Source: a virus
DNA length: 64,000 nt
IMG/VR virus record: IMGVR_UViG_3300030104_002782
Span: 1-64,000 of that record
Strand: one strand, 5' to 3'
Shown: in pieces, positions 1 to 64,000 of the stretch
Numbering within the stretch: position 1 is the first letter of the stretch
Layout of the letters: every line of letters begins with the position of its first letter
Made by a program: the position numbers and the translations under genes
Notes under the pieces: model-generated
Told to the model about the DNA's origin: nothing
Seen by the model: the letters and a program-made list of their open reading frames with translations, nothing else
Database searches by the model: none

Positions 1-58
1 AATATACGCACGAACCGAAGGTTCTTGCGTAGGAAAAATAAAGTCAAGACTTTATTTT

Positions 59-106
59 CGCATGTACGCATACATGCGTGTGTACGCACATGTGCATGTG
101 CGCGCG
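59..106. other. 48-bp alternating pyrimidine-purine tract (possible Z-DNA)
   Basis: Every base from 59 to 106 alternates pyrimidine and purine without a break, mixing CG, CA/TG and TA steps and ending in CGCGCG. Such tracts are the classical substrate for left-handed Z-DNA under negative supercoiling. Similar but shorter tracts lie near the right end (63385-63416 and 63444-63464). Whether it forms Z-DNA here is inference. Confidence 0.7.
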
Positions 107-108
107 AG

Positions 109-150
109 ATAAAAAAAAGCCCCACTAGTCCTCTAGAGGACTAGTGAGGC
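109..150 (-). terminator. Stem-loop plus oligo-T terminator of the left minus-strand genes
   Basis: Positions 123-146 are a perfect 24-nt palindrome centred on CTAG, extended by GCC/GGC pairs with one mismatch. Read on the minus strand it is followed by eight T (118-111). It sits about 20 bp after the stop codon of the gene at 169-339, as expected for an intrinsic terminator. Archaeal polymerases terminate on T tracts, so the hairpin may add to or be separate from termination. Confidence 0.75.
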
Positions 151-168
151 AAACTAGTTTGAATTAAT

Positions 169-339
169 TCAAACTTCAACAATTCTGGTAATCCCACCAT
201 CTCTGATGGTGGCTAAGATTTGCGATTCATTTGCTAAGGGAACCTTAGCACAGTAGAAGTGGTTTACCACTTCTATACTTCCATCTAGAAGTCTATGGAC
301 TTCTAATTCTGCTTCGCAGTAAGGGCATCTAATTGTCAT
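169..339 (-). CDS. 56-residue putative zinc-binding protein
   Basis: This small gene starts at an ATG with AGGAG eight bases upstream. The protein opens MTIRCPYCEAE and has one CxxC pair (Cys5, Cys8), with His and Cys near residues 28-31 (HFYC) that could complete a zinc site. The coding sequence holds several short hairpins, like its neighbours. It lies directly before the terminator at 109-150 and is the last gene of the left minus-strand set. Function unknown. Confidence 0.7.
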   Translation of the reverse strand: MTIRCPYCEAELEVHRLLDGSIEVVNHFYCAKVPLANESQILATIRDGGITRIVEV

Positions 340-361
340 TCTATCATCTCCTAAACTTCGT

Positions 362-937
362 TTATTTCCTCATAGGTTTTGCATTACTATAATCAGAATC
401 GTAGATTCTAATTACTCTCTTCGAGTATTCTTCATCAGATAAATCTGATGCTTCGATGTTAGAATCCCACTCGCCTTCTGTAAGAAGGCAAGAATCATCG
501 TCACCGATAGCATCGTAAGATGAATACAATTCACCAGCCAGAACCTTTAGGTTCTGTTCATCCCATTGGTTGAAATCCCATAGGATTTCCTCAAAGTCTA
601 CATTAGCAAGGTCAAAGACCTTGTCAAAGTATTCTCCCCAATCTTGGCCGAAGGCCAAGAAGAACCCTAATTCTAGACCTGTAAGGTCTATACCGAACCT
701 TTCAATCCATTCCTCCAAATCTTCGTAGAAGATTTGATACAATTTTACCGGCATCTCGAAGTCATAAATGACTTCGTTAATCTTGGCTATCATATAGCCA
801 ATCAATTCTTCTCTATCAGAGCCGAAGGCTCTGACTCTATTCAAGTCCATAGACTTGAATACCACTTGGTATTCTATATCCCAATCATCTAAAGATGATT
901 GCGATAATTTGTCATACAAATTATTTTCTATTTCCAT
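362..937 (-). CDS. 191-residue acidic protein of unknown function, coding sequence full of micro-hairpins
   Basis: Strongly acidic protein rich in Asp, Glu, Trp and Tyr, with no recognisable domain, signal peptide or membrane segment. The start has AGGAGA about seven bases upstream. The coding sequence carries at least 15 inverted repeats with 6-9 bp stems and 2-4 nt loops, for example TCTTGGCC-GAA-GGCCAAGA at 642-660 and AATCTTC-GTA-GAAGATT at 718-734. That is roughly one per 38 bp. Frequent acidic residues suggest a DNA-mimic or regulatory protein, but this is speculation. Confidence 0.75.
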   Translation of the reverse strand: MEIENNLYDKLSQSSLDDWDIEYQVVFKSMDLNRVRAFGSDREELIGYMIAKINEVIYDFEMPVKLYQIFYEDLEEWIERFGIDLTGLELGFFLAFGQDWGEYFDKVFDLANVDFEEILWDFNQWDEQNLKVLAGELYSSYDAIGDDDSCLLTEGEWDSNIEASDLSDEEYSKRVIRIYDSDYSNAKPMRK

Positions 938-969
938 TTCAATTCTCTCCTAAATCTCCGATTTACTTT

Positions 970-1908
970 TCATTGGTTGAAGAATACATTTTGCTTCGCA
1001 AAGTTTCGATGCCATTCAGTAGTTGCTTCGCAAATATCAACTAGACTGTAACTTAAAGAAATCTCGATTTCTTTACCGACATGGTCTTTCAAGGTAAAAC
1101 CTTGACTAAACTTGTAGACAGAGTCTACAAGAAATGCTCTGCATCCTTGGAAATCTTCGATTGTAGCCCAATCTTCGTCTTCATCGAAGATGTCTTCTAG
1201 ATATTTCCATGTTTCATAGAAACATGCTTCAGCATCACCGTCAAACTGTAAGCCGAAGGCTTGAAGGAAATCTGCTATTACTAAATTGTTCCAATTTAGA
1301 CCCAATCCTTCTAGGATTGAACGAAGGTCAAGAAGGAAAGCCGAAGGCTTTAGATAGCCGTAGAAATCTCCGATTTCGTAGTCATATTTTAGAAGGCTAG
1401 AGCCTTCTTTGATTCGGTAAGGAAGTATACCAACGGAGTTGGTATGTTCTTTGATTCTCTCGACTAAGTCGAGTAAATCTTCCGGAGGAAGACACATCTT
1501 CTTGACTAGGTCAAGAAGTCTTTGTTCTTCTTTCTTGGCTTCCAAGACTCTGTCTTGTCCTTCCAGAATATACTCAAAGATGCTGACGAAGTCAGAGTCA
1601 TCCAATTCTTCAAATCTGTCTTCGACAGCATTCAACCAAAAATCGGAGATTTTTGCGGAAATATCAACAATTTTTCTACCTTCTCCGAAGGTTATCCTCA
1701 AAGCCTTATGAAAGGCTTCGAGAGTTGGATAGAACAAATCAACATCTCCGATGTTGAATACCCTCTTTAGAGGGTAGTTGGGAATGATAAACTCGTTTAT
1801 CATCTCCTCTTTGCTCTTAGCCAAGAAGTCTAGGACTTCTGGGGTTGGGTCGGTTTCTGCCTCTCCTTGGAGAGGGGTTTTGCTATGGTTTATACTATCT
1901 TTTATCAT
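970..1908 (-). CDS. 312-residue protein of unknown function, hairpin-rich coding sequence
   Basis: Acidic, largely helical-looking protein without a recognised domain. The frame is open to 1926, but the ATG at 1908 (MIKDSINHS) is preferred because AAGGAGG lies seven to eight bases upstream of it, inside the longer reading. About 20 short inverted repeats with 6-8 bp stems run through the gene, such as AGAAGGCT-AG-AGCCTTCT near 1393. It shares this oddity and its acidic character with the gene at 362-937, and the two may form one transcription unit. Confidence 0.75.
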   Translation of the reverse strand: MIKDSINHSKTPLQGEAETDPTPEVLDFLAKSKEEMINEFIIPNYPLKRVFNIGDVDLFYPTLEAFHKALRITFGEGRKIVDISAKISDFWLNAVEDRFEELDDSDFVSIFEYILEGQDRVLEAKKEEQRLLDLVKKMCLPPEDLLDLVERIKEHTNSVGILPYRIKEGSSLLKYDYEIGDFYGYLKPSAFLLDLRSILEGLGLNWNNLVIADFLQAFGLQFDGDAEACFYETWKYLEDIFDEDEDWATIEDFQGCRAFLVDSVYKFSQGFTLKDHVGKEIEISLSYSLVDICEATTEWHRNFAKQNVFFNQ

Positions 1909-1988
1909 TAGTTTAACCTCCTTCACTTCGTTCAGGAGTTAAACAATGTAAAAGGTAGTAAACCTAGTATAAATCTACGATTTATACT
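1909..1988 (-). promoter_or_regulatory. Promoter and structured leader of the 312-residue gene
   Basis: On the minus strand a TATA-like TATAAATC lies inside a hairpin (10-bp arms at 1966-1975 and 1979-1988, loop TAC/GTA). A start about 26 bp downstream would give a leader of about 38 nt. In that leader AACTCCT can pair with AGGAGGTT, which contains the Shine-Dalgarno sequence. Both TATA box and ribosome site could therefore be masked by structure. Regulation is inference. Confidence 0.45.
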
Positions 1989-2628
1989 GCCGGAACCAAA
2001 TTATGCAATATGGTATACTGATACCATATTGCTTAATTCGCAAAAGATATTTTTTTGCCGAAAACCGATTGACTCGCAGCGTACACATGGCTCTCTTTCA
2101 AAGAGAGGTGGCCTTAATTCTTCCTCAAAACTTCTCCCTTACAGGGAGAAACTTTAGCAAAAACCAAACATCTTGCGAGGATGTGAAATCTAATCTGCGA
2201 TTAGATTTTGCTAAAAGAAGAGATAGGATTCCCTAATTCCTATCTCTACTTTAACGCGAGAAGTTGGTTTTCCATTTAAGTGTAACTAGTTACACTTACT
2301 TTGAATGGTCGGCAAATCTTCCTTAATACGGTAATTTATCGGCTTTTAGTGCTGTTTTATGTTGTCTTTAGACAACATACTTTCGGACTATGTCAAGATA
2401 ACTTTTGTATTAGTTTTCTTTCCGGATTTTGGCTCTAGAGCCAACTATCACAAAGAGAACATTATTTTCCTAGGAAAATAATTCTGATGGAGAAAAGCCG
2501 ATTTATTGTGCGAACTAATCTCAAACGAGTTTGAGATTAGTTTCATATAATAAATAGCAAAAATTGTTAGAGAAAGTTGGCCCTTTATTAACAAAACGGA
2601 AAGGACTAGTCCTTTCCGGTCTAACTAA
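1989..2628. repeat. Non-coding block of perfect and near-perfect inverted repeats
   Basis: I see no convincing gene here; the plus-strand frame at 2003-2236 has no ribosome site and looks accidental. The block holds inverted repeats at 2005-2032 (12-bp stem, loop ACTG), near 2130 (TTCTCCCT-TAC-AGGGAGAA), near 2187-2209 (10-bp stem), near 2278-2297 (perfect palindrome centred on ACTAGT) and 2429-2444 (perfect). Others lie at 2461-2482 (perfect, 22 bp), about 2518-2543 (12-bp stem, loop GA) and 2597-2618 (perfect, 22 bp). Confidence 0.7.
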
Positions 2629-2675
2629 TAAAAAAAAAAAAGGGCCACTGACCCCCTTTAGGGGGTCAGTGGCCC
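2629..2675 (-). terminator. Strong intrinsic terminator (15-bp stem plus T12)
   Basis: Arms at 2642-2656 and 2661-2675 pair perfectly over 15 bp around the loop TTTA (2657-2660). On the minus strand the stem is followed by 12 T (2641-2630). It sits 22 bp after the stop of the small gene at 2698-2826 and presumably ends its transcript. Confidence 0.8.
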
Positions 2676-2697
2676 AAAAGATTTGATTCCGAAGGAA

Positions 2698-2826
2698 TCA
2701 ATATCCTTGTGCTTTAGCACAAGGAGGGCAGAGTCTTTCTGGGACTCCATCGTCTCCGAAGGAGACGACTACATCTTGGTTGTTCGTTGTTTTTTGGCAA
2801 TTCCATTGACAGCATTTTTCTGACAT
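2698..2826 (-). CDS. 42-residue cysteine-rich protein, putative zinc finger
   Basis: Tiny gene, too short for most gene callers, with the sequence start MSEKCCQWNCQK and a C-terminal LCPPCAKAQ. The CC-x3-NC and CPPC groups could bind one zinc ion. It ends just before a strong terminator, which supports it being a real transcript. Two hairpins (CGTCTCC-GAA-GGAGACG near 2751-2767 and the CTTGTGC/GCACAAG pair near 2705-2724) lie in the coding sequence. No clear ribosome site is visible, so it may be leaderless. Confidence 0.55.
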   Translation of the reverse strand: MSEKCCQWNCQKTTNNQDVVVSFGDDGVPERLCPPCAKAQGY

Positions 2827-3298
2827 CAAAGGGTACTACGATGGTCTAATACTTAGAGTTTTGGTGTTTATGCTTCGTTGTTCCGTAGGAACAATGAAGC
2901 AAGGGGTTTTAGGGCCCCCTAAATCTCCGGATTTCCAGAACCGGACACCCTTATATCTTCGATATAAGGGTGATTTTCGGCAAACCAAAATAATTCTGTT
3001 ACCCTATCTTCGATAGGGTAACAGGTAAAGGCTGGGATTTTCGATTTTTAGGGCCCCCTAAATCTTCTTCTCCTTTAGGAGGAGAAGAAGATTCTCAAGT
3101 CTATACCCCTATCTTCGATAGGGGTATAGGTTGAAAATCGGCAACTTTTTTTTTGAACCCCGTAGGGGTTCAATGAGGAGATTTAGGGCAACCTAAAACT
3201 TCAAATCGCAAAAATAATTCTGAGAGTAAACTCTCAGAATTATTTCAAGCGTAACTAACTAGAGGTAATTATACCATCTCCGATGGTATAATTACCGT
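2827..3298. repeat. Non-coding block of long-stem micro-loop hairpins
   Basis: No gene is seen. Inverted repeats follow one another: 2946-2972 (12-bp stem, loop TTC), 2996-3024 (13 bp, TTC), 3061-3093 (13 bp), 3101-3129 (13 bp, TTC), 3153-3173 (9 bp, GTA), 3212-3245 (16 bp, loop AA) and 3264-3296 (15 bp, TCC). Two copies of TTTAGGG-CC-CCCTAAA (2908-2923, 3047-3062) and a related TTTAGG-GCAA-CCTAAA (3182-3197) are interspersed. Arms differ between hairpins, so this is not a simple repeated sequence. Confidence 0.8.
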
Positions 3299-3341
3299 AA
3301 AAAATCCTACAAAAATCCGAGAGTCGGTGAGCCGACTCTCG
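3299..3341 (-). terminator. Putative terminator of the terminase operon
   Basis: A 10-bp stem (3318-3327 with 3332-3341, loop TGAG) lies 34 bp after the terminase stop codon. On the minus strand it is followed by two T-rich stretches. Position and structure fit the end of the 6281-to-3375 transcript. Confidence 0.6.
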
Positions 3342-3374
3342 CCCAGCACCACGAGCAATTTTTTAATTTTTTTT

Positions 3375-4877
3375 TCAGAAAAAAGTGACATACTTGCCAC
3401 TACTCTTTCTAGTGGGCCTACCACCTTTCTGACTAGGCTTACCCCATTTATTCATATCTACAGATGAACCCATCATGGGGATGTCTCCGGTTACATTCTT
3501 AAATTGGTCTACTGCATGAGCAAGGGCCATGACTATATCATTGTGCTTACCTTTGTCTACTATGTCGCCATTTTTCCAAGCATGAGATTCTAATTCTAGC
3601 AAAAGTACACTGACTATCTTGCGAGTCTCATCATCTCCGTAAGGGAAAATAATTCTACCCTGCTCAAACCATGTCCTTAGTCTTGTCATTAGACCTTGCT
3701 TCAAAGTCTTATTGCTAACTTTGCTTTGCTTTACATTAACAGTAAGTCCCTTCTGTTTAAGTAGACTTTCGTAGAGATGTTGAAATCCAGCAGACTCGAA
3801 TGCAAACAAAGGTTTGCTGTATTTATCATTCCATACTGCTATCTCATCTATCTGTTTAGCAGGGGGGAAATCGTTTTTTCGCCAGATGTTTACTAATCGC
3901 AAATTACCATCTTCGTCTTTTCGCATACAGACCATAACAGAGTAGTCTTGTCCTATACCGTGACTTGGGTCAAAACCTATGACATAGTCATTGTCATGTA
4001 CTTTTTTATTTTCAAGTATACTGTGCATATCTAGATTCTTGCGAGTAAGTGTAGTGGGGAATACAGCAGAGTCATCATCTACTACTTTACAGAGATATTC
4101 TTGCGTAAATGCTAATTCGCCTATTGCATCTCTCTGCTCTAACAGAAACTCAATAGGTCTTTCTTCGGGCCATAGACATGTAGGTTCTACATTATCTGGG
4201 TCGCTGCGCCACTCATCATAATTTAAGATTGAACCTTTCACCCAAGTCTGCCACTTCTTATTACTTAGCATCTCGGTATGATACAAATCATTCATTGACA
4301 TAGGAGTGCCTACACAATATATCGAAGTACCGGGGGATAGCATAGGTGTTAGTTTTTTGCGAAACCATTGTTGAACATAATCATATGACATATCGTTCTG
4401 GTCATCTAGTACATCGTCTAATATAATAGCAGCCGGATGTTCTCCACGAATACCGCTACCTACAGATGTTGCTTTTATCCATGAGCCATTTGTTAGATGC
4501 AATTCTAACTTGTTGCCTTTCTTTGGGTCAAGCATACGAGATAACTCTGGATGAGTTTTCAAATCTTGACGAATCTCTTCAAGACGATTAGCAGCCAAAT
4601 CTTTGTTGCTTGAAAATAACCACATCTTTAGAGGCTTACCACGCCATCTTTCAAAAAGTAACATATGCAAGGCTTTAATTCTAAGAGTAGTAGATTTACT
4701 ATGGTCTCTTGGTGCTATGATGCAGACTCTATGAACCTGTGCGTCACCTCTTTCACCATATAAGTCTAGCCATTCACCTATATGCTTGCCCCAATTATAA
4801 CCTAGCCATTCATAGAAATGTCTGACATCATACTTAGACCTCTCAAGATGGAGGGCGGTCATAATTCTTGACGACAT
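3375..4877 (-). CDS. terL: Terminase large subunit
   Basis: ATP-driven motor and nuclease that packages viral DNA into the prohead. The N-terminal ATPase has the phage-type Walker A APRDHSKST (residues 55-63) and Walker B IILDDVLDD (151-159). The C-terminal RNase H-like nuclease carries GFDPSHGIGQD near residue 300 and a late Asp in NDIVMALAHAVD. The length of 500 residues is normal. Its ATG overlaps the stop of the upstream 70-residue gene (TAATG). Unusually it is transcribed away from the portal and head genes. Confidence 0.95.
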   Translation of the reverse strand: MSSRIMTALHLERSKYDVRHFYEWLGYNWGKHIGEWLDLYGERGDAQVHRVCIIAPRDHSKSTTLRIKALHMLLFERWRGKPLKMWLFSSNKDLAANRLEEIRQDLKTHPELSRMLDPKKGNKLELHLTNGSWIKATSVGSGIRGEHPAAIILDDVLDDQNDMSYDYVQQWFRKKLTPMLSPGTSIYCVGTPMSMNDLYHTEMLSNKKWQTWVKGSILNYDEWRSDPDNVEPTCLWPEERPIEFLLEQRDAIGELAFTQEYLCKVVDDDSAVFPTTLTRKNLDMHSILENKKVHDNDYVIGFDPSHGIGQDYSVMVCMRKDEDGNLRLVNIWRKNDFPPAKQIDEIAVWNDKYSKPLFAFESAGFQHLYESLLKQKGLTVNVKQSKVSNKTLKQGLMTRLRTWFEQGRIIFPYGDDETRKIVSVLLLELESHAWKNGDIVDKGKHNDIVMALAHAVDQFKNVTGDIPMMGSSVDMNKWGKPSQKGGRPTRKSSGKYVTFF

Positions 4878-5089
4878 TATTCCTCCTCCGTATTAAAGAA
4901 AAGTGGGAGACCTACCCACTCCGCTATACCAAGAGCAAGTTGCTCTGCTTCTGACCTATCTATTACAATACCTACAATATACTCTTCACTAAAGATATTA
5001 AGAGCAATCAAGTTATCCGTCAATTCTGTTAATTGAGCGTCTTTTTCTTTAGAAGTCCAAATCTTCGCCATCTTCTTCATCTTCTCCAT
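4877..5089 (-). CDS. Small acidic protein between phosphoesterase and terminase
   Basis: A 70-residue protein with no recognised domain. The frame overlaps the end of the phosphoesterase gene by 41 bp from the first ATG; internal ATGs at 5080 and 5071 (MAKIWTSKEK) are equally possible, so the start is uncertain. Its stop overlaps the terminase start by one base. A small protein just before terL could be a small terminase subunit, but nothing in the sequence shows a DNA-binding fold. Confidence 0.6.
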   Translation of the reverse strand: MEKMKKMAKIWTSKEKDAQLTELTDNLIALNIFSEEYIVGIVIDRSEAEQLALGIAEWVGLPLFFNTEEE

Positions 5090-6281
5090 TGAGTGCTTTC
5101 AGTGTCCTAAGACCATGCCTCAAATCAGAGAATGCTTGAATCTCTCTTGTGTGAGGGGAGAGGATAACAACAGGGCAAGTTGGTCTTTCACGAGGGAAAC
5201 CGCACATCTCACCGAAGGTATCTACAATCTTATATGCGCCCGGTCTAACAGCCCAACGCTCAAGACTATGTTTAGTAAAGGGTGAAACAAGAGGCGTATG
5301 GTGATGTCCTACTACTCCTATATCGAAGTCTGCTTCGCCATCATCCCACATCTTCTTGACAACACGACTTGGGTCTATCTGCGAATTACCTCTGCGCTTG
5401 TGTCTTACAGATATATGGTATGGCTGGTCGCCAATCCATAATCTGATGTTTAATTCGTGAGCATGGTAAAGTACCGACCTTTCTTCTGCAAGTCTCTTTA
5501 GAGGGTCATAGTCTGTCATGCTAGCAGTCCATAAATCGTGATTACCTGCAACAATAGCCATAAGGGATGTTGGAGTCATGTCTAAGTAATGCTCACATAG
5601 TTTCCATTGAACAGAAGGGGGAATAGGTGCTTTCATAGCAGGTCTTGGTTTGTCTACAATGAAGTTATCAATGTAGTCACCTGCATGTATAATAAAACAA
5701 TTCTCTGTTCTTTCAACCATCTCCGTATCTAGACGAAGTCTTTCGTGGTCGCAGAAAGGATTACCTATATGCTGGTCGCTTGCGAATGCTATTGCGATAT
5801 ATTTACCTTTATCAGCATTTACTCTAATATCAGCCCATCTATTATGCTCAACATTCTGAATAGCAACTTTAGACTTTTCTTCTATTGCAGCCCATAAGTC
5901 GTCACCGCTACCAGCCGCTTTCTTTAGATGCTCTATTACAAAGTGTGGTTTTTCGGTTCTAGTAATAGCCCCATTCTCATATGCTTGTCTAACACGGTTT
6001 CGCCACGCTTCTACACTTATACCATTGTCTCTGCGGTATAACATACGGGCAAGAGACATGACAGAGCCATCCCAGACCTTCGGAATAGCACTATTGTACC
6101 TCTCTTCTACATCTGGAAACAATTTAGGGTTATTTTCTTTCATTTTAGCAATAAATTGCGCCCAACCGCTATAAGAATGGTCTGGGTACTCATTTGCTAG
6201 CCATCTAGCATAGTGTGTAACTACACCATTGTATTTATCTAAGTTTTCTACGACAATCGCCTTGCGTTCCTCGGTTCGCAT
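5049..6281 (-). CDS. Calcineurin-like metallophosphoesterase
   Basis: Contains the metal-binding motifs of the family in order: FASDQHIG, HAGDYIDN, VAGNHDLW, RHKRRGN and GVVGHHHTP. These coordinate two metal ions for phosphodiester or phosphomonoester cleavage. About 150 residues precede the catalytic domain and may bind DNA or protein. A GTG start at 6296 is possible, but the ATG at 6281 is preferred because a TATA-like box sits 26 bp upstream. It heads the operon that ends with terL, so a role in DNA processing is plausible but unproven. Confidence 0.8.
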   Translation of the reverse strand: MRTEERKAIVVENLDKYNGVVTHYARWLANEYPDHSYSGWAQFIAKMKENNPKLFPDVEERYNSAIPKVWDGSVMSLARMLYRRDNGISVEAWRNRVRQAYENGAITRTEKPHFVIEHLKKAAGSGDDLWAAIEEKSKVAIQNVEHNRWADIRVNADKGKYIAIAFASDQHIGNPFCDHERLRLDTEMVERTENCFIIHAGDYIDNFIVDKPRPAMKAPIPPSVQWKLCEHYLDMTPTSLMAIVAGNHDLWTASMTDYDPLKRLAEERSVLYHAHELNIRLWIGDQPYHISVRHKRRGNSQIDPSRVVKKMWDDGEADFDIGVVGHHHTPLVSPFTKHSLERWAVRPGAYKIVDTFGEMCGFPRERPTCPVVILSPHTREIQAFSDLRHGLRTLKALNGEDEEDGEDLDF

Positions 6282-6302
6282 ACCAATACTACACACTTTT
6301 TA

Positions 6303-6311
6303 CTTATTAAA
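6303..6311 (-). promoter_or_regulatory. TATA box of the phosphoesterase-terminase operon
   Basis: TTTAATAAG on the minus strand is centred 26 bp before the ATG at 6281, the spacing of an archaeal leaderless promoter. No Shine-Dalgarno sequence is present. Confidence 0.5.
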
Positions 6312-6677
6312 CCCTTCTCTAACTAATTATTTCTATTGTATTGAAAGATTTCAGAAAGAAATAACCGTTATACTGCGCCTCTGACCCATTTATTCTTTTT
6401 TTTTTCCATAGATTTAGAAATTATTGCCGCTTTTAGACCATTATTAGTATTATTATAATTAAATCTAAAGAAATAAGAAAGAATTAAGGCTTTTTTAGAG
6501 CAGTATTTCGTTTATTTCTTTCTGATTTCTTTCTCAGCCTAGAAATAAATAAAAATACGGCAACCCACCAAAGTATCTCAAGAAGAAGTAAAAAACCAGC
6601 ATATTTGGCTAAAACTTCTAACATAATAAGAAATAAGCGTGAATGTTACATAAAAATGCTTATGGTTTACCCATTCA
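6312..6677. other. AT-rich divergent intergenic region, possible origin
   Basis: About 370 bp without a gene separates the leftward terminase operon from the rightward structural module. It is AT-rich with A/T runs and short words such as CAGAAAGAAATAA. The segment near 6498-6537 (GCAGTATTTCG then TTTATTTCTTTCTG) resembles 50103-50141 in the other large AT-rich gap. This could be shared control DNA or a replication origin; the sequence alone does not decide. Confidence 0.4.
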
Positions 6678-6679
6678 TT

Positions 6680-6690
6680 GATAAATCATA
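6680..6690 (+). promoter_or_regulatory. TATA box of the structural module
   Basis: The AT-rich GATAAATCATA lies about 23-26 bp before the ATG at 6708. With no ribosome site in front of that ATG, a leaderless transcript is likely. Confidence 0.45.
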
Positions 6691-6707
6691 TAGTATGTAA
6701 ACCCTTC

Positions 6708-8156
6708 ATGGCGCGAAAACCATTACTAGCCCGCATCTTCGGAACGGGCAATAAAAAGGAAGTTATATTGGATGCTGCGGAGGTAAATACTCTAAATCAT
6801 AGCGTAACACATAGACACCCTCTAGTGTTAGCGGCTGGCATGTCAGACATTGTAGACGAATCTAATAAATTAAGAGACAATAGCAATTACGATAATGATT
6901 TTTATCTCTTTGATGATATGCTAAAGTTAGACCCAGAGTTAAACGGTGCGGTTCGTGCCGTTAGCCTTACGGCTAACAATTATCATATAGATTACACTAG
7001 AGCCAAAAACGCTAGGATTAGAGATGCTATTAAACTACTTACAGAAGAAACTTTGGACTTTGACGATTTTTTAATTAATGGTATGAGAAATATGATGGTC
7101 TACGGAAATGACATAAACAAATATGTTGGTACTTCAAGAGAAGGCATTACTGAATTGCAGTCTCTACCTGTAGCGCAGATAACAATACTAGATTCAAGAG
7201 GTCTAAACGATACTACAGACGAAAATAACCCTGTGATTATAGCAGAAAGATATTTCCTAAGAGAAGGAGAGACTACAGTTGAAGAAATACCAGCAAATGA
7301 GATTCTTCACATAAAGACTGACTATAGGTCTAATTGGTTTACAGATAGTGAAGGAAGAGTTACTTATGGTATATGGGGTTCTTCAAGGTTTACATCACTT
7401 AAACAAGCCATTCGTGCTAAATATAATAGCATGAATAACCGTATATCTCTTGAAGATGCTATGACTAAGCAATACATAACTATTGACAAAAGTGCAATAG
7501 CGCACATACAAGACCCAAATGAACAAAGAGAAAGATTGAAGTTTATTATGGAACAGATTGTTGCCACACTTGAGTCTCTTAGAGGAGACCAAGTACCTAT
7601 ATTCCCAGATTATGTGACTATCCAGCACATAGACCAAAGAACCGCTATACCAGACACAACATCTTTCTTAGACAATGTAAATGCTGATATTGCAGCAGTA
7701 TTACAAGTGCCTAGAACGGCTGCCGGTCAAGAGAAAGGTAGTACCTTTGCTGCATCCTATACTGCTAACCAATGGTCTACTACTGCGATTAAAAGAATGC
7801 TAAGTATTCTAAATCAATCAATAAGGGCTTTGTTTTCAAAGCATCTTGAGTTATTGAAGATAGACCATACAATATCAGACTTGCCTAGGGTTGTCTTTGA
7901 ACCAATTGACGAAGAATCCCCTCTAGACAAGATGCGTAGAGCAAATATGGGCTACAGTGCTGGTATTCTAAATCTAAATCAATCTTTAGACATTGTAGGT
8001 CTCCCAGAATTAGGAGAAGAAGGAGATGTCAGAAAGGATGGTTCTTCTAGCGAACCTATGGGTGAAATGCCTCGTGATGGCGAGAGAGTTAATAATAAAC
8101 CGACAAATGAGGATGAACCTATAGATGAGGCGGAAAATGATGAACCAAGCGAGTGA
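6708..8156 (+). CDS. Portal protein
   Basis: A 482-residue protein that fits the portal family in size, position and composition. It is the first gene of the head module, followed by protease and capsid genes. It is rich in Asp and Asn, with the segments VPRTAAGQEKGSTFAAS and ANQWSTTAIKRM resembling the stem and crown helices of phage portals, then an acidic tail. Portals form the dodecameric ring through which DNA enters the capsid. The frame extends to a TTG at 6678, but ATG 6708 fits the TATA box better. Confidence 0.75.
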   Translation: MARKPLLARIFGTGNKKEVILDAAEVNTLNHSVTHRHPLVLAAGMSDIVDESNKLRDNSNYDNDFYLFDDMLKLDPELNGAVRAVSLTANNYHIDYTRAKNARIRDAIKLLTEETLDFDDFLINGMRNMMVYGNDINKYVGTSREGITELQSLPVAQITILDSRGLNDTTDENNPVIIAERYFLREGETTVEEIPANEILHIKTDYRSNWFTDSEGRVTYGIWGSSRFTSLKQAIRAKYNSMNNRISLEDAMTKQYITIDKSAIAHIQDPNEQRERLKFIMEQIVATLESLRGDQVPIFPDYVTIQHIDQRTAIPDTTSFLDNVNADIAAVLQVPRTAAGQEKGSTFAASYTANQWSTTAIKRMLSILNQSIRALFSKHLELLKIDHTISDLPRVVFEPIDEESPLDKMRRANMGYSAGILNLNQSLDIVGLPELGEEGDVRKDGSSSEPMGEMPRDGERVNNKPTNEDEPIDEAENDEPSE

Positions 8157-8388
8157 TGTTGTAGGTTTTAGGTTAGATGCCGTAGAAGAAGATGTACGGG
8201 ATTTGAAAGCACTTACTGTAAAAATTGTAGAAGCGCAGACTAGAACGGATGCTCGTCTTGCAGGTCTAGAAGGCCAACTTAGAATACAGAACGATGTTCT
8301 AAAACAAGGTTTCAAATTAATGCAGAGAGTCATTATGGCGGGAATAGGTATAATTAGTATAGTTGTAACCGGAACACAAGTGATGTAA
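8137..8388 (+). CDS. Coiled-coil single-pass membrane protein (XhlA/holin-accessory-like)
   Basis: A short protein with an N-terminal heptad-like coiled coil (DAVEEDVRDLKALTVKIVEA) and a C-terminal hydrophobic helix of about 18 residues (VIMAGIGIISIVVTG). This is the layout of XhlA-like proteins that assist holins. It overlaps the portal gene end. An upstream ATG at 8125 exists; 8137/8140 is preferred because GAGGCGG precedes it. Assignment to lysis is inference. Confidence 0.55.
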   Translation: MMNQASDVVGFRLDAVEEDVRDLKALTVKIVEAQTRTDARLAGLEGQLRIQNDVLKQGFKLMQRVIMAGIGIISIVVTGTQVM

Positions 8389-8390
8389 TT

Positions 8391-8846
8391 ATGATGTTCA
8401 TAATGATACATAGTCACGAAGATTTAGAGTATTATTGGGGTTCTAAATTACTAAGGGCTAGCGAAAAAGGCTACCCAGCCATATATGATGAAGGTCTGTA
8501 TTGGGTAATGTTCAAAGACCAACTGCCTGTAGCATATACTACATCTATTGATTGTGAAGATTTTGTTTTTGTTGGAAATACCTATGTGCGAGAAGAATAT
8601 CGCAAACAAGGTCTACATTCGCAATTATTAGAATATAGAAATGAAAAATTAGGAAATATCACTAAACTAACAATAGTTAATCCTATAGAAAACTCTAAGA
8701 TGGAACATTTAGTAAAGGTTATTAAACGATTAGGGTATAAAAAGGTTCAAAAGTTATCCGATGTATCAGATTTATTGTCGGACACTAGTTTCTATGGAAT
8801 TGACACTGAGAAACAAGAAGTTTGGAGGTTAGATTATGAAGAATAA
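8391..8846 (+). CDS. GNAT-family acetyltransferase-like protein
   Basis: A 151-residue protein with the GNAT acetyl-CoA-binding signature: a strand FVGNTYV followed by REEYRKQGLHSQLLEYR, matching the R/Q-x-x-G-x-G/A loop with His in the third position. The length is typical for a single GNAT domain. The substrate is unknown. It sits between two membrane-protein genes in the head module and overlaps the next gene by 11 bp, so it is co-translated with likely lysis genes. Confidence 0.65.
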   Translation: MMFIMIHSHEDLEYYWGSKLLRASEKGYPAIYDEGLYWVMFKDQLPVAYTTSIDCEDFVFVGNTYVREEYRKQGLHSQLLEYRNEKLGNITKLTIVNPIENSKMEHLVKVIKRLGYKKVQKLSDVSDLLSDTSFYGIDTEKQEVWRLDYEE

Positions 8847-9276
8847 ACAAAAACAATCCTTTAATGACCGTATGGTTAAACGCACAGTATTACCTACTAT
8901 TTATCTATGGTTGCTTGCCGCAGGTTCAGTAGTGGCTATGGGTATATGGAAACCAGATGTAGTTTTGATAAATCTAGATGGTTTCATAGCATTGTTGGCA
9001 ATTATTAGCGGTGTTGCTGTACCTGCACTTGGTACAGTGCTTCGTATGTGGGAATCAGAGCAGACTCAAGAAGTTGATAACATCCCTACTGAATTAAAGC
9101 ATGAGCGTGACCGTGATGCCGCTACAAAAGAACATATCATAGAGTTAGAAAAGATTGCACAGAAACATGAACATCTTCTTGCACAGATGGCTCAAGAGCA
9201 TAGTCAAGAGATGGATAAAATTAGGGCAGATTTGAAATTAACTACTTTAGAGCCTATAAAGAAAAAGAAGGCGTGA
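8836..9276 (+). CDS. Two-helix membrane protein with coiled-coil tail, holin candidate
   Basis: Residues about 18-36 (IYLWLLAAGSVVAMGI) and 46-68 (DGFIALLAIISGVAVPALG) form two membrane helices. They are followed by a charged coiled coil of roughly 70 residues ending in a Lys cluster. The topology and the neighbouring XhlA-like gene suggest a holin or membrane anchor. No endolysin was recognised nearby, so the lysis role stays tentative. Confidence 0.5.
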   Translation: MKNKQKQSFNDRMVKRTVLPTIYLWLLAAGSVVAMGIWKPDVVLINLDGFIALLAIISGVAVPALGTVLRMWESEQTQEVDNIPTELKHERDRDAATKEHIIELEKIAQKHEHLLAQMAQEHSQEMDKIRADLKLTTLEPIKKKKA

Positions 9277-9281
9277 TATAG

Positions 9282-11672
9282 ATGCCTTCTGAAACAGTAG
9301 AGGCTCTACAGTACGGTAAGCCAAAGAAAAACGACCCACGCAAGACTCCCGCCCCTCCAAAAGATAGGAAAAAGGGTTCTAAGAAAAATAAACCGGGTTC
9401 TGCTAAGAAACCAAACTCGTCAATTAAGATGAGTAAAGAAACAGAGTCTAGAATCCGTAATCTTATGGAGGAACATAATAAAAAGGTAGCAAAAAAGGGT
9501 AAAGGCTCAAAAGCAACTATGGGGAGACTAAAGTCTGTCTTTCGTAGGGGTGCTGGTGCTTTTAGCCGTAGTCATGCACCAAACATGTCAAGAACCGGCT
9601 GGGGAGTCGCTAGAGTCAAAGCATTCCTTTACTTATTGCGAAATGGTAGACCAAGTAACCCTAACTACAAGCAAGACAACGATTTGTTACCAAAATCTCA
9701 TCCAAGAGCAAGCGAAGAAACCGAAGATTATGAAGATTGGGATAATGAAGTCTTTAGTGCTGCTGAATATCAAGGTCGCAAAGTAACTCTCAATAAACCA
9801 TTCCGCACTCCGGGCAAATCTAAGAAGTTTGCAGTATATACTAGAAATGAAAAAGGTACTGTTGTAATTGTACGCTTTGGCGACCCTAATATGGAAATTA
9901 AGCGTGACGACCCTAAGAGACGCAAAGCATTCCGTGACAGGCATAACTGCGCTAGTCCCGGCCCGAAATGGAAAGCCCGATATTGGTCTTGTTATCAATG
10001 GCGAAGTGGTTCAAAAGTTAAAGGTAGTCAAGACTTTAATAAGACATCTGGCTGCTTAGAGTCAGACATGGGCTGCGGCTGTGGGTGTAAAGATACAAGC
10101 GTACAGGCCAAAATGGAGGACTATTTGTTTAGTAGTCCGGATGGCGCAAGAAAGAAATCGCAAGAAATAGGCTTTGATGGAGAAATACACGAGTCTACTT
10201 TAGCAGATGGTACTAAGATATATTCCCCAGCAAAAACTGAAAGAGAGTTTATTGAATGGTATCGCAAAAACGACTCAGATGCAGAAAATGAATTATCTGC
10301 GGCAGAACCTACTCCTAAAGATAATGAGACTCACGACCAATATATGTCCCGTTGTCAAGAGATGGGTTATTCTGAAGAAGAGTGTATGGCTGCACATAAA
10401 GGTCACACTTTTATGGATGAAGAGAAAGTAGAAGGATATGGCGGAGGCGGAGGCGGAGGCTATAGTAAACCAGATAATTCTTGTAAAGACGGCTATGAAA
10501 AAAGAAATGGTATGTGTGTAAAGGTAGCATTTAACTTAGATGTAGATGTCACAGTAGATGAGACTGTAATAGAAGCAAGCACAGGTAGGCAGATTGTAAG
10601 AATTACAGGAATAGCATTCCATGATGGTATAAACAAAAATGGATGGCAACTTACTCGTAAAGGTGCAGAATTAGCAATATCGCAAATGTTCGGTGCAGAT
10701 TTAACATTAAACCACCCTCCCGCAGAGAATGGTAGATTTACTCGCAATATGGATGGTGGGGTAAAAGACGCTATAGTAGGTATAGTCACTGAGGCTTTTA
10801 TCGTAGACACTGAACAAGGCTGGGATGTGGGCTTCAAAGCAGAAGTCCACAGGCCAGAATTGTTTGAGGCTCTAGAGTCTGGTATGTGGCTACGCCCAGA
10901 TTACGGAGTATCTATTGGCGGAACAGGAATACCGGATTCGGTTACAGAACACAAAGATGGTAAAATAGTAATGACATTTGAAAGTGACTTTAGATTAGAC
11001 CATCTTGCGATAGTTCATAGACCCGCTTATCCTCGTGCAAATATAAAAACTGTTGAAAAACTAGAATTAACTGCCGAAGAAGAAGTAAGTATTATAAGTC
11101 AAACCGATAGTGGAGTAAATACCGAAAAGGTGAATATAATGACTGACGAAGAAATTATTAACATCGAAGCATCCGAAGAAGATGTTGTCGAGACCGTAGC
11201 AGAAGAGGTTATTACCCCAGATTATTCAGCAGAGATTGAAGCATTAAAGGCTTCACTTGCAGAAAAAGAATCAGAAGTTGCCGCTTTCAAAGCAGCAGAA
11301 GAATTAAAGGTAGAAGAAATGCGCCTTTCTCTTGTAGCAAAAGCAACATCCCTTGGAATGTCCGGACATGATGAATTAAACTCTGAAACCCTAGAATCAC
11401 TTATTGCCTCTTGGGAGGCAAGCAAGCCTGTCGTAGAAGATGAGGTAGTTGAGATGAAACCTATCAAAGCATCAACAGATGTAGAAGTAGTTAGCACTCC
11501 TAGCGAAGATTCCGACATGGTAGTAGCAAACTACTTGAATGGTAGAAAACTAAAAACCCCCGAAAGCACTTACGAAAAGGCTTTCAATGTGTGGGCTTCC
11601 GCATGGAATAAGACACAAACCGACTCCAAAGCACCAACATATGCAGAGGCAAAGGAGAAAATGATGCTCTAA
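9282..11672 (+). CDS. Prohead maturation protease fused to scaffold and an N-terminal basic domain
   Basis: A 796-residue multidomain protein directly upstream of the capsid genes. The N-terminal ~150 residues are very basic. Residues ~185-250 hold a domain with FGDPNMEIKRDDPKRRKAFR and RHNCASPGPKWKARYWSC, a segment known from viral capsid-module proteins. A CGCGCKD cluster and a seven-Gly linker follow. Residues ~420-590 look like a prohead serine protease, with likely catalytic His in TLNHPPA, Ser in YGVSIGG and a closing AIVHRPAYPRANI. The last ~200 residues are an acidic coiled coil, as in scaffolds. Fusion of protease and scaffold is common; the N-terminal part is unusual. Confidence 0.75.
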   Translation: MPSETVEALQYGKPKKNDPRKTPAPPKDRKKGSKKNKPGSAKKPNSSIKMSKETESRIRNLMEEHNKKVAKKGKGSKATMGRLKSVFRRGAGAFSRSHAPNMSRTGWGVARVKAFLYLLRNGRPSNPNYKQDNDLLPKSHPRASEETEDYEDWDNEVFSAAEYQGRKVTLNKPFRTPGKSKKFAVYTRNEKGTVVIVRFGDPNMEIKRDDPKRRKAFRDRHNCASPGPKWKARYWSCYQWRSGSKVKGSQDFNKTSGCLESDMGCGCGCKDTSVQAKMEDYLFSSPDGARKKSQEIGFDGEIHESTLADGTKIYSPAKTEREFIEWYRKNDSDAENELSAAEPTPKDNETHDQYMSRCQEMGYSEEECMAAHKGHTFMDEEKVEGYGGGGGGGYSKPDNSCKDGYEKRNGMCVKVAFNLDVDVTVDETVIEASTGRQIVRITGIAFHDGINKNGWQLTRKGAELAISQMFGADLTLNHPPAENGRFTRNMDGGVKDAIVGIVTEAFIVDTEQGWDVGFKAEVHRPELFEALESGMWLRPDYGVSIGGTGIPDSVTEHKDGKIVMTFESDFRLDHLAIVHRPAYPRANIKTVEKLELTAEEEVSIISQTDSGVNTEKVNIMTDEEIINIEASEEDVVETVAEEVITPDYSAEIEALKASLAEKESEVAAFKAAEELKVEEMRLSLVAKATSLGMSGHDELNSETLESLIASWEASKPVVEDEVVEMKPIKASTDVEVVSTPSEDSDMVVANYLNGRKLKTPESTYEKAFNVWASAWNKTQTDSKAPTYAEAKEKMML

Positions 11673-11676
11673 GCAT

Positions 11677-11689
11677 TTTAATAAATAAA
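11677..11689 (+). promoter_or_regulatory. Promoter of the decoration and capsid genes
   Basis: TTTAATAAATAAA is centred 26 bp before the ATG at 11707. An AGGA lies nine bases before the same ATG, so both leaderless and leadered translation are conceivable. A strong separate promoter would suit abundant capsid proteins. Confidence 0.5.
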
Positions 11690-11706
11690 AAATAGGAATT
11701 GATAAA

Positions 11707-12120
11707 ATGAGTACAACAACCCCAGCAAATTGTAAAGATATACAAAACACATTCGCTTCAAGCGGATTGCTTGTAAAGTATGACGCAAGCGGCATTATGG
11801 TGACTGCAAGCGTGACAGACAAACCAATTGGTGTGACTGCTGATGAGTCTAGCCGTGATGTAAACGGATTAGAAGCAGCCGGTACAGGACATGTCGCTAT
11901 TCTCCCTTTGACCGGAGTCCAATACATTAAGTGTGTTGGTGGCGGTGCTTTGAAAACAGGCGAGCGTCTATACACTTCTCAAACTGCACAGGCTGACGGC
12001 CACTGTCACACTGATGCTTCAAACTCTTCTACCTTTATTGGATTTTACTTCGGTGAAGATGGAATTACCCCTGCGGCTGGCGATTTAATTGCAGTCGCTT
12101 GTGCGGGAGGCGTTGAGTGA
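11707..12120 (+). CDS. Head decoration protein (DUF2190-like)
   Basis: A 137-residue beta-rich, Gly/Ala/Thr-rich protein immediately before the major capsid gene. Phrases such as KPIGVTADESS, GGALKTGERLYTS and FYFGEDGITPAAGDLIAV resemble DUF2190/lambda-D-type proteins that cap the trimer axes and stabilise the capsid. No transmembrane or catalytic motif is seen. Function follows from position and composition. Confidence 0.65.
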   Translation: MSTTTPANCKDIQNTFASSGLLVKYDASGIMVTASVTDKPIGVTADESSRDVNGLEAAGTGHVAILPLTGVQYIKCVGGGALKTGERLYTSQTAQADGHCHTDASNSSTFIGFYFGEDGITPAAGDLIAVACAGGVE

Positions 12121-12160
12121 TTTTATCACTTAATATAATTAATATATGGAGATGAAAAAA

Positions 12161-13060
12161 ATGGCTAACGAAACACTAGAACAAATCTTAACAGTCGAAG
12201 CAGCAACAGGCCCATTCGGACAGGCTGATGCAGTCCTTGAGCAGACCCTTCGTGACTTTATTCAACTACAATCCACACTAATTAGTGTTGGAACAAAGGT
12301 TGTTGGAGTACGCAGAGTCGGATGGCTTGAGTTTACTTGGTACACAGGACAAGACGGCACATTCGCATACCCACTAGCAGATAACGCGGTTACTGACCCA
12401 ACCAAGATTGGAACCAGCAACTACTCTGTTCACCTAAGAAAGGGACAAGGCCGATGTGTTTTCCTTGACTCCACACTACTTCGTGGCGAATCTTGGGAAA
12501 ACATTGACCGTCAGCAACTTGCTATTATCCGCAACATGGCTGATGTCATAGACGACCTTATCCTTGATGCTCTAATCGCTGGTGCAGACCAGACCGTAGC
12601 AGTATCGGGTGGTTCAGAATGGGACACCGCTTCCGCAGATGCAGAAGCAAACATCTTGGCTGCTATGGATAAGATTTTTGAGAACGGCAGAGTCTCCGGT
12701 AACGAACCATTGGCTCTTATCGTACCTGCAAAGCACCGAAATGTTTTGCTTAACACTACTCTTTACGGAAATGTTGTTGAGTCCCTTGCTGAACACCTAG
12801 GTCGTATCGGAAACTTGACAATCTACTATACTCGTAACGCTGGATTTGCTGACACCGCAGTCCTTATGGTTCCGGGTGCAGAGACAGGAGAGTTCTTCCA
12901 ATACAACGGTGACGGATTCCAAGAGACTGAATTGACTCGTATTCCGGGCGTTGGTTACGATTGGATGCTAACAGGCTACATGGGCTGTGTCATTCACGAA
13001 GATGGTGGAACCGCAGGTAAAAACAGTCGAATCTGCACAATAACAAACATCTCCGCTTGA
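12161..13060 (+). CDS. HK97-type major capsid protein
   Basis: A 299-residue protein between decoration and connector genes. It has features of HK97-fold capsid proteins: an N-terminal helix, an E-loop-like segment around residues 65-110, a spine-helix region (ENIDRQQLAIIRNMADVID), the P-domain phrase ANILAAMDKIFEN with LALIVPAKHRNVLLN, and a beta-rich A-domain end. GGAGATG lies about nine bases before ATG 12161, which is preferred over ATG 12146. Codon use here is noticeably more C-rich at third positions than in neighbours, as expected for high expression. Confidence 0.8.
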   Translation: MANETLEQILTVEAATGPFGQADAVLEQTLRDFIQLQSTLISVGTKVVGVRRVGWLEFTWYTGQDGTFAYPLADNAVTDPTKIGTSNYSVHLRKGQGRCVFLDSTLLRGESWENIDRQQLAIIRNMADVIDDLILDALIAGADQTVAVSGGSEWDTASADAEANILAAMDKIFENGRVSGNEPLALIVPAKHRNVLLNTTLYGNVVESLAEHLGRIGNLTIYYTRNAGFADTAVLMVPGAETGEFFQYNGDGFQETELTRIPGVGYDWMLTGYMGCVIHEDGGTAGKNSRICTITNISA

Positions 13061-13072
13061 AGGTGATGTTAA

Positions 13073-13315
13073 TTGTCAGATAGAGCAGAGTTTATGAAGC
13101 GGTATGCCGCAGATATACTAGGCAGAGACTTAACTGATGATGAGGCGGATTTGGTTTCGCAAGAAACCAACCGTCGCATCGTCAGAGACTTATGTGGTAC
13201 TTTTAAGGTTTCAAAACCTAAGAAGTCAAAAGCAAAACCTAAGATTAGTGTAGATAAAGAATTGGAGAGTGTAATAAATGAAATCGAAAGCAGCAGTAGC
13301 AAAGGCTCTGAATGA
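13073..13315 (+). CDS. Small Lys/Ser-rich head-module protein
   Basis: An 80-residue protein starting at TTG (13073), with an alternative ATG at 13094. The N-terminal half is helical (YAADILGRDLTDDEADLVSQ) and the rest is rich in Lys, Pro and Ser. It overlaps the next gene by 38 bp. No family recognised; the position suggests a head or connector accessory. Confidence 0.5.
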   Translation: MSDRAEFMKRYAADILGRDLTDDEADLVSQETNRRIVRDLCGTFKVSKPKKSKAKPKISVDKELESVINEIESSSSKGSE

Positions 13316-13715
13316 TGCTGGAATCCCTCTTCCTAAAGAGGATTCTTACGATGCCATGATGCACCGTCTAAATACTTGGTCTGCCGGACATGGGTATTTG
13401 TTTCGCAGAATGAAGTCAAGATTTTATGCACAACAGAAATTACCTGCTGAGATTCCTCTAGGTACAGTCATTTGGGTTCCAAATAGTAAGTTTGCTAGAG
13501 ATTTAATTAGGACAGGTGCTATGTTCCCTATGGGTCGTGCGCCTTATGACGACAAGTATACTATGATTGATGTCCCTAAGACAGAAGATTATGTAGAGCC
13601 TGTGGTAGAAAAACCTAAGCCTAAACCTAAAGCAAAGCCTAAAAAGACAAGTAAACCTAAGAAGAATAGTAAGAAGGTGAAGTCAGATGGCGGTAACGAC
13701 AAGTCAGATTCGTGA
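13278..13715 (+). CDS. Head-module protein with Lys-Pro repeat tail
   Basis: A 145-residue protein. The first ~110 residues form a small domain of unknown type. The last 35 are a low-complexity tail of KPKPKPKAKPKK-type repeats, likely disordered and able to bind nucleic acid. It overlaps its neighbours on both sides, so it belongs to the same operon. Function unknown. Confidence 0.55.
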   Translation: MKSKAAVAKALNDAGIPLPKEDSYDAMMHRLNTWSAGHGYLFRRMKSRFYAQQKLPAEIPLGTVIWVPNSKFARDLIRTGAMFPMGRAPYDDKYTMIDVPKTEDYVEPVVEKPKPKPKAKPKKTSKPKKNSKKVKSDGGNDKSDS

Positions 13716-14076
13716 TTTGCTAAACAGACCGAGAGGACTGAATGACGGCACTGTTACTGAATATATTACTATTCGTACTGCACAGATAAATAAACAAGTA
13801 AGGGCTTCTGGTCTTTATGGTATTTCTTCAGATAGTGCTATTACAGATACTCTAAAAGAATCTGCTATCAAAATGATGGTATGTGTAGATTGTTTGCGAG
13901 TTATGATTGATACAATTCCTTCGTATGTCCCAGAGAATGAGCAGAGACAGCAAGACATACGATTAACAGCACAATTAAGGTCTTTTGAAAGACAGGCGCA
14001 AAGCCTATTAGACCAAGTAAGCGAAGCGGCTGGCTCTGCATTCTTTGTTGATTCTACATCAACAGGACAGAGTTAG
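13687..14076 (+). CDS. Putative head-tail connector
   Basis: A 129-residue mainly helical protein downstream of the capsid gene, the usual place for gp6-type connectors. It has an N-terminal SQIRDLLNRPRGLNDGTVTE and long helices after it. The size fits. Identification is from position and helical pattern, not a diagnostic motif. Confidence 0.45.
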   Translation: MAVTTSQIRDLLNRPRGLNDGTVTEYITIRTAQINKQVRASGLYGISSDSAITDTLKESAIKMMVCVDCLRVMIDTIPSYVPENEQRQQDIRLTAQLRSFERQAQSLLDQVSEAAGSAFFVDSTSTGQS

Positions 14077-14085
14077 GTGTAATAT

Positions 14086-16134
14086 ATGACAGATTATACA
14101 TGGGTAGGCGGAACATCAGCAGATGCTTCTACTGCTGCTAATTGGAATCCTTCATCCGGAATCCCTAATACATCTTCTGATACCGCTATATTCGCAAATG
14201 CAGCCGCTTGTACTTGGACTATCGCAACAGTAGGTAATATACTAATAAAAGAGACCTATACAGGAATACTAACTATTAATAATGCAGTTGCCATAACAGG
14301 ACTTGTAATTGATGCTGCCGGTAAAATAGATGCTGCTGCTGGCAGAATCCTAACATTTAGCGGCACTCCTCCTTATAATAGTGGAAAAACTCATATTGTT
14401 CACGGTTATTCAACAGATGATTCCCCCTTTAGAACAGAAACCGCAAGAGGACATATTACTTACAAAATGAATGGTAGTAGTGCTATTACTTACGATTCCG
14501 GTATATACCCTCACATACTACTTACTAACGGTAGTCATACGCCAGACTATGCTATGGTATCTGGTACTAGAACCAATCAAATAAAGTTTCATTCTCTTAC
14601 TGTAAATAGTGGTGCTACTTTTGCACCCGCTTCTGCTACCCCTAGTGCTAATGACCGTTTGCGAAAATGGATTTCTGAAACTGCCGTAGCAAGTCAATTT
14701 GCGATAAGTAGCGGGGTTGCTAGTTTTAATGGCGGTTACGCAGAGTGGACTTTTCAAGCAATAAGTTCTGGGTTTCCTATTCCTACATCCGGAGTTGCTA
14801 CATACAATCAATGTAAGTTTACATTTGATAAAATGGTAATAGATGCTAGCGTAGCAGGGGTAGGTAAATGGGCGCAAATTATTGCCCCTTCAAGATTAAT
14901 ACTAACAGATTTTACAGTAAATGTAGGTGCGTCTGTTAAAGGCAGTAGTAGTTCTACAGGTTGTGCTATTCTCTTAGTAAATAAACCTAAAATACATGGA
15001 ACATGGTCTTTCCTCCCTGTTGCTGATGGTTACTATGTATATCCTAAGACAGGAGAAACTTTAGGTTATCCTAGTGGGGGAACAGGTCTTAATTCTTTAG
15101 GTTCTGCTAATCAAGTCCTTGCTACAAATGCGGGTGCTACTGCTATGGAGTGGCAGACTGTATCGGCTGGGTCTGGCGACATAACAGGAGTAACAATAAC
15201 TACTGATAGTGGCGGTGGTTCAAAAGCCGAAGATACAGGAGGGTCAGCAGACTTTTCTATATTGGGCGCAACAGGCGTAGGTGTAACAAACAGTGGTACT
15301 ACAATTACAGCCGTTGCTATTCCCGCAGAAATAGACCACGACTCACTACAAAACTTCGTAGCGGCAGAACATGTTGATTGGGCTGGTGCAAGCGCAGGTA
15401 CAATACACGCAAGTAACTATACTAATACTGTACCAGATGCTACAAATGTAGCGGCTGCTGGCGCACTAATGGATAGCGAAGTAACAAACTTAGCAGATGT
15501 CAAAGCCTTTAACCCTGCGGCATATGCTACTGCGGCTCAAGGTGCAAAGGCTGATACAGCATTACAACCGGGTACAGCAGTAGCACCGGGCGACCCTGTT
15601 AGTTTATTGGCTAATGATGCCGGTTACTTGGATGCGGCTACAACACCTACTGCTAATTTTTGTCAGTGGAATGATATAAGCGCAGACATTACTGCATCGG
15701 GTGTTGGGTCTAATACACTTGTCAATAATTGGAGTTATACCACAGGCAATACTGATATTAGAGATGCCATGTCAAGTGGTGTATGGACTTGTACTGCCGC
15801 TTTAGCCGGAACATATTTGATTATCTCTAAAATACAATTCAAAACCGGAACACTATCAGAATCCGCAGGTGTAAATTACAAATTACAGAATCTTAATTAC
15901 AAAAATGCAGGTGGTGGAACGCCAAGTAGCGGAACACTAAGTAACTTCGCAAGACACATGAATGCTGATTTTTACATTGGATATATTCTTGAAACACAAT
16001 TTATACTAACAATAGCAGATACAGATACATTCGGTGTATATGCTAAGATTGCCACATCAAGCGGTAGTGGTAATTTCAAAATAGCAAGCGGGTCAAACGC
16101 CATGACTTCTTTGACAATGATTAAAATAGCGTGA
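14086..16134 (+). CDS. Fibre-like virion protein with C1q-like end
   Basis: A 682-residue beta-rich protein. Residues 1-90 start TWVGGTSADASTAANWNP, a beta-solenoid-like opening. The middle holds the tail-fibre motif YPSGGTGLNSLGSANQVL followed by MEWQTVSAGSGDITGV, seen in many phage fibres. The last ~150 residues look like a C1q/TNF-type jelly roll. It probably displays a receptor-binding or host-attachment surface. Placement among connector genes rather than at the tail end suggests a capsid- or neck-attached fibre. Confidence 0.6.
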   Translation: MTDYTWVGGTSADASTAANWNPSSGIPNTSSDTAIFANAAACTWTIATVGNILIKETYTGILTINNAVAITGLVIDAAGKIDAAAGRILTFSGTPPYNSGKTHIVHGYSTDDSPFRTETARGHITYKMNGSSAITYDSGIYPHILLTNGSHTPDYAMVSGTRTNQIKFHSLTVNSGATFAPASATPSANDRLRKWISETAVASQFAISSGVASFNGGYAEWTFQAISSGFPIPTSGVATYNQCKFTFDKMVIDASVAGVGKWAQIIAPSRLILTDFTVNVGASVKGSSSSTGCAILLVNKPKIHGTWSFLPVADGYYVYPKTGETLGYPSGGTGLNSLGSANQVLATNAGATAMEWQTVSAGSGDITGVTITTDSGGGSKAEDTGGSADFSILGATGVGVTNSGTTITAVAIPAEIDHDSLQNFVAAEHVDWAGASAGTIHASNYTNTVPDATNVAAAGALMDSEVTNLADVKAFNPAAYATAAQGAKADTALQPGTAVAPGDPVSLLANDAGYLDAATTPTANFCQWNDISADITASGVGSNTLVNNWSYTTGNTDIRDAMSSGVWTCTAALAGTYLIISKIQFKTGTLSESAGVNYKLQNLNYKNAGGGTPSSGTLSNFARHMNADFYIGYILETQFILTIADTDTFGVYAKIATSSGSGNFKIASGSNAMTSLTMIKIA

Positions 16135-16138
16135 TAAT

Positions 16139-16321
16139 ATGTGTAGTGATTGTAGTAATTTAGGAGATGTAATGTTCACACATTACGATGCAGAATTAAG
16201 AGCCGATACCCCCCTTCTATTTGATGATGGCGGGGTATTTACAGTTAGGCTTGATAATTGGCCGACAGACATTAGTACGGCCCCAACAATGGAACATTTG
16301 AATAGTTTGATAGGTGGTTAA
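16139..16321 (+). CDS. 60-residue protein with CxxC start
   Basis: Opens MCSDCSNLGD and continues with an acidic, beta-like segment. It follows the fibre gene by 4 bp. No family recognised; the motif resembles fibre-associated small proteins, but that is weak. Confidence 0.45.
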   Translation: MCSDCSNLGDVMFTHYDAELRADTPLLFDDGGVFTVRLDNWPTDISTAPTMEHLNSLIGG

Positions 16322-16322
16322 A

Positions 16323-16424
16323 ATGACAAGATGCGTATTATTAGATACATGGTTTGATGCAAAGTCTAAGGAATTAGATAAAGCAGAAAAAGAACAAAAG
16401 AAAGATTTAATTACAGGTGAATAA
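16323..16424 (+). CDS. 33-residue charged helical protein
   Basis: A short frame in a gap of the structural operon, start MTRCVLLDTWFD, then a Lys/Glu-rich helix. It begins one base after the stop of the previous gene, and its stop lies one base before the next ATG. The tight packing supports it. Confidence 0.4.
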   Translation: MTRCVLLDTWFDAKSKELDKAEKEQKKDLITGE

Positions 16425-16425
16425 A

Positions 16426-16593
16426 ATGAAAATGAAAGGAAAAATAATATATACACCGCCAGAAAGATGTTACGCTAATGTAAACATTGAAGAAACACCA
16501 TACGGCTATAGGTTGTATAGGGAGGGCGAAAGCCAACCGTTTATGTCTCTACCATTCAGTTGTGTAAAGGCAGTAGAATATAAAAAGGAATGA
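16426..16593 (+). CDS. 55-residue hypothetical protein
   Basis: A small basic beta-like protein (KGKIIYTPPERCYANVNIE) that fills the gap before the 97-residue gene and overlaps it by 4 bp (ATGA). The overlap supports real translation. No function can be read from it. Confidence 0.45.
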   Translation: MKMKGKIIYTPPERCYANVNIEETPYGYRLYREGESQPFMSLPFSCVKAVEYKKE

Positions 16594-16883
16594 TAAATAT
16601 GCAAGAATACATGTATTATGCGACAGGAGTAGCGATTGTAGGTGCTGGTCTATACGGCATCTATAAGAAATATCTGAAAGATGGAAAACTAACATTAGAT
16701 GAGGTTATGGATATTGTCGAGGATGTCGAAGATATTGTAGATGATTTAACTAATGCTTATCCCTCTTTAGCAGAATTAAAGAAAATGAAAAAGGCTGAAT
16801 TAGTAGCACTTTGCGAAAAGTATGATATTGACGCAAAAGGTGTAAAGGCTGAATTAGTTAGTAGACTATCGGAGTTGAAGTAA
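16590..16883 (+). CDS. Membrane-anchored protein with SAP/HeH-like domain
   Basis: Residues 6-25 form one membrane helix (YATGVAIVGAGLYGIYKKY), followed by an acidic helix. A C-terminal KKAELVALCEKYDIDAKGVKAELVSRL matches the helix-extended-helix/SAP pattern, which binds DNA in other proteins. The combination of membrane helix and putative DNA-binding end in a head-tail operon is unusual. Role unknown; a DNA ejection or tail-tip function is possible. Confidence 0.55.
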   Translation: MINMQEYMYYATGVAIVGAGLYGIYKKYLKDGKLTLDEVMDIVEDVEDIVDDLTNAYPSLAELKKMKKAELVALCEKYDIDAKGVKAELVSRLSELK

Positions 16884-17407
16884 TGACATACTATTGCTCT
16901 GTTGCCGATGTTGGTCTAAGACTAGGTCTTGATAGCGCGCAGCGTAGCAGAGCAAGCAGTAGGATTACTTCTTGTATTCGCAGGGCAACAATCAAGATAG
17001 ACCAATGCTTCAAAGATTATGGTAGAGATGAACCTAGTAAATCCACACAAAGTAATACTTTGAATGGTGCTATTACTGCTGGTGCTACTACTATTACTCT
17101 TACTTCTGGTACTGCTTTTAGCACATCTGGGAGTGGAAATGTAGATGGTGACTCTTTTACATGGAGTGGCAAATCTACTCATCAATTAACAGGGGTTACA
17201 GGAATATCCTTCGACCATGCCTCCGGAGTTACTGTAGAAGAAGGAGAGTTTGCTCATGTTGTCAGAGAAATATGTGGTGATATAGCAAGCGGTCTTTATT
17301 TAGAAGATGAAGCAACACATCAGAAATCTGACGATATGAGAGGATATAACCTAAGAGAAAGGGGTTATATTGAATTGCAGAGATTAGCGCATCTAGGTAG
17401 TGTATAA
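16883..17407 (+). CDS. Putative head-tail adaptor with inserted beta domain
   Basis: A 174-residue protein. Helical parts at both ends (VADVGLRLGLDSAQRSR; HVVREICGDIASGLYLED) fit gp6-like connectors. Residues ~55-110 (TTITLTSGTAF ... FTWSGKSTHQLTGVTG) form an inserted beta module. A very similar phrase occurs in the giant tail protein. Function by position and shape. Confidence 0.5.
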   Translation: MTYYCSVADVGLRLGLDSAQRSRASSRITSCIRRATIKIDQCFKDYGRDEPSKSTQSNTLNGAITAGATTITLTSGTAFSTSGSGNVDGDSFTWSGKSTHQLTGVTGISFDHASGVTVEEGEFAHVVREICGDIASGLYLEDEATHQKSDDMRGYNLRERGYIELQRLAHLGSV

Positions 17408-17409
17408 TT

Positions 17410-18090
17410 ATGGTTCGTTCTAGCATGAGGATTGGCGTAGGTGGCCCACACGGTCAGTTACCTTACAAAGGTAGCAGAGGCTCTAGTGGTGGCGCAATCA
17501 ACATGCAGTTTAGGCTCGATTGGGATGACTCCGCTTTAATTGCTGCTATTAATGAATTAGGTTTAGATGGCCCTAAAGCCATGAAAAATATGTTAAGAGG
17601 CAGAATAGAATTAGCAATTGAGGAGACGCAAAAGAAACTAAAACAAATGGCTGGGCCATTAGCAAATGTAACTGTCCCTCCTAGGTCTAAATCTATCCAT
17701 ACTACAATAGCAGATGCACTAAGACAAGACGATATAGCAGGTACTACATTTATTAGAGTGCATACTGCGGCAGATTCTAGAAAAGCACATGTTGGTAGAA
17801 TTGGTACTCGTGGAGTTAATTTATCTAAAGTAATGGTAACAGGAATTAAACCATTTAACTACTCTCCTTTTATGCCACAGTTAGTTAAATCTAGCGTAGG
17901 GTGGTTTGCTAAAACAAGAAACGCAGAAGATTATAGTATTGCTATGATGAAAAGGGGTAGACATCCGGGTTGGAAACGCACATTTGATTATTGTCTAGCA
18001 GTAGAAAACCATGTAAGAAAACATTTTAGAAATGATGCTAAGAAGTTTATTGAGTTTGTAACAGAAACTAAGGGGTTCTATAGTAGGTGA
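17410..18090 (+). CDS. Putative tail completion protein (HK97 gp10-like)
   Basis: A 226-residue basic protein after the adaptor and before the tail terminator candidate, the usual place of gp10-like proteins. It has FRLDWDDSALIAAINELG at the start of the folded part, then helices and a basic end. Residues 1-30 are Gly/Ser-rich. The family match is tentative. Confidence 0.4.
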   Translation: MVRSSMRIGVGGPHGQLPYKGSRGSSGGAINMQFRLDWDDSALIAAINELGLDGPKAMKNMLRGRIELAIEETQKKLKQMAGPLANVTVPPRSKSIHTTIADALRQDDIAGTTFIRVHTAADSRKAHVGRIGTRGVNLSKVMVTGIKPFNYSPFMPQLVKSSVGWFAKTRNAEDYSIAMMKRGRHPGWKRTFDYCLAVENHVRKHFRNDAKKFIEFVTETKGFYSR

Positions 18091-18094
18091 TATT

Positions 18095-19183
18095 ATGGGT
18101 ATAGCAGAAAATAGTCATTATTGGACTGCACGAGTAGCAGGTACAAACCCAGCATCCCCTTTAGGAGAATATAATACTGCTTGGACTTTATCTGGCTCTG
18201 GTTCAGACGGTAGCGTTAGTGGGGATGCTTGGAGAATAAGTGGTTCCGGCCAGACATGGAGTCAGACAGTAGCAAATGACGATAATGATTTAACAATAAT
18301 GTTTGCTATGAAATACATTGGCAACCCAGATAATAATCAAGTTTTAGCAACTCTTGATAATGGTTCTCATAGAGTACAGATAAAAGCAGATGGTACTGCT
18401 GCTAAGTTAAAGTTAGTAGGTGCTACAACTGTAACAACAGATGATTTAGATTTAGGTATGGCAGAAGCAGATGCAGTACCTACTCTTTTGCGATTAACTC
18501 TTGCGAATGACGGTACTGCTAAATTATACATGCGAGAAATAATAGAAGATGATGCAGCACAGCAGCATTATTTAGAAGTAACAGGTTCTTCTAGTGTATC
18601 GCAAACTGCATCTTTTGGAAATACAACAGGTAGTGTAGATTGGTATGTATCTTACTTTACGCCTCATGGTGCTTACTCTCCCGATGAAATGGATATGTCC
18701 GATTGGACTACTAACTCTCTTATTCGCACAGGTATACATATAGTAAATGTATTAAAAGAAAGTAATAGGTTTTATTTGAAAACTCATGTGACCGATGCTG
18801 CTATACTATACGGATATGATTTATCTTCACAGGCTATGATAAGTAGGATTCAACCCCCATCAGTACATGTCCTTACACAGAAACTAGAGTCTCCCGATTT
18901 TTTGACTCTAGGAGGCCGTAGAACAGACCAGAGATACAATGTCATAATCTATGTAACTACTCGTGGTACAGACTATAAGAACGCATATAGACAGGGTCTA
19001 TCTATAATGGGCGAAGTGTTTGATGAGTTATACACTAAGACGGGTCTAGAAGGAGGAATTGATTCTCTTATAGGATATGATGCTACATTAGATAGTAAGT
19101 TAGACGATGATGAAATTGTCTGCGTTCATACTCTAACACTAACTTATATGAAAAAGATTCGGATGTTCTTGCGAGAAGTTTGA
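18095..19183 (+). CDS. LamG/ConA-like domain fused to a tail-terminator-like domain
   Basis: Residues ~1-190 look like a concanavalin/laminin-G jelly roll (AWRISGSGQTWSQ, LTIMFAMKYIG, LLRLTLANDGTAKLYM), a fold that binds glycans. Residues ~205-362 resemble tail terminators: RTGIHIVNVLKESN, then RYNVIIYVTTRGTDY, then HTLTLTYMKKIRM. It precedes the tail tube gene, as terminators do. The fusion would put a sugar-binding module at the head-tail junction. Confidence 0.5.
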   Translation: MGIAENSHYWTARVAGTNPASPLGEYNTAWTLSGSGSDGSVSGDAWRISGSGQTWSQTVANDDNDLTIMFAMKYIGNPDNNQVLATLDNGSHRVQIKADGTAAKLKLVGATTVTTDDLDLGMAEADAVPTLLRLTLANDGTAKLYMREIIEDDAAQQHYLEVTGSSSVSQTASFGNTTGSVDWYVSYFTPHGAYSPDEMDMSDWTTNSLIRTGIHIVNVLKESNRFYLKTHVTDAAILYGYDLSSQAMISRIQPPSVHVLTQKLESPDFLTLGGRRTDQRYNVIIYVTTRGTDYKNAYRQGLSIMGEVFDELYTKTGLEGGIDSLIGYDATLDSKLDDDEIVCVHTLTLTYMKKIRMFLREV

Positions 19184-19188
19184 GTAGT

Positions 19189-19199
19189 CTTTATTAGAC
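19189..19199 (+). promoter_or_regulatory. Leaderless promoter of the tail tube gene
   Basis: CTTTATTAGAC is centred about 27 bp before the ATG at 19220. Its TTTATTAGACA resembles the TTTATAGGGACA motif found in front of replication genes. Confidence 0.5.
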
Positions 19200-19219
19200 A
19201 AATACACAGTGCTTTTAAT

Positions 19220-20278
19220 ATGGCACTAAGTAATGTTCACAGGTATTTGGCTGTGGGTAAAGAATCAACATATAATACCGCAGTCGCAGCGACAGGTATT
19301 GGTGAAGTTGAATCTGAATCTTTCGGACAGACATTCGATGTAATGAAGAGAAGCGACATGAATTATTGGAATAGCAGAGAAGCAAGAATGGGTAAAATCT
19401 CAACTTCTGGCGGCTGGACTCAAGCACTTCAACCAGACCGATTTACTATGATGTGCCTTCACGGTCTATTTGGAAAATCTACTCCTTACAATGGAACAGG
19501 TGCATCCTCTCCTATTGAAGGTGTATTAGAAGAAACCCCTATTACTGCGGTTACTGCACTACCTTCTTACACTTTCCGCATTGGTCGTGACGATGGAGAA
19601 GCAATTTTCCCCGGTCAAGTTATTGAATCATGCAGCGTAAGTGCATCAGTAGGCGAATACGCTATGATTTCTTTCAGTACCCTTGGTTCTACTCAGACAC
19701 AAGCAGATTCAAGTCTAGGTACTGCTGTACCAACATATGTCGGAGATGCTTGTCATTTCGCAAAGACATTCGTAAACTTTGAAGAATTAGCAACTTCTTC
19801 TTCATTCTCTACAATGGTACAATCAATTGACTTTGAAATTAAAAATAATCACGATATAGACAACTCGTATTCTCTTGGTAACAATGCAGTTACTCGCAGA
19901 CCACCTGTTACAACTCGTGAAGTAAGTGGTAGCATTACATTCCATAAGATGCTAGAGTCCGGAGATGCTGAATTAGATGGCGCACCATACTACGAAGAGT
20001 TAATGGGTGCAACAACCTCTAATGCACAAGCAGAAGTACATCCGGGTTCGGGAACAGCAGCACTATCTGTTTTCTTTGATGCAGGTACAAACAATTCAAT
20101 TAGGTTTGATTTCTACAATCTACACTATGAGATGCCAGAGACATCTGTAAGTGGCAGAGATACACAGACAATGACTGTTAAGTTTCATGGTCTGTATGAT
20201 TTAACTGCTACAGGAACGGTAAAGGTCACATACCAAAGTAGTGACAGTGCTTTAGAAGATTTAGATTTGGATGCTTGA
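19220..20278 (+). CDS. Major tail (tube) protein
   Basis: A 352-residue beta-rich protein located before the chaperone pair and tape measure, the canonical place of the tube protein. Typical phrases are LAVGKESTYNTA near the start, QALQPDRFTMMCLHGLFG and VSGSITFHKMLESGD. It should form the stacked hexamer rings of the tail. Its own promoter is consistent with high copy number. Confidence 0.7.
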   Translation: MALSNVHRYLAVGKESTYNTAVAATGIGEVESESFGQTFDVMKRSDMNYWNSREARMGKISTSGGWTQALQPDRFTMMCLHGLFGKSTPYNGTGASSPIEGVLEETPITAVTALPSYTFRIGRDDGEAIFPGQVIESCSVSASVGEYAMISFSTLGSTQTQADSSLGTAVPTYVGDACHFAKTFVNFEELATSSSFSTMVQSIDFEIKNNHDIDNSYSLGNNAVTRRPPVTTREVSGSITFHKMLESGDAELDGAPYYEELMGATTSNAQAEVHPGSGTAALSVFFDAGTNNSIRFDFYNLHYEMPETSVSGRDTQTMTVKFHGLYDLTATGTVKVTYQSSDSALEDLDLDA

Positions 20279-20295
20279 GGTTGAGGGGTGATTAA

Positions 20296-20481
20296 ATGCC
20301 TATCATCAACAATGCAAAAATAGAGACCAAAGTATGTTATGGTACTCATTTAACCATACATACCGAAGTAGATACAATGGTGTCTAGTATACCAAGTAAC
20401 TCAGAAGTACACGGTTTAACTGTAACAAAAATGGCAGTTGGTAATAAGTTTATTGCAGTAGTTTGTTACGAAACCCCATGA
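20296..20481 (+). CDS. 61-residue hypothetical protein
   Basis: A small beta-like protein (KIETKVCYGTHLTIHTEVD) between tail tube and chaperone genes, with GAGGGGTGA before its ATG. No family recognised. Confidence 0.5.
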   Translation: MPIINNAKIETKVCYGTHLTIHTEVDTMVSSIPSNSEVHGLTVTKMAVGNKFIAVVCYETP

Positions 20482-20563
20482 GAGTGATATTCCATGCTAG
20501 GAAACAGTAGTAAGATTTCCGAGTGGAACGGGTCAATGACCTGTATAGTAAAAGAAAAGGATA
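20482..20563 (+). other. Short gap before the chaperone gene
   Basis: An ATG at 20494 opens a 34-codon frame that runs into the next gene in another phase, but it has no supporting feature. The gap otherwise only holds the AAAAGGA that serves as ribosome site for the chaperone gene. Confidence 0.3.
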
Positions 20564-20923
20564 GTGAAAATAGTGCCTGTACTAAAGAAAGAAATTGAAT
20601 TGAATGACGGAAAAAAGATTTGGGTTAGACAAGCATCCGGAATGGATAAACTTGCGATTGAAAAAACCCAAGCGCAAACTTTGCGAGCATTTAGACATTT
20701 TGGGGCTAATCCCTCAGAGTGGACTGATGAACAACATGCAGAGTTTGGAGATGCTTTAACAGACGCAGGTGGCGGCATTGACGGCCAAATTGCCTCTTGG
20801 GTTCCTGTATGTATCTTAGATGAAGATGTTGATATTAATACTCTTACTTCGCAAGAATTAAGAACAATTCTAGAGTTTGTTAGAGGAGATGATGTGGAGG
20901 GTGCAGTCCCTTTGGCCTCTTAA
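20564..20923 (+). CDS. Tail assembly chaperone (zero-frame product)
   Basis: A 119-residue protein in the position of lambda gpG. It has a small folded N-terminal part (LNDGKKIWVRQASGMDKLAIE) and a helical, acidic end. It starts at GTG 20564 (in-frame stop at 20549 rules out a longer form); GTG 20573 is an alternative. Near its 3' end lies the slippery heptamer C CCT TTG (20908-20914), at which a fraction of ribosomes should shift into the next frame. Such chaperones coat the tape measure during tail assembly. Confidence 0.7.
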   Translation: MKIVPVLKKEIELNDGKKIWVRQASGMDKLAIEKTQAQTLRAFRHFGANPSEWTDEQHAEFGDALTDAGGGIDGQIASWVPVCILDEDVDINTLTSQELRTILEFVRGDDVEGAVPLAS

Positions 20924-20960
20924 CCTTTGTTGCGCCTATGCTATGCTCGGCCTACAAAGG
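20908..20960 (+). promoter_or_regulatory. Programmed -1 frameshift site
   Basis: The heptamer C CCT TTG matches X XXY YYZ exactly in the zero frame. Nine bases after it, CCTTTGT (20924-20930) can pair with ACAAAGG (20954-20960), giving the stimulatory stem usually found at 5-9 nt spacing. The zero frame stops at 20921-20923 and the -1 frame is open from 20893 to 21195. Confidence 0.75.
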
Positions 20961-21195
20961 TGTGTTACCAAGCGACTTATTCGACAAATATGATTGTAAA
21001 GGCGGTTGGTATAAACTAGAATATGATTTATCAATTGCTGCTGAAATGACCGATAGAATTAACGAACAGATGGATGAAAAGAAAGTTGATGGTAAAAAAG
21101 CAGTTGCTAATAGAAATAAGAGGAGAGTAGAGAGAGCCGCACTGATAGATTCAAAAGAGATGGGAAACATACTAACAGATTGGGCGGATAGTTAA
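20914..21195 (+). CDS. Frameshift extension of the tail chaperone (GT-like product)
   Basis: After slippage the -1 frame adds 93 residues to 117 zero-frame residues, giving a fusion of about 210 residues from 20564 to 21195. The extension (from GLLTFVAPMLCSAYKGVLP) is helical and charged. An ATG at 20938 could give an 85-residue free protein, but the lambda G/GT arrangement and the slippery site favour fusion. The stop overlaps the tape-measure ATG (TAATG). Confidence 0.65.
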   Translation, partial: GLLTFVAPMLCSAYKGVLPSDLFDKYDCKGGWYKLEYDLSIAAEMTDRINEQMDEKKVDGKKAVANRNKRRVERAALIDSKEMGNILTDWADS

Positions 21196-24100
21196 TGGCA
21201 AAAGCAGGTGCGGCACGAGTCTTTTTCGACATTGTAGGGCAACTACAATCGGAGAAACTTTTGGGTGACACTAAAGCCGCTATGGTTATTCAAGAAGCCA
21301 TTGTTATTGATACTCTCGGTGGAATAGCAGATGCTTTCGCAGACTCTACTCAGTATATCCTAGATGGCGTACAACATGTTATTGACGCATTCTTTGAGTA
21401 TGAGCAACAATTCGTAAGAGTCCGTAAGTTTTACCAAGGAACGGCTACAGAAGCAAGAGAGTTTGCTGATGCGGCTATGGAAATGGGTCACGCATTCGCA
21501 TTTACAGGGGCAGAATCTTTAGCGGCTGCTGCTAGAACGGCACAATTAAAGAATGTATTAGGCGGTCAGTTAGCAGTTATTGAGGCTACAAGAGCAGGTC
21601 TTTTGATGGCCCAAGTTGGTGAAATGGAAACCGAGTTAGGTATGAACCGATTTATTGCTCTTGCTCAACAGACTCAATTTATGTATGGGGGTCTTACTAA
21701 AGCAAAGTATGAAAGCCTTACCGCAGAGCAACAGGCTAACCTTGTAAGAGAAACTTCTATACATACTCTTAACCAACTTAACACAATTGAAAATACTTCT
21801 GTTGCTACAATGGAAGATATTACATTCGTTCTTAACCAATTCGCAAGTCAAGCAAATATCGCAGGTGAATCTATTGGTCAAATGGCTGCTATGTCTGCTT
21901 TACTACTTGAAACAGGTGAAGAAGTAAGCAGAGCAGGTACAGGTCTGCGTATGATTTACCAGAGACTAGGTAATGCTAATAACGAGGCTACAAAAGCAAT
22001 AGCAGAAATGGTTCCGGGTCTAGATGCTCAAGGCGTAGCGCAGATGAAATTAACTGATGTTATTAAAGCAATATCCCCCGCATATGATGAAATGGATGCG
22101 GCACAGAAAAGAGCATTAGCAGTTAGTATTGCAGGTTCTCGCCACTACATTAAGTTTTTGAAGATAATGGAAAATCAAGACCGTCTTATACAGATGCAGA
22201 CGGACTCATTCCACGCTCTTTATCCCGCTATTGAAGAGTTTGAAAATAAAACTGAATCTTCTGTTTTCAAAGCAACGCAGATGGAGGCAAAGTTAAATGA
22301 CATGAAAGTTATGCTTGGTGAAAAATTAGCCCCAGCATATATGTCGTCATATAGAGCGCAAGAGTTTTTCTTAAAGGGAGTAGAGACCTTTTTAGAATTG
22401 CCGGGTGCTGAAAAAGCAGTAGGTGGCCTTATAGCAGCATCTAACATATACAAAGAGACACTACAGCCACTTAGCGAATTAGCATTAAGATTTGCAGGTC
22501 TTAGTATTGCTATGAAAACATATACTGCTGCTAATCCAAAAGCAATAGCAGCAAGTAATAGAATGGCTAAACAATTTCATAGTTTAGCAGATGCTAGATT
22601 ATCAGAAAGGATGTTAGGAGATGCAAATATAGAATCTCTAAAAAAAGAAACTATAGGCATAAATAGAGCGCAACAATCTATACTAGGTAAAACTTCTGCA
22701 AGAAAAAGAAGTCTTACTGCTGATAGAGTAGCATTAAATGTAAAAAGAAGGGCGAATAAAGCACAAGCAGATACTATTATTAAAAACATAATGGAGGCTG
22801 AGTCGGGCGGTAAAGCAGGTAAAGCATTAAAGCAACTTCATTGGCAGAAAGGTAAATTAGTAAAAACAAATGATAGACTTGCTACTCAACAAGGAAGGCT
22901 TCTTGGACTTCAAAAATTAGCAAGAACAGACCATGACTTTGAATTAAAAATTAGCGGTATGATTTCTGCACAAAAAAAGGGTAGAGAAATTATTGATAAG
23001 CGTACTCTTCTAACTATGTATCAGAATGTTCAAGCACAAGAAGTTATGAATGCAGGTCTAACAAATCATGCTACTTTGATGTCTAATGAAATTGTATTAA
23101 CGGCAGAGTTAGATAAACATATGGTAAAACAATTAGAGCATAGGTCTATGGAAATACTTGTTCTACAAGAAGATGCTAGGGCTAGAATGGCTGCTCTAAA
23201 TGCAGAAAGAGCAGAGTTATTATCAAAAGATTTATCTACAGTAGCCATAGATGAAAAAATAGCGGCAGAAAGAGAAGAAATAATGACTCTCGGTCAAAAA
23301 AGGGCTGCGATACAAGGTACAATAATGGCAAATAATCAATATATTGCTAGTAGCAAAGCCGCAGCAGGTGGCGTAAAAGGACTTACTGCTAATCTAAAAT
23401 TAGGTGCTACTGCTTTCTTTGAACAAGGTAAAGCCGTACAAGCAGCAAAAGGAGGAATAATGGCTATGACAATGCTACTCCCTATGATAGTAGACCAAGA
23501 AGAACAAATGGCGGCTATGACTTACAGTGCTGGTATTATGATGGTTGGTATGTTGGTTCCAGCAATTATGAGTGTTAATGCAGGTCTTATAGAAATGGGG
23601 GTAGCCGCAGGTTTCGCAAGCGGAGGACTTACTGTTTTAATAGGCGGTCTTGCAGCATTAGCAGTATACGCAGGTTTCGAGATATTTTCAGAAACTATTG
23701 GAGGAGATATTGAAAGCCAAATTGGTTTAGTTGATGAATTAAATACTAGCCTAGATACTACTGCTTCAATACTTGCTGAATTACAAGGGCCATCTGGCGA
23801 AGGTGCTATTTTACCGGGCCTTATTGATATATCCTATAATGACTTAAAACAAAATGCAGATTTAACTACTCAGACTTATGCAGATGTGCAAAGTAGAATC
23901 GCTGGAATGCGAGAGAATGAGGAAAGGGCTATACAGATGGGTAATGATGAGTTGGCTAGTATGTATGCTACTCAAATAAGTGAAATGGAGGTTATAGAGT
24001 CTAAAATTAAAAGTATTGGTGATGCTCAAGCATTAGTTAATGGTACTATGGCAGATTTTAATTCCGAAGCAAAACACGCTTTTACTATCCAAGAAAAAAT

Positions 24101-24662
24101 GTCTACTCATGGAGATGAAGTAATTGCTTTTAAGGTAGGATTTGATTTTGACGGTGATGGAAAAATAGACAAAGGAGAATTATACAAAGAGTTCGATAGA
24201 AACGATTTTTATACAGAGGAACATAATTGGCCCGATTTTGAAACTAGAGTGGGTATGGCAAGAAACGCGGCTTATGAGTATTATTTAGAAGAAAGGGAAA
24301 ACTTAACAATTGATTATAATAACGACGACCATCAATTTATGGTAGATTATTATACAACTTTACTAGATGTGCAAGATACATCTAATAATGCTATGATAAA
24401 TGCAGATAAGCAAATGTATGATGCTCTAAATCAACAGACAGAAGAGTTTGCGAATGCTAGAGAAGAGTTATTCTTTGGAGAAAGAGCAAACTTCACAGGA
24501 CAGATATTCAAAAACATTACGCAAGGCGGAGTAGAAAGTATTCTGCATAGAGTAGAGTTTATTCAAACTAATAACTTTAATGGAATGGTTCTTGATGAAA
24601 TGGTAGAGCAAGTTAGTACAGGCGTAGTGCAAGAGTTGAGAAGTTTAGGTGTACCAATATGA
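21195..24662 (+). CDS. Tape measure protein with EF-hand-like loop
   Basis: A 1155-residue, mostly helical, Ala-rich protein following the chaperone pair; its length sets tail length. Residues ~755-831 form a strongly hydrophobic region with several potential membrane helices (MTMLLPMIVDQ to GGLAALAVYAG), typical for tape measures that insert into the host membrane. Residues ~985-996 read DFDGDGKIDKGE, a textbook EF-hand calcium loop (Asp 1, 3, 5, 9; Glu 12). The stop overlaps the next start (ATGA). Confidence 0.85.
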   Translation: MAKAGAARVFFDIVGQLQSEKLLGDTKAAMVIQEAIVIDTLGGIADAFADSTQYILDGVQHVIDAFFEYEQQFVRVRKFYQGTATEAREFADAAMEMGHAFAFTGAESLAAAARTAQLKNVLGGQLAVIEATRAGLLMAQVGEMETELGMNRFIALAQQTQFMYGGLTKAKYESLTAEQQANLVRETSIHTLNQLNTIENTSVATMEDITFVLNQFASQANIAGESIGQMAAMSALLLETGEEVSRAGTGLRMIYQRLGNANNEATKAIAEMVPGLDAQGVAQMKLTDVIKAISPAYDEMDAAQKRALAVSIAGSRHYIKFLKIMENQDRLIQMQTDSFHALYPAIEEFENKTESSVFKATQMEAKLNDMKVMLGEKLAPAYMSSYRAQEFFLKGVETFLELPGAEKAVGGLIAASNIYKETLQPLSELALRFAGLSIAMKTYTAANPKAIAASNRMAKQFHSLADARLSERMLGDANIESLKKETIGINRAQQSILGKTSARKRSLTADRVALNVKRRANKAQADTIIKNIMEAESGGKAGKALKQLHWQKGKLVKTNDRLATQQGRLLGLQKLARTDHDFELKISGMISAQKKGREIIDKRTLLTMYQNVQAQEVMNAGLTNHATLMSNEIVLTAELDKHMVKQLEHRSMEILVLQEDARARMAALNAERAELLSKDLSTVAIDEKIAAEREEIMTLGQKRAAIQGTIMANNQYIASSKAAAGGVKGLTANLKLGATAFFEQGKAVQAAKGGIMAMTMLLPMIVDQEEQMAAMTYSAGIMMVGMLVPAIMSVNAGLIEMGVAAGFASGGLTVLIGGLAALAVYAGFEIFSETIGGDIESQIGLVDELNTSLDTTASILAELQGPSGEGAILPGLIDISYNDLKQNADLTTQTYADVQSRIAGMRENEERAIQMGNDELASMYATQISEMEVIESKIKSIGDAQALVNGTMADFNSEAKHAFTIQEKMSTHGDEVIAFKVGFDFDGDGKIDKGELYKEFDRNDFYTEEHNWPDFETRVGMARNAAYEYYLEERENLTIDYNNDDHQFMVDYYTTLLDVQDTSNNAMINADKQMYDALNQQTEEFANAREELFFGERANFTGQIFKNITQGGVESILHRVEFIQTNNFNGMVLDEMVEQVSTGVVQELRSLGVPI

Positions 24663-27600
24663 CAAAGACAGTTACAACAAAGTACAATTTTTGGTTAGCA
24701 GGTTACTATGACAACTTTGCTTCTGCTAGATGCGTAGCAGACGACCTTAATGACGCTAACGCAAGAACACTAGACCACACTAAAACACATTTTGGTTCTG
24801 CTTTAGGTGGAAACGCAAGACTTAATTCTAGATTTAGATATTCCTATCCCGATAGAGTAAGAACAGGTACTTATTTTTTAGACGCACCTAATGGTACGGG
24901 TTGGGCGTATCTAGGTTCTAATGAAGCATTTAGCAGTATTACGGCAGTTACAGATGCTCTTACACATAATTCTTCTTTTGCTGATTGGCTAAAATATGAC
25001 ATGTATAGAGATAATGTAGATAGTAATACTATTTCGCAATCCAAACCTAAACATCCCTCTTCTATTCTTGCGAATAGACAAAGATTTGCAGGTGCGGCTG
25101 GTGATTCTTACCTAGCATTTTTTAACGGTCACGAAACTGCTGGAAAATACTATTGCCCTGTAGGAGATATGGATTTTAGTTGGGCTGCTGCGCCCCTTAC
25201 ACAAGGGAATAAAGAAAGAACAGGTGGGACTTATGATGATAATGCTGGCAATCCTGTTCCTTTTATGCAATACGGTCATACATCTAGTCTATACCCTTCT
25301 CATGTACCTGCTTCTGCAAATACTTATGCTTTAGTATCTTTTGCTAGCGTATATGCAAGCGAAGAACCAAAAATTACTACTGCAACTGAATATGCAGAAA
25401 CATATTCACATATAATTACAAGTCCCTCTAAAAATAACTTTTTTATTCATAATCTATACATTCCCGCAGAGGCAGGTTCTAGTGGCACACAAAGAATAAT
25501 GACATATGACGGCCCTCTTAGAATAAAAGGTCTTGGAGAAAGTTTTCATTTGCGAATTGCAGTAGACAATCCAATTCAAACTTTTTCCGGAAATTACATA
25601 GATTTTGCTTATTCTCTAAAGATAGGTTACAAATCTAGTGCTACTTACAATAAATCTACAAACGCTTTTAGTGATACTGCTAGTATAGCAACAGTACCTA
25701 TAACTTTAGCAGATATGGGATTACAAACAGCAGATATAGCAAAATACAAAGAAGGAGTGCCAGACGCACTACCTTTGGATATGATGTGGGCTGATATAGA
25801 AGTTGTTTTTGACTTTAGTGCTAATACTTGGAAAGCATACGCAAATGGAAATACTAGTCATTTCGCAACCGGCTCTGTAGACACATCTGTAGAAGAATTA
25901 ACTGCTATTGGCTGGTCTTTAGATACAACTTGGGCGCGTGGCACTAGTACCTTCGGAACACTAGTTACTATGATTGATAGAGCCGCTATTGCTTTGCCAC
26001 TTACAAATAAGTTTGATGGTACAATTCCCGCCCCTGTAGAAAAGTTTTCTTTAAGTAGAGGTACTAACAGAATAAGTACCTGTAGTGTTACAATAGCAGA
26101 TGATGATAATTCTTATAATCTATTAGCACTAACTACAGGTGTGGCTACAAGCGAATGGAAATTACTATGCTTTTTAGATAATGAGGATAGACCTTTTTGG
26201 CAAGGAGTAGTAAACAGCATTACTCATAAACAAAATAATAAAAATCAAACTCTAAGTACAACCATAAAAGCAGAAGATTCTCTAAGTATTTTAGATAGAA
26301 CACTTCCTATCTGGGAACACGGTCAAAACTCCTACATTACTTTAAGTAATCATATATCTATGGCTAGCACAGTAGATAAAAGAATAGAAGAAACTACTGC
26401 TATATCTAATACTTTGTTAATGGGTAGTGCTACTTTAAGTTACAAAGGTAGCGAATTAGGTTTTAGCAAATATGATACAGATAAATACTCTGGCGGCTTT
26501 AGTCCTATAACAGATAGTAGAACACAACTTCATTCCGGTACTCCTATTCAGATGTATATTAACGAAGATAGTGACGGCCCTAACGATGTTGAAAACGAAT
26601 GGGAGGGAGATGATGTTTTAGAAATAGTAAGTCACCATCCATTTAACAGTGTTGATAGAGAGTTTTGGGTAAAGTTTGATGAAAGGATTTATACTTCTAC
26701 CCCTACATCTCAAACACATATTGATACTTACGGTAATTTTAGTGATGGTGATACTTTTGTTGTAAAAGGTACTGCTTATGATGGTACATATACAATAAAT
26801 CAAATGTATACGCAAAAAGATTTAACTACTGCCGAAGATACATGGTTTGTTAGGATAAGAACAACAGACACATCGGGAAATGTAGCAACAGATAGATTGT
26901 TTACTGCTACAGATGTAGTATCGTTAAATGCAGATTATGACGGTAAAAGACTTATTAAAATTACAGCATCTTCGGCACATAATCTTTTAGAAGGAGACGA
27001 GTTTATGTTCCCTGTAGGATTAACTCTTTCGGGTTCCTCTTCTAACATGGAACATTTTGCTGCTAGACCATTACAAGTTTTCCATGTAGAGTCTGCTACT
27101 GTTCTTCATGTTTTAGTAGAAAGATGGCCTTATGCAGTTGGAGATAGTAAAACTATATCAAGTAATACAGGTATGGCTTATGACCTAAGCAAAATAAATG
27201 GTAAAGACTCTAAGTCTTATCCTAAGACATCTCCCGTACTTTACAAATCAAATACAATTACCAATCAGATACCACAAGATGTTACCAAATACAGAAATAT
27301 ACATGCTAGATGGATGAGGGATTTGCCGCAATCTACTTGGTTCAAAGCACAGTTTGGTGTAATCGCAGCAGAACCTTATTGGAGACATGGTATAGGCTCA
27401 TTCCTTCACACACCATTTACTGCTGCTCAAGCAGCACTAATGACAGGTGCAGGTGGCACAGATTGGAACGCTGATGGTACTACCAAAGTACCTACTATGG
27501 AGGGTGATTTAACAACATCCTCTACAACACTTACTTTAAGAGATGCTGCTTTATGGTGGTACATAAAACACAATAGGCTAAAGGAGTTTATTATAGACTT

Positions 27601-30600
27601 AGTAGATAAAGACACAGGAGACCATCAGTATATCATAGGTAACAATGTTACCACTCCAACAAACTATGATACTATGTCGTGGCACACTAGCGGATATTTC
27701 TATACAGGAGGAGGCGCACATGGTTTTGTCGAAGGGCAGATAATTGTTCATAGAGGATTTACTCAAGAACACTTAAATGGGCCAATGATGATAAAAGAAG
27801 TAGTTGCTTCAAATCAATACACCACTTATAGGATAGAGCAATTTAATGCAAATGACTCCTCATTTGCATATCTAAAAGCAAAATACAGAGGAGAAAGTAA
27901 TTGGTCTGACGGTAATAGTAGATGGTATGCAGACCCAGATAACATTACTGCTACTTTAGTACAACCTTCGTCTGGTGCTGATTATGCGCCCGATGCAGAC
28001 TCCGGAGGGGTATATCACGGTACTGTAAATCTTACAGGTCTTAAAGGAGTTAAAAGAGATTGGAATAGAGCAAACACTATCTATAGTCTTAGAAAAGTAG
28101 ATGAAAGTAATGGCTACAAACATCTATGGGCTTTATGGGCTGATATGAGAAATGATGGTACTGCTGATGCAGACGGTGGTTATCGCAAATCTGATTTTAA
28201 TTTGCTTTTACCTACATCCCAGAAGTATTCAGTTAATCTTACTTTTGCTAATCAATTTGACGAATATGGTTTACCAGATACTTTTTGCGATTTGAAAGTA
28301 GGAGAAGATTTAGATATATGGTCTCTTGATGCTACAGAAGAACCATTTACGGGTACTGCTTGGGAGGCTCTTGAAGGTGGTTCAAACGAAGAACCATTCG
28401 ACCAATATCATAATTGGAAAGATAAGGGAGGCGCAGTATGTCTAGTGGATGTGTCCCGTTTTTGGAATCTAAATACTGCTGCTTGTGGTGGCAGACCCGG
28501 CTACAATAGCGGTGGTTTAGCAGACTTTGGAGATTACGAAACCAATTCTACAGGTTTCCCTTATCTTATTGATAATTATTGGAAACATGCAGTAGCAAAT
28601 CGCAAAAATATAACAGAAGATACTCACTTTGTAAAATATCATAAAAACGCTGATTATTTCATAAATGACGGTACTCACTTAATGAGAGATATTGCAGTAA
28701 CAGATACCGTCATTTATTTAGACGATGCAAGTCAATTCGCAAGTAGTGGCTATGGAGTAATACAATGCACAGGAGGAGGGTCAGACCGTGACTCTGAAAA
28801 GACTAATTATTATTTTTATTGGTCTGGTAAAACTACTGTTCTAATAGATAATCAACCATATGATAAATTAACAGGAGTATATATTACTACCTATGAAGTA
28901 GTAACCGGCCCTAAAAATGTAATAGACCAATTAAAAGTAGACCAAGCAGCAAGCGCAACAGGTAGCGAAGTTGCTATTGGTAGTAATGAGTTTAGAACAA
29001 CAGATGTAGAAGGTAATTTTGATACTGTAAGAGTATACAATACTCCCGCAGCATTGTTTAGTTTTAGATTATTAATGAATATATCTGGTAAAATTAAATC
29101 TCTTAACTCTGGCACATACTTTGCACACGATAAACTTAGGTATATGCAGACATTACTTCTAACAGATAGTTGGGCTACCAATGCAACACTTCCTTGTATC
29201 TGGGATATACAGAATGTGCCTAAGACTAGTGATTTAGGAGGGGAAGATTACGGTTCTGTTCACGATGCTAGAGGGCAGACTATTATGACTTTGCTAAATG
29301 ATATGAAAACCAAAGAAGGAAATGGTAGTGGTGGAGGACTAAAGACCTTTTCTTGGATGATAGGTAGAGATAATAGATTAGACTTTAGAGAAAGTTATGC
29401 TAGCGGTCATACATTTAATAGAAATAATCTAAAGGTCTCTGATTTAAGCACAACAGCAGGTACTCAGATAACAAATGTAAGAGTATACTATAATGGAAAC
29501 TCTGCGTTTGCAGACCACCCAGAACCTTCTGGTTCAGATGTCAGATGGAGAGTATTAAATTATCCAAACATTTTTAACAGAGAAGAAGCCTTGTCTTTAG
29601 CAAAACAAGAATACCTTAGAGAAAAGGACTCTAGAGTAAGCATAAGTGCAGAAATAATTAGGCCATCGGGAGATACAAATGTAATGACAGATGGTGGCAG
29701 GTACGGATATGTTGCAGATGTATGTAGAAACTTAACTAGAAAGTACACACAATCTTTGGGTTGGTGGACTAATACTTTAGGCGGCTCTCCGTTCTTTGGT
29801 ATTCAAAATGCTTTGGATTGTGGCTCACTTAATTCGGAGGCTAACATAACTACTTCGTCTTTGTTATACGCAAGCACATACTCTAATGCAGTAGGTTATG
29901 ATTCAGACCACGCAGCAGACCATAGATGGAGACTAGGCATAGTATCTACAAATAGTGCTGGTGCAGCACCTACTAGCCCACCTGCAAGTGGTAAAATATA
30001 CAGGGTATCTACAGGGCCAGATGTATACAAGTGGGCTTACGATGGTAGCAGTTATGGTTCTAATGTTACATTTAGCAATACTAATACTTGGTACGAATTA
30101 GAGTCTACAGTTAGTGGAGTTACATACAAATTATCAGTATACAATATAAACACCTCTCATGCCTCTGCTACACAAGAAGTAACTATGTATTATGACAGAG
30201 CAACTAGAAGGCATGGTAACGCTTACTATTGGTACGGAACAAACTCTTTATCCCCCGCTATACAAGTAGTACATGTAGATAAAGATACTAACAAAGTTAG
30301 TGCTACTTCAAGTAATGAATTAAGACTTGCGATTGCATATCACGCTGGTAGTACGGCTCAGACTGCTACCTTCAAATTATTTGCTTTAGATTATGCCTTT
30401 GATGAAGGAATAGGTGCTGGCCCTGTACCACCATTATTTACTGCTGCTACTTTAGAAGGTTCTTCTTCTGTAGTGATTGATGGTAACGGTATGTTTGAAT
30501 TAACACTACCTTCATCTTATGATAGTAGTACACCAAAGGTAATCTTTTCAGCAGATATAGATTATTTGCGAGATGTTATGGATAGAAGATTGTATCAGAC

Positions 30601-31750
30601 TACTCCTAAAAATGCACATAATATGCCATTAGATAGTACATACTCATCCTTTGATACAGATAGTCCATTCCCATTAGGGGTTAGGCAGTATGACGATTTA
30701 GGGCCAATGGCAGATAGAAGGGCGGCTTGGTATGCACCTAGGCTACATATTGTAGACGACCTTAATTTCACGCCAGCAACAACCCTGTCCTATACAGATA
30801 CCCATGTAGATTTAAGTAACGAAACTATGGTTATAAGAGATGTCAATTGGCAACAAGACTGTACTAAGCACGAAAAGGTTACTATGAAACTAGAGAAGGT
30901 TGAAAGTCACTACGCTTATTCTATGGCTCAAGTATTTGCGAAAGAGACATCTCCTACAGGAGGTGGGGGAGGGTGGTACGATGGTAACGGTGACGATTAC
31001 AATCAACCGCCTATGGGTGGCGGATTCGGTAGTAGTGTAGGCCCAATGTCTATACTAACCACTTCTAGCAACATCAATGACGACGGTCAGAGTCAATTCA
31101 CAGGTCTGACTTCTAATCAGATGTCTAAGACCTTGATAAGGGGTCTTAAAGGCAGAGCAGACTTCGGGGGCGACAAGAACGCCTCTGGCGCAACATGGGG
31201 TGTCCTAGGTAGCAAAAACACAGGGATAACATCCTCATTCGATAGAGCGATTGATGGTCTCGACACAACATCCGGTTCATCCGGTTCTGCGATTGCTACT
31301 TCTGATGGATTTACATTAGCAGGTATATCAGACCCAGAGGTGGGTCAGCAAGGAGAGGTGCATAGTCATACTCTCAATGTGCGAGTACCTAATGATACTA
31401 GTAGCGGATATGTGTCTGTCCTTGCTAGTATTTCCCTACCATCTATCACTAGTGGAGGAAACGCAGAAATAACAACTACAGTTACTTGTAAAGAAACTTC
31501 TGCTTCTATTAGTAGCACTAAGATTATTACGCAAGGAGTTAGTAATGCTAATACTATCTTATTACCTACTCAATTCTTGAACGGGGCTGGTACTGCGAAT
31601 AACACTCTGATAGTGACCTTTGAAAGAAAGCCAGCACAGGGTAACGATTCAGCAGGTTATCAGTCTCTTGTGATACACAATGTATCGGTCAATGTAAGAA
31701 GGTATAACAAGCCAGCAGTAGCCCAAAGCAACTCATTCAAAGCCTATTAA
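24659..31750 (+). CDS. Giant tail hub/baseplate protein
   Basis: A 2363-residue beta-rich protein, last of the structural operon. Residues ~230-450 look like a jelly-roll/LamG-type insertion. Residues ~455-560 (FSLSRGTNRISTCSVTIADD then FWQGVVNSITHKQ and LSILDRTLPIW) resemble the hub domain of late-control/gp27-like tail proteins. A second hub-like piece is NREEALSLAKQEYLREKDSR. A beta module (VIYLDDASQFASSGYG ... YWSGK) matches one in the adaptor gene. A Gly-rich linker precedes a C-terminal beta domain, a likely receptor-binding tip. Enzymatic motifs were not recognised. Confidence 0.7.
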   Translation: MTKTVTTKYNFWLAGYYDNFASARCVADDLNDANARTLDHTKTHFGSALGGNARLNSRFRYSYPDRVRTGTYFLDAPNGTGWAYLGSNEAFSSITAVTDALTHNSSFADWLKYDMYRDNVDSNTISQSKPKHPSSILANRQRFAGAAGDSYLAFFNGHETAGKYYCPVGDMDFSWAAAPLTQGNKERTGGTYDDNAGNPVPFMQYGHTSSLYPSHVPASANTYALVSFASVYASEEPKITTATEYAETYSHIITSPSKNNFFIHNLYIPAEAGSSGTQRIMTYDGPLRIKGLGESFHLRIAVDNPIQTFSGNYIDFAYSLKIGYKSSATYNKSTNAFSDTASIATVPITLADMGLQTADIAKYKEGVPDALPLDMMWADIEVVFDFSANTWKAYANGNTSHFATGSVDTSVEELTAIGWSLDTTWARGTSTFGTLVTMIDRAAIALPLTNKFDGTIPAPVEKFSLSRGTNRISTCSVTIADDDNSYNLLALTTGVATSEWKLLCFLDNEDRPFWQGVVNSITHKQNNKNQTLSTTIKAEDSLSILDRTLPIWEHGQNSYITLSNHISMASTVDKRIEETTAISNTLLMGSATLSYKGSELGFSKYDTDKYSGGFSPITDSRTQLHSGTPIQMYINEDSDGPNDVENEWEGDDVLEIVSHHPFNSVDREFWVKFDERIYTSTPTSQTHIDTYGNFSDGDTFVVKGTAYDGTYTINQMYTQKDLTTAEDTWFVRIRTTDTSGNVATDRLFTATDVVSLNADYDGKRLIKITASSAHNLLEGDEFMFPVGLTLSGSSSNMEHFAARPLQVFHVESATVLHVLVERWPYAVGDSKTISSNTGMAYDLSKINGKDSKSYPKTSPVLYKSNTITNQIPQDVTKYRNIHARWMRDLPQSTWFKAQFGVIAAEPYWRHGIGSFLHTPFTAAQAALMTGAGGTDWNADGTTKVPTMEGDLTTSSTTLTLRDAALWWYIKHNRLKEFIIDLVDKDTGDHQYIIGNNVTTPTNYDTMSWHTSGYFYTGGGAHGFVEGQIIVHRGFTQEHLNGPMMIKEVVASNQYTTYRIEQFNANDSSFAYLKAKYRGESNWSDGNSRWYADPDNITATLVQPSSGADYAPDADSGGVYHGTVNLTGLKGVKRDWNRANTIYSLRKVDESNGYKHLWALWADMRNDGTADADGGYRKSDFNLLLPTSQKYSVNLTFANQFDEYGLPDTFCDLKVGEDLDIWSLDATEEPFTGTAWEALEGGSNEEPFDQYHNWKDKGGAVCLVDVSRFWNLNTAACGGRPGYNSGGLADFGDYETNSTGFPYLIDNYWKHAVANRKNITEDTHFVKYHKNADYFINDGTHLMRDIAVTDTVIYLDDASQFASSGYGVIQCTGGGSDRDSEKTNYYFYWSGKTTVLIDNQPYDKLTGVYITTYEVVTGPKNVIDQLKVDQAASATGSEVAIGSNEFRTTDVEGNFDTVRVYNTPAALFSFRLLMNISGKIKSLNSGTYFAHDKLRYMQTLLLTDSWATNATLPCIWDIQNVPKTSDLGGEDYGSVHDARGQTIMTLLNDMKTKEGNGSGGGLKTFSWMIGRDNRLDFRESYASGHTFNRNNLKVSDLSTTAGTQITNVRVYYNGNSAFADHPEPSGSDVRWRVLNYPNIFNREEALSLAKQEYLREKDSRVSISAEIIRPSGDTNVMTDGGRYGYVADVCRNLTRKYTQSLGWWTNTLGGSPFFGIQNALDCGSLNSEANITTSSLLYASTYSNAVGYDSDHAADHRWRLGIVSTNSAGAAPTSPPASGKIYRVSTGPDVYKWAYDGSSYGSNVTFSNTNTWYELESTVSGVTYKLSVYNINTSHASATQEVTMYYDRATRRHGNAYYWYGTNSLSPAIQVVHVDKDTNKVSATSSNELRLAIAYHAGSTAQTATFKLFALDYAFDEGIGAGPVPPLFTAATLEGSSSVVIDGNGMFELTLPSSYDSSTPKVIFSADIDYLRDVMDRRLYQTTPKNAHNMPLDSTYSSFDTDSPFPLGVRQYDDLGPMADRRAAWYAPRLHIVDDLNFTPATTLSYTDTHVDLSNETMVIRDVNWQQDCTKHEKVTMKLEKVESHYAYSMAQVFAKETSPTGGGGGWYDGNGDDYNQPPMGGGFGSSVGPMSILTTSSNINDDGQSQFTGLTSNQMSKTLIRGLKGRADFGGDKNASGATWGVLGSKNTGITSSFDRAIDGLDTTSGSSGSAIATSDGFTLAGISDPEVGQQGEVHSHTLNVRVPNDTSSGYVSVLASISLPSITSGGNAEITTTVTCKETSASISSTKIITQGVSNANTILLPTQFLNGAGTANNTLIVTFERKPAQGNDSAGYQSLVIHNVSVNVRRYNKPAVAQSNSFKAY

Positions 31751-31853
31751 TGGGTGAGCCGAGGAGTTGGGGTGAGAAACCATTATGCCAAAGAGGAAGC
31801 CAAAACAATGAAGGAAACTCCCCGACTCAACACTACATTAGTCATAAGGACTT

Positions 31854-32561
31854 TTAAGGTTTCCACTCTTTGCGAAGGCTTTTGATTCTTCTAGCAAGAA
31901 CCCTACCCACTCCTTTGATTTTCATTAAGTCTTTCAGTCTGACCTTAGTCTTTAGCAAATTAGGTATGGATTTGTATTGGTCTAGCAATCTTTCTGCTAT
32001 ATCTTGACTTACTCCTTGTATTCCCATAAGAGCAAGCATCCTTGGGTCGGTAGGTAGACTCTTGATTCTAGTAGCGGGTTTTAGCGTAGAACCCATCTGC
32101 TTCTTTAGATGCGATACCGCTAACCACTCTACAAAATCATCCATACTAGGAAACTCAATAACTCGTATTTTTGGGAAATGTGAGTATACTACCATCTTAA
32201 ATGATTTAATAACTCTATTCATTTTTGCGATTTCCCTAGAAATCTCGTTTGCCTTGGCCTTTCTACCTTTGAAATAAGGTTTTAGTTGAGTCCCATAGAT
32301 AGCAAGAAAAGGCATTTCGCAAGACTCACTCAATTCGTGTAATTGATGATTGATTGTTCTACCATTCCTACCTATCCCTAGAATAGTGCGATACAAGTCG
32401 TTTATCTCTTTTGCTTCAATAGCCCAATCACCAATGATATAATCACCATACTGTAGCCTCTTAACCATTACTTCGCCTTTCGGGTCTACCTTTCTATTGC
32501 CACAGGCTACATACAGTTTGTGAAGAAGTTTTTCATTCTCCCTATCATCTGCATATATCAT
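31854..32561 (-). CDS. ERCC4/XPF-type nuclease with helix-hairpin-helix end
   Basis: The N-terminus shows the XPF nuclease signature: YADDREN (residues 3-9), then GDYIIGDWAIEAKE around 39-52, with Asp, Glu and Lys of the active site. The C-terminal ~70 residues hold two helix-hairpin-helix motifs (LALMGIQGVSQDIAERLL; LMKIKGVGRVLARRI) for DNA binding. It probably cuts branched DNA during replication or recombination. The frame reaches back to a GTG at 32594, but ATG 32561 has a TATA box 26 bp upstream. It converges with the tail gene; the 103-bp gap between them shows no clear terminator. Confidence 0.85.
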   Translation of the reverse strand: MIYADDRENEKLLHKLYVACGNRKVDPKGEVMVKRLQYGDYIIGDWAIEAKEINDLYRTILGIGRNGRTINHQLHELSESCEMPFLAIYGTQLKPYFKGRKAKANEISREIAKMNRVIKSFKMVVYSHFPKIRVIEFPSMDDFVEWLAVSHLKKQMGSTLKPATRIKSLPTDPRMLALMGIQGVSQDIAERLLDQYKSIPNLLKTKVRLKDLMKIKGVGRVLARRIKSLRKEWKP

Positions 32562-32581
32562 ATGGTATGCTGGTACTATGT

Positions 32582-32590
32582 GGTATAAAA
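32582..32590 (-). promoter_or_regulatory. TATA box of the ERCC4 nuclease gene
   Basis: TTTTATACC on the minus strand lies 26 bp before ATG 32561 and just after the primase stop codon, consistent with a leaderless start. Confidence 0.5.
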
Positions 32591-32602
32591 CCACATCCCT
32601 TA

Positions 32603-33595
32603 TTATCTACGACAATACCAGCAACTTTCACCGCTACATAGATTATGTTTGCGATACCACAGTGGAGAAGGGGCGTTTCGATAGCGTTGCATACCAACAA
32701 CATACTTTCTAGTAGTGAATACATTGTAGTCAGTCCAACCCAGAGTTGCTATGAAATCGCAAATCTGGTTTGCTATCTCTGTCTTTTCTGATTCATCCAA
32801 GTCTTTAGGGTCGGCATACCAACGAAGTTGTCTACTCATTTCTTGTACGAGAGCGACACGCACATGATGAGGGGGATTAGATACTCTAATCGCCCTGTCT
32901 AGACAGGTAGGTAGTGCTACCTCTCCCTCGTGATTACCTACCTTTACTGTGCTAGTTTCGCCCTTTGCTACTCTCTCTTGATACGGATTCTCTGCATTCC
33001 AAAGAACCAAGTCAAAACAAGACTCCACATCATAAGTACCCAAGAAAGGGTCTAGTAAAGAGTTTTGCGAAGTAGGTCTCTTAGGTATCTCATAACCAAG
33101 AGGATTGACTAAGAATAATCTAGGGTCAATTACTACACACCATCTGCCCCTAGTGGTATTGTAAGTATTAGGGACACGAGTTAGTTTTTCCGGATAACCC
33201 ACACCGTCTAGGCTCTGTAGACCTACCGCCATCTCCCTCTGATACCTATCTAGGTGCAAAGCCCACTGACGACCTCTAACAGGGCGTTTGAAGAATTGGT
33301 GAACATGAAAGCCTCTGCCGGTAGCAACAAGCCTAACTTCGCCTTTGAGTCTAGCAATAAGGCTAGCCACATCTTTCTTAACAGTCTCCATGTCATATTC
33401 TTCGGTAGTATCGAAGTCCCACCAAGCCCTATCCATGATTACAGTATCATAGTCTGTCAAATCCTCAAAGGAATACAGGCTAGTGTAGATATTGCTTTTG
33501 CCATTGAGAGTATCAATGTATTTACGGAAAGATGCAGAGTCTTTGCATCCCTGTCTCTTTAGCCCTATCTGTCGAGGGAATCTAAGGGTTGTCAT
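32603..33595 (-). CDS. Archaeo-eukaryotic primase (PriS/PrimPol-like)
   Basis: A 330-residue primase with the three AEP motifs: WWDFDTT (residues 58-64, the metal-binding acidic pair), GRGFHVHQF (93-101, nucleotide-binding His) and a motif III-like LTRVPNTYNTTRG around 140-155. The C-terminus HNLCSGESCWYCRR is a likely zinc-binding end. ATG 33595 is chosen over the longer frame because it lies four bases after the previous stop and has a TATA box 26 bp upstream. It should prime DNA synthesis for the viral PolB. Confidence 0.8.
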   Translation of the reverse strand: MTTLRFPRQIGLKRQGCKDSASFRKYIDTLNGKSNIYTSLYSFEDLTDYDTVIMDRAWWDFDTTEEYDMETVKKDVASLIARLKGEVRLVATGRGFHVHQFFKRPVRGRQWALHLDRYQREMAVGLQSLDGVGYPEKLTRVPNTYNTTRGRWCVVIDPRLFLVNPLGYEIPKRPTSQNSLLDPFLGTYDVESCFDLVLWNAENPYQERVAKGETSTVKVGNHEGEVALPTCLDRAIRVSNPPHHVRVALVQEMSRQLRWYADPKDLDESEKTEIANQICDFIATLGWTDYNVFTTRKYVVGMQRYRNAPSPLWYRKHNLCSGESCWYCRR

Positions 33596-33599
33596 GGAA

Positions 33600-33764
33600 T
33601 CACCTATACATGGTGTCCTTATCAATCTGTTTATGACCGCATATAGAACAGGTATAATACTTTCGATTAGCAGTATCAATGTGTCCCGTTACTAGCATCA
33701 CAGGCTTAGAGTCTGCTTCTTCTGTTGATATTATAGCATCGCATTCTTCACAAAACATTGTCAT
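33600..33764 (-). CDS. 54-residue zinc-ribbon protein
   Basis: A small gene between the Cas4-like nuclease and primase genes. It has two cysteine pairs, FCEECD near the start and CSICGHK near residue 40, forming a one-zinc ribbon. Its ATG overlaps the stop of the Cas4-like gene (ATGA), indicating coupled translation. Probably a nucleic-acid or protein adaptor; exact role unknown. Confidence 0.65.
   Translation of the reverse strand: MTMFCEECDAIISTEEADSKPVMLVTGHIDTANRKYYTCSICGHKQIDKDTMYR
33614..33626 (-). promoter_or_regulatory. Primase promoter (TTGATAAGGACA class)
   Basis: ATTGATAAGGACA on the minus strand is centred about 26 bp before the primase ATG. The identical 13-mer precedes the gene at 43667-43936. 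It lies inside the upstream zinc-ribbon gene. Confidence 0.6.
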
Positions 33765-34702
33765 ATCATTTCACCCCATAGGTTTTCAAGTCCATTTCTT
33801 TCACTTTCGCAAGACATAGAGAAGTCACACCATTGGGGGCAGAAGTAATCATTCCACTTCATATCCCAATCGTGCGATTTGATACCATCTACTGCTTCTT
33901 TTAGAGATTTGTTGAATGATGTAATACTCCTTGAGTTTAGTTTCTCTACCACTAAGAACCCCTTAGAGCCTTCGGCAATAGCAACTTCTTTGCGAGAATT
34001 GGTATCTAACCAACCCCTTTCCGAACAAAGAACCCTATCCTCATCCCATTCCCCCCAATCATTTTTCCAGCCACACAATTCTGCGACAAACTTAGGGTTA
34101 AAAGCATCTGGGGATAGATAAGCAAAGTGAGTTATAGGTCTAGTCTCGCCCATAAGCCTAAGCATATGAGTATAGTAACACATCTCTTTGCGAGTCTTGC
34201 TAAACTTCATAGAGGCCATATTACCCGTCTTTAATTCATAGATGCAGAGACCGCCATCCGGATGAACGAGAATACCGTCAATAAGACCTACTAAGACTAC
34301 TTCATGTTCAGCATCCCATACAACTCTCTTGACTTCATACTCTACAGGCATGAAGTTTTCAAGACCCCATCTCTCGATACGACACTCTTCTAAGAAGGTA
34401 ATTACTTCATTAGCAGGGTCGTCTCTATCTTCGGGGATTAGTGGGCCTAGTGTGGACTGACCCTCCCAATTATCATACAGAGTCTCTAGGTTCGTGTGAA
34501 CATACTTTCCACGAGCCATAGCAGGGGTCTCTGGCATCCTCTTGTCTTTGAGTTGTACCCTAGACCACCAATACTTTCTAGGACATCCTCCGTAGCCTAC
34601 AAATGAGGACTTAGACATCCTTAGTAGTTTATCCTCATCGTTAGGGTCGTAACTACTATTTGCGTCTAATTCTTCAACAGACATCTCGGATGGGTCTTTC
34701 AT
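33761..34702 (-). CDS. Cas4/RecB-like exonuclease with iron-sulphur cysteines
   Basis: A PD-(D/E)xK nuclease. Motifs seen are GKYVH (His of motif I), GLIDGI (Asp) and YELKTG (Glu-x-Lys), plus a Gln/Tyr motif in CYYTHMLRL. A Cys near residue 40 (GGCPRKYWW) and three Cys near the end (CPQWCDFSMSC) match the 4Fe-4S cluster of Cas4 and AddB-type enzymes. Archaeal viruses often carry such nucleases for end resection; no CRISPR genes are near. Confidence 0.85.
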   Translation of the reverse strand: MKDPSEMSVEELDANSSYDPNDEDKLLRMSKSSFVGYGGCPRKYWWSRVQLKDKRMPETPAMARGKYVHTNLETLYDNWEGQSTLGPLIPEDRDDPANEVITFLEECRIERWGLENFMPVEYEVKRVVWDAEHEVVLVGLIDGILVHPDGGLCIYELKTGNMASMKFSKTRKEMCYYTHMLRLMGETRPITHFAYLSPDAFNPKFVAELCGWKNDWGEWDEDRVLCSERGWLDTNSRKEVAIAEGSKGFLVVEKLNSRSITSFNKSLKEAVDGIKSHDWDMKWNDYFCPQWCDFSMSCESERNGLENLWGEMI

Positions 34703-34706
34703 ACTA

Positions 34707-35006
34707 TCACTCTTCTTCTGCTAGAGGGAGAGTAGTCTGTTCTGTGTTATCCATAGGTTGTTCGCAATAAGGACATAACTCAACAGGCTCTATGCCATCA
34801 AGCATAGGAGTCCTAACTATACCTCCACAGTGATTACATTCTTGCTCATGGATAAGTCCATCTCTTTGAAGAATCTTCAAAATAAGCGTATTATGCTTCT
34901 CCAATTCCTGTGCTATCATGTTCAGAAAACCGTCTACACGGCTTACCATTACACTAATCTTTTCATCCAATTGTCTGATTGTCGGCTTCTTATTTCCTCG
35001 ACTCAT
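34707..35006 (-). CDS. Coiled-coil zinc-ribbon protein next to PolB
   Basis: About 99 residues from ATG 35006 (MSRGNKKPTIRQ); the longer frame overlaps the polB stop and is less likely. The first half is a helix with a heptad pattern. The second half has CNHCGG and CPYCEQP separated by 17 residues, a zinc ribbon, then an acidic tail. Position between polymerase and nuclease suggests a replication or transcription adaptor. Confidence 0.6.
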   Translation of the reverse strand: MSRGNKKPTIRQLDEKISVMVSRVDGFLNMIAQELEKHNTLILKILQRDGLIHEQECNHCGGIVRTPMLDGIEPVELCPYCEQPMDNTEQTTLPLAEEE

Positions 35007-35044
35007 ATTACATCCACGCACCCATGACCTATTAAAACTATTCC

Positions 35045-37288
35045 TCATAACCACTCTACTTTAGTGACCCCGTTTATAGTGTTTTGCAGAGGCATGTAGT
35101 CCCATCCCATTATTTCATAATATGGAATTATTTTATCCAATACAAACTTTCTTGCCATTTCTTTGTACCCGACCTTTGCGATACCTTCTATCTCCGATGG
35201 GTCGTCAAAAGCAATATATTTGCCTGTATCATCTAAAGTACATAGGAAATAATCATCTTTGCGATAGCCTTTACCTAGATTATCGTTGGCCCATTTAGCA
35301 CCAGCGCGAGCCTCTGAAAGAACCGTATATTTATGCAAATCATTACTAAGTTTTGCTTTGATAGTTAAATCTGCAATTGCTATTCTCTCTTCGACAACAT
35401 CTTCTATTAGATTCTGCAATTGAAATGTTATATCCTCTTCATCATGTCCCTGTAGCATACCATCTATAACTAGACCCATAGCATTCTTCATAGCCTTTGG
35501 TAGACGACTCTGCTTCATCTCAATTCCTTTGACATACCTCTCTGGCTCGTGGTACTCCCCATCAGTCCAAGATACTAGACCAGCATAGCGATTTTTAGCC
35601 ATTATCAAGAAACTAGACGACCATTTTTCAAACTCGGTAATTATGGGAAACATTCTTGCGTTTATTGTCTCTAAAGCAGCCTTTCCTTCTTCGGGAGTGG
35701 GTACTTCGCACATAATAGAGTCTGTATGTCCGTATCGCACAGTGAAACCTAACTCTTCGGCATGGTCTCGCAATTCCCCAAGAGTATTCCTTGAAGTATA
35801 TGTGATAGCGGCAGCAATATCGGGATGGTACATTCCATACTTCGCATCACCAGCGACACCGTACATAGATGCGACTAGGGACTTTGTAGCATATTGTAGG
35901 GAGTCGTACATCTTGCGCTCATCATCTGTTTTTGCCTCCTTCATCCATTTCTTGTACTGATTTCTTAAATCAGTCATTTTATCCATCTGTCTACAGAGCA
36001 GTCCCTTCTTTTTGCGATTGAAAGAGATACCATTACCGCAATCCTCTCCTTCTTCATCAAGAGTAGTCCAGCATATACCGTACTTATCCACATTACTGTG
36101 ATACATAGCCTTGACATCGAAGATACCTATGTTGCTATACACTCCGGCCTCCGGAATCATAATCTCTGCACCCTCATAATCAACTTTAGCAAACTGTGGT
36201 CTGCTAGGCATTCTAAGATTAAAATCCTCATCTCTTAGAGATAGGATAGAGAACATCTTTGTGATGAAAGGAGTAGAGCGAATATCGCATTGAACGATAT
36301 GTTGTAGAGCAGTATGGTAGCCTAGGACATCCACTAAATCATTGAGTCTAGGTAGTAAATCTACATCTTGTCGAGCATAGTCTAGGTATGTACCTAAATC
36401 CGAATAGTAGGTATCGTGGCCCTCTTCTAGAGGAACCTTTTCGTCTTGCAGACAGTGTTTAGATACTGCGTCTAAAGACATAGCAGGTAACTGTCCGTTC
36501 TTCAAAGTCCACAACTTTTTGAAACCGACCATCATATCTATGACATTTCTCCCAACGATGGGTTGTTCCCAATCTCCAAACTTCCACCTCACGCGATTCA
36601 TAGGGGATAATATATTGGGATTGAGACCTACATGTCTCATGCGATTCATCAACTTTCGGCAATCAGCATTAGTTACATTCCATCCTGTAATAATGTCGGG
36701 GTCTTGCGCTTTCATTAGCAAAGCAACATCTAACAACATCTCCTTTTCGTCAGCGCAGCATTTGAATCTCCTATCCCCCATCTCGCAAAACTCTTTGCCG
36801 TAGGGGTGGTTCTTCGCTGGTATCTTATCGTAGAAGCCAGCCTCAAAGTCTGGATGGGTAAACCAGACAAACTCCCCTTTCTGCGAATCTCTTACTACTA
36901 CGATTGTTATTTCGCCAGAGTCCACTTTCCACTCCATATCGAGATACCATACTCTATGCTCATAATTGTCAAAGATAATACCGCTATCTGCTAATACTTT
37001 ATTTTCCCATTTGATATTCGACTCCCAAGTCTGAACATCACCTGCTAATTTTCGCATATCCTCTGTATTGTAGAAGTAGCATTTGATTAGGGTCTCTCCG
37101 TAGAGACCTTCGTGTCCCTCTTCTATTCTAGCGCAACGATATTCGTTCTTTAGTACGCTTCTACTCATAGTAGACTCGACATAGAGATAAGGCAATTCGT
37201 CTGTACCTAAGACCTTTCTTTTCCTATCTCCGTAACTATCACGGTATAAGACTGTGATACTATTGCCTCTAGACCTCTCGACTATCAT
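35045..37288 (-). CDS. polB: Family-B DNA polymerase
   Basis: A 747-residue replicative polymerase. The 3'-5' exonuclease motifs are present: YLDMEW (Asp117, Glu119), DIITGWNVTNAD (~198-209) and YARQDVD (Tyr304, Asp308). Polymerase motif A is FDVKAMYHSNV (Asp391), B is ATKSLVASMYG (~467-477) and C is YGHTDS (519-524). In motif C the usual first Asp is His, while the second metal-binding Asp is kept, and motif A has H where Pro is usual. The enzyme is probably active. A leaderless TTTATAGGGAC promoter lies 28 bp upstream. Confidence 0.93.
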   Translation of the reverse strand: MIVERSRGNSITVLYRDSYGDRKRKVLGTDELPYLYVESTMSRSVLKNEYRCARIEEGHEGLYGETLIKCYFYNTEDMRKLAGDVQTWESNIKWENKVLADSGIIFDNYEHRVWYLDMEWKVDSGEITIVVVRDSQKGEFVWFTHPDFEAGFYDKIPAKNHPYGKEFCEMGDRRFKCCADEKEMLLDVALLMKAQDPDIITGWNVTNADCRKLMNRMRHVGLNPNILSPMNRVRWKFGDWEQPIVGRNVIDMMVGFKKLWTLKNGQLPAMSLDAVSKHCLQDEKVPLEEGHDTYYSDLGTYLDYARQDVDLLPRLNDLVDVLGYHTALQHIVQCDIRSTPFITKMFSILSLRDEDFNLRMPSRPQFAKVDYEGAEIMIPEAGVYSNIGIFDVKAMYHSNVDKYGICWTTLDEEGEDCGNGISFNRKKKGLLCRQMDKMTDLRNQYKKWMKEAKTDDERKMYDSLQYATKSLVASMYGVAGDAKYGMYHPDIAAAITYTSRNTLGELRDHAEELGFTVRYGHTDSIMCEVPTPEEGKAALETINARMFPIITEFEKWSSSFLIMAKNRYAGLVSWTDGEYHEPERYVKGIEMKQSRLPKAMKNAMGLVIDGMLQGHDEEDITFQLQNLIEDVVEERIAIADLTIKAKLSNDLHKYTVLSEARAGAKWANDNLGKGYRKDDYFLCTLDDTGKYIAFDDPSEIEGIAKVGYKEMARKFVLDKIIPYYEIMGWDYMPLQNTINGVTKVEWL

Positions 37289-37307
37289 GTCTCTGACATG
37301 ACTCCCA

Positions 37308-37320
37308 AGTCCCTATAAAC
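37308..37320 (-). promoter_or_regulatory. polB promoter (TTTATAGGGAC class)
   Basis: GTTTATAGGGACT on the minus strand is centred about 28 bp before the polB ATG. It matches the promoters of the clamp and SSB-like genes. Confidence 0.6.
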
Positions 37321-37321
37321 C

Positions 37322-37474
37322 CTAGTACGACCTTCTTACTAAGATAGGTATTTTATGGCTATTCAGCCAATCCAAAACCAACATAGGAGATACCGAATAC
37401 TCCTTAGCAATCGCACTCATACTACTAGAGAAATACTTCTCCATCAACCATTCTTTATTGTCAAACTTTGGCAT
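37322..37474 (-). CDS. 50-residue helix-turn-helix protein
   Basis: From ATG 37474, preceded by AGGTGA, the protein reads PKFDNKEWLMEKYFSSS and then AIAKEYSVSPMLVLDWLN, a clear helix-turn-helix. It is a candidate small DNA-binding regulator. It lies just before polB, whose promoter sits at its 3' end, so it could act on that promoter; this is inference. Confidence 0.6.
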   Translation of the reverse strand: MPKFDNKEWLMEKYFSSSMSAIAKEYSVSPMLVLDWLNSHKIPILVRRSY

Positions 37475-37534
37475 TATATTCACCTTTTTTTCTAGCGACT
37501 GCATAGATTTTACCATGTCTTGTTTGTCCTATAA

Positions 37535-38329
37535 TCATACCCACTCTAGCCTATCTGTGCTAGGGATTTCTTTAAGTCTCGCATCTATCTTAGCGCAAGA
37601 TTCGGGGTATAACTCTACCATAGTAGAGTTTCTTTCTAGTAATTCGCAAGCAACGGCAGTAGTACCACTACCGGCAAATGGGTCTAGAACCCAATCCCCA
37701 ACATCACTACTTGCTAAAACGCATTTAGTAGGTAAATCTAGAGGAAATGGTGCTTCGTGGCCGTTATTAGCAGGGGTCATATCCCATACTGTGAATAAGT
37801 TATTTGCGTTATAATGATAATCCGGATTCTTAGAGAGCATAAATATAGTCTCGTGTTTAGGAACGGGGCGTTTGATATACGCCTCTGGTTGAGGATAAGC
37901 CTTGCTTTTATTCCATATTATTTCGCTTCGCAAAATCCAACCATCAGCCTGTAATGCTAAAGCCAATCTCCAAGCAACACCTATCAGATTCTTTTTAGGG
38001 AGACCTAAAACATTTCTAGAACCCCATTTATTCTTCGACCCTTTGATGCCTCCTTCTTTGTAATCGGAACCTGCACCGCCAGAGCCATTGTAGGAATCCC
38101 CTACATTCAACCACAAAGTACCATCATCAGTTAGATGGTCTCGCACTTTGCGACAGACTTCTACCATAGTCTCTAGGTATTCTTCTAAAGTCTGACCTTT
38201 ACCAACTTCGTCTTTATCATCACCATAAGTACGCATCCCGTAATACGGAGGAGAGGTAACGCAAGAACGATATTTGCGATTACCCAAGTCTGCTTTCAGA
38301 AAGTCCGAGCATATTATTTCATGTTCCAT
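37535..38329 (-). CDS. DNA methyltransferase (N6-adenine/N4-cytosine class)
   Basis: A beta-class methyltransferase of 264 residues: catalytic motif TSPPYYGMR near residue 25 comes before the AdoMet-binding DPFAGSGTTAVACE near 222. TSPPY is frequent in N4-cytosine and some N6-adenine enzymes. No restriction partner is seen, so it likely protects viral DNA or modifies it. ATG 38329 overlaps the previous stop (TGATG). A TTTAGG-GAGA-CCTAAA hairpin lies in the gene near 37993. Confidence 0.85.
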   Translation of the reverse strand: MEHEIICSDFLKADLGNRKYRSCVTSPPYYGMRTYGDDKDEVGKGQTLEEYLETMVEVCRKVRDHLTDDGTLWLNVGDSYNGSGGAGSDYKEGGIKGSKNKWGSRNVLGLPKKNLIGVAWRLALALQADGWILRSEIIWNKSKAYPQPEAYIKRPVPKHETIFMLSKNPDYHYNANNLFTVWDMTPANNGHEAPFPLDLPTKCVLASSDVGDWVLDPFAGSGTTAVACELLERNSTMVELYPESCAKIDARLKEIPSTDRLEWV

Positions 38330-38694
38330 CAAGCAATCCTCCTATACTGAAATATGTTTTTTACTTTGCCTACCCTTTCTACGAGACCCCAATTTACCAA
38401 ACAAATTAAAAGACTACCGACTGTTCTAGTATCTATGTCTGTTCCTTGGCCTCTTATGTATCTATTTGCTATTGGTAGTATTGTGTCAGAAGTAAATCTC
38501 TGTCCTATCTCCATATCTTTGAGAACCGCATAAGTTACTGCTATTTTTCTATGTACTTTACGAAGGGACATAACCGAACCCATTTGTCGCAGAACCCAAT
38601 ATATCTCATCTACAGGGAGTTTTATGCCCCTGCTTGCTATATTCTGTATTCTCTGCCTAGGTTGTTCTTCTACCCATTCGCTAAGTACCGGCAT
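38329..38694 (-). CDS. Putative winged-helix protein
   Basis: A 121-residue protein with a C-terminal winged-helix-like pattern (DTRTVGSLLICLVNWGLVER then a beta hairpin). It is coupled by overlaps to the clamp gene upstream and the methyltransferase downstream. A DNA-binding role in replication is plausible; no family is recognised. Confidence 0.5.
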   Translation of the reverse strand: MPVLSEWVEEQPRQRIQNIASRGIKLPVDEIYWVLRQMGSVMSLRKVHRKIAVTYAVLKDMEIGQRFTSDTILPIANRYIRGQGTDIDTRTVGSLLICLVNWGLVERVGKVKNIFQYRRIA

Positions 38695-39503
38695 CAGACT
38701 ACGCCTCTCTGAAATATCTTACAATCATCACTGTATATCACTATAGAGTAGCCCTGTCCTTCGGGATTGAAGTCTAGGACATAGAGAGTGAGTTTGCCAT
38801 TAGAGAGGCAGTTTTCAAGACCGCCCTCAAACTCAAAGGAAAAAGGGTCAAACATAGGCTCGCTACTGAATAAGCAAGTAGTTGTTCTACCTAACATTTC
38901 ACTACCTGTTTCCAAAGATAGTTTATCCCCATCCCATGTGAGGGTGCAGCGATTTACCTTCTGTCCGTTGATATTACCTGTATTGATTGCGTTTCGCAAC
39001 TCCTCGCCACGCATTTCAAACTCGGCCATAGGCTCTCTTACCTCGCCATTAGACATCTTGTATCTACCTACTCCGTCAATAACAGACAATCTCTCTTGCG
39101 ATTCTTCATTCCATAGACTAATACTTTTCTTAGTATGAGGAAATGCTAAAGCACGAGGGTCTGCGGAGATAGTAGTCTGTTTACCAGAGGAACGGAATAC
39201 TAACTTGTCGTCTTTCTTTTCAAGAGTGATAAGTCCCGTATGTGCTTTTAGAACACCAAGGGCTTTCGCAATATCCGGTATAACTATACCGTCTTTCATA
39301 TGAAAGTCGTCACAAGGAGTAACGAAGGATGCTACGCTAGTTTTACCATCTCTGACGATGCTAGTAGTCACGGCCACATCAGCATTAGGAATGCACTCAA
39401 TAACGCAACCTATGACTTGAGGCATAGGTTTACCATTGATATTACACATTCTCTGCGTCTTTCTTAGCAATTCTTCTAACTGTCCCTTTGGTAGTTTCAA
39501 CAT
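38694..39503 (-). CDS. PCNA-like sliding clamp candidate
   Basis: About 269 residues, the normal size for PCNA, and encoded among polB, primase and clamp loader genes. Alternating beta strands and the ending LTLYVLDFNPEGQGYSIVIYS recall the second PCNA domain. Sequence conservation is weak, so the call depends on context. ATG 39503 is chosen because TTTATAGGGACA lies 26-28 bp upstream. Confidence 0.55.
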   Translation of the reverse strand: MLKLPKGQLEELLRKTQRMCNINGKPMPQVIGCVIECIPNADVAVTTSIVRDGKTSVASFVTPCDDFHMKDGIVIPDIAKALGVLKAHTGLITLEKKDDKLVFRSSGKQTTISADPRALAFPHTKKSISLWNEESQERLSVIDGVGRYKMSNGEVREPMAEFEMRGEELRNAINTGNINGQKVNRCTLTWDGDKLSLETGSEMLGRTTTCLFSSEPMFDPFSFEFEGGLENCLSNGKLTLYVLDFNPEGQGYSIVIYSDDCKIFQRGVV

Positions 39504-39522
39504 ATTTATCACTTATCCTCTA

Positions 39523-39535
39523 TGTCCCTATAAAT
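39523..39535 (-). promoter_or_regulatory. Clamp gene promoter (TTTATAGGGACA class)
   Basis: ATTTATAGGGACA on the minus strand, centred about 26 bp before ATG 39503. The same 13-mer occurs at 41973-41985. Confidence 0.65.
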
Positions 39536-39759
39536 CACTCGTCAAGAGTGACATAAGCGTGTTTCTTTAGCATGTTAGCACACAACTTGCACATCTCCCT
39601 AGACTTAGGTTCACCATTTGCCTTGAGAGGATGGTCTGTGGAATGAGTACCAAAGGTAGGTAAACCTCTACATAGTAGGTAGGATTTACCTGTAACTCCT
39701 ATGGGTACTGCATAATGCGATTTCTTGTTCCTAGAAGGGAATACCTTCTGTACTTTCAT
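39535..39759 (-). CDS. 74-residue protein with cysteine pairs
   Basis: A basic protein (VQKVFPSRNKKSHYAVPIG) with Cys in LLCRG and a CKLCANML pair near the end, plus two His between; a zinc site is possible. GGGGGTGA precedes the ATG. It lies between the RecA-like ATPase and clamp genes. Function unknown. Confidence 0.55.
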   Translation of the reverse strand: MKVQKVFPSRNKKSHYAVPIGVTGKSYLLCRGLPTFGTHSTDHPLKANGEPKSREMCKLCANMLKKHAYVTLDE

Positions 39760-39766
39760 TATGGTT

Positions 39767-40699
39767 TCACCCCCATTCTAGGAACGGGAGGCCAGACCAC
39801 TCTACTTCTCCACCGGAGACTCGCAAAATAGTATGAGTTTCACCTAGATGCTTCTGATTCCAACCCTTCATTTCTTCGATAGTGGCTCTGATTTCCCATT
39901 CGCCATCTTTCATCTTAGGGTCGGCCTTGATTCCAGCCGCAATATCGCCTTTCTTAGTGTATCTTGCTAAGAATATCTGTTGCGAGAAAAGACGCATAGT
40001 ACCCTTCTCCCAATCTGGTATCTCTCCGACCTTCATAAGACCTTTAGAGCCATTACCCAAATCTGCGAATTGCTTTACATCTTTTAGATGGAAAGTAAAG
40101 AATACTGCGTCTACAGGTAATTGATGCGCTCTGTTCATAACATCACGGAACAATTGATTGCGAATACGCCATTCTGCTTGATTAAATCTGTCTCCATCCT
40201 CTACATTGACAGGATTCTTACTGCGATTCATCAGAACATTAGTCATGGCTAATTCGCACCACTTCAAGAACGAAGAACCGCCATCTACGATAACGGCCCC
40301 AATTTTGCCCTCTCTTGCTTCTTCACCTATCAACTTGATAAAGAACCCCATCTTATCAATAAGAGCAGTCCAATTAGTAGTATTATCATCATCGAAGATG
40401 GAGGCATCTGTCTCATCGAACAGAGGGACTACACGGATATTATCATCATCCGGATAATTAAACGCAACGGTCTGCACCGCACTGTTGTCAATATCAATAA
40501 TGACTATCTCTTTGTCAGTCCTAGCCCTTGCTATATCAATCGCAAGACCTGTCTTAGCGCAATTCTCCTTTGCTACTAGAGCCATCCTAATAGGATTATC
40601 GGATGGGCGACCACGAGAGTATAACTCTCTGTAGTGGTCTAGACCAAACTTTGCCGGTGGCTCTTTGCTATCCTCTTTTTTGTTACCCCATGCGCTCAT
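39767..40699 (-). CDS. RecA/Sak4-like ATPase
   Basis: About 310 residues. A Walker A-like AKENCAKTGLA, a strand EIVIIDID and a Walker B-like GAVIVDGGSS point to a RecA-fold ATPase of the AAA_24/Sak4 kind. The P-loop lacks the usual first Gly. Sak4 proteins act as single-strand annealing recombinases beside an SSB, and an SSB-like gene lies directly upstream. ATG 40699 with GGGAG at nine bases is preferred. Confidence 0.55.
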   Translation of the reverse strand: MSAWGNKKEDSKEPPAKFGLDHYRELYSRGRPSDNPIRMALVAKENCAKTGLAIDIARARTDKEIVIIDIDNSAVQTVAFNYPDDDNIRVVPLFDETDASIFDDDNTTNWTALIDKMGFFIKLIGEEAREGKIGAVIVDGGSSFLKWCELAMTNVLMNRSKNPVNVEDGDRFNQAEWRIRNQLFRDVMNRAHQLPVDAVFFTFHLKDVKQFADLGNGSKGLMKVGEIPDWEKGTMRLFSQQIFLARYTKKGDIAAGIKADPKMKDGEWEIRATIEEMKGWNQKHLGETHTILRVSGGEVEWSGLPFLEWG

Positions 40700-40704
40700 A
40701 TTAC

Positions 40705-41937
40705 TCACTCCCAATCGTCAGATGCGCCCTCCCCCTCGGACTCATCATCCAAGGAGGGGGAACCTACTTCTTCGACACAGTACCATCCGGTTACTGCTAG
40801 CCTACCGTCACCTTCACGGCCCACATAAGGAGAGCCGACAACAACAACTACTGAACCAACACCGAAGGTCACTTTAGAATCCTCTTCTGCGTTTACATAC
40901 AGGTCAAGAGGAGGAGATATTGAAGTGATGTCTAAATCCGACAGAGTCAAGATATAGCCACCCTTTTCACGAGGGTCAATATGTGCGACTTCCATAACAA
41001 CACATGCTAGAGCATCCCACTTCTCTTTATCAGAGAGAGTACCACAGTGTTCTTCTATGAAGTCTAGACCATCTAAGATAGGCAAGTTTGGCAAGTCTGC
41101 GATTAGACCTGTACCATCAGCCGCCAATGGAGGCTTCTCAAACATGCTAGCGAGACTTGCATCTAGAGTATATTGCGATACACCTTTCTTTGCGTAGCCT
41201 ACTCCGTTCTTAGACAGATTCATAGGTATTCGCAAAGGAGAGAATGTAGGGTAGCCTACTTTAGCCAAATCTCCTCTAAACTTCATAGGTATAACTCTAA
41301 CTGCACCGCTTTCGCCCTGCTCTTTACCTAAGAAAAGACAGGTCTTTTCAAGGTCTTGGGTAGCACGAGCCTTTCCATAAGAGAAGTTAGTAGTACCCGA
41401 AGGGTAGGTAGGTGAAGTCTTGTTTTCGATACATACGAAGTAACCAGAGCCGTCACCGATTTCAGTCGCTTGTTTAGGCAGAGTCTCGCCCTGCATCTCT
41501 GCGAATCCAGCCTCAAATACTGCCTTGTTAGTCAGACTTGGGTTGTGAATAATTCGATATTGACCTGTTGTATCATCATGTAGGTACAAAGTAACTAGAC
41601 CTTGCGCTACTAGATTATTGCGACCCTCTTCTGCTAGGGGTTGAAGCAACTTCTGATACTTTGTGTAGAATACTTTGCCCCAATCTTTGTATCGAGGGCT
41701 ACTGATGAACATACCTTCAAGGTTCGTGCATCCACTACGGGATAACCTTGCTTTTTCTGCTCTCATTTCTGCTGCCGCCATTCTAAGCGTTTTATTCTCG
41801 ACCTCTGCCTCTGCGACCCCTGCCGCAACTAGGGATGCTGCATGAGCATCCTTGGCCTTTGTGTGTCGTGCGAGTAATTCACTTACTGAACAACCCACAT
41901 TCTTTGCTACTCTCTCGTACATATCAGTGCTAATCAT
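40705..41937 (-). CDS. Putative single-strand DNA-binding protein
   Basis: A 410-residue protein. The N-terminal ~70 residues are helical and Ala-rich, the middle is beta-rich, and the end is a flexible acidic tail (LDDESEGEGASDDWE) like that of SSB proteins. It lies between the RecA-like ATPase and clamp loader. GGAGTGG is placed nine bases before ATG 41937. An OB fold is likely but not shown by a clear motif. Confidence 0.45.
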   Translation of the reverse strand: MISTDMYERVAKNVGCSVSELLARHTKAKDAHAASLVAAGVAEAEVENKTLRMAAAEMRAEKARLSRSGCTNLEGMFISSPRYKDWGKVFYTKYQKLLQPLAEEGRNNLVAQGLVTLYLHDDTTGQYRIIHNPSLTNKAVFEAGFAEMQGETLPKQATEIGDGSGYFVCIENKTSPTYPSGTTNFSYGKARATQDLEKTCLFLGKEQGESGAVRVIPMKFRGDLAKVGYPTFSPLRIPMNLSKNGVGYAKKGVSQYTLDASLASMFEKPPLAADGTGLIADLPNLPILDGLDFIEEHCGTLSDKEKWDALACVVMEVAHIDPREKGGYILTLSDLDITSISPPLDLYVNAEEDSKVTFGVGSVVVVVGSPYVGREGDGRLAVTGWYCVEEVGSPSLDDESEGEGASDDWE

Positions 41938-41972
41938 CTTATCCACTCCGTTTCATATTGTCCTTAGTCCTA

Positions 41973-41985
41973 TGTCCCTATAAAT
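41973..41985 (-). promoter_or_regulatory. Promoter of the SSB-like gene
   Basis: ATTTATAGGGACA on the minus strand, identical to the clamp promoter. It is 44 bp before the ATG, so the transcript should have a leader of about 18 nt that includes GGAG. Confidence 0.55.
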
Positions 41986-42892
41986 CCCTCGCAGCCAACA
42001 TACGGCAGTAATCCCAACGGACAATTGTCTCGTCACAACCTTGCAGTAGGTCTCTTTCGCTGATAATAGAGGACTCGATAATACGCATTTTACCTTCTGC
42101 CGATGCGTCTGAATTAACGGCATATTCTAAGGTCTCACGGATGATAATACGCATAGGCATATCCTTTATCATCTTGTAGCCGACCTCGACACTTCTTTCT
42201 TTTGCACATACACGCAAGAAGGATTTGGGATTGAAATCGCCAATATCTAGAGATAGAATGAATCTATCCCTATCGGCAACCCCTTGCATTGTTGCGTATG
42301 CTTGTAGACAACCTAGAGCATTTCTCAAATCGCCTTTGTGTCTACTAGCAATCGCATGTAAATGCGACTCTGGTATGAATAGATGTTCTGCCGAAGCAAC
42401 TCTCTGTAATCGGTTTATCACAGAATTACGGGGAATAGGTTTGAAATGTCGCAACTGACATCTAGATTGTAGCCAAGGGGAGACCTTGCTCAAATCATTA
42501 CATGTGAGTATGAAGAAACAGGTTGCGTTTTCGATAACACCTTTGAGAGCGTCTTGCGCTTGAATAGTAAGTCGGTCTGCCTCATCAAGAAGAATGATTG
42601 TTTCCCACATGCCACTCTGCGATAGAGGAATAATATCTTCTTCTATGAAGTCAATACCTCTCGTTCTTTTGCTAGAAGCATTGAATATATGTAGAGCGTA
42701 GTCCATCTGATGTGCAAGAGCATACGCAACCGTAGTCTTGCCTGTCCCAGCCTCTACGCTATGGAAAAGGAAATGATTCATAGGGTTTTTGCCATTTGCG
42801 ATATTTCGCATCTCTTCGGTAATCAAATCCTGTCCTACGATTTCGGCAAAGTCTGTTGGCCGATACTTTTCAAACCATACAGGGGAAGTCAT
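41978..42892 (-). CDS. rfcS: Clamp loader small subunit (RFC-S)
   Basis: Loads the sliding clamp onto primed DNA. Seen are the RFC box WFEKYRPTDFAEIVGQ at residues 6-21, Walker A EAGTGKTT near 50, Walker B IILLDEADR near 98 and the SRC motif LQSRC near 140. The length of 304 residues fits. No large subunit gene is seen, so it may form a homo-oligomer or use a host RFC-L. The ATG overlaps the previous gene (ATGA). Confidence 0.92.
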   Translation of the reverse strand: MTSPVWFEKYRPTDFAEIVGQDLITEEMRNIANGKNPMNHFLFHSVEAGTGKTTVAYALAHQMDYALHIFNASSKRTRGIDFIEEDIIPLSQSGMWETIILLDEADRLTIQAQDALKGVIENATCFFILTCNDLSKVSPWLQSRCQLRHFKPIPRNSVINRLQRVASAEHLFIPESHLHAIASRHKGDLRNALGCLQAYATMQGVADRDRFILSLDIGDFNPKSFLRVCAKERSVEVGYKMIKDMPMRIIIRETLEYAVNSDASAEGKMRIIESSIISERDLLQGCDETIVRWDYCRMLAARDL

Positions 42893-43074
42893 TGTACGGC
42901 CTCCTTCATATCTCTATTGTAAATAGCAATCATGTCTTTGTCAAATGCGTCTTGGCATTCCGCACATAGACTGTAAGAAGAAGTCGCAATCGCATCATCA
43001 CATGCTTTGCACATCTCAATACCCTGCTTTTTCAAAAACGGCTTAACCAGCCTCTTAACAATAAACTTTCTCAT
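42889..43074 (-). CDS. 61-residue zinc-binding protein
   Basis: From ATG 43074: a basic helix (RKFIVKRLVKPFLKKQG) then CKACDD and CAECQD pairs 15 residues apart. It overlaps both the dNMP kinase and clamp loader genes as ATGA, so the three are co-translated. Role unknown. Confidence 0.6.
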   Translation of the reverse strand: MRKFIVKRLVKPFLKKQGIEMCKACDDAIATSSYSLCAECQDAFDKDMIAIYNRDMKEAVQ

Positions 43075-43670
43075 GTCATATGCCCCCATGTCTCTAGATA
43101 ATCTTCTACTATCGGTGCTAATCTTTTGAGCATACCGTAGGGACTCATACCCGAAGTATCAAAGTCTACGGATTGATGAACAAAAGCACTTCTGCGAAGC
43201 AAATCATCTACGCCTTTCAACTGCTCACTACTATGCTCTAAATTAATCGCACCTCTAGAAATGAGAACCTGCTCATTAGCATGTAGGCGAATAATAAGTC
43301 CTCCATTATCGAGAATATGTTTGGCTTCGTTTTCATGTCTGACATCGTCAATAATAGCATACTCTATACCTTTGCTATCTGCGTACTCCTGTAGCCTATT
43401 GACCCAATAATCCTCATTACGCAAGTCCCTTCTACCTTGACCCCACGCCTGTAAAATAGGTCTAGTGAGGGTCTTATCTTGCTGTTCTAACATATCCCAG
43501 AGATAGCGAGCATCAACTTTCCTCTTGGGGTAGAAGAATGCTTGCGCTACCTCCATCCTAAGACTCTCTGCAAAGGACAGGATAGGTAACTCAAATGTTT
43601 GCGATAACTGCGAAGCAAGTGAAGATTTACCAGACTTCATGTTTCCGCATATGCCTATGTATAATGTCAT
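43071..43670 (-). CDS. Deoxynucleoside monophosphate kinase
   Basis: A P-loop kinase of about 199 residues resembling T4 gene 1 kinase. Walker A is GNMKSGKSS near residue 9. The segments TRPILQAWGQGRRDL and EDYWVNRL and the strand AIIDDVRHENEA are typical of dNMP kinases. It should phosphorylate dNMPs to supply dNTP precursors. ATG 43670 overlaps the previous stop. Confidence 0.75.
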   Translation of the reverse strand: MTLYIGICGNMKSGKSSLASQLSQTFELPILSFAESLRMEVAQAFFYPKRKVDARYLWDMLEQQDKTLTRPILQAWGQGRRDLRNEDYWVNRLQEYADSKGIEYAIIDDVRHENEAKHILDNGGLIIRLHANEQVLISRGAINLEHSSEQLKGVDDLLRRSAFVHQSVDFDTSGMSPYGMLKRLAPIVEDYLETWGHMT

Positions 43671-43936
43671 AGCCAACCCTCCATGCGTCGGGAGGAGGAG
43701 TCGGAACGCTTTGCGCTTGCTTCACCTTCTCCACCCCCCTTAGCGGAGGCAACATCAACCATACCTTCTATTTCCCCTTCTTTGAAGCATCGGGGGCATA
43801 AAGGTAGTGAAAGGGCTTGTTCGTCTGTGATGCCTCCCCTGTCCTCGACAGGCGCACCACATGAGTAAGTATCTTGACCGCTATAGCGGCTAATTACATT
43901 TTTGTGTAACAACCAATCCTTCTTGAGTCTCACCAT
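43667..43936 (-). CDS. 89-residue cysteine-containing protein
   Basis: ATG 43936 (MVRLKKDWLLHKN) is preferred over 43966 because an ATTGATAAGGACA promoter sits 26 bp upstream. Cys in SYSC-like DTYSCGAP and CPRCFKEG may bind zinc. The C-terminal ~30 residues are low-complexity Gly/Ser/Arg. Function unknown. Confidence 0.5.
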   Translation of the reverse strand: MVRLKKDWLLHKNVISRYSGQDTYSCGAPVEDRGGITDEQALSLPLCPRCFKEGEIEGMVDVASAKGGGEGEASAKRSDSSSRRMEGWL

Positions 43937-43954
43937 ATACCGTCTTAGGTTCGA

Positions 43955-43967
43955 TGTCCTTATCAAT
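43955..43967 (-). promoter_or_regulatory. TTGATAAGGACA-class promoter of the kinase operon
   Basis: ATTGATAAGGACA, identical to the primase promoter, is centred about 26 bp before ATG 43936. It probably drives the kinase, zinc protein and clamp loader genes. Confidence 0.6.
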
Positions 43968-44379
43968 CAAGCGGTCTCCTCTGACATATCAGACACTCAT
44001 CCCACTCGTGGTCTCCCATATATCTCATTTGTTTGCATGTAGGACATCTCTTAGCACGACTCTTCTGCGTCTTAGTCATTGTGGAATAAGGTCTAGTGTA
44101 TAGCAAATCTTCTCTACAATGTATGATTTCTTCGTCAATCGCATACACTGAATTATTTGTCATAGTCCCATCCCCGACATCAACTTTAGTCGTGCCGGTC
44201 TGTATAATCTGAATGTTCTTTGCTAACATAGCCGATAGGCTTGCGTCAGAAGGCATAACTCTAAAATTACCTTCACCTAGTAGGATGCTGGCTACAGCAG
44301 ACCTAGTCATTGGGCCTCTGTCAAAAAGGATTTCTGCTACCCTCCTTCTAATGCGAGCATTCGCATTATTCTTCGCCAT
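43963..44379 (-). CDS. Winged-helix protein with zinc-ribbon end
   Basis: A 138-residue protein. Residues ~5-75 fit a winged helix (RRRVAEILFDRGPMTRSAVA and following). The end CPTCKQMRYMGDHEWDECLI with a second Cys pair (CLICQ) is a zinc ribbon. This layout suggests a DNA-binding regulator. A TATA-like GTTAAATAG lies 26 bp before the ATG, so it is probably leaderless. Confidence 0.6.
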   Translation of the reverse strand: MAKNNANARIRRRVAEILFDRGPMTRSAVASILLGEGNFRVMPSDASLSAMLAKNIQIIQTGTTKVDVGDGTMTNNSVYAIDEEIIHCREDLLYTRPYSTMTKTQKSRAKRCPTCKQMRYMGDHEWDECLICQRRPLD

Positions 44380-44408
44380 ATTACAAGCCTGTAGGCGGTG
44401 CTATTTAA

Positions 44409-44603
44409 CTACTCCTCTAAACCACCAATGTAGGCAACACCTAATTCGGTTTTAGCGACAGGGCCACCCTTGTCATAAGGAGTAAGTCTGCTAGTTGTTG
44501 CGAATAGTATTCTTAGAACACTATAGGTTAGTGGTTTCAGAAAGGGGTGCATCATGCAATACATCCACATGAGGCAACCGCAACCATATACAGTCAGAGC
44601 CAA
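44409..44603 (-). CDS. 64-residue hydrophobic protein, start uncertain
   Basis: From TTG 44603 or ATG 44570 the protein has a Met/Cys-rich hydrophobic stretch (LMWMYCMMHPFLKP) and a polar end. It overlaps the previous gene slightly. One membrane pass is possible. Support is moderate: it fills the gap with good codons but no clear ribosome site. Confidence 0.4.
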   Translation of the reverse strand: MALTVYGCGCLMWMYCMMHPFLKPLTYSVLRILFATTSRLTPYDKGGPVAKTELGVAYIGGLEE

Positions 44604-45241
44604 TCTACCACTCCCTGCTTTCTTTTCTTCATACCTTTAGGTAATTCATCACATGTACTGCGAATCATGTTTGCTACTTTCCCATCTTGGATTATCATAT
44701 CAGTATACAAATCGCTTTCTCGGAAACCTTGTATCTGCGACTCTTCTTTCCCTTTCTTCTTCGGAAAGGCAGGTCTACCAGAGATAGGTTTAGTTGCGAA
44801 ACAAATCGCTGCTTGCTGCCACTCTTCGGGACACCAACGAAAGGACTTTGCTAAAAGCCTGTATAGATTTATGTCTCTGACATTTTCTTTTAGGAATGAT
44901 AACATGAGAGGAACAGGTACTCTAGACATACTAGACCATACCCTATTCCTATCCGACCAACGGAGACTTGCTTGAATCGCAGGTATGTAATCGGACTTCT
45001 TTCTTTTCATAGTCTTATCGTAGATAACTCTGGTATCTTTGATGTCCGGTGCTTTATCGCAGACCCATACCATGCGATATGAAATAAGGTCAAGCCAGCC
45101 CATACATTCTTCTTTAGAAGGTCTCTTCTCATGTACTATGACAGTGAGACCGTCAGACGGAGATGATACAACGCCTTTACCTTCGACATAGTCACCTTCA
45201 CGGTATGCTTGAGCATCACGCGTAAAAATGAGCATCCCCAT
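44594..45241 (-). CDS. Replication-module protein of unknown function
   Basis: About 215 residues from ATG 45241 (GGGTGA seven bases upstream). Helical C-terminal half with PVPLMLSFLKENVRDINLYR and CPEEWQQAAICFA. The strand-rich start and helical end recall clamp-loader delta-like proteins, but no motif confirms this. It overlaps the upstream gene by 26 bp. Confidence 0.5.
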   Translation of the reverse strand: MGMLIFTRDAQAYREGDYVEGKGVVSSPSDGLTVIVHEKRPSKEECMGWLDLISYRMVWVCDKAPDIKDTRVIYDKTMKRKKSDYIPAIQASLRWSDRNRVWSSMSRVPVPLMLSFLKENVRDINLYRLLAKSFRWCPEEWQQAAICFATKPISGRPAFPKKKGKEESQIQGFRESDLYTDMIIQDGKVANMIRSTCDELPKGMKKRKQGVVDWL

Positions 45242-45479
45242 CGTAGTCACCCGTCTTAGCAAACTCTTTAACTCCACTTGAGTTAAGGCGCATATCCAAT
45301 ACGCCCCTGCTAGCCATTATTCGCAAGTACCTAGATACAGAGTATACATTGATACTGCACGACCTCTGCGGGAGAGAGTCAATTGCTTTAGGTAGCAATT
45401 GGTCGGCAGTAAACCATTCGGATATGTCCCAATCCATTACTGCGGCTCTCACGGCTACGCCACGATACTTCTTACTCAT
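45216..45479 (-). CDS. 87-residue putative winged-helix protein
   Basis: ATG 45479 follows GGAGG at the right distance. The pattern WDISEWFTADQLLPKAID, INVYSVSRYLRIMASRGV and a final beta hairpin fits a winged helix. Several similar small proteins are encoded in this module. Likely DNA-binding. Confidence 0.5.
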   Translation of the reverse strand: MSKKYRGVAVRAAVMDWDISEWFTADQLLPKAIDSLPQRSCSINVYSVSRYLRIMASRGVLDMRLNSSGVKEFAKTGDYDGDAHFYA

Positions 45480-45796
45480 TGTGAAACCTCCCATTCGGTA
45501 TCTACTTCTTTGTGAATCATATCAAGAACCTCTAGCCATTCCCAAAACTCTTGCTCATCACTTCTGTTCTCAAGCATCTCTCTGAACCTATCAAACGCAA
45601 GTGCCTTGCGTTCAAACTCTTTGAGCATATCCAATGTGTCTTGATATGTATATGGTTTTCGCTCATCCATGTTTATGTTACCCCAGCACATGTGCGATAT
45701 TTCCTCTATCAATTCCTGTGATTCGGGAACGCTGAATCTGTCGTCAAACTCAATCATTCCTATTCGGCTAAAATCTTCATTATCATATTTTCTCAT
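45476..45796 (-). CDS. 106-residue acidic hypothetical protein
   Basis: ATG 45796 (MRKYDNEDFSR) follows GGGGGT and overlaps the stop of the tiny zinc-ribbon gene by one base. Mostly helical, acidic. It overlaps the next gene by 4 bp. No family recognised. Confidence 0.5.
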   Translation of the reverse strand: MRKYDNEDFSRIGMIEFDDRFSVPESQELIEEISHMCWGNINMDERKPYTYQDTLDMLKEFERKALAFDRFREMLENRSDEQEFWEWLEVLDMIHKEVDTEWEVSQ

Positions 45797-45903
45797 CAAT
45801 ATACCCCCTTTAGGAACAAGTAGCAATCTTCACATATAGGCTCGTCGGTGTGCCATTTCATATCTTCCATCTCACACCATTCCCCGCACTCTGAACATTC
45901 CAT
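45796..45903 (-). CDS. 35-residue zinc-ribbon protein
   Basis: A very small gene starting MECSECGEWCEME with a later CEDCY. The two CxxC pairs 22 residues apart would hold one zinc ion. GGAGGAG precedes the ATG, and the stop overlaps the next start (TGATG). Too short for routine gene calling, but packing and cysteines support it. Confidence 0.55.
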   Translation of the reverse strand: MECSECGEWCEMEDMKWHTDEPICEDCYLFLKGVY

Positions 45904-45905
45904 TA

Positions 45906-46184
45906 CTACTCCTCCTCTAACATAACCATAAACGGGTCGCTCCTATAAACCCATCGTTCAAAAGAGGATAATTGCGCCCTACTAAGACTCCAAATCTCAC
46001 GGACACACGACTTCGTTACGGGGTAGCGGCCAGCATACCACTGTATACCCTCCGATGTAAGCAAAGCCAAAAGTCCATCGTTAAGCATATTTCTAGCAAT
46101 AATAGGATATTCTTCACTAGGTATGGTTCTAGTAACTAGCATCTTGAAACTTTTGCGCCACTTAACTTTCTCTCCGGCTTTCAT
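45906..46184 (-). CDS. 92-residue hypothetical protein, possibly DNA-binding
   Basis: A basic N-terminus (KAGEKVKWRKSFKMLV) and a helical middle (IIARNMLNDGLLALLTSEG, then TKSCVREIWSLSRAQL) resembling a winged-helix layout. It follows a zinc-ribbon gene with a 23-bp overlap. Function unknown. Confidence 0.5.
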   Translation of the reverse strand: MKAGEKVKWRKSFKMLVTRTIPSEEYPIIARNMLNDGLLALLTSEGIQWYAGRYPVTKSCVREIWSLSRAQLSSFERWVYRSDPFMVMLEEE

Positions 46185-46305
46185 AGTATAACCTCCATAC
46201 CGTCTGATTCAGTCTCTCGTTCTTTACTTCGCAGACCGAGCAGAACCTCTTAGTCCTATCAGTCTTTTCCGCTTTGCATCCTATAGTCAAGCATCTTCTA
46301 CCCAT
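46162..46305 (-). CDS. 47-residue zinc-binding protein
   Basis: Starts MGRRCLTIGCKAEK and has FCSVCEV at residues 21-27, giving Cys5, Cys10, Cys22 and Cys25. It overlaps the zinc-ribbon gene upstream and the 92-residue gene downstream by about 20 bp each. Part of a run of four such genes (45796-46633). Confidence 0.5.
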   Translation of the reverse strand: MGRRCLTIGCKAEKTDRTKRFCSVCEVKNERLNQTVWRLYYESRRES

Positions 46306-46466
46306 ACTTTCACCCCTAGACAATAATCGCAAACTCGCTGAGTTTTCGTTATTGGGTTTTGTTTTACCGTATATTTGCTAATACATACATGATGCTCACA
46401 CTTCTTGCAGTATCGCGATACTACACCTCTCGGCCTAATCGAATACTTGCGAGGCCCGTACTTCAT
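46287..46466 (-). CDS. 59-residue zinc-ribbon protein
   Basis: A basic N-terminus (MKYGPRKYSIRPRG) followed by YCKKCEHHVC and VCDYCLG. The two pairs form a ribbon with extra His and Cys. It overlaps the neighbour upstream as ATGA. Probably binds nucleic acid. Confidence 0.55.
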   Translation of the reverse strand: MKYGPRKYSIRPRGVVSRYCKKCEHHVCISKYTVKQNPITKTQRVCDYCLGVKVWVEDA

Positions 46467-46633
46467 TTTACCACCCTCATATACCCGCAGTATATCTTGC
46501 GACCATCTACATATCTATGATGCGTATTGTATCTAGCGTTAGTGGAGAAGCCGCATTCGTTACATCTTCTCAATGCCTGTCTACGAACACTATAGCCCAG
46601 ACTATGTCTGCCGCCATTGTAAGATACACCCAT
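46463..46633 (-). CDS. 56-residue zinc-binding protein
   Basis: ATG 46633 is placed after GGAGGAGG. The protein has RRCNECGFS and a later HHRYVDGRKIYCG, so two Cys, two His and one Cys are available for zinc. It overlaps the upstream gene as TGATG and the downstream one as ATGA. Confidence 0.55.
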   Translation of the reverse strand: MGVSYNGGRHSLGYSVRRQALRRCNECGFSTNARYNTHHRYVDGRKIYCGYMRVVK

Positions 46634-47256
46634 CAGACCTCCTCCCACTGTCCTTCTTGTATGTATGTGGGAGTTTTCATAGCCGCTACCCTCAATTCAA
46701 TTTGGTTTAGCAAACTAGGCTCTGCTCTAAGAACATCCACTAGTATACCCATGACACCATTGACTTGTTGATTAGCAAGTAACAATTGCGAATCAACACC
46801 AATCTCTTTCTTCAGAGTACCTATTAACTTGAGGGAAGAATTAGCCTGTCCGATTAGACGAGTAGCATTAGCAAGCCACTCCCCATCTATACCGTCAGCA
46901 TTCTTTACTGCCTCCCATTCATCCAGCCACGAGTTTATGCGACTGAATACATCTTCTGCCATATCAAGCGTAGTGATTGCCTCTCTGCGAGTCTCCTCTA
47001 CTTCTTTCGCCTCTTGCGGGTCGTAGGTCATATGTTCTTGCATATGTTCTTCGACTATACCTGTGGGCCAACCATTCTTGATTTCTAAATATGACGGAGT
47101 CATATTACCATTGAAAACTTGAATCTCTAAATCCCTCACTTGGGGATGATTGCACATGGGACATTCGGGAGATTCTAGAACCCATTTCAGAGTCTCTATG
47201 ACATTCGGATTTTCTTCTATCGCAATTCTCTGCTCGATTAACCATTTACTCTTCAT
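46633..47256 (-). CDS. Zinc-finger and helical protein, candidate terminase small subunit
   Basis: About 207 residues. ECPMCNHPQVRDLEIQVFNG followed ~35 residues later by EEHMQEHM matches a common phage pattern of CxxC-x-H, a helix-turn-helix and a closing H-x-x-x-H. A long helical part follows, as in oligomerising small terminases. Position in the replication module, far from terL, makes this tentative. Confidence 0.45.
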   Translation of the reverse strand: MKSKWLIEQRIAIEENPNVIETLKWVLESPECPMCNHPQVRDLEIQVFNGNMTPSYLEIKNGWPTGIVEEHMQEHMTYDPQEAKEVEETRREAITTLDMAEDVFSRINSWLDEWEAVKNADGIDGEWLANATRLIGQANSSLKLIGTLKKEIGVDSQLLLANQQVNGVMGILVDVLRAEPSLLNQIELRVAAMKTPTYIQEGQWEEV

Positions 47257-47503
47257 CAGCAATCCCCCACTCCACTACTTCATATCTACTAGTGGTTCCT
47301 CTGACCTGTACCTTTTTCCGGTTGAATCTCCTATCAATACGCATCCAACTGAATACATGACTTGCGTTTCTAGGTGCGCCTCGTATGAAGGTTCTACCAT
47401 CTCGATTCTTGACACTAAGCAACAACTCACTAGAAGTCGCACGACCATTCCTCTTTAGGTAATCATAAGCCCTGTTACGCCAGCGAATACCTCTAGACCT
47501 CAT
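47246..47503 (-). CDS. Winged-helix-like basic protein (paralogue A)
   Basis: An 85-residue protein, RSRGIRWRNRAYDYLKRNGR at the start and LLLSVKNRDGRTFIRGAP after. It aligns by eye with its upstream neighbour: xKRNGxxxSxxELxxxVKxRDGR and PxNxAxxxxxMxRDDRF. The two look like tandem duplicates of a small DNA-binding fold. They are joined by an ATGA overlap. Confidence 0.55.
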   Translation of the reverse strand: MRSRGIRWRNRAYDYLKRNGRATSSELLLSVKNRDGRTFIRGAPRNASHVFSWMRIDRRFNRKKVQVRGTTSRYEVVEWGIADEE

Positions 47504-47784
47504 TCTCCCACCTTCTTTGCTATGAAATGCGCTCTAGGATAATTGCTACCCTGCATACCCATGACGGGTTTATCGCCTACATATTGAAACCTATCATCCC
47601 TCTTTAGGACTTGCGTTACGGCTCTATTCGATGGTGCGTTTTCCCAAGGTCTACCATCCCTAGTCTTTACTTTCATAATCAATTCAACTCCGCTTACGGA
47701 TTCACCATTTTCTTCTAAAAACTTTAGGCAAGCCCTTTTCCAATTTCCATATCTCGTTCTCTGACTTCTAGATTTTCTACCCAT
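47500..47784 (-). CDS. Winged-helix-like basic protein (paralogue B)
   Basis: About 94 residues from ATG 47784 (MGRKSRSQRTRYG). FLEENGESVSGVELIMKVKT, RDGRPWENAPSNRAVTQVLK and RDDRFQYVG parallel paralogue A. The basic start suits DNA binding. It follows the MCM-like helicase gene closely. Confidence 0.55.
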   Translation of the reverse strand: MGRKSRSQRTRYGNWKRACLKFLEENGESVSGVELIMKVKTRDGRPWENAPSNRAVTQVLKRDDRFQYVGDKPVMGMQGSNYPRAHFIAKKVGE

Positions 47785-47785
47785 A

Positions 47786-49096
47786 TCATACACCCCATTT
47801 CATAGTCTCGTTCTCATCCGGCAGACCAAACCTACATATCACGCCTCTGCGACCCCTACCTTCTTTGCGAGGAGTAAACTCACTGAACCATGCTTGGCCT
47901 TTAAGATTGTCGTCAATCCATCTCTTAGCCGCTTGATAATCATTATTTGTGATAAGGCGTGTAATGTCCTTGACAAGCGTAGACCTAGGGACATCTTTAT
48001 CCCAAAATGTCGTCTTGACTAATCGAATATCTTCATCCATGACATCTCTACGCATCTTCAAAGAAGATTCTAGTAAATCTAGCAAATCATCATCCATCTC
48101 AACTTGAATGATGCCGCCAGACCATTCATCCTCACGCATCATGTGATAGCCAATAGCAAGTCTGCGAAACAAATCACTTTCAAAAGAACGGACTGATTCT
48201 TTCATTACCCATTCTTCAAAGTCTTTGCTAAACTTAACTCCCGTAGGGGGATTAAGGACTACAGACATCTGCCTGTCTATGAACCATGCTCTCAAATCAA
48301 GTATCTCGCCAGCGAGGAATGCTCTCTCCTCCGGAGTCATGCTAGCCTGTCTGTTCTGCGCCTCTTTGTATAGACGCTCTTTATCAGCATCCATGCCAAT
48401 GTCAATGATGAAGAACCTACGGTCAAGACCGGACTCCAAATCCATACGGCCATGTTGCGTACCGCCCCATACAGTGTATCGAGTATTGTATCGCACCCAT
48501 CCATCCCTCATACCTTTATTGACTCTGCCAGAGTCGAGGGATGTTAGCAACTGATTCTTCATATCAATACTATGGTCTTTCTTATTCGCATCACTGACTG
48601 ACGAAAACTCTTCAAAACAGAGGAATCCACCGCAAGTCTCTCTTGCGAGTGGCCTACCTACAATCTCGCCATCATCATTCACAGACCCGAACATACCTGC
48701 CTCGGTAATCGAGTTAGGCCCGACCATTGTGCGAAAACCAATGCCGGAGAATCCTTGAGGATTCCATAGCACACCTGTATGTTCTGCACAGAACAAGTCT
48801 AGCAAAACATTCTTTCCGGAACCTTTAGCACCACGCATAAGTATGTTGATGCGAGTATCTGCTATGCGAGAAGATGGTGTGTATATGGGATAATTGGTGT
48901 GTCTCAAAGGACAATCATCAATCGTGAATCTGCGACTGTCGTCACCATCTCTAGGTGCGAAATCGCACATGCTACATTTATTCACTGTATTGAATAAGTG
49001 ACCCCCTATGCTACATAGGAATATAGGTACTTTGTCTGCCACATCTATAATGTGATTCTTGTCACAGAAGTCTAACATTCTCTTGAATATACTCAA
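47786..49096 (-). CDS. MCM-like AAA+ helicase
   Basis: A 436-residue ATPase. Zinc site candidates are Cys28, His33, Cys41 and Cys44. Walker A is GAKGSGKN (89-96), Walker B GGFLCFEEFSSV (156-167, with Glu-Glu), a sensor region VWGGTQHG near 209 and an arginine finger LESGLDRRF near 227. The GGFLCFEEF and SGRVNKG spacing is as in MCM. A winged-helix-like C-terminus follows. It is shorter than cellular MCM because the N-terminal part is reduced. Likely the replicative helicase. Confidence 0.65.
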   Translation of the reverse strand: MSIFKRMLDFCDKNHIIDVADKVPIFLCSIGGHLFNTVNKCSMCDFAPRDGDDSRRFTIDDCPLRHTNYPIYTPSSRIADTRINILMRGAKGSGKNVLLDLFCAEHTGVLWNPQGFSGIGFRTMVGPNSITEAGMFGSVNDDGEIVGRPLARETCGGFLCFEEFSSVSDANKKDHSIDMKNQLLTSLDSGRVNKGMRDGWVRYNTRYTVWGGTQHGRMDLESGLDRRFFIIDIGMDADKERLYKEAQNRQASMTPEERAFLAGEILDLRAWFIDRQMSVVLNPPTGVKFSKDFEEWVMKESVRSFESDLFRRLAIGYHMMREDEWSGGIIQVEMDDDLLDLLESSLKMRRDVMDEDIRLVKTTFWDKDVPRSTLVKDITRLITNNDYQAAKRWIDDNLKGQAWFSEFTPRKEGRGRRGVICRFGLPDENETMKWGV

Positions 49097-49896
49097 CCGA
49101 ACATTCCCCCTTCGTATTGACTCACGCGTGTTTTGTTACGCATCTTGGTTACTATATCGTCTGCCATTTTAGCCGCCTCTATCGTCTCCGATGAAGCCTT
49201 TTGATATAAGTCCTTCGCTCTTTTTAGGCATCCTGTGGTATTGTAACCCAAATCTTTCAGCATCTTAATTGCCTCTTTTACATGAGTATCTGCAAAGTCT
49301 TTACTCTCCATCGTATGTCCGTGTGAGGGTATGATGAGAACATTAGAACCCTCTCTCTCTACTGCGAACATAAAAGCGGGTAGCCATCCCCAGAGAGTCT
49401 GTAGACTCTCAAACTCCAAATCGTCTCTACCAATATCTTCACCCTTTACGCATATAGGTTTCTCAAAACCTTTACCTTCTCGCACATCAAATGCGTCAGA
49501 TGTCATAACAGAGAATAATTCGCATCCTAAGTCATTTAGCATCCTAGCAACATCTCTAGCAGGGGGGTAGTTGAAAAGCCACGCATTCTTTTGTGCGCTC
49601 ATATCCCTACTTATGTGTGCTGGCGTGAGGACTTCTACGATTATCGTATTCTTGTCCGGCCCGTAATAGATAGGCCAGCCTGTGAATCCTAGGGACATCA
49701 GTGTATGGGGGGAGGAGGCTATGTGCTTTGAGGACATGTAGCCTATAGGCTCTAGGTCGGTTACGAATGACGCACCCACTACTGCGGGTACATGGTCGCT
49801 ACCTACTGCGTCAAACAGAATAGCATGTGTAATGCCCTTCGGTTTACCGTTCATCCAAATAAAATCAGTCTCGTTAATGGTTATCACTTCGCCCAT
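49093..49896 (-). CDS. 267-residue protein before the MCM-like gene
   Basis: Contains a possible PAC2-like stretch (HAILFDAVGSDHVPAVVG, then GYMSSKHIASSP) and a helical, charged C-terminus ending YEGGMFG. The assignment is weak. It overlaps the MCM-like gene by 4 bp, so the products may work together. A TTGATAAGGTC promoter is 27 bp upstream, with no ribosome site, so a leaderless mRNA is expected. Confidence 0.45.
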   Translation of the reverse strand: MGEVITINETDFIWMNGKPKGITHAILFDAVGSDHVPAVVGASFVTDLEPIGYMSSKHIASSPHTLMSLGFTGWPIYYGPDKNTIIVEVLTPAHISRDMSAQKNAWLFNYPPARDVARMLNDLGCELFSVMTSDAFDVREGKGFEKPICVKGEDIGRDDLEFESLQTLWGWLPAFMFAVEREGSNVLIIPSHGHTMESKDFADTHVKEAIKMLKDLGYNTTGCLKRAKDLYQKASSETIEAAKMADDIVTKMRNKTRVSQYEGGMFG

Positions 49897-49916
49897 GTTA
49901 TCACCAATCCCTCTAC

Positions 49917-49930
49917 GACCTTATCAATCC
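49917..49930 (-). promoter_or_regulatory. TTGATAAGGTC promoter of the helicase operon
   Basis: GGATTGATAAGGTC on the minus strand is centred about 27 bp before ATG 49896. It belongs to the replication-gene promoter class. Confidence 0.6.
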
Positions 49931-50137
49931 AATGTTTCTAAGCCGTAGAAATAATTCAGAAAAAATAAAACGAGTGACTGTTAGCAAGTCAGCGTTATTC
50001 TTTCCAATTTCCTAAGATGTAGAAACTTATTTACTAATAATAGTAAAGCCGGTTTCTAAATACTAACTCTTAGGAAAAAAGAAATAATAAATCGAAATGC
50101 CATGCAGTACAACGATTATTTATTTCTGTATTCTTTT
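49931..50137. other. AT-rich gap between replication and accessory modules
   Basis: No gene is seen. It contains TTTACT-AATAAT-AGTAAA (near 50031), several TTTCTAA/TTAGAAA words and CAGAAAAAATAAAA. Its end (near 50103-50141, GCAGTACAACG then TTATTTATTTCTG) resembles 6498-6537, and GCAGTACAACGATT recurs near 62958. It is one of two candidate replication origins. Confidence 0.35.
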
Positions 50138-50941
50138 TCAGACTTCCAAATAATTAATTTGTGAAAATCTATCGGCCTCTATATCGTCGCGCTCGCGTGA
50201 TAACATTCCAATCGCATTTTGATTATCACCCTCCAAGCGAGGATATTCAATTTCATTTACGCAACGCGCCATCTCTGGGAGATTGTTGTTTAGGAAAAAG
50301 GTAGTATTATCTCCACTCCAATAATTCTTGCGACAGAGACGGACATCCTTTCCGGTGGGATTGTATACGATGGATGTAATTAACAAGCCTTCTTGATACT
50401 CTCGCACCAATACTAACTGCGGATAAGAGCCGTAGATGTAGGTAGGGACATAATGCAGACCGTGTGTATCTCTGTACGGTGTGTCAATTTTTACAATAAA
50501 ATCAAGTCTCTGATATTTATCAGAGACTTGCGTTGTTGATGACGCGACCCTAAAGTCTTTTGCGATATAGCAATCTTCTATCACGCGTATGTCGTTAGGT
50601 ACTCTCATACGCTTGCTTTCGTATTGCATAATTAGCATGTCAATCTCCGATTCCTCTATCAAATCAACCAACTCTCTTGCGAATATGACATCTTCAATAT
50701 CCCCTTTCATAGCCGCATTCACCATACTGCGATACATATCTGGCTGTATCGTGTCTAGGAACGACCATACGGAGTCGTAGCCGTCTATGACTACATCATG
50801 TTGTCCGACTTTCAGATGTATGAAGGGTTCAAATGTTCTGCGTCTAGCCGCAGAGTTTCTACGCCAGCATTGAAAATCAATAACTTGAATGTCGGTCAAA
50901 GGTGTAATCAGCCACTCTCCGAGGAGTCTTAGTGTTTCCAT
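50138..50941 (-). CDS. 267-residue hypothetical protein
   Basis: No recognised domain. Mixed alpha/beta with an aromatic-rich middle (YVPTYIYGSYPQLVLVREYQ). The coding sequence contains one strong hairpin at 50503-50530 (13-bp stem, loop TT). A TTTGATAAGGTCA promoter is 28 bp upstream of the ATG. Confidence 0.6.
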   Translation of the reverse strand: METLRLLGEWLITPLTDIQVIDFQCWRRNSAARRRTFEPFIHLKVGQHDVVIDGYDSVWSFLDTIQPDMYRSMVNAAMKGDIEDVIFARELVDLIEESEIDMLIMQYESKRMRVPNDIRVIEDCYIAKDFRVASSTTQVSDKYQRLDFIVKIDTPYRDTHGLHYVPTYIYGSYPQLVLVREYQEGLLITSIVYNPTGKDVRLCRKNYWSGDNTTFFLNNNLPEMARCVNEIEYPRLEGDNQNAIGMLSRERDDIEADRFSQINYLEV

Positions 50942-50950
50942 ATTGCGAGA

Positions 50951-50973
50951 TAAGGTCGCATGACCTTATCAAA
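50951..50973 (-). promoter_or_regulatory. Promoter with overlapping palindrome
   Basis: TTTGATAAGGTCA on the minus strand is centred 27-28 bp before ATG 50941. ATAAGGTC-GCAT-GACCTTAT forms an 8-bp inverted repeat over its downstream half. That is a natural operator-like site, though it could also be one of the genome's many micro-hairpins. Confidence 0.5.
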
Positions 50974-51097
50974 CCTCGCCTCGTACATGTTTAATGTAGC
51001 ACTTGATACAGAGCATCTGCTCTTTACCCAATGATGTGTATAGAGGCTGGGCCTCTATATCGTCTATCTCTACACCGCATCTATCGCAAGTAATCAT
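50969..51097 (-). CDS. 42-residue zinc-ribbon protein
   Basis: Starts MITCDRCGVEID and continues to MLCIKCYIKH; the two CxxC pairs are about 25 residues apart. Its ATG overlaps the stop of the upstream gene (ATGA). A TATAGAGGC-TGG-GCCTCTATA hairpin lies in the coding sequence near 51041. Confidence 0.6.
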   Translation of the reverse strand: MITCDRCGVEIDDIEAQPLYTSLGKEQMLCIKCYIKHVRGEV

Positions 51098-51300
51098 TCA
51101 ATCACCTCAATGTTTTTTATTTCCCAATTGAAAATGTCATAATCTTCTGCATTACACAAGTTACGCAGGTTGTCTAATTTCTTCTGTAAGTCCTTGACTT
51201 CTGCGAGCAGTAGCAAAACTTTATCGGCCATTTCACTATGGGTGAATAGGTCTCTCAAATCGCAATTCGTATATCCTTCGTATCTGTCTGTGTCAATCAT
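51094..51300 (-). CDS. 68-residue coiled-coil protein
   Basis: Heptad-like EMADKVLLLLAEVKDLQKKL forms a clear coiled coil. It overlaps the leucine-zipper gene upstream and the zinc-ribbon gene downstream. The pair may form a hetero-coil. Function unknown. Confidence 0.55.
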   Translation of the reverse strand: MIDTDRYEGYTNCDLRDLFTHSEMADKVLLLLAEVKDLQKKLDNLRNLCNAEDYDIFNWEIKNIEVIE

Positions 51301-51418
51301 TCTTCTTCGCCTCCTCTAACTCCTGTAATGCCTTCGCCAATTCATTTTCAAGTCGCCATATTTCATTTTCAAGTTGCCAAACCTTCGTTTGATATGCCAA
51401 AAGATGCTTACCTTTCAT
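51293..51418 (-). CDS. 41-residue leucine-zipper-like peptide
   Basis: Nearly the whole peptide is one coiled coil with two repeats, VWQLENEIWRLENELAKAL. The repeat is also visible in the DNA as two copies of a CTTGAAAATGAA unit. It overlaps both neighbours as 4-8 bp. Probably a dimerisation partner. Confidence 0.5.
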   Translation of the reverse strand: MKGKHLLAYQTKVWQLENEIWRLENELAKALQELEEAKKND

Positions 51419-51924
51419 TCAATCACCTCTACGCCTCGCCACCAACTAGGGGTTTTTCTCGGCCCTACCCATTTAGCAAATGTCTTGGTGTGATAGTATT
51501 CTCGGTATGCTTTTACCGCATCTTCGTCTTTGTACTCCTCTGGCATAGCCTGTGCGAATGGCGTTCTATCACCCTCTGGCAAGTATTCGTCAGCCATACT
51601 AGCCATATGAGTAAGGGGCCATAGGCAAGCATGTTTGTGACCGTAGCGATAATCAAATTGCTGGGCTAGGGTAAAAGCATGTCTAGCAAGCCATAAGAAG
51701 TTAGCCTTATTTTCTTGAGTCCAACGAGTACAGGGGTGATGGGGGTAGCCGCCCTTGTATGGCGTACCATGAAGGGTCAAAGGCATATCTTTGTCGGTTG
51801 CACCGTGAAATCGCAAAGCAGATGCCATCATCTGCGCTGACTCTACAATCATCTTAGGGAGATGCTTGTCGCACACCATTTTAGCCGCTTCGATAGGACA
51901 GTCGGATAATGCGAATATATTCAT
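51415..51924 (-). CDS. Conserved phage protein of the MNIF...CDKH..KM family
   Basis: About 169 residues. The start MNIFALSDCPIEAAKMVCDK, then HLPKMIVESAQMM, HHPCTRWTQENKANFLWL, RYGHKH, TPFAQAMPEEYK and YREYYHTK match a family common in marine phages, often annotated as pyrimidine-dimer glycosylase-like. I am sure of the family pattern, less so of the enzymatic label. ATG 51924 follows GGAGGGATGC. Confidence 0.65.
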   Translation of the reverse strand: MNIFALSDCPIEAAKMVCDKHLPKMIVESAQMMASALRFHGATDKDMPLTLHGTPYKGGYPHHPCTRWTQENKANFLWLARHAFTLAQQFDYRYGHKHACLWPLTHMASMADEYLPEGDRTPFAQAMPEEYKDEDAVKAYREYYHTKTFAKWVGPRKTPSWWRGVEVIE

Positions 51925-52055
51925 TGTGCATCCCTCCATATCCTCTCTAGCACAGATACCCAAGCATCCATAAGATACTCATGTTCGGGGTGCGATTCTA
52001 AGAATGACTTCATCTCTGCTATAACATAATTTAGATGTCTAACTCCTTGCTTCAT
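51921..52055 (-). CDS. 44-residue helical protein
   Basis: From ATG 52055, preceded by GAGGGATGC. Two helices (RHLNYVIAEMKSFLES; EYLMDAWVSVLERIWRD). Overlaps both neighbours as ATGA. No function recognised. Confidence 0.5.
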   Translation of the reverse strand: MKQGVRHLNYVIAEMKSFLESHPEHEYLMDAWVSVLERIWRDAQ

Positions 52056-52267
52056 AGTGCATCCCTCGCTAGACCTTGCATTATTTCTTCTATGTCGGAG
52101 TTGTCGCCCCATAATTTAACATGGTACTCCGCCATCCATCTTAATGTTGCTTTACAAGCACCTTCTCGCAAAGCATCTAAGAACATGGGCCAATTGTATA
52201 CGGGCTGACCGTAGCCTGTCATGTGCATGATAGTCCAACCGCAAGCCCAACTAGGAATATGTACCAT
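52052..52267 (-). CDS. 71-residue Trp-rich hypothetical protein
   Basis: Starts MVHIPSWACGWTIMH after GGAGGGATGC and is helical in its second half (FLDALREGACKATLRWMA). Overlaps the previous gene as TGATG. Unknown function. Confidence 0.5.
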   Translation of the reverse strand: MVHIPSWACGWTIMHMTGYGQPVYNWPMFLDALREGACKATLRWMAEYHVKLWGDNSDIEEIMQGLARDAL

Positions 52268-52443
52268 CAAGCATCCCTCCTTCTGAACATATGTCCTATT
52301 CTTGCAGGTATAACGACTGTTGCATTACATACATCACAACATCTGCCATCATTTACAGGCTGGGCGTTATTACCGCTATCCCAATACATTTTACCATTAT
52401 GGTACTTCTTTTCAATCTCTATTTTGCATATGCTACATTTCAT
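52267..52443 (-). CDS. 58-residue zinc-ribbon protein
   Basis: From ATG 52443 after GGAGGA: MKCSICKIEIEKKY, then CCDVCNATV about 30 residues later. Overlaps the coiled-coil gene upstream as ATGA. A small zinc ribbon as in many neighbours. Confidence 0.6.
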   Translation of the reverse strand: MKCSICKIEIEKKYHNGKMYWDSGNNAQPVNDGRCCDVCNATVVIPARIGHMFRRRDA

Positions 52444-52670
52444 ACTAAATCCTCCGTTGCTCTTGCTATTGTTTGTAATTCTGCCTCGATTTCTGCGAGT
52501 GTGCTTTCCCAATCATAACCAAAACCGCTATGTGGTGCGCCTATGTCATGTGGTAAACTCGCCTCCGCCATTTCAATAGCGTCAATCGCAGCCTCCACAT
52601 ACGATTTAGCCTCTTCTAATTCATCTACTCTACAGAGTAATTCCTCTATCTCTTCTTTCAAATTGCTCAT
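52440..52670 (-). CDS. 76-residue coiled-coil protein
   Basis: Acidic coiled coil throughout (LKEEIEELLCRVDELEEAK; TLAEIEAELQTIARATED). GGAGGC is eight bases before the ATG, and a TATA-like TATTATAG lies about 27 bp upstream. Unknown function. Confidence 0.55.
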   Translation of the reverse strand: MSNLKEEIEELLCRVDELEEAKSYVEAAIDAIEMAEASLPHDIGAPHSGFGYDWESTLAEIEAELQTIARATEDLV

Positions 52671-52713
52671 TTTTATGCCTCCATTTGTGTTCTATAATAG
52701 GGGTCTCTCCTAC

Positions 52714-52971
52714 TTAGACCCTCCCTTTCAATTTCTTAGTTTCGATTAGTAATTTATCGGTTGTCAATTTGCGAGTTTCTAATACCTTTTCCACCCATTC
52801 GCGTTCTTCGATACCGCACTCCTTCGGAGTCTTACCTTCGATGCGTACACATGGGGTGGAAACACGCAACATCTTTTCCGCTAATCTGCATTCAGCACAC
52901 CCGCCTGTTTTACCGTCATATGCTAGTGGGATTCCGTCAGAAGGCGAGCCGCATATACCACATTTACCCAT
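52714..52971 (-). CDS. 85-residue zinc-ribbon protein
   Basis: MGKCGICGSPSDG then GGCAECRLAEKM: a zinc ribbon with 17 residues between the pairs, followed by a charged helical tail rich in Lys and Glu. It begins directly after the preceding stop. Possibly a nucleic-acid-binding adaptor. Confidence 0.6.
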   Translation of the reverse strand: MGKCGICGSPSDGIPLAYDGKTGGCAECRLAEKMLRVSTPCVRIEGKTPKECGIEEREWVEKVLETRKLTTDKLLIETKKLKGRV

Positions 52972-53502
52972 TCACTCTTCCTCCCCGTAGTTTGCGATTC
53001 GGTATCTGCTAGGGAGAAAATCTCCTGTTTCCAAGTCTAGACCTACTTCGTCTGCCTTCCTTTTCATCAATTCTTCGGCAATATGCCTCATATCTTCTGG
53101 GATTGTTCTTTCGACTATCCAATCAAAGTCTACCCACTGTAGACTACTTGTATCTTCGGGTAGTGCTACCTGTATAATCGCTGGGCCTACTAGTGGTCTC
53201 TCATACTGTATTCCTTCGGCATAAGCGGCAAATGTTGATACTGCGTTAGGGGTCATTCTTCGCAAAAGACCCTCTTCGTTCACTATTACATCCTTTACTT
53301 TGCAGAGACCTGCTTTGAGTCCCTTCTCATCATGCCCTAGACCGCTTGCAGGTACAGGAAAACCTTCGGTATTTCGTACTACTGCATATTCTATCAACCC
53401 ACCTACATGTTCTTGCATTTCCTCTAGGGAAAGGTCGTCTAGGCTTATTCTCGTTATCGCGCCGTTTTCTGCGATAAAAATACTTAGTGTTCTTTCTTTC
53501 AT
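52972..53502 (-). CDS. DUF3846-like protein
   Basis: A 176-residue protein with LSLEEMQEHVGGLIEYAV, DVIVNEEGLL and GPAIIQVALPED, matching the DUF3846 pattern common in phages and plasmids (a short beta domain of unknown role). The C-terminal ~60 residues are extra. Overlaps the upstream gene by 4 bp. Confidence 0.55.
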   Translation of the reverse strand: MKERTLSIFIAENGAITRISLDDLSLEEMQEHVGGLIEYAVVRNTEGFPVPASGLGHDEKGLKAGLCKVKDVIVNEEGLLRRMTPNAVSTFAAYAEGIQYERPLVGPAIIQVALPEDTSSLQWVDFDWIVERTIPEDMRHIAEELMKRKADEVGLDLETGDFLPSRYRIANYGEEE

Positions 53503-53747
53503 CTAATCATCTCCTTATCTCTTCTTATGTTACTCTCGATTTCTAGCAAGGCAGAATCTAAGAGATTCCTCCATGTCCTTAATCGTGAGAGTGTGTTTTC
53601 TGTCTGCTCTGGCACAATCAGAGTGTATGCGTGTGCCATGTGTTCAAGCATAGTCGCTGCTTCTAGCAGCGTTTTGACTGTGAATGTATGGGTATACAAG
53701 GTATCACGCCCACATTCCCGATGAGAACGGGTCGTCGTCGTTCTCAT
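53499..53747 (-). CDS. 82-residue helical protein, start uncertain
   Basis: The convincing part is LLEAATMLEHMAHAYTLIVP and two more helices. The frame is open to 53843, but upstream it overlaps another gene for too long. ATG 53747 or a later TTG are possible starts. Unknown function. Confidence 0.45.
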   Translation of the reverse strand: MRTTTTRSHRECGRDTLYTHTFTVKTLLEAATMLEHMAHAYTLIVPEQTENTLSRLRTWRNLLDSALLEIESNIRRDKEMIR

Positions 53748-54375
53748 CACTGTCGGGGTCAATATCTTCTGCGACTTTTCTACCCATATTAAACGCCTTC
53801 TTTCTGATAGCGGCTCTGACATCATCTTCGTCATGGGATTCAATCGAGTCTACGGATTCCTCGCAAGGCAACCTGCTAGTCACACTCTGTATGTATTTCT
53901 GCAAGTACACATCATCAGTTACAGGTATTGCTGCTGCTTCTGATGCTTTGTCATAGACAAAGTTTGGCACACATGCTTCTAAGGTCTTTAGGAAAGTCTC
54001 CCATAGATGTGAATACCTACGGTATCTGCGTATCTTGCTAGACTCACTGTCAATGTTGGGTATTATCCTAGCCGGACAAGCCTCTGGGGTTGGTGCTATA
54101 CCTGTCACTAGTCTAGTGACAAGCAGACTTTCGCAATAGTTAATCACTTCTTGTGCATCTACTTTACCATCCTTTAGGATGCTCTTAGCCTTTTCGTGAC
54201 ATGCCTGTAACTCCTCTAGGCTTATGTCGTCTGCTATTACCTCATCAAACGCAGACTCACCGTTGCTTCTGTAGAAGCCCCTGTCTGCGTCTATTACAAG
54301 ACCATTCTCTACTACTACTGCGTAGTAAAAACTAGCCGCGTCGCTCTCGTTCTGTATCAATTCTGTTCCAATCAT
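53704..54375 (-). CDS. 223-residue acidic hypothetical protein
   Basis: Opens with a beta-like SFYYAVVVENGLVIDAD and then a LSLEE-like helix (DDISLEELQACHEKA), slightly recalling the DUF3846-like neighbour, and ends very acidic (DIDPDSDENDDDPFSS). ATG 54375 is 27 bp after a CCCCCTATAAGAGG promoter. A TGTCACTA-GTC-TAGTGACA hairpin lies near 54107. Confidence 0.55.
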   Translation of the reverse strand: MIGTELIQNESDAASFYYAVVVENGLVIDADRGFYRSNGESAFDEVIADDISLEELQACHEKAKSILKDGKVDAQEVINYCESLLVTRLVTGIAPTPEACPARIIPNIDSESSKIRRYRRYSHLWETFLKTLEACVPNFVYDKASEAAAIPVTDDVYLQKYIQSVTSRLPCEESVDSIESHDEDDVRAAIRKKAFNMGRKVAEDIDPDSDENDDDPFSSGMWA

Positions 54376-54394
54376 GTTTTCCACTCCTGTTTCA

Positions 54395-54411
54395 GCCTCT
54401 TATAGGGGGCC
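54395..54411 (-). promoter_or_regulatory. C-rich TATA promoter, accessory class
   Basis: GGCCCCCTATAAGAGGC on the minus strand, centred about 27 bp before ATG 54375. Similar C5-TATA boxes occur at 56227-56244, 58011-58028 and 62212-62229. Confidence 0.5.
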
Positions 54412-54414
54412 AGC

Positions 54415-54957
54415 CTATTTATGCTTATCCCCCATCGGGCCAGCCTTTAGTTTGCTTTTTGCTTTAGCAAAATCTACTTGCTTAATTGCACCTACGGACA
54501 CATAGTCCTTGAGTGCGTCTATGTCTACAGTCCATCTGAACCTTGACCTATGATTATGAATAGCAAAGACAAAATCTTCGTACATCATTTGGGTATCATC
54601 ATCCCAAGCATTGATGTCCTTCATGTGCGCTCTCACTACATCTGCACCGCCTACTTTGAGTGTGCGACCTAGATGTTTAGCCATGTGGCATCTAGGACAT
54701 AGTGCTTGCACACCTAGGAGAACCTGTCTGTTAGCAATATCATCGTAAGCCCAAATCTCATGGGCTTCAACGGCATGTTTGCGATTTTGCGTAAATCCAT
54801 CTTGGCCGCAGACCTCGCACTTATGACCTGCCTGTTCGTAGACAAACTTGCGAAGTCTATTCCAACCCGAAGGGGGCATGAGACTACGCAGGTTTGCACC
54901 CCATGTTCCTGTAGGAACCAACTCGCATATCAGAGGAATGCCTCTCACTTGCGCCAC
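54415..54957 (-). CDS. HNH endonuclease
   Basis: A 180-residue HNH protein: CEVCGQ (Cys47, Cys50), VEAHEIW (His66) and LCPRCHMAKHLG (Cys87, Cys90, His91, His95), with structural zinc Cys. The C-terminal helical part is of unknown role. It starts at GTG 54957. It could be free-standing or help in packaging, since HNH enzymes often assist terminases, but it lies far from terL. Confidence 0.75.
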   Translation of the reverse strand: MAQVRGIPLICELVPTGTWGANLRSLMPPSGWNRLRKFVYEQAGHKCEVCGQDGFTQNRKHAVEAHEIWAYDDIANRQVLLGVQALCPRCHMAKHLGRTLKVGGADVVRAHMKDINAWDDDTQMMYEDFVFAIHNHRSRFRWTVDIDALKDYVSVGAIKQVDFAKAKSKLKAGPMGDKHK

Positions 54958-55010
54958 CTTTTGAATATATTCCTAAGTGAAGGCCATTCGGCCCACATGT
55001 CGAATATCAT
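54945..55010 (-). CDS. Possible 21-residue coupled micro-ORF
   Basis: MIFDMWAEWPSLRNIFKRWR begins as ATGA overlap with the upstream stop and overlaps the HNH start. It may only serve to couple translation across the gap. Confidence 0.3.
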   Translation of the reverse strand: MIFDMWAEWPSLRNIFKRWRK

Positions 55011-55498
55011 AGCAAATCCTCCAAAGCATCTGCTACCTGTCGCTTCACATCTGCCATGTCTACTTTCTCTGCGCTACCACTCTTTTGATTGTGTGGTGGC
55101 TTTAGTGTGCGGGGAGAACGCTTAGGCATGACCTTGCTCACAATGCGCTTGATTAGTGTAGGTCGCTTCAAACTGCTACGGGTTGTCTCCTCTGTAGTCA
55201 TAACTACAGGGACATGACATTCTGGGTTGGGGCCGCAAACAAATGTTCCGTTGCCTTTAGCAACAAAATCTTCTCCACACTTGAAGCATTGTGCATCTCT
55301 GTGTGCTACTCTGTTGTTCTTTACGACTATGTCGGAAGTCCCACCATCCGGTCTGCGACAAATCATATTGTGACCTGTCTGACCTTCGATTAGATTTACT
55401 TTCAGTAAAGTGTAACCGGACTTGGCTCTAAACTCCAAGTCTCTCTGTTGTGCTAGTATAGCATTTACCTGCTTGTCGAATGCCGCATCTGAAATCAT
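55007..55498 (-). CDS. 163-residue zinc-containing basic protein
   Basis: The middle has CFKCGEDF and CGPNPECHVP, a zinc ribbon. Before it is a beta-rich part with an Arg/Asp-rich loop, and after it a basic, Pro/Ser-rich linker and a short helix. Likely nucleic-acid-binding. ATGA overlaps on both sides. Confidence 0.6.
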   Translation of the reverse strand: MISDAAFDKQVNAILAQQRDLEFRAKSGYTLLKVNLIEGQTGHNMICRRPDGGTSDIVVKNNRVAHRDAQCFKCGEDFVAKGNGTFVCGPNPECHVPVVMTTEETTRSSLKRPTLIKRIVSKVMPKRSPRTLKPPHNQKSGSAEKVDMADVKRQVADALEDLL

Positions 55499-55713
55499 GG
55501 GTATGCCTCCTGTAGATGTGCGACTCCTTCTTTAATCGTCTCGATGGTCTTATCTAGCATTTTCAGAGCCTCTACGCTTTTACCAATCGCAAGTTGCGTT
55601 CTAGTAATCTCTAAGACATCTATGATGTCCTCTAGTACACTTACTTGCATAGCGACCATGTTGTCTAGCATTTCTTTCACTTCATCCATTATTTTTTCTT
55701 CGTTCATTTTCAT
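55495..55713 (-). CDS. 72-residue helical protein
   Basis: All-helical, Met/Leu-rich (MDEVKEMLDNMVAMQVSVLE; LEITRTQLAIGKSVEALKML). Overlaps neighbours as ATGA. Unknown function. Confidence 0.55.
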   Translation of the reverse strand: MKMNEEKIMDEVKEMLDNMVAMQVSVLEDIIDVLEITRTQLAIGKSVEALKMLDKTIETIKEGVAHLQEAYP

Positions 55714-55976
55714 TCCTCCTCTTCACAATAACATGCGCTCATAAATAGCCCATTTAGGTGTGAGTAATCTCCGGTGAAACACTCACAAGTGTTACACCAA
55801 TTACCTTCGGTCTCCAATTCGTCAAGCCATTCTGCTAGTCCCATCTCATACATGAGTGGGTCTACGGCCTTGAAAACTACCGAAGGAGACCTTGCTACGC
55901 CAAAGATATTAATATCTTGGTAGCAACCGTCTAGCAAATCATCGTAAGCCTCGTATACTGCGTAACTGTAACTCAT
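55710..55976 (-). CDS. 88-residue acidic Cys-rich protein
   Basis: An acidic alpha/beta N-terminus and a C-terminal CNTCECFTGDYSHLN and ACYCEEEE that may bind a metal. Overlaps both neighbours as ATGA. Unknown function. Confidence 0.55.
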   Translation of the reverse strand: MSYSYAVYEAYDDLLDGCYQDINIFGVARSPSVVFKAVDPLMYEMGLAEWLDELETEGNWCNTCECFTGDYSHLNGLFMSACYCEEEE

Positions 55977-56206
55977 ACATTCAACTCCTTGTCGTCATCG
56001 TCATTATGAAATGGGTTTAGAAGTCTAAGGACTTCTTTTTGAGTTTTCACTTTCTTTAGTTGGTCTGCGATTATACTGTGTATAATACTTAGCGTAGTCA
56101 TCCTGTTAGGCTCGTCTACAAAGTCTAGCATCACATCTCCGTTCTCAAGTATGTCGCACATACTTTTCAAAATCTGTTCATATTGTTCAATTGGCATATT
56201 CATCAT
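55973..56206 (-). CDS. 77-residue hypothetical protein
   Basis: Helical with an acidic middle (YEQILKSMCDILENGDVMLD) and a Lys/Glu-rich end. Overlaps the upstream gene as ATGA. The C-rich promoter at 56227-56244 lies about 28 bp before its ATG. Confidence 0.5.
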   Translation of the reverse strand: MMNMPIEQYEQILKSMCDILENGDVMLDFVDEPNRMTTLSIIHSIIADQLKKVKTQKEVLRLLNPFHNDDDDKELNV

Positions 56207-56427
56207 TCCTCTTCTGTTCGGTTCTTGTCCTCTATAGGGGGGCCGCCACTACTTGAAGTTTTTCGTTTGACCCAGACCATCTCGCCTGTGTCTCGCATCT
56301 GTATAGCGTCTACCGTATGTTGGAGTGTCATATGCAGACCTATGCGACCATCATGTCGCACCATCTGTCTGTGTAGGACAGGAACCCATGTCCCGTCTCG
56401 CGTCTCTAGCATATCAAACACAATCAT
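56203..56427 (-). CDS. 74-residue hypothetical protein
   Basis: From ATG 56427 after GGAGAGG: MIVFDMLETRDGTWVPVLHR, a beta-rich small domain with a polar tail. Overlaps upstream and downstream genes as ATGA. Confidence 0.5.
   Translation of the reverse strand: MIVFDMLETRDGTWVPVLHRQMVRHDGRIGLHMTLQHTVDAIQMRDTGEMVWVKRKTSSSGGPPIEDKNRTEEE
56227..56244 (-). promoter_or_regulatory. C-rich TATA promoter, accessory class
   Basis: GGCCCCCCTATAGAGGAC on the minus strand, about 28 bp before ATG 56206. Confidence 0.5.
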
Positions 56428-56513
56428 GCGAACCTCTCCATAGCCCAAGAGACCCCGAAGGGGGCTACTAACATCATTAATATGCTAAAGTATAGAATTG
56501 TTAAAAAGGTCAT
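56424..56513 (-). CDS. 29-residue single-pass membrane peptide
   Basis: MTFLTILYFSILMMLVAPFG is one hydrophobic helix followed by WAMERFA. Its stop overlaps the next start as ATGA. Small membrane peptides of this type are common in viral accessory regions. Confidence 0.5.
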   Translation of the reverse strand: MTFLTILYFSILMMLVAPFGVSWAMERFA

Positions 56514-56520
56514 TTGCGAA

Positions 56521-56751
56521 TCACTCCAAAGGATGTGCAATATCTTTGTCTCCGAGAACCCATCGCAGAGATTTTACAACGCCCTGTAGGGCTTTGTAAT
56601 TTCTCATATGGTGCATACGCTCGGCCTTCTTGCATGTCTGTAGAGCAAGCAAGTGTCTGTTCTGCTTGCGCTCTGCTCTATCGAGCATAGTCTCTATGTC
56701 AGACCAACTTCTCTCATAAGAGAAGTGTTCAGAATCTTGATGGTCGTTCAT
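56521..56751 (-). CDS. 76-residue charged helical protein
   Basis: Arg/Lys/His-rich helices (DIETMLDRAERKQNRHLLAL; CKKAERMHHMRNYKALQGV). Overlaps the upstream gene as ATGA. Unknown function. Confidence 0.5.
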   Translation of the reverse strand: MNDHQDSEHFSYERSWSDIETMLDRAERKQNRHLLALQTCKKAERMHHMRNYKALQGVVKSLRWVLGDKDIAHPLE

Positions 56752-57056
56752 TCTATACCCTCTCCTAGTGCGCCTAGTATGTCATCATGTAGAGCCATGA
56801 AATTGTCGTACAATTTCTGACCTGTGCCTTTGATGCCGAAGTATTTCTTGACATCTGTGACTTTCCAATGCCTGTGGGGTTTTATCGGTCTTGGGCCGGT
56901 GCAATACAAGGACAGGTCTCTCTTTGAGACTATTAGGTTCCAAATGGCTCTCCCCATAGGGGAACCATTGACGGTCATAACTTCGCCACCGTTTGCGATT
57001 ATTTCTGCTTCTTGCCTCAATTCCTCCATGAATGGAGAATCCATACTGTAACTCAT
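56748..57056 (-). CDS. 102-residue hypothetical protein
   Basis: Helical N-terminus, then SPMGRAIWNLIVSKRDLSLY and a small DNA-binding-like part (TDVKKYFGIKGTGQKLYDNF). No family recognised. Confidence 0.5.
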   Translation of the reverse strand: MSYSMDSPFMEELRQEAEIIANGGEVMTVNGSPMGRAIWNLIVSKRDLSLYCTGPRPIKPHRHWKVTDVKKYFGIKGTGQKLYDNFMALHDDILGALGEGIE

Positions 57057-57057
57057 T

Positions 57058-57255
57058 CTAAATCAACTCCTCTTTGTCTACTACGATACCACGCAGGGTA
57101 CTAGGAAATGGTCTGCGAATGAATTGCCACAATTCATGCCACTCGCCATCCCATGCGTCTCTCTGGTGTAGCACTTCACCTGTGTCTCCGTGTGTGACTG
57201 TAAGACAACCTTCGGTTAAATCAATTCGCAAAACTGCTGAACCTTTTTCCTTCAT
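57058..57255 (-). CDS. 65-residue hypothetical protein
   Basis: ATG 57255 with GGAGGAG is preferred over 57273. Beta-rich start (AVLRIDLTEGCLTVTHGDTG) and a Trp-rich helix. Follows the previous gene by one base. Confidence 0.5.
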   Translation of the reverse strand: MKEKGSAVLRIDLTEGCLTVTHGDTGEVLHQRDAWDGEWHELWQFIRRPFPSTLRGIVVDKEELI

Positions 57256-57256
57256 A

Positions 57257-57520
57257 TTATCTCCTCCTTTCAATTATATTGACTACTTCGACAGAAGTAA
57301 GCCACCCTTCGGGGTCGTTAGACCAATCAACGGGAGGCGTAATGCACATGACTTCTAACAAGCCTTGCGGAGAGCCGTAGCCATTGGCAACAACTGAAAA
57401 CTGTTCGCCATCATCCCTCTCTACATGTATCTGCATAGGGGAGAGCCTATGCACATATGAGACGCATTTGGATTGTTTCAGCATAGATATAGCCTCTTTG
57501 AGATGGTTTTTCTTCATCAT
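57257..57520 (-). CDS. 87-residue hypothetical protein
   Basis: Helix, then beta strands (SPMQIHVERDDGEQFSVVAN). The compact alpha-beta order suggests a small folded domain. Overlaps the upstream gene by 4 bp. Confidence 0.5.
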   Translation of the reverse strand: MMKKNHLKEAISMLKQSKCVSYVHRLSPMQIHVERDDGEQFSVVANGYGSPQGLLEVMCITPPVDWSNDPEGWLTSVEVVNIIERRR

Positions 57521-57978
57521 TCATCACCTCCGGTGATTAGGTCGCCCAATTCCTTTGCGACAAGTTTCTGAACCTCTGCTATTGACAAAGGCTTAGTGCC
57601 TTTGCTAGACCTGCTATTGTATGAGCGAGGCTTGAGTGAAGGTAGACCTATAGGTCTAGATGCCGTAGTCCTGTTTCGCCTAAGTAATCTGCTAGGTCTC
57701 CTATCTGCTATGTATGCTCTAGGTCTAGGAGTGTAGCCGTTCTTGCTACGCTTGTGAGCATTGATTTTATCCCATAGTTTGTCGTTCTCCTCCTCATCAT
57801 AATGAGGAACCCATGCAAGGGAAACTGTGCCAAATGGTACTTTCTTCATGTGTATACATCTCTCTAGGTGGTCTCTGTAGACGGCCACCTTTGTATATCC
57901 CTGTGCATTGAATCGCACCTTGGCTATGCCAAGGTATTCAAATCTCTCTTTGTCGTCGTAGTCGTATTTTTCTTTCAT
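57517..57978 (-). CDS. 153-residue Arg-rich protein
   Basis: ATG 57978 has AAGGAAG at eight bases. The N-terminal half is a small beta domain with FEYLGIAKVRFNAQGYTKV, the second half an Arg/Ser-rich disordered stretch and a short helix. A perfect 16-bp palindrome centred on CTATAG lies in it near 57644. Unknown function; nucleic-acid binding is possible. Confidence 0.55.
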   Translation of the reverse strand: MKEKYDYDDKERFEYLGIAKVRFNAQGYTKVAVYRDHLERCIHMKKVPFGTVSLAWVPHYDEEENDKLWDKINAHKRSKNGYTPRPRAYIADRRPSRLLRRNRTTASRPIGLPSLKPRSYNSRSSKGTKPLSIAEVQKLVAKELGDLITGGDE

Positions 57979-58010
57979 TGTTTCACTTCCTTCATCGGTC
58001 ATGTTTCTCA

Positions 58011-58028
58011 TCTCCTATAGGGGGGCTT
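58011..58028 (-). promoter_or_regulatory. C-rich TATA promoter with leader
   Basis: AAGCCCCCCTATAGGAGA on the minus strand, 39 bp before ATG 57978, so a leader of about 13 nt holding the AAGGAAG ribosome site is expected. Confidence 0.5.
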
Positions 58029-58035
58029 CCTGTAT

Positions 58036-58842
58036 TTAATTCAATCGTATTGTTTGAGGGCTAGAATCTTCTTTGATTTTTGAATCAAAGTATTGCGCCC
58101 ATGATTCCGTTTTCTCCATCTCTGCGTATTCATCATCCATGCGCTTCTCCGCACAGCGCATCCTCACGGTCTGCCACATAAGGGCAGGTAGGTCAATCGT
58201 GACAAGTCTCCACGATTTTTTCCTGTTCGACCTAAACAACCATGCTTCTTTTCTCTCTTCCTCTGGAAGAGTTGCGATTAGGGAATCGTAGAAATCTTTG
58301 TTGAGTGGGTCTTTCTGAATAGTTTTACTTATGTAAGAATCTGGGAAATACTTTTGCGTATGGTCTATGAGCAAGTGCATGAAGTCGTTGAGGAAATCAA
58401 TACAGGTATCAGAATCCCAGCCGAAGCCCGCCCTCCTTCTTATGTGATTTGATGATTGTTGCATTCGTGCTAAATCGCAGTAGTGCGTCTTGAGCGCAGG
58501 GCTTTCTTGCATCATAAACAGACATTGAAATCTTGTGTCCTCTAAGATACATCTTAGAGAATCGAAAGCATCATGGAACATTTCAGTAGTCCATCCTTTA
58601 CTATAGTAAGTCTCCTTCATGTATTCGTAGGCCATACCTACAACTCTGATGTCAAAGCCGAGATTTACAAGATTAGCAATCATGCGTGTATTCCTTGTAT
58701 CATATACAGGCATGAGTAAATCGTGATAATTATCCCATTCATCCGGATGGTGGAAATAGCCCTTCCATCCTAGGCGAGTCCACTCACAGGAACCTTTGCC
58801 TTCGTAGCCCATAGTGCGACATTTTTCACATTCTCTTGTCAT
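58036..58842 (-). CDS. 268-residue protein with N-terminal zinc motif
   Basis: MTRECEKCRTMGYEGKGSC carries CxxC and a further Cys. The rest is helical, with aromatic and Met-rich segments, no recognised domain. A TCTAAGAT-AC-ATCTTAGA hairpin lies near 58549. Function unknown. Confidence 0.6.
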   Translation of the reverse strand: MTRECEKCRTMGYEGKGSCEWTRLGWKGYFHHPDEWDNYHDLLMPVYDTRNTRMIANLVNLGFDIRVVGMAYEYMKETYYSKGWTTEMFHDAFDSLRCILEDTRFQCLFMMQESPALKTHYCDLARMQQSSNHIRRRAGFGWDSDTCIDFLNDFMHLLIDHTQKYFPDSYISKTIQKDPLNKDFYDSLIATLPEEERKEAWLFRSNRKKSWRLVTIDLPALMWQTVRMRCAEKRMDDEYAEMEKTESWAQYFDSKIKEDSSPQTIRLN

Positions 58843-58897
58843 TCATAGCACCTCTTTCAAATTATTCGGATTATTTTCTGAAACCCTCGGATTATTT
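58843..58897. repeat. Direct repeat in the gap before the 268-residue gene
   Basis: CGGATTATTTTC occurs twice about 20 bp apart (near 58868 and 58888). It could be a regulator site or TATA-like duplicate upstream of ATG 58842. Confidence 0.35.
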
Positions 58898-59008
58898 TCA
58901 GAATAACTCAATTCCTCCCATTATGTATGCGACTGCGAGTATAGGTGATACGGGTAGCATGACTATGAGCATAGGGCCGAAAGCCCATGTAGGTACTCGG
59001 ACTCTCAC
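58898..59008 (-). CDS. 36-residue membrane peptide (GTG start)
   Basis: In the frame from GTG 59008 the peptide is one membrane helix (MLIVMLPVSPILAVAYIMGG). The competing frame from ATG 59012 is polar and less convincing. It begins in the stop codon of the gene upstream. Confidence 0.4.
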   Translation of the reverse strand: MRVRVPTWAFGPMLIVMLPVSPILAVAYIMGGIELF

Positions 59009-59356
59009 TCATACCACCTCATCATTCGCAAAGACTTCAAGCATGTGTCTGAAGGTTTCCGTAGGAAACATGTTTGCGATTCTTCTACCTTCGGTAGTCA
59101 AAAATTGGTCTATGCTCATGTAGGTCTCCTCTAGAGGAGTGCCGATTAGGTCAAGAATGAAATTAAACGCATCCTTCGGAGGAGTTGTGTATTCCTGTCG
59201 GAAGGTTTCTACGAAACCGACGACATCGTGAGGATGCTGATTTAGGATTCTAACCATACCCTCTTCTGTGAAGAGATGGTCGAGTTTATCCATCCATGCT
59301 TGCTCTTGTCTACGACTAGGGTCGTATCTGCCGCCTCCATGTCCCATGTTACTCAT
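59009..59356 (-). CDS. 115-residue hypothetical protein
   Basis: A Gly-rich start (MSNMGHGGGRYDPSRRQEQ) and a helical body. Overlaps upstream gene as ATGA. Unknown function. Confidence 0.5.
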   Translation of the reverse strand: MSNMGHGGGRYDPSRRQEQAWMDKLDHLFTEEGMVRILNQHPHDVVGFVETFRQEYTTPPKDAFNFILDLIGTPLEETYMSIDQFLTTEGRRIANMFPTETFRHMLEVFANDEVV

Positions 59357-59715
59357 GCCTCCACCCCCATAGGTGTCATGCTAGGAATCGTGATTTCCAA
59401 TTGCGATTCGTCTAATTCCCAATGCTCAAGGTACGCTTGACCTGCTCGGTTAAGTGCCATGATGCAAGCCCTTGTATCATCAGCACATAGTAGACCATCG
59501 TCATGTATCTCGCAACTACCCATCCACCAGACCTGTAAGGTCTCGATGAAGTCACTGAAAGGTACTTTCAGTCTAAGACCGTTTCCTAGGAAACCGACAT
59601 CATGGGCCATTTGCGAATAAGTAGTTGCTAAAGCAACTGCTTGTTCTGTTCGTGCTATCATTTCTGCTAAATCTTCGATTTTCATTTCTGCTTTACATAT
59701 GTGTTCGTCTGTCAT
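59353..59715 (-). CDS. 120-residue hypothetical protein
   Basis: Acidic helical protein (IEDLAEMIARTEQAVALATT). The coding sequence contains CTGAAAG-GTA-CTTTCAG near 59557 and AGTTGCT-AA-AGCAACT near 59623, and a perfect 14-bp CTAG palindrome near 59581. These mark the start of the hairpin-dense right arm. Confidence 0.5.
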   Translation of the reverse strand: MTDEHICKAEMKIEDLAEMIARTEQAVALATTYSQMAHDVGFLGNGLRLKVPFSDFIETLQVWWMGSCEIHDDGLLCADDTRACIMALNRAGQAYLEHWELDESQLEITIPSMTPMGVEA

Positions 59716-59717
59716 GT

Positions 59718-59870
59718 TCACTCATCCTCCTGTATAGAATCCAAAGAATCCAAAATCATTTGGAAAAGGTATTCGTCATCCACAAATCTATTTCTGAAAT
59801 CGCCCAAAGAGCGACCTGTCTTTTCTTCCCACTCATTGACTATAGTCAATTTCCATTCGTGATATTTCAT
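59718..59870 (-). CDS. 50-residue acidic protein
   Basis: MKYHEWKLTIVNEWEEKTGR and an acidic end (LDSLDSIQEDE). Its stop is two bases before the next ATG. Too short for most gene calling but well packed between two genes with the same GATGAGTGAAC junction. Confidence 0.5.
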   Translation of the reverse strand: MKYHEWKLTIVNEWEEKTGRSLGDFRNRFVDDEYLFQMILDSLDSIQEDE

Positions 59871-59872
59871 GT

Positions 59873-60820
59873 TCACTCATCCTCCCCTGTCCACTTTGCT
59901 AGTGCTTGCTTAACATCTTCGATGCCAGCCTTGATTGCCCCTGCTACAGAATCTTGGCCTGTACCTGTTCTCATTACATGAGCCTTGTCTAGACCGATAC
60001 ATTTTGCGACTTCTTTACCTTGACTTGGGTCAAGGTCTATTGCTGAACCTAGACCTGTACCGGCTCTCCCATGAGCCGCCCACATACCGAATAAGCCGGT
60101 TCTAAAGAACCATGCAGAGCCAGCACTAGCCGCTATTGCCTCATTCAGACCTTCGTCAGCATCTTTGATGCGTACTGCCGCTAGAGTATTCGTAGTACCG
60201 TTTACGGCACTACGCAAACAGCCTCTTGAGTAGGCATAGGCCCAGACTTCTACAGCGAAGCCAGCCTGTGAGAGTAGGTCTGCTGCTGCTAGTGCGACTG
60301 CTGTCCTAGCAAATATGACATCGGCATCAGTCATGCAGTTAGCCCCCGTAGGGACTACAAGTGCTACGGCTTCTACAGGGGCCGATGATTTGCGAATTGT
60401 CCTACGGAACATTGAGTCGCCATTTAGTAGGCGTGTAGCATTCACACGACCTCGGCTATCCGACCACTTGAGTTTACGCTTCAATTGACTTAGGTCAATG
60501 GAGTCCACTAGGTCGGACATCTTGTCACGAGTTTTTGCGATTGCTTTGTGGTCGTTTTCGACATAGTCGCCAAGACGAGCCGCTACATCTCTACGAGATG
60601 TGACTTGACCTTTTAGGTCGGGGCGACCTATCCAATTCAAATCGCAACTACCATCATGTAGAGGGTCATAACCCTCAAAATCGCTAGGCTTGAGTGAATT
60701 GACATAGTCGCCAGCATCAGCAGGGGTGTCCGAGATGGTGAAATTGCACGAGAGAGCATCAGAGGTATGATGCCCTATGCGAGTCCCTAACTCGTATGAT
60801 GTTACCTCGGTAACAGACAT
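59873..60820 (-). CDS. Putative vWA-like partner of the AAA ATPase
   Basis: A 315-residue protein directly after the MoxR/CobS-like ATPase, overlapping it as TGATG. The central VEAVALVVPTGANCM and AAADLLSQAGFAVEVWAYAY recall strand 1 and strand 2 of a vWA fold, but the DxSxS metal motif is not present (PTGAN instead). CobS/MoxR ATPases usually pair with vWA proteins. The fold is inferred from pairing and hydrophobic pattern. Confidence 0.5.
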   Translation of the reverse strand: MSVTEVTSYELGTRIGHHTSDALSCNFTISDTPADAGDYVNSLKPSDFEGYDPLHDGSCDLNWIGRPDLKGQVTSRRDVAARLGDYVENDHKAIAKTRDKMSDLVDSIDLSQLKRKLKWSDSRGRVNATRLLNGDSMFRRTIRKSSAPVEAVALVVPTGANCMTDADVIFARTAVALAAADLLSQAGFAVEVWAYAYSRGCLRSAVNGTTNTLAAVRIKDADEGLNEAIAASAGSAWFFRTGLFGMWAAHGRAGTGLGSAIDLDPSQGKEVAKCIGLDKAHVMRTGTGQDSVAGAIKAGIEDVKQALAKWTGEDE

Positions 60821-62178
60821 CAAGCCGCACCCCCATTTGTAGCGAGAGCATCAGAGATGAAGGCATCATCGAAGCCTATGGCTTTCAAGTCCTTGCGATT
60901 CCAATCGGTGACGGCTTTCTTACGAATCCTTTCCATTTCCCAGCCGAGAACATGCTTTTGCTTCTTGGCGTTTATCATGTGGCGAGGGCTGATAATGCGG
61001 CCTACAAGTCCAGCGTTATCTGCTCTATCACGAAGGTCATGGAAGAAGGAGACGATTTCATCGTCACCGATGAGTTGGCGTTCAAATGCTCGGTCATAGC
61101 CCCAGCGAATAACTCCGTTAGCGAAGCGATTTAGAGTAGCACCGTCGAGCGTTTCTGCCGCACTGTATGGGCCACGACCTTTACCTTGTCCCAAGGTGTT
61201 AGTTGTAGCAAGGATGAATAAGTCCTCGGACTTCTTGATAACCGTACCATCTGGCATAGTCCATTCGTCGTTGGCTAAAGCCATGTTAGCCGCAACTGCT
61301 GTGCCACCCATTAGACGGTCAAACTCGTCAAAGACGAGGACTCCACCGTCACGGAAAGTTTCAACTATGTTGGTGATTCTGTGCTTTTCTTCTCCGGAGG
61401 AGACATTAGGAATCATTGGCCCTTGTATATCCGAGGGCATCATTTCATTGTGACATGAGATAACAGCAAAACGGACAGACTTCGGATTTGCGAATCCACC
61501 GGCTTCCGGAGGAAGTGCTTTGAGAGTGTCAAATATCTGTCTAGCGGCATGGGTCTTACCAGACCCAGCAGGGCCGGTAGCCATACAATTGATACGAACA
61601 CGGCCCATGTCAAGTGCTTCATCGAAGCAAGGGTGGACTAGTCCGACCTTGACTTCTTCAAAGTCACCAAGGGGCTGAACGATAGTGGTACGAGGTAATG
61701 CTAGAGCATTTACCTTGTCCTCTAGGGTAGTATCTACTAGGTCAGTAAACTGTCCTAGGATATGTGGTGCAACCATATTTGCTAAAGCAAGTCCGGCTGG
61801 GTCGGCATCTTTGTTATCGAAGATAACAGGGGTAGGTGTTTTCTTTGGCATTTTCTTAGTCTCCTTTGGAGTGTCCTTTGGTGGGGTCTTTGGTACTTCT
61901 TCACCAGAGGTGAAGGCTTTGAGTTGCGATTCCGACATTGTTGAAACAATGGTATCGAAAGTTTCTGGGTTTAGGTGATAACCTACATCTACACATGAAG
62001 TGTGAATCCAAGTTGCTTTTCTAGATTCCGAAGGAATCTTGACTTGAGCCACAGAGGATTTAGGGTGTGTTCCATTAATGGAACCACCACAAACCTTACA
62101 GGTTCCGTCGTAGTTTGCATTCTTGGTCTTTAGACCAATTTGTCGTAGTATCTTTGCTTGTGGGGTTTGCTTGCTCAT
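60820..62178 (-). CDS. MoxR/CobS-like AAA+ ATPase with zinc-finger front
   Basis: A 452-residue ATPase. Cys27, Cys30, His38, His59 and Cys62 (CKVCGGSINGTH ... WIHTSC) may form a zinc finger. Walker A is GPAGSGKTH (202-210), Walker B GGVLVFDEFDRL (278-289), sensor LATTN (323-327) and LNRFANGVIRWGYD with the arginine finger. A Pro/Lys-rich linker lies in between. Phages often carry such CobS-like proteins, with unclear roles in remodelling complexes. AAGGAGATG precedes its ATG. Confidence 0.75.
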   Translation of the reverse strand: MSKQTPQAKILRQIGLKTKNANYDGTCKVCGGSINGTHPKSSVAQVKIPSESRKATWIHTSCVDVGYHLNPETFDTIVSTMSESQLKAFTSGEEVPKTPPKDTPKETKKMPKKTPTPVIFDNKDADPAGLALANMVAPHILGQFTDLVDTTLEDKVNALALPRTTIVQPLGDFEEVKVGLVHPCFDEALDMGRVRINCMATGPAGSGKTHAARQIFDTLKALPPEAGGFANPKSVRFAVISCHNEMMPSDIQGPMIPNVSSGEEKHRITNIVETFRDGGVLVFDEFDRLMGGTAVAANMALANDEWTMPDGTVIKKSEDLFILATTNTLGQGKGRGPYSAAETLDGATLNRFANGVIRWGYDRAFERQLIGDDEIVSFFHDLRDRADNAGLVGRIISPRHMINAKKQKHVLGWEMERIRKKAVTDWNRKDLKAIGFDDAFISDALATNGGAA

Positions 62179-62411
62179 TGTTTCATCTCCTTTGGTTGGT
62201 TGGTGTTTCTCGGCTCCTTTAGGGGGCTTTCCGTTATAATACCTTCGATGGTGTCGGTATCATCCATAGCGTAAAGCATCTGTAAGATTCGGTCTGAATA
62301 GGTAGTTGGCACAACTACACCATCCATAACGACTTCGTCAAAGTTAGTCCTCAACAAATCGGCCAAATCTGTGACCAAGGGGTTGTTGAAGTAATCTCTC
62401 TTATCGTACAT
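62175..62411 (-). CDS. 78-residue acidic protein
   Basis: ATG 62411 (MYDKRDYFNNPLVTDLADLL) follows GGAG and is preferred. The frame stays open to 62726, but that stretch is hairpin-filled DNA resembling the non-coding arms and codes for a low-quality Ser/Asn-rich sequence. Overlaps the ATPase start as ATGA. Unknown function. Confidence 0.5.
   Translation of the reverse strand: MYDKRDYFNNPLVTDLADLLRTNFDEVVMDGVVVPTTYSDRILQMLYAMDDTDTIEGIITESPLKEPRNTNQPKEMKQ
62212..62229 (-). promoter_or_regulatory. C-rich promoter of the ATPase-vWA operon
   Basis: AAAGCCCCCTAAAGGAGC on the minus strand, about 38 bp before ATG 62178, same spacing as the promoter at 58011-58028. The box reads TAAAGG instead of TATAGG. 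Leader would carry AAGGAG. Confidence 0.45.
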
Positions 62412-63384
62412 GTTTATATTCTCCTCATCAGAGATGGGAGAATTAAACTGTACTTTAAGAGAGTACAATATACTACTTCGTAGTATAAAATCAGAATCTA
62501 AGAATAAGAATGAGAGCATCTTATTCTTAGATTTGCCTATGCACATGTATAGGTATGTGTGTATAGGAGTATTTTCTAGCCCTTTAGGGCTAGGATTTAG
62601 CAAACTATTATTAGCAACCTCCTTTGAAAGGAGGCCATAGGCACATGTATATGTGTCTGATTTTCTGCTAATTAAGTCAGAATCGTTCAGCGATTCTGTA
62701 ACTTTAGCAAACTTGTTTATCATCATGTGTATAACCTATGTATCTTATTAGTGACCGGCTTGATTTTTTCGGATTATAATCATAAGGGACTAGATTATAA
62801 TCAGAATGGAACATTCTTGATTATAATCGTAAAATACTATGGTTTTTACTTTGAGAATAGAGTATACAGATACTCTATTCGCAAAGCCACCTGCATACCT
62901 GCGCGCTGGGTCTAGAGACCCCCCAAAGGGCGGAAACCCCCTACGGGGTTTTCCTTCCGCAGTACAACGATTTTGCGATTTCACCTTTTCCACACATGAG
63001 GCGTAGGCCCACATGGGCGAGGGCGCATATACCCGCAAGATGCTTGATTTTCTTAGTTTTATTTTTACACTCTATCTAAAAAGTATACTTTTTGATATAG
63101 TGTACGAGAAGAGGTCTCAAGGTAGTGGGGTAGCCTTTTGAAATTAGAGTGCCGAGAAATTGACGACAGACACCATAACTCGGACTTTACTTTTTGCACC
63201 GACCTTGATTTAGGGAGACCTAAAAATAACTCGTAGAGTTATTGTTGGCAGGGGTGCGAACACACGAGGGCATGTGCGAGGGCATCTGGATTTCTTGCAG
63301 AAATCTTCCGGATTTAGAGAATAGTATTCAGTAATACTATTCCCGAAATCTACGCATGTGGGGGCAAGCGAGCGCACACCTGCT
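62412..63384. repeat. Right-arm non-coding hairpin block
   Basis: No convincing gene is seen. Inverted repeats include CTACTAC-like arms near 62471-62484, about 62574-62592 (CTAGCCC-TTT-AGGGCTAG), a 10-bp stem near 62856 (loop ACAG), a perfect 16-bp palindrome at 63078-63093, TTTAGG-GAGA-CCTAAA near 63212, AATAACTC-GTA-GAGTTATT near 63225 and a 10-bp stem near 63320. GCAGTACAACGATT recurs near 62958. Alternating ACATGTGY words appear from 62530 on. Confidence 0.65.
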
Positions 63385-63416
63385 CGTACATGTGTATGTG
63401 CATGTACGCATGTGCG
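63385..63416. other. 32-bp alternating pyrimidine-purine tract
   Basis: Unbroken Y-R alternation, followed by further tracts at 63418-63428 and 63444-63464 and more TGTGYG words to about 63610. It mirrors the 48-bp tract at 59-106. Frames across it give only Cys/Met/His-rich repeats and are not genes. Confidence 0.65.
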
Positions 63417-63615
63417 AGTGCATGTGTAGGCACATGCCTACGGGTGTACGCATATGTGCGTACAGGTCTAAAACTATCGAAGATAGTTTCGCAAAAATTA
63501 AGGAATAAGTATTACTCAATCTTATTCCTAATTTCAGCGTACAGGGGTACTCGCACACACATGCTTGCATATGTGTAGGCACATGTGCGAGCGCACATGT
63601 ATGTGTAGGTGGTAG

Positions 63616-63635
63616 AAATCTAACTAGTTAGATTT
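63616..63635. repeat. Perfect 20-bp palindrome centred on ACTAGT
   Basis: Positions 63616-63635 equal their own reverse complement. At least three similar palindromes with the core ACTAGT lie at the left end (123-146, near 2278-2297, 2597-2618). Confidence 0.7.
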
Positions 63636-63651
63636 TCAGTGATTTGAAATT

Positions 63652-63690
63652 AAAAAAAGCCCCTTAGTGAACCGAGGTTCACTAAGGGGC
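63652..63690 (-). terminator. Strong intrinsic terminator (15-bp stem, T7)
   Basis: Arms 63659-63673 and 63676-63690 pair perfectly around loop GA. Read on the minus strand it is followed by seven T. It ends the transcript of the gene at 63735-63956. The design matches the terminators at 109-150 and 2629-2675. Confidence 0.8.
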
Positions 63691-63734
63691 AAAGAGTGAC
63701 TAAAGTCACTAAACTAGAAGTCTATGGTGATGAA

Positions 63735-63956
63735 TCACCATAGAGGCTCAAGGCCAATAAACTTCATGTATTCATTCAGAAGCAGGGCTTCTGACATCGG
63801 CTTTTTCTTGCCTTGGGTTGCTCTGATTGCTTCGGCAATCATAGTGCTAGTTGTCTCCTTGGTTCCAACAATAGGATTGTTGTTTCCGATGAATCGGTGG
63901 ATTTTCAACAACCTGTTGGTTAGTCTTTTTTCGGCTCGGCTTTGGGCTTTACTCAT
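63735..63956 (-). CDS. 73-residue basic protein
   Basis: Basic start MSKAQSRAEKRLTNRLLKIH and a helical body. GAGG lies eight bases before the ATG. Short hairpins occur in and after the gene (TCTATGGTGA-TGAA-TCACCATAGA spans its stop). A DNA-binding role is plausible from charge only. It is isolated from the other right-arm genes by 1.3 kb of non-coding DNA. Confidence 0.6.
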   Translation of the reverse strand: MSKAQSRAEKRLTNRLLKIHRFIGNNNPIVGTKETTSTMIAEAIRATQGKKKPMSEALLLNEYMKFIGLEPLW

Positions 63957-64000
63957 CTGTATTCCTCATTTACAATGGGAATACAGAGAGTATTTTTCGC

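Follow-up and report, generated by a model that had tools for sequence, protein, structure and literature searches.

A short palindrome is commonly taken for a protein-binding sequence, an RNA structure or the scar of a mutation. The window analysed here, 64,000 nucleotides of the virus record IMGVR_UViG_3300030104_002782 (IMG/VR), opens with dozens of palindromes which have no common sequence, follow the folding rules of single-stranded DNA (ssDNA), stay perfect despite drift and run through protein genes. What keeps such palindromes perfect, and what could they serve?

Size and density of the hairpin array

In positions 1-3360 of the window, 73 non-overlapping perfect inverted repeats (stem of at least 6 bp, loop of at most 4 nt) were counted, against a mean of 4.5 and a maximum of 11 in 30 dinucleotide shuffles. 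Shuffled sequences of equal composition did not reach the observed density and codon shuffles also lay far below it, as the original prediction of a stretch saturated with micro-hairpins had anticipated. Perfect inverted repeats with stems of 6-16 bp made up 44% of the bases. With stems of at least 7 bp the count was 65, compared with 1.4 in dinucleotide shuffles. Hairpin density (stem of at least 7 bp, loop of at most 8 nt) was 23, 19, 18 and 7 per kb in the first four kb and about 1 per kb across most of 4-55 kb, and climbed to 10 and then 16 per kb at 62-64 kb. DNA folding z-scores were −8.5 to −8.8 for stretches at 2940-3140. A survey of perfect inverted repeats in 118,019 genomes gave a viral mean of 1.93 IR bp/kb and a single-genome maximum of 180 (PMC13155455); the same object measured locally in the array (arms of at least 10, spacer of at most 8) reached 176 IR bp/kb. 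In line with the original prediction, no match to the array was found among described viral features. The features are listed in Table 1.

Table 1. Features of the hairpin array and its surroundings (positions in the window).
Feature	Position	Strand	Remarks
End repeat copy, 130 bp	1-130	+	Other copy at 64130-64259, beyond the window
Array core	1-3360		73 perfect micro-hairpins, loops 0-4, in noncoding DNA and two ORFs
ORF, 191 aa, hypervariable	362-937	−	15 hairpins; no Pfam or PHROG match
ORF, 318 aa, hypervariable	970-1926	−	22 hairpins
Noncoding array part	1936-3339		Longest stems, up to 16 bp
Example group of hairpins	2946-3129		Common tip ATC-TTC-GAT, arms not common
Hairpin 1, CGAGAGTCGG TGAG CCGACTCTCG	3318-3341		Adjoins the conserved element
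Conserved noncoding element, GGTGCTGGGCG (consensus GGTGnTnGGCG)	3340-3350	−	May act in packaging (pac) or replication
Terminase large subunit gene (terL)	3375-4877	−	Directly outside the array
Mre11/SbcD-like metallophosphoesterase	5049-6296	−	Next to terL; motifs intact in carriers and non-carriers
Decaying array tail in early genes	50000-62170		39 hairpins, Y-R closing 30:9
Array continuation across contig ends	62170-64000		About 21 hairpins with stem of at least 7 bp, 16 with Y-R closing

Half of the array hairpins sit in two ORFs. In synonymous-codon shuffles of these ORFs the counts of 15 and 22 fell to 1.7 and 2.3 (maximum 5 and 7). The two ORFs correspond to a single longer ORF of 499-507 aa in the relatives L028 and L032. 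A search for the function of these hypervariable ORFs gave no match, and their alignment was poor. The CobS-like gene and genes adjacent to it in the decaying part of the array held more hairpins than any of 200 synonymous shuffles; the CobS-like gene at 6 kb (81% identity) had seven, against 0.34 in shuffles, whereas the tail fibre (70% identity) and tape measure (82% identity) genes had none. Position and not sequence tolerance governs the presence of hairpins. Relaxed constraint alone was rejected as an explanation: variable genes elsewhere carry no hairpins, nor does the same variable zone in the sister clade.

Contig ends and decay of the array

The region had been described as the left arm of the genome. 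It proved instead to lie where the contig is cut: the record of 64,259 b has a 130-bp repeat at its ends (99% identity), and the array crosses the contig ends into 62-64 kb. From its terL-side edge the array thins in one direction over about 18 kb (15-20 kb), through coding and noncoding DNA. The edge and the decay recur in other carrier genomes. Near-unit-length contigs of the group break at differing map positions, and two of them have end repeats. Such scattered breaks with end repeats are expected for circularly permuted genomes and compatible with them; circular DNA fits the scattered ends too. No fixed genome terminus was found from the contig ends. Several carrier contigs break off at the first of the strong hairpins, which is probably due to assembly.

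Loops and base pairing of the hairpins

The loops, earlier noted as non-random, are so. The ratio of 5′-Y..R-3′ closing pairs to others was 58:7 in the array, 16:15 in the rest of the window, 53:45 in relatives that lack the array and 37:42 after shuffling, and 16 of the 31 array triloops were of the C-GNA-G or C-TNC-G type. With Y-R closing in about 90% of hairpins and tips of C-GNA-G and C-TTTA-G types, the array obeys the rules for stable ssDNA mini-hairpins. Halovirus HCTV-5, a distant polymerase relative, showed no tip bias in its first 50 kb (10:10). Among 1037 hairpins from 15 regions, 58 had an interrupting mismatch; 15 of these were of G-U type (8 and 7 on the two strands, with 1/3 of the 58 expected), that is, not enriched on either strand. 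The hairpins showed near strand symmetry, with a modest bias in C-GNA-G loops (26:46, p 0.024). An Rfam search of the window at the gathering threshold gave no match. Watson-Crick stems, DNA-type tips and the lack of a G-U excess make it very probable that the signal is one of DNA.

Evolution of the hairpin arms

Sharing of arm sequences at k=9 was 0.9% within a genome and 0.7% between distant genomes, with nothing common beyond the tip. The arms thus differ from hairpin to hairpin and form no ordinary repeat family, in agreement with the first reading of the sequence. Ectopic copying between hairpins was rejected, since arms from one genome resemble each other no more than arms from distant genomes do.

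In eight close pairs of genomes, 50 of 2163 stem pairs were altered on both sides and still paired, and 55 were broken. The two-sided changes (22:15:13) had the same spectrum as changes in spacers (200:128:88) and included many double transversions. Pairs L010/L011, L042/L043 and L012/L014, at about 0.2-1.7% divergence, where chance double changes are negligible, showed nine double changes and one one-sided change. Both arms therefore change in concert, also where the genomes are nearly identical, and the substitution spectrum is an ordinary one. Recombination between close pairs may swap alleles and so mimic single-event double changes. Coupled and broken changes numbered 80 and 64 in hairpins with good tips and 10 and 59 in those with poor tips (Fisher p 8e-9, each pair counted both ways): coupling requires a tip that can fold, and poorly tipped hairpins decay. 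Concerted, clustered multi-base changes that leave the arms perfect, by which template switching and quasipalindrome correction are recognised, were found here, and copying from arm to arm probably keeps the arms matched. Both arms of the hairpin at 3101-3129 were replaced in L010, and contiguous blocks of 5-6 bp were altered in both arms in L010/L011 and L017/L018; simple arm copying leaves such blocks unexplained. Loop inversion was rejected as the dominant event, with exact inversions, of AA/TT type, in 4 of 26 loop changes (from pairs that are not independent); a strong template-switch model might give more.

Hairpins keep the same positions over about 10% divergence, and the location of the array is kept across the whole carrier set. 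As to whether relatives conserve position or symmetry, a point raised at the outset, near relatives keep both, but not the arm sequence. In the triple L028/L031/L032 the hairpins were mostly common to all three and no clean gain was found.

Conserved element and neighbouring genes

The conserved noncoding element lies 24-83 nt past the terL stop. In carriers the hairpin array has its sharp edge here, as does another kind of array in the sister clade. At the spot of hairpin 1 most carriers have a hairpin, with different arms. A coding-strand scan of terL found no Y-R hairpins with stems of at least 7 bp. The Mre11/SbcD-like protein is a possible hairpin-acting enzyme. That carriers might have lost this nuclease or the proofreading motif of the polymerase was rejected, since the motifs are intact in the alignment stretches inspected. 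GC skew tracks gene direction and not the element.

Relatives and the motif array of the sister clade

Presence of the array follows the terL tree: relatives carry it except one well-supported clade and the outgroup. The carriers are a lineage of marine tailed viruses, probably archaeal. Scanning 84,980 genomes with polymerase and terminase for a host provirus gave no matches.

In the array-less sister clade the same place holds an array of a motif of about 22 bp with the core ACTGCG. Each of five long genomes had 26-28 matches in the first 2 kb, followed by decay, and raw core counts agreed in L044 and L045, which were outside the motif discovery set. In hairpin carriers the motif is near background, with a single relic copy beside the conserved element in L028, L031 and L032. 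Median spacing was 64-76 bp (about 65 bp) for the motif and 42-70 bp for the hairpins; this similarity could be coincidental. The two arrays share the same edge and have similar decay, faster for the motif, and in both the point at which coding begins has some influence on the decay. A search for a third array type in the outgroup L049 found none.

From the common edge and the similar spacing and decay we infer that a single machine, or two of equivalent kind, uses both arrays, and a shared function is probable.

Proposed function and alternative explanations

The explanation we prefer, at about even confidence, is that the array consists of DNA sites specified by shape, serving a machine on ssDNA, while the sister clade codes its sites by sequence. 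Each site would be a short perfect palindrome whose tip folds well once the DNA is single-stranded, as is presumed to happen in the cell. If foldability alone counts, the arm sequence would be free to drift; fold-back or template-switch DNA synthesis would most likely copy one arm onto the other and so keep the match, and selection would remove sites unable to fold. A single machine, or a pair of equivalent ones, would read shape in carriers and sequence in the sister clade, acting on ssDNA near a start of packaging or recombination. Should the element be a packaging start of the pac type, with packaging by the headful, the ends of successive headfuls would lie past it and become rarer with distance; sites in that stretch could then halt resection, or favour recombination, as the injected genome forms a circle. 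The most likely job of the array is the handling of viral DNA ends, though this is proposed only tentatively and with much less certainty. The earlier idea that the array may be a DNA architecture for packaging or replication stands in outline, by its anchoring at the conserved element beside terL and by the sister array. It is possible, with somewhat less than even confidence, that the sister lineages mark the same territory at the same site density in two codes, one of sequence and one of sequence-free shape kept readable by arm-to-arm copying, and that recognition switched during evolution.

The main rival is a pure mutational by-product, in which DNA ends or replication intermediates near the element fold back, polymerase copies one arm from the other, and perfect hairpins pile up without function. 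Concerted arms changing at a near-neutral rate with an ordinary spectrum, tip dependence and the absence of common arm sequences speak for it, and precedents exist: yeast double-strand breaks give templated inverted duplications of 5-34 bp via fold-back (PMC11724301), and template switching is able to create and maintain perfect stems (PMC8794818). The hairpin-templated mutational process of the original prediction is upheld in part, by the concerted arms, the ordinary spectrum and the tip dependence, but leaves the motif array of the sister clade unexplained. Nor can a by-product by itself give rise to that array, whose edge, spacing and decay match those of the hairpins; further, hairpins persist in place over about 10% divergence and are dense in genes that remain open. 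We consider it rather unlikely. Still less probable are start sites on ssDNA, for primase or an N4-like hairpin-reading RNA polymerase, with the element as origin. The array does adjoin a conserved noncoding element, C-GNA-G loops have their modest strand bias, and N4 promoters, too, are short-stemmed DNA hairpins whose loops have three bases. Against this, no N4-type polymerase was recognised (the 1155-aa ORF is the tape measure, and the largest ORF, of 2363 aa, had no match in Pfam and PHROGs), the sites are far more numerous than promoters need, lie inside genes and have no fixed stem sequence, and GC skew is indifferent to the element.

For RNA structures of leftward transcripts, acting as terminators or in regulation or protection, there are a few hairpins that precede T runs and resemble terminators, for example 2642-2675 with its T run on the minus strand. 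But G-U pairs are not enriched on either strand, the hairpins are nearly strand-symmetric and have DNA-type tips, double transversions are many and the Rfam search was empty; RNA is therefore very unlikely, and the suggested RNA structure control was abandoned. A mobile palindromic repeat family of the REP, Rickettsia palindromic element or MITE type would also be palindromic and found in and between genes; with the low arm sharing given above and only the tip in common, it is hardly credible. Chance or an assembly artefact has next to no probability. Several group contigs do end near the first hairpins, so that assembly was affected; but the counts exceed both dinucleotide and codon shuffles and the array is clade-specific. 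Moreover, L009, 99.98% identical to the window, has the same hairpins, as do L012, L013, L014 and L016, nearly identical to one another, among themselves; these contigs come from independent metagenomes, so the array is not an assembly artefact.

Comparison with known systems

If true, the preferred reading of shape-specified sites would describe a natural mark in a genome that is written in DNA shape, and a code that changed in evolution. A way into DNA-end processing by tailed viruses of uncultured marine hosts would open as well. The many independent hairpins in near-identical pairs are a dense natural record from which to measure the rate and route by which arm identity is kept up, a question that concerns hairpins of both RNA and DNA.

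Perfect inverted repeats inside functional protein genes also occur in mitochondria of Nematomorpha, where the authors considered template switching as origin; these are far longer, with arms up to 142 bp, and the parts of that report consulted describe no anchored gradient or sequence-coded counterpart array (PMC6649704). Template-switch and quasipalindrome-correction products (PMC8794818, PMC8604942, PMC11724301) share the perfect arms, the multi-base concerted changes and the hairpin basis, but are sporadic mutations, whereas here a saturating array is anchored at one element and decays over 15-20 kb.

Among systems that read folded ssDNA, the virion RNA polymerase of phage N4 uses promoters in the form of short DNA hairpins that have 3-base loops and are stable when single-stranded; they are few sites of defined sequence, and no such polymerase was recognised here. 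Integron attC sites are recognised by their folded ssDNA shape and not by sequence. They are longer, have extrahelical bases and are tied to cassettes and an integrase, none of which was seen among the subset of ORFs searched. Chi and other dispersed recombination motifs are many short sites where DNA ends are processed; they are analogous to the motif of the sister clade and are coded by sequence, unlike the hairpins.

Hairpin saturation of the region beyond terL

The original prediction that hairpins saturate the first 3.4 kb was borne out. Window positions 1-3360 contain 73 perfect inverted repeats (stem ≥6, loop ≤4), which take up 44% of the bases there; dinucleotide shuffles have 4.5 such repeats on average. 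Two ORFs in the array carry 15 and 22 hairpins, whereas their synonymous shuffles give 1.7 and 2.3. DNA folding z-scores were −5.5 to −8.8 in array stretches and −0.2 in a control stretch at 20 kb. The label of left arm did not hold; the start of the record (64,259 bases in total) is a contig cut, as the contig ends repeat one another over 130 bp and the array runs on across them. Contigs of five relatives with the array (carriers L015, L020, L027, L033 and L037) stop 116-192 nt past the terminase large subunit gene (terL), at the first strong hairpins, which is probably an assembly effect.

Coordinates of the array and of associated features (window positions unless a related contig is named)
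Feature	Position	Remark
Array core	1-3360	
Conserved element at array edge	~3340	GGTGnTnGGCG
Array, resumed	62-64 kb	
Alternating purine-pyrimidine runs	63370-63620; 55-115	TGCATGTGCG type; close to contig junction
Palindrome TTTAGGNNNNCCTAAA	2908, 3047, 3182, 37994, 63209	exact copies
LSKExxINDFVIPxYKV ORFs	362-1926	two ORFs
LSKExxINDFVIPxYKV ORFs	L028:12634-14157; L032:5435-6934	one ORF each
PD-(D/E)XK nuclease	33761-34702	
N6/N4-type DNA methyltransferase	37535-38332	
Match to pyrimidine dimer DNA glycosylase family	51415-51963	exceeds Pfam cut-off
CobS-like AAA and DUF7192 genes	59873-62178	

Hairpins whose loop is closed by a 5′-Y..R-3′ pair (Y-R tips) occur at about 0.2 per kb across 24 kb on the terL/structural-gene side. 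Beyond the terL stop their density is 13.2 per kb in the first 2-kb bin and 12.1 in the second. Later bins gave 5.4, 3.4, 2.3, 1.6, 1.3 and 0.75, reaching background by ~18 kb. This jump and decay recur in carriers with long contigs. The array edge is a conserved noncoding element, GGTGnTnGGCG, 24-83 nt past the terL stop and followed in most genomes ~25 nt later by a T-rich stretch. The pattern was found in 28 of the 29 genomes examined, carriers and non-carriers; the remaining one, L019, has a near match. Tail fibre and tape measure (70% and 82% identity to the nearest relative) have 0 hairpins, while the CobS-like gene (81%) has 7. Hairpin density tracks position, not tolerance to change.

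High gene divergence zones are close to the element in both clades. The CobS-like AAA and DUF7192 proteins share 22-34% identity between clades, compared with ~72% for terL and ~60% for the polymerase, and are candidates for array-reading proteins. The fast-evolving LSKExxINDFVIPxYKV ORF family has no known relatives that we could find, and in carrier L014 it was not found within 9 kb.

The palindrome TTTAGGNNNNCCTAAA is expected 0.3 times with one mismatch allowed. It is present in further carriers, and its arms are conserved where those of the other hairpins are not. The methyltransferase gene contains one of the copies.

A motif array at the same site in the sister clade

A terL search gave 51 relatives. 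On the terL tree the hairpin array is present in the rows with enough post-terL sequence, save one 16-row clade (support 97/99) and the distant outgroup L049, in which neither hairpin array nor motif array was found. The tree backbone lacks resolution and so allows either one gain plus one loss or a single switch.

At the same site, with the same sharp edge, the sister clade carries a degenerate motif of ~22 bp (consensus CnAAnCGnnnCACTGCGnCCC or near, core ACTGCG) in both orientations (144:79). With a model trained on the first 3 kb, five long sister-clade genomes had 26-28 matches each in the first 2 kb, dropping thereafter. Counts were near background in their structural genes and at background in carriers, of which L028, L031 and L032 have one good copy each, beside the element. 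Median spacing is 64-76 bp for the motif and 42-70 bp for hairpins (eight carriers). The core was also seen in L044 and L045, both outside the core discovery set. The motif array is dense 0-10 kb past terL in L021, L023, L034, L036, L044, L045, L046 and L051. It is central to the interpretation and also a finding in its own right.

DNA-level signature and arm evolution

Among 1037 hairpins from 15 regions, some of the same species, 58 stems run on beyond a mismatch, with no enrichment of G-U type mismatches on either strand; RNA structure control, one of the explanations offered originally, was set aside. Y-R closing is 58:7 in the array and near parity in controls. Prominent tips are C-GNA-G/C-TNC-G, C-TTTA-G and C-TAAA-G, which are among the stable single-stranded DNA mini-hairpins. 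No sequence is shared among arms past the tip. The hairpin signal lies at the DNA level.

In close relatives, hairpin positions are kept while both arms change. Across eight close pairs, 50 of 2163 stem pairs had changed on both sides with pairing kept and 55 were broken, in counts guided by alignments and drawn from non-independent relatives. Stem and spacer substitution spectra were the same. Pairs ~0.2-1.7% diverged show double changes roughly as often as single spacer substitutions. Independent point changes cannot reach such a frequency; copying in a single event can, and so can import through recombination. In some events a block of 5-6 bp is replaced in the two arms together, and these are not fully accounted for. 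Y-R tips with loops ≤4 gave 80 coupled and 64 broken pairs, against 10 and 59 in the remaining hairpins (p = 8e-9, optimistic because pairs were counted in both directions). Arm coupling depends on a good tip. Loop changes are mainly single bases, with inversions in 4 of 26.

Interpretation of the array

Our preferred reading is an array of functional sites that carriers would recognise by shape and the sister clade by sequence, in which arm-to-arm copying would keep the hairpin shape. A pure mutational by-product, to which we give about a quarter of the weight, does not predict that the sister clade would have a sequence-motif array laid out alike, and this argues for functional sites. Such sites may operate at the positions that the ends of virion DNA take up over a headful series, which the decay from the element beside terL would suit. 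Circularly permuted DNA would agree with the scattered contig breaks and end repeats. No description of such an array was found in the open papers searched.

Gene content and host

The window, 64 kb long, has a tailed-virus gene set (terminase, portal, tape measure, family B DNA polymerase, clamp loader, XPF-type nuclease and Mre11/SbcD-like protein); no relatives were found among 84,980 scanned genomes. The replication genes are of archaeal type and the polymerase is nearest to those of haloarchaeal tailed viruses (22-23% identity), so the host is likely archaeal. The methyltransferase gene is in all examined carriers and absent or weakly matched in non-carriers. The PD-(D/E)XK nuclease has a segment at ~residues 212-231 in carriers where non-carriers have a gap. 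The glycosylase match belongs to a UV repair family.
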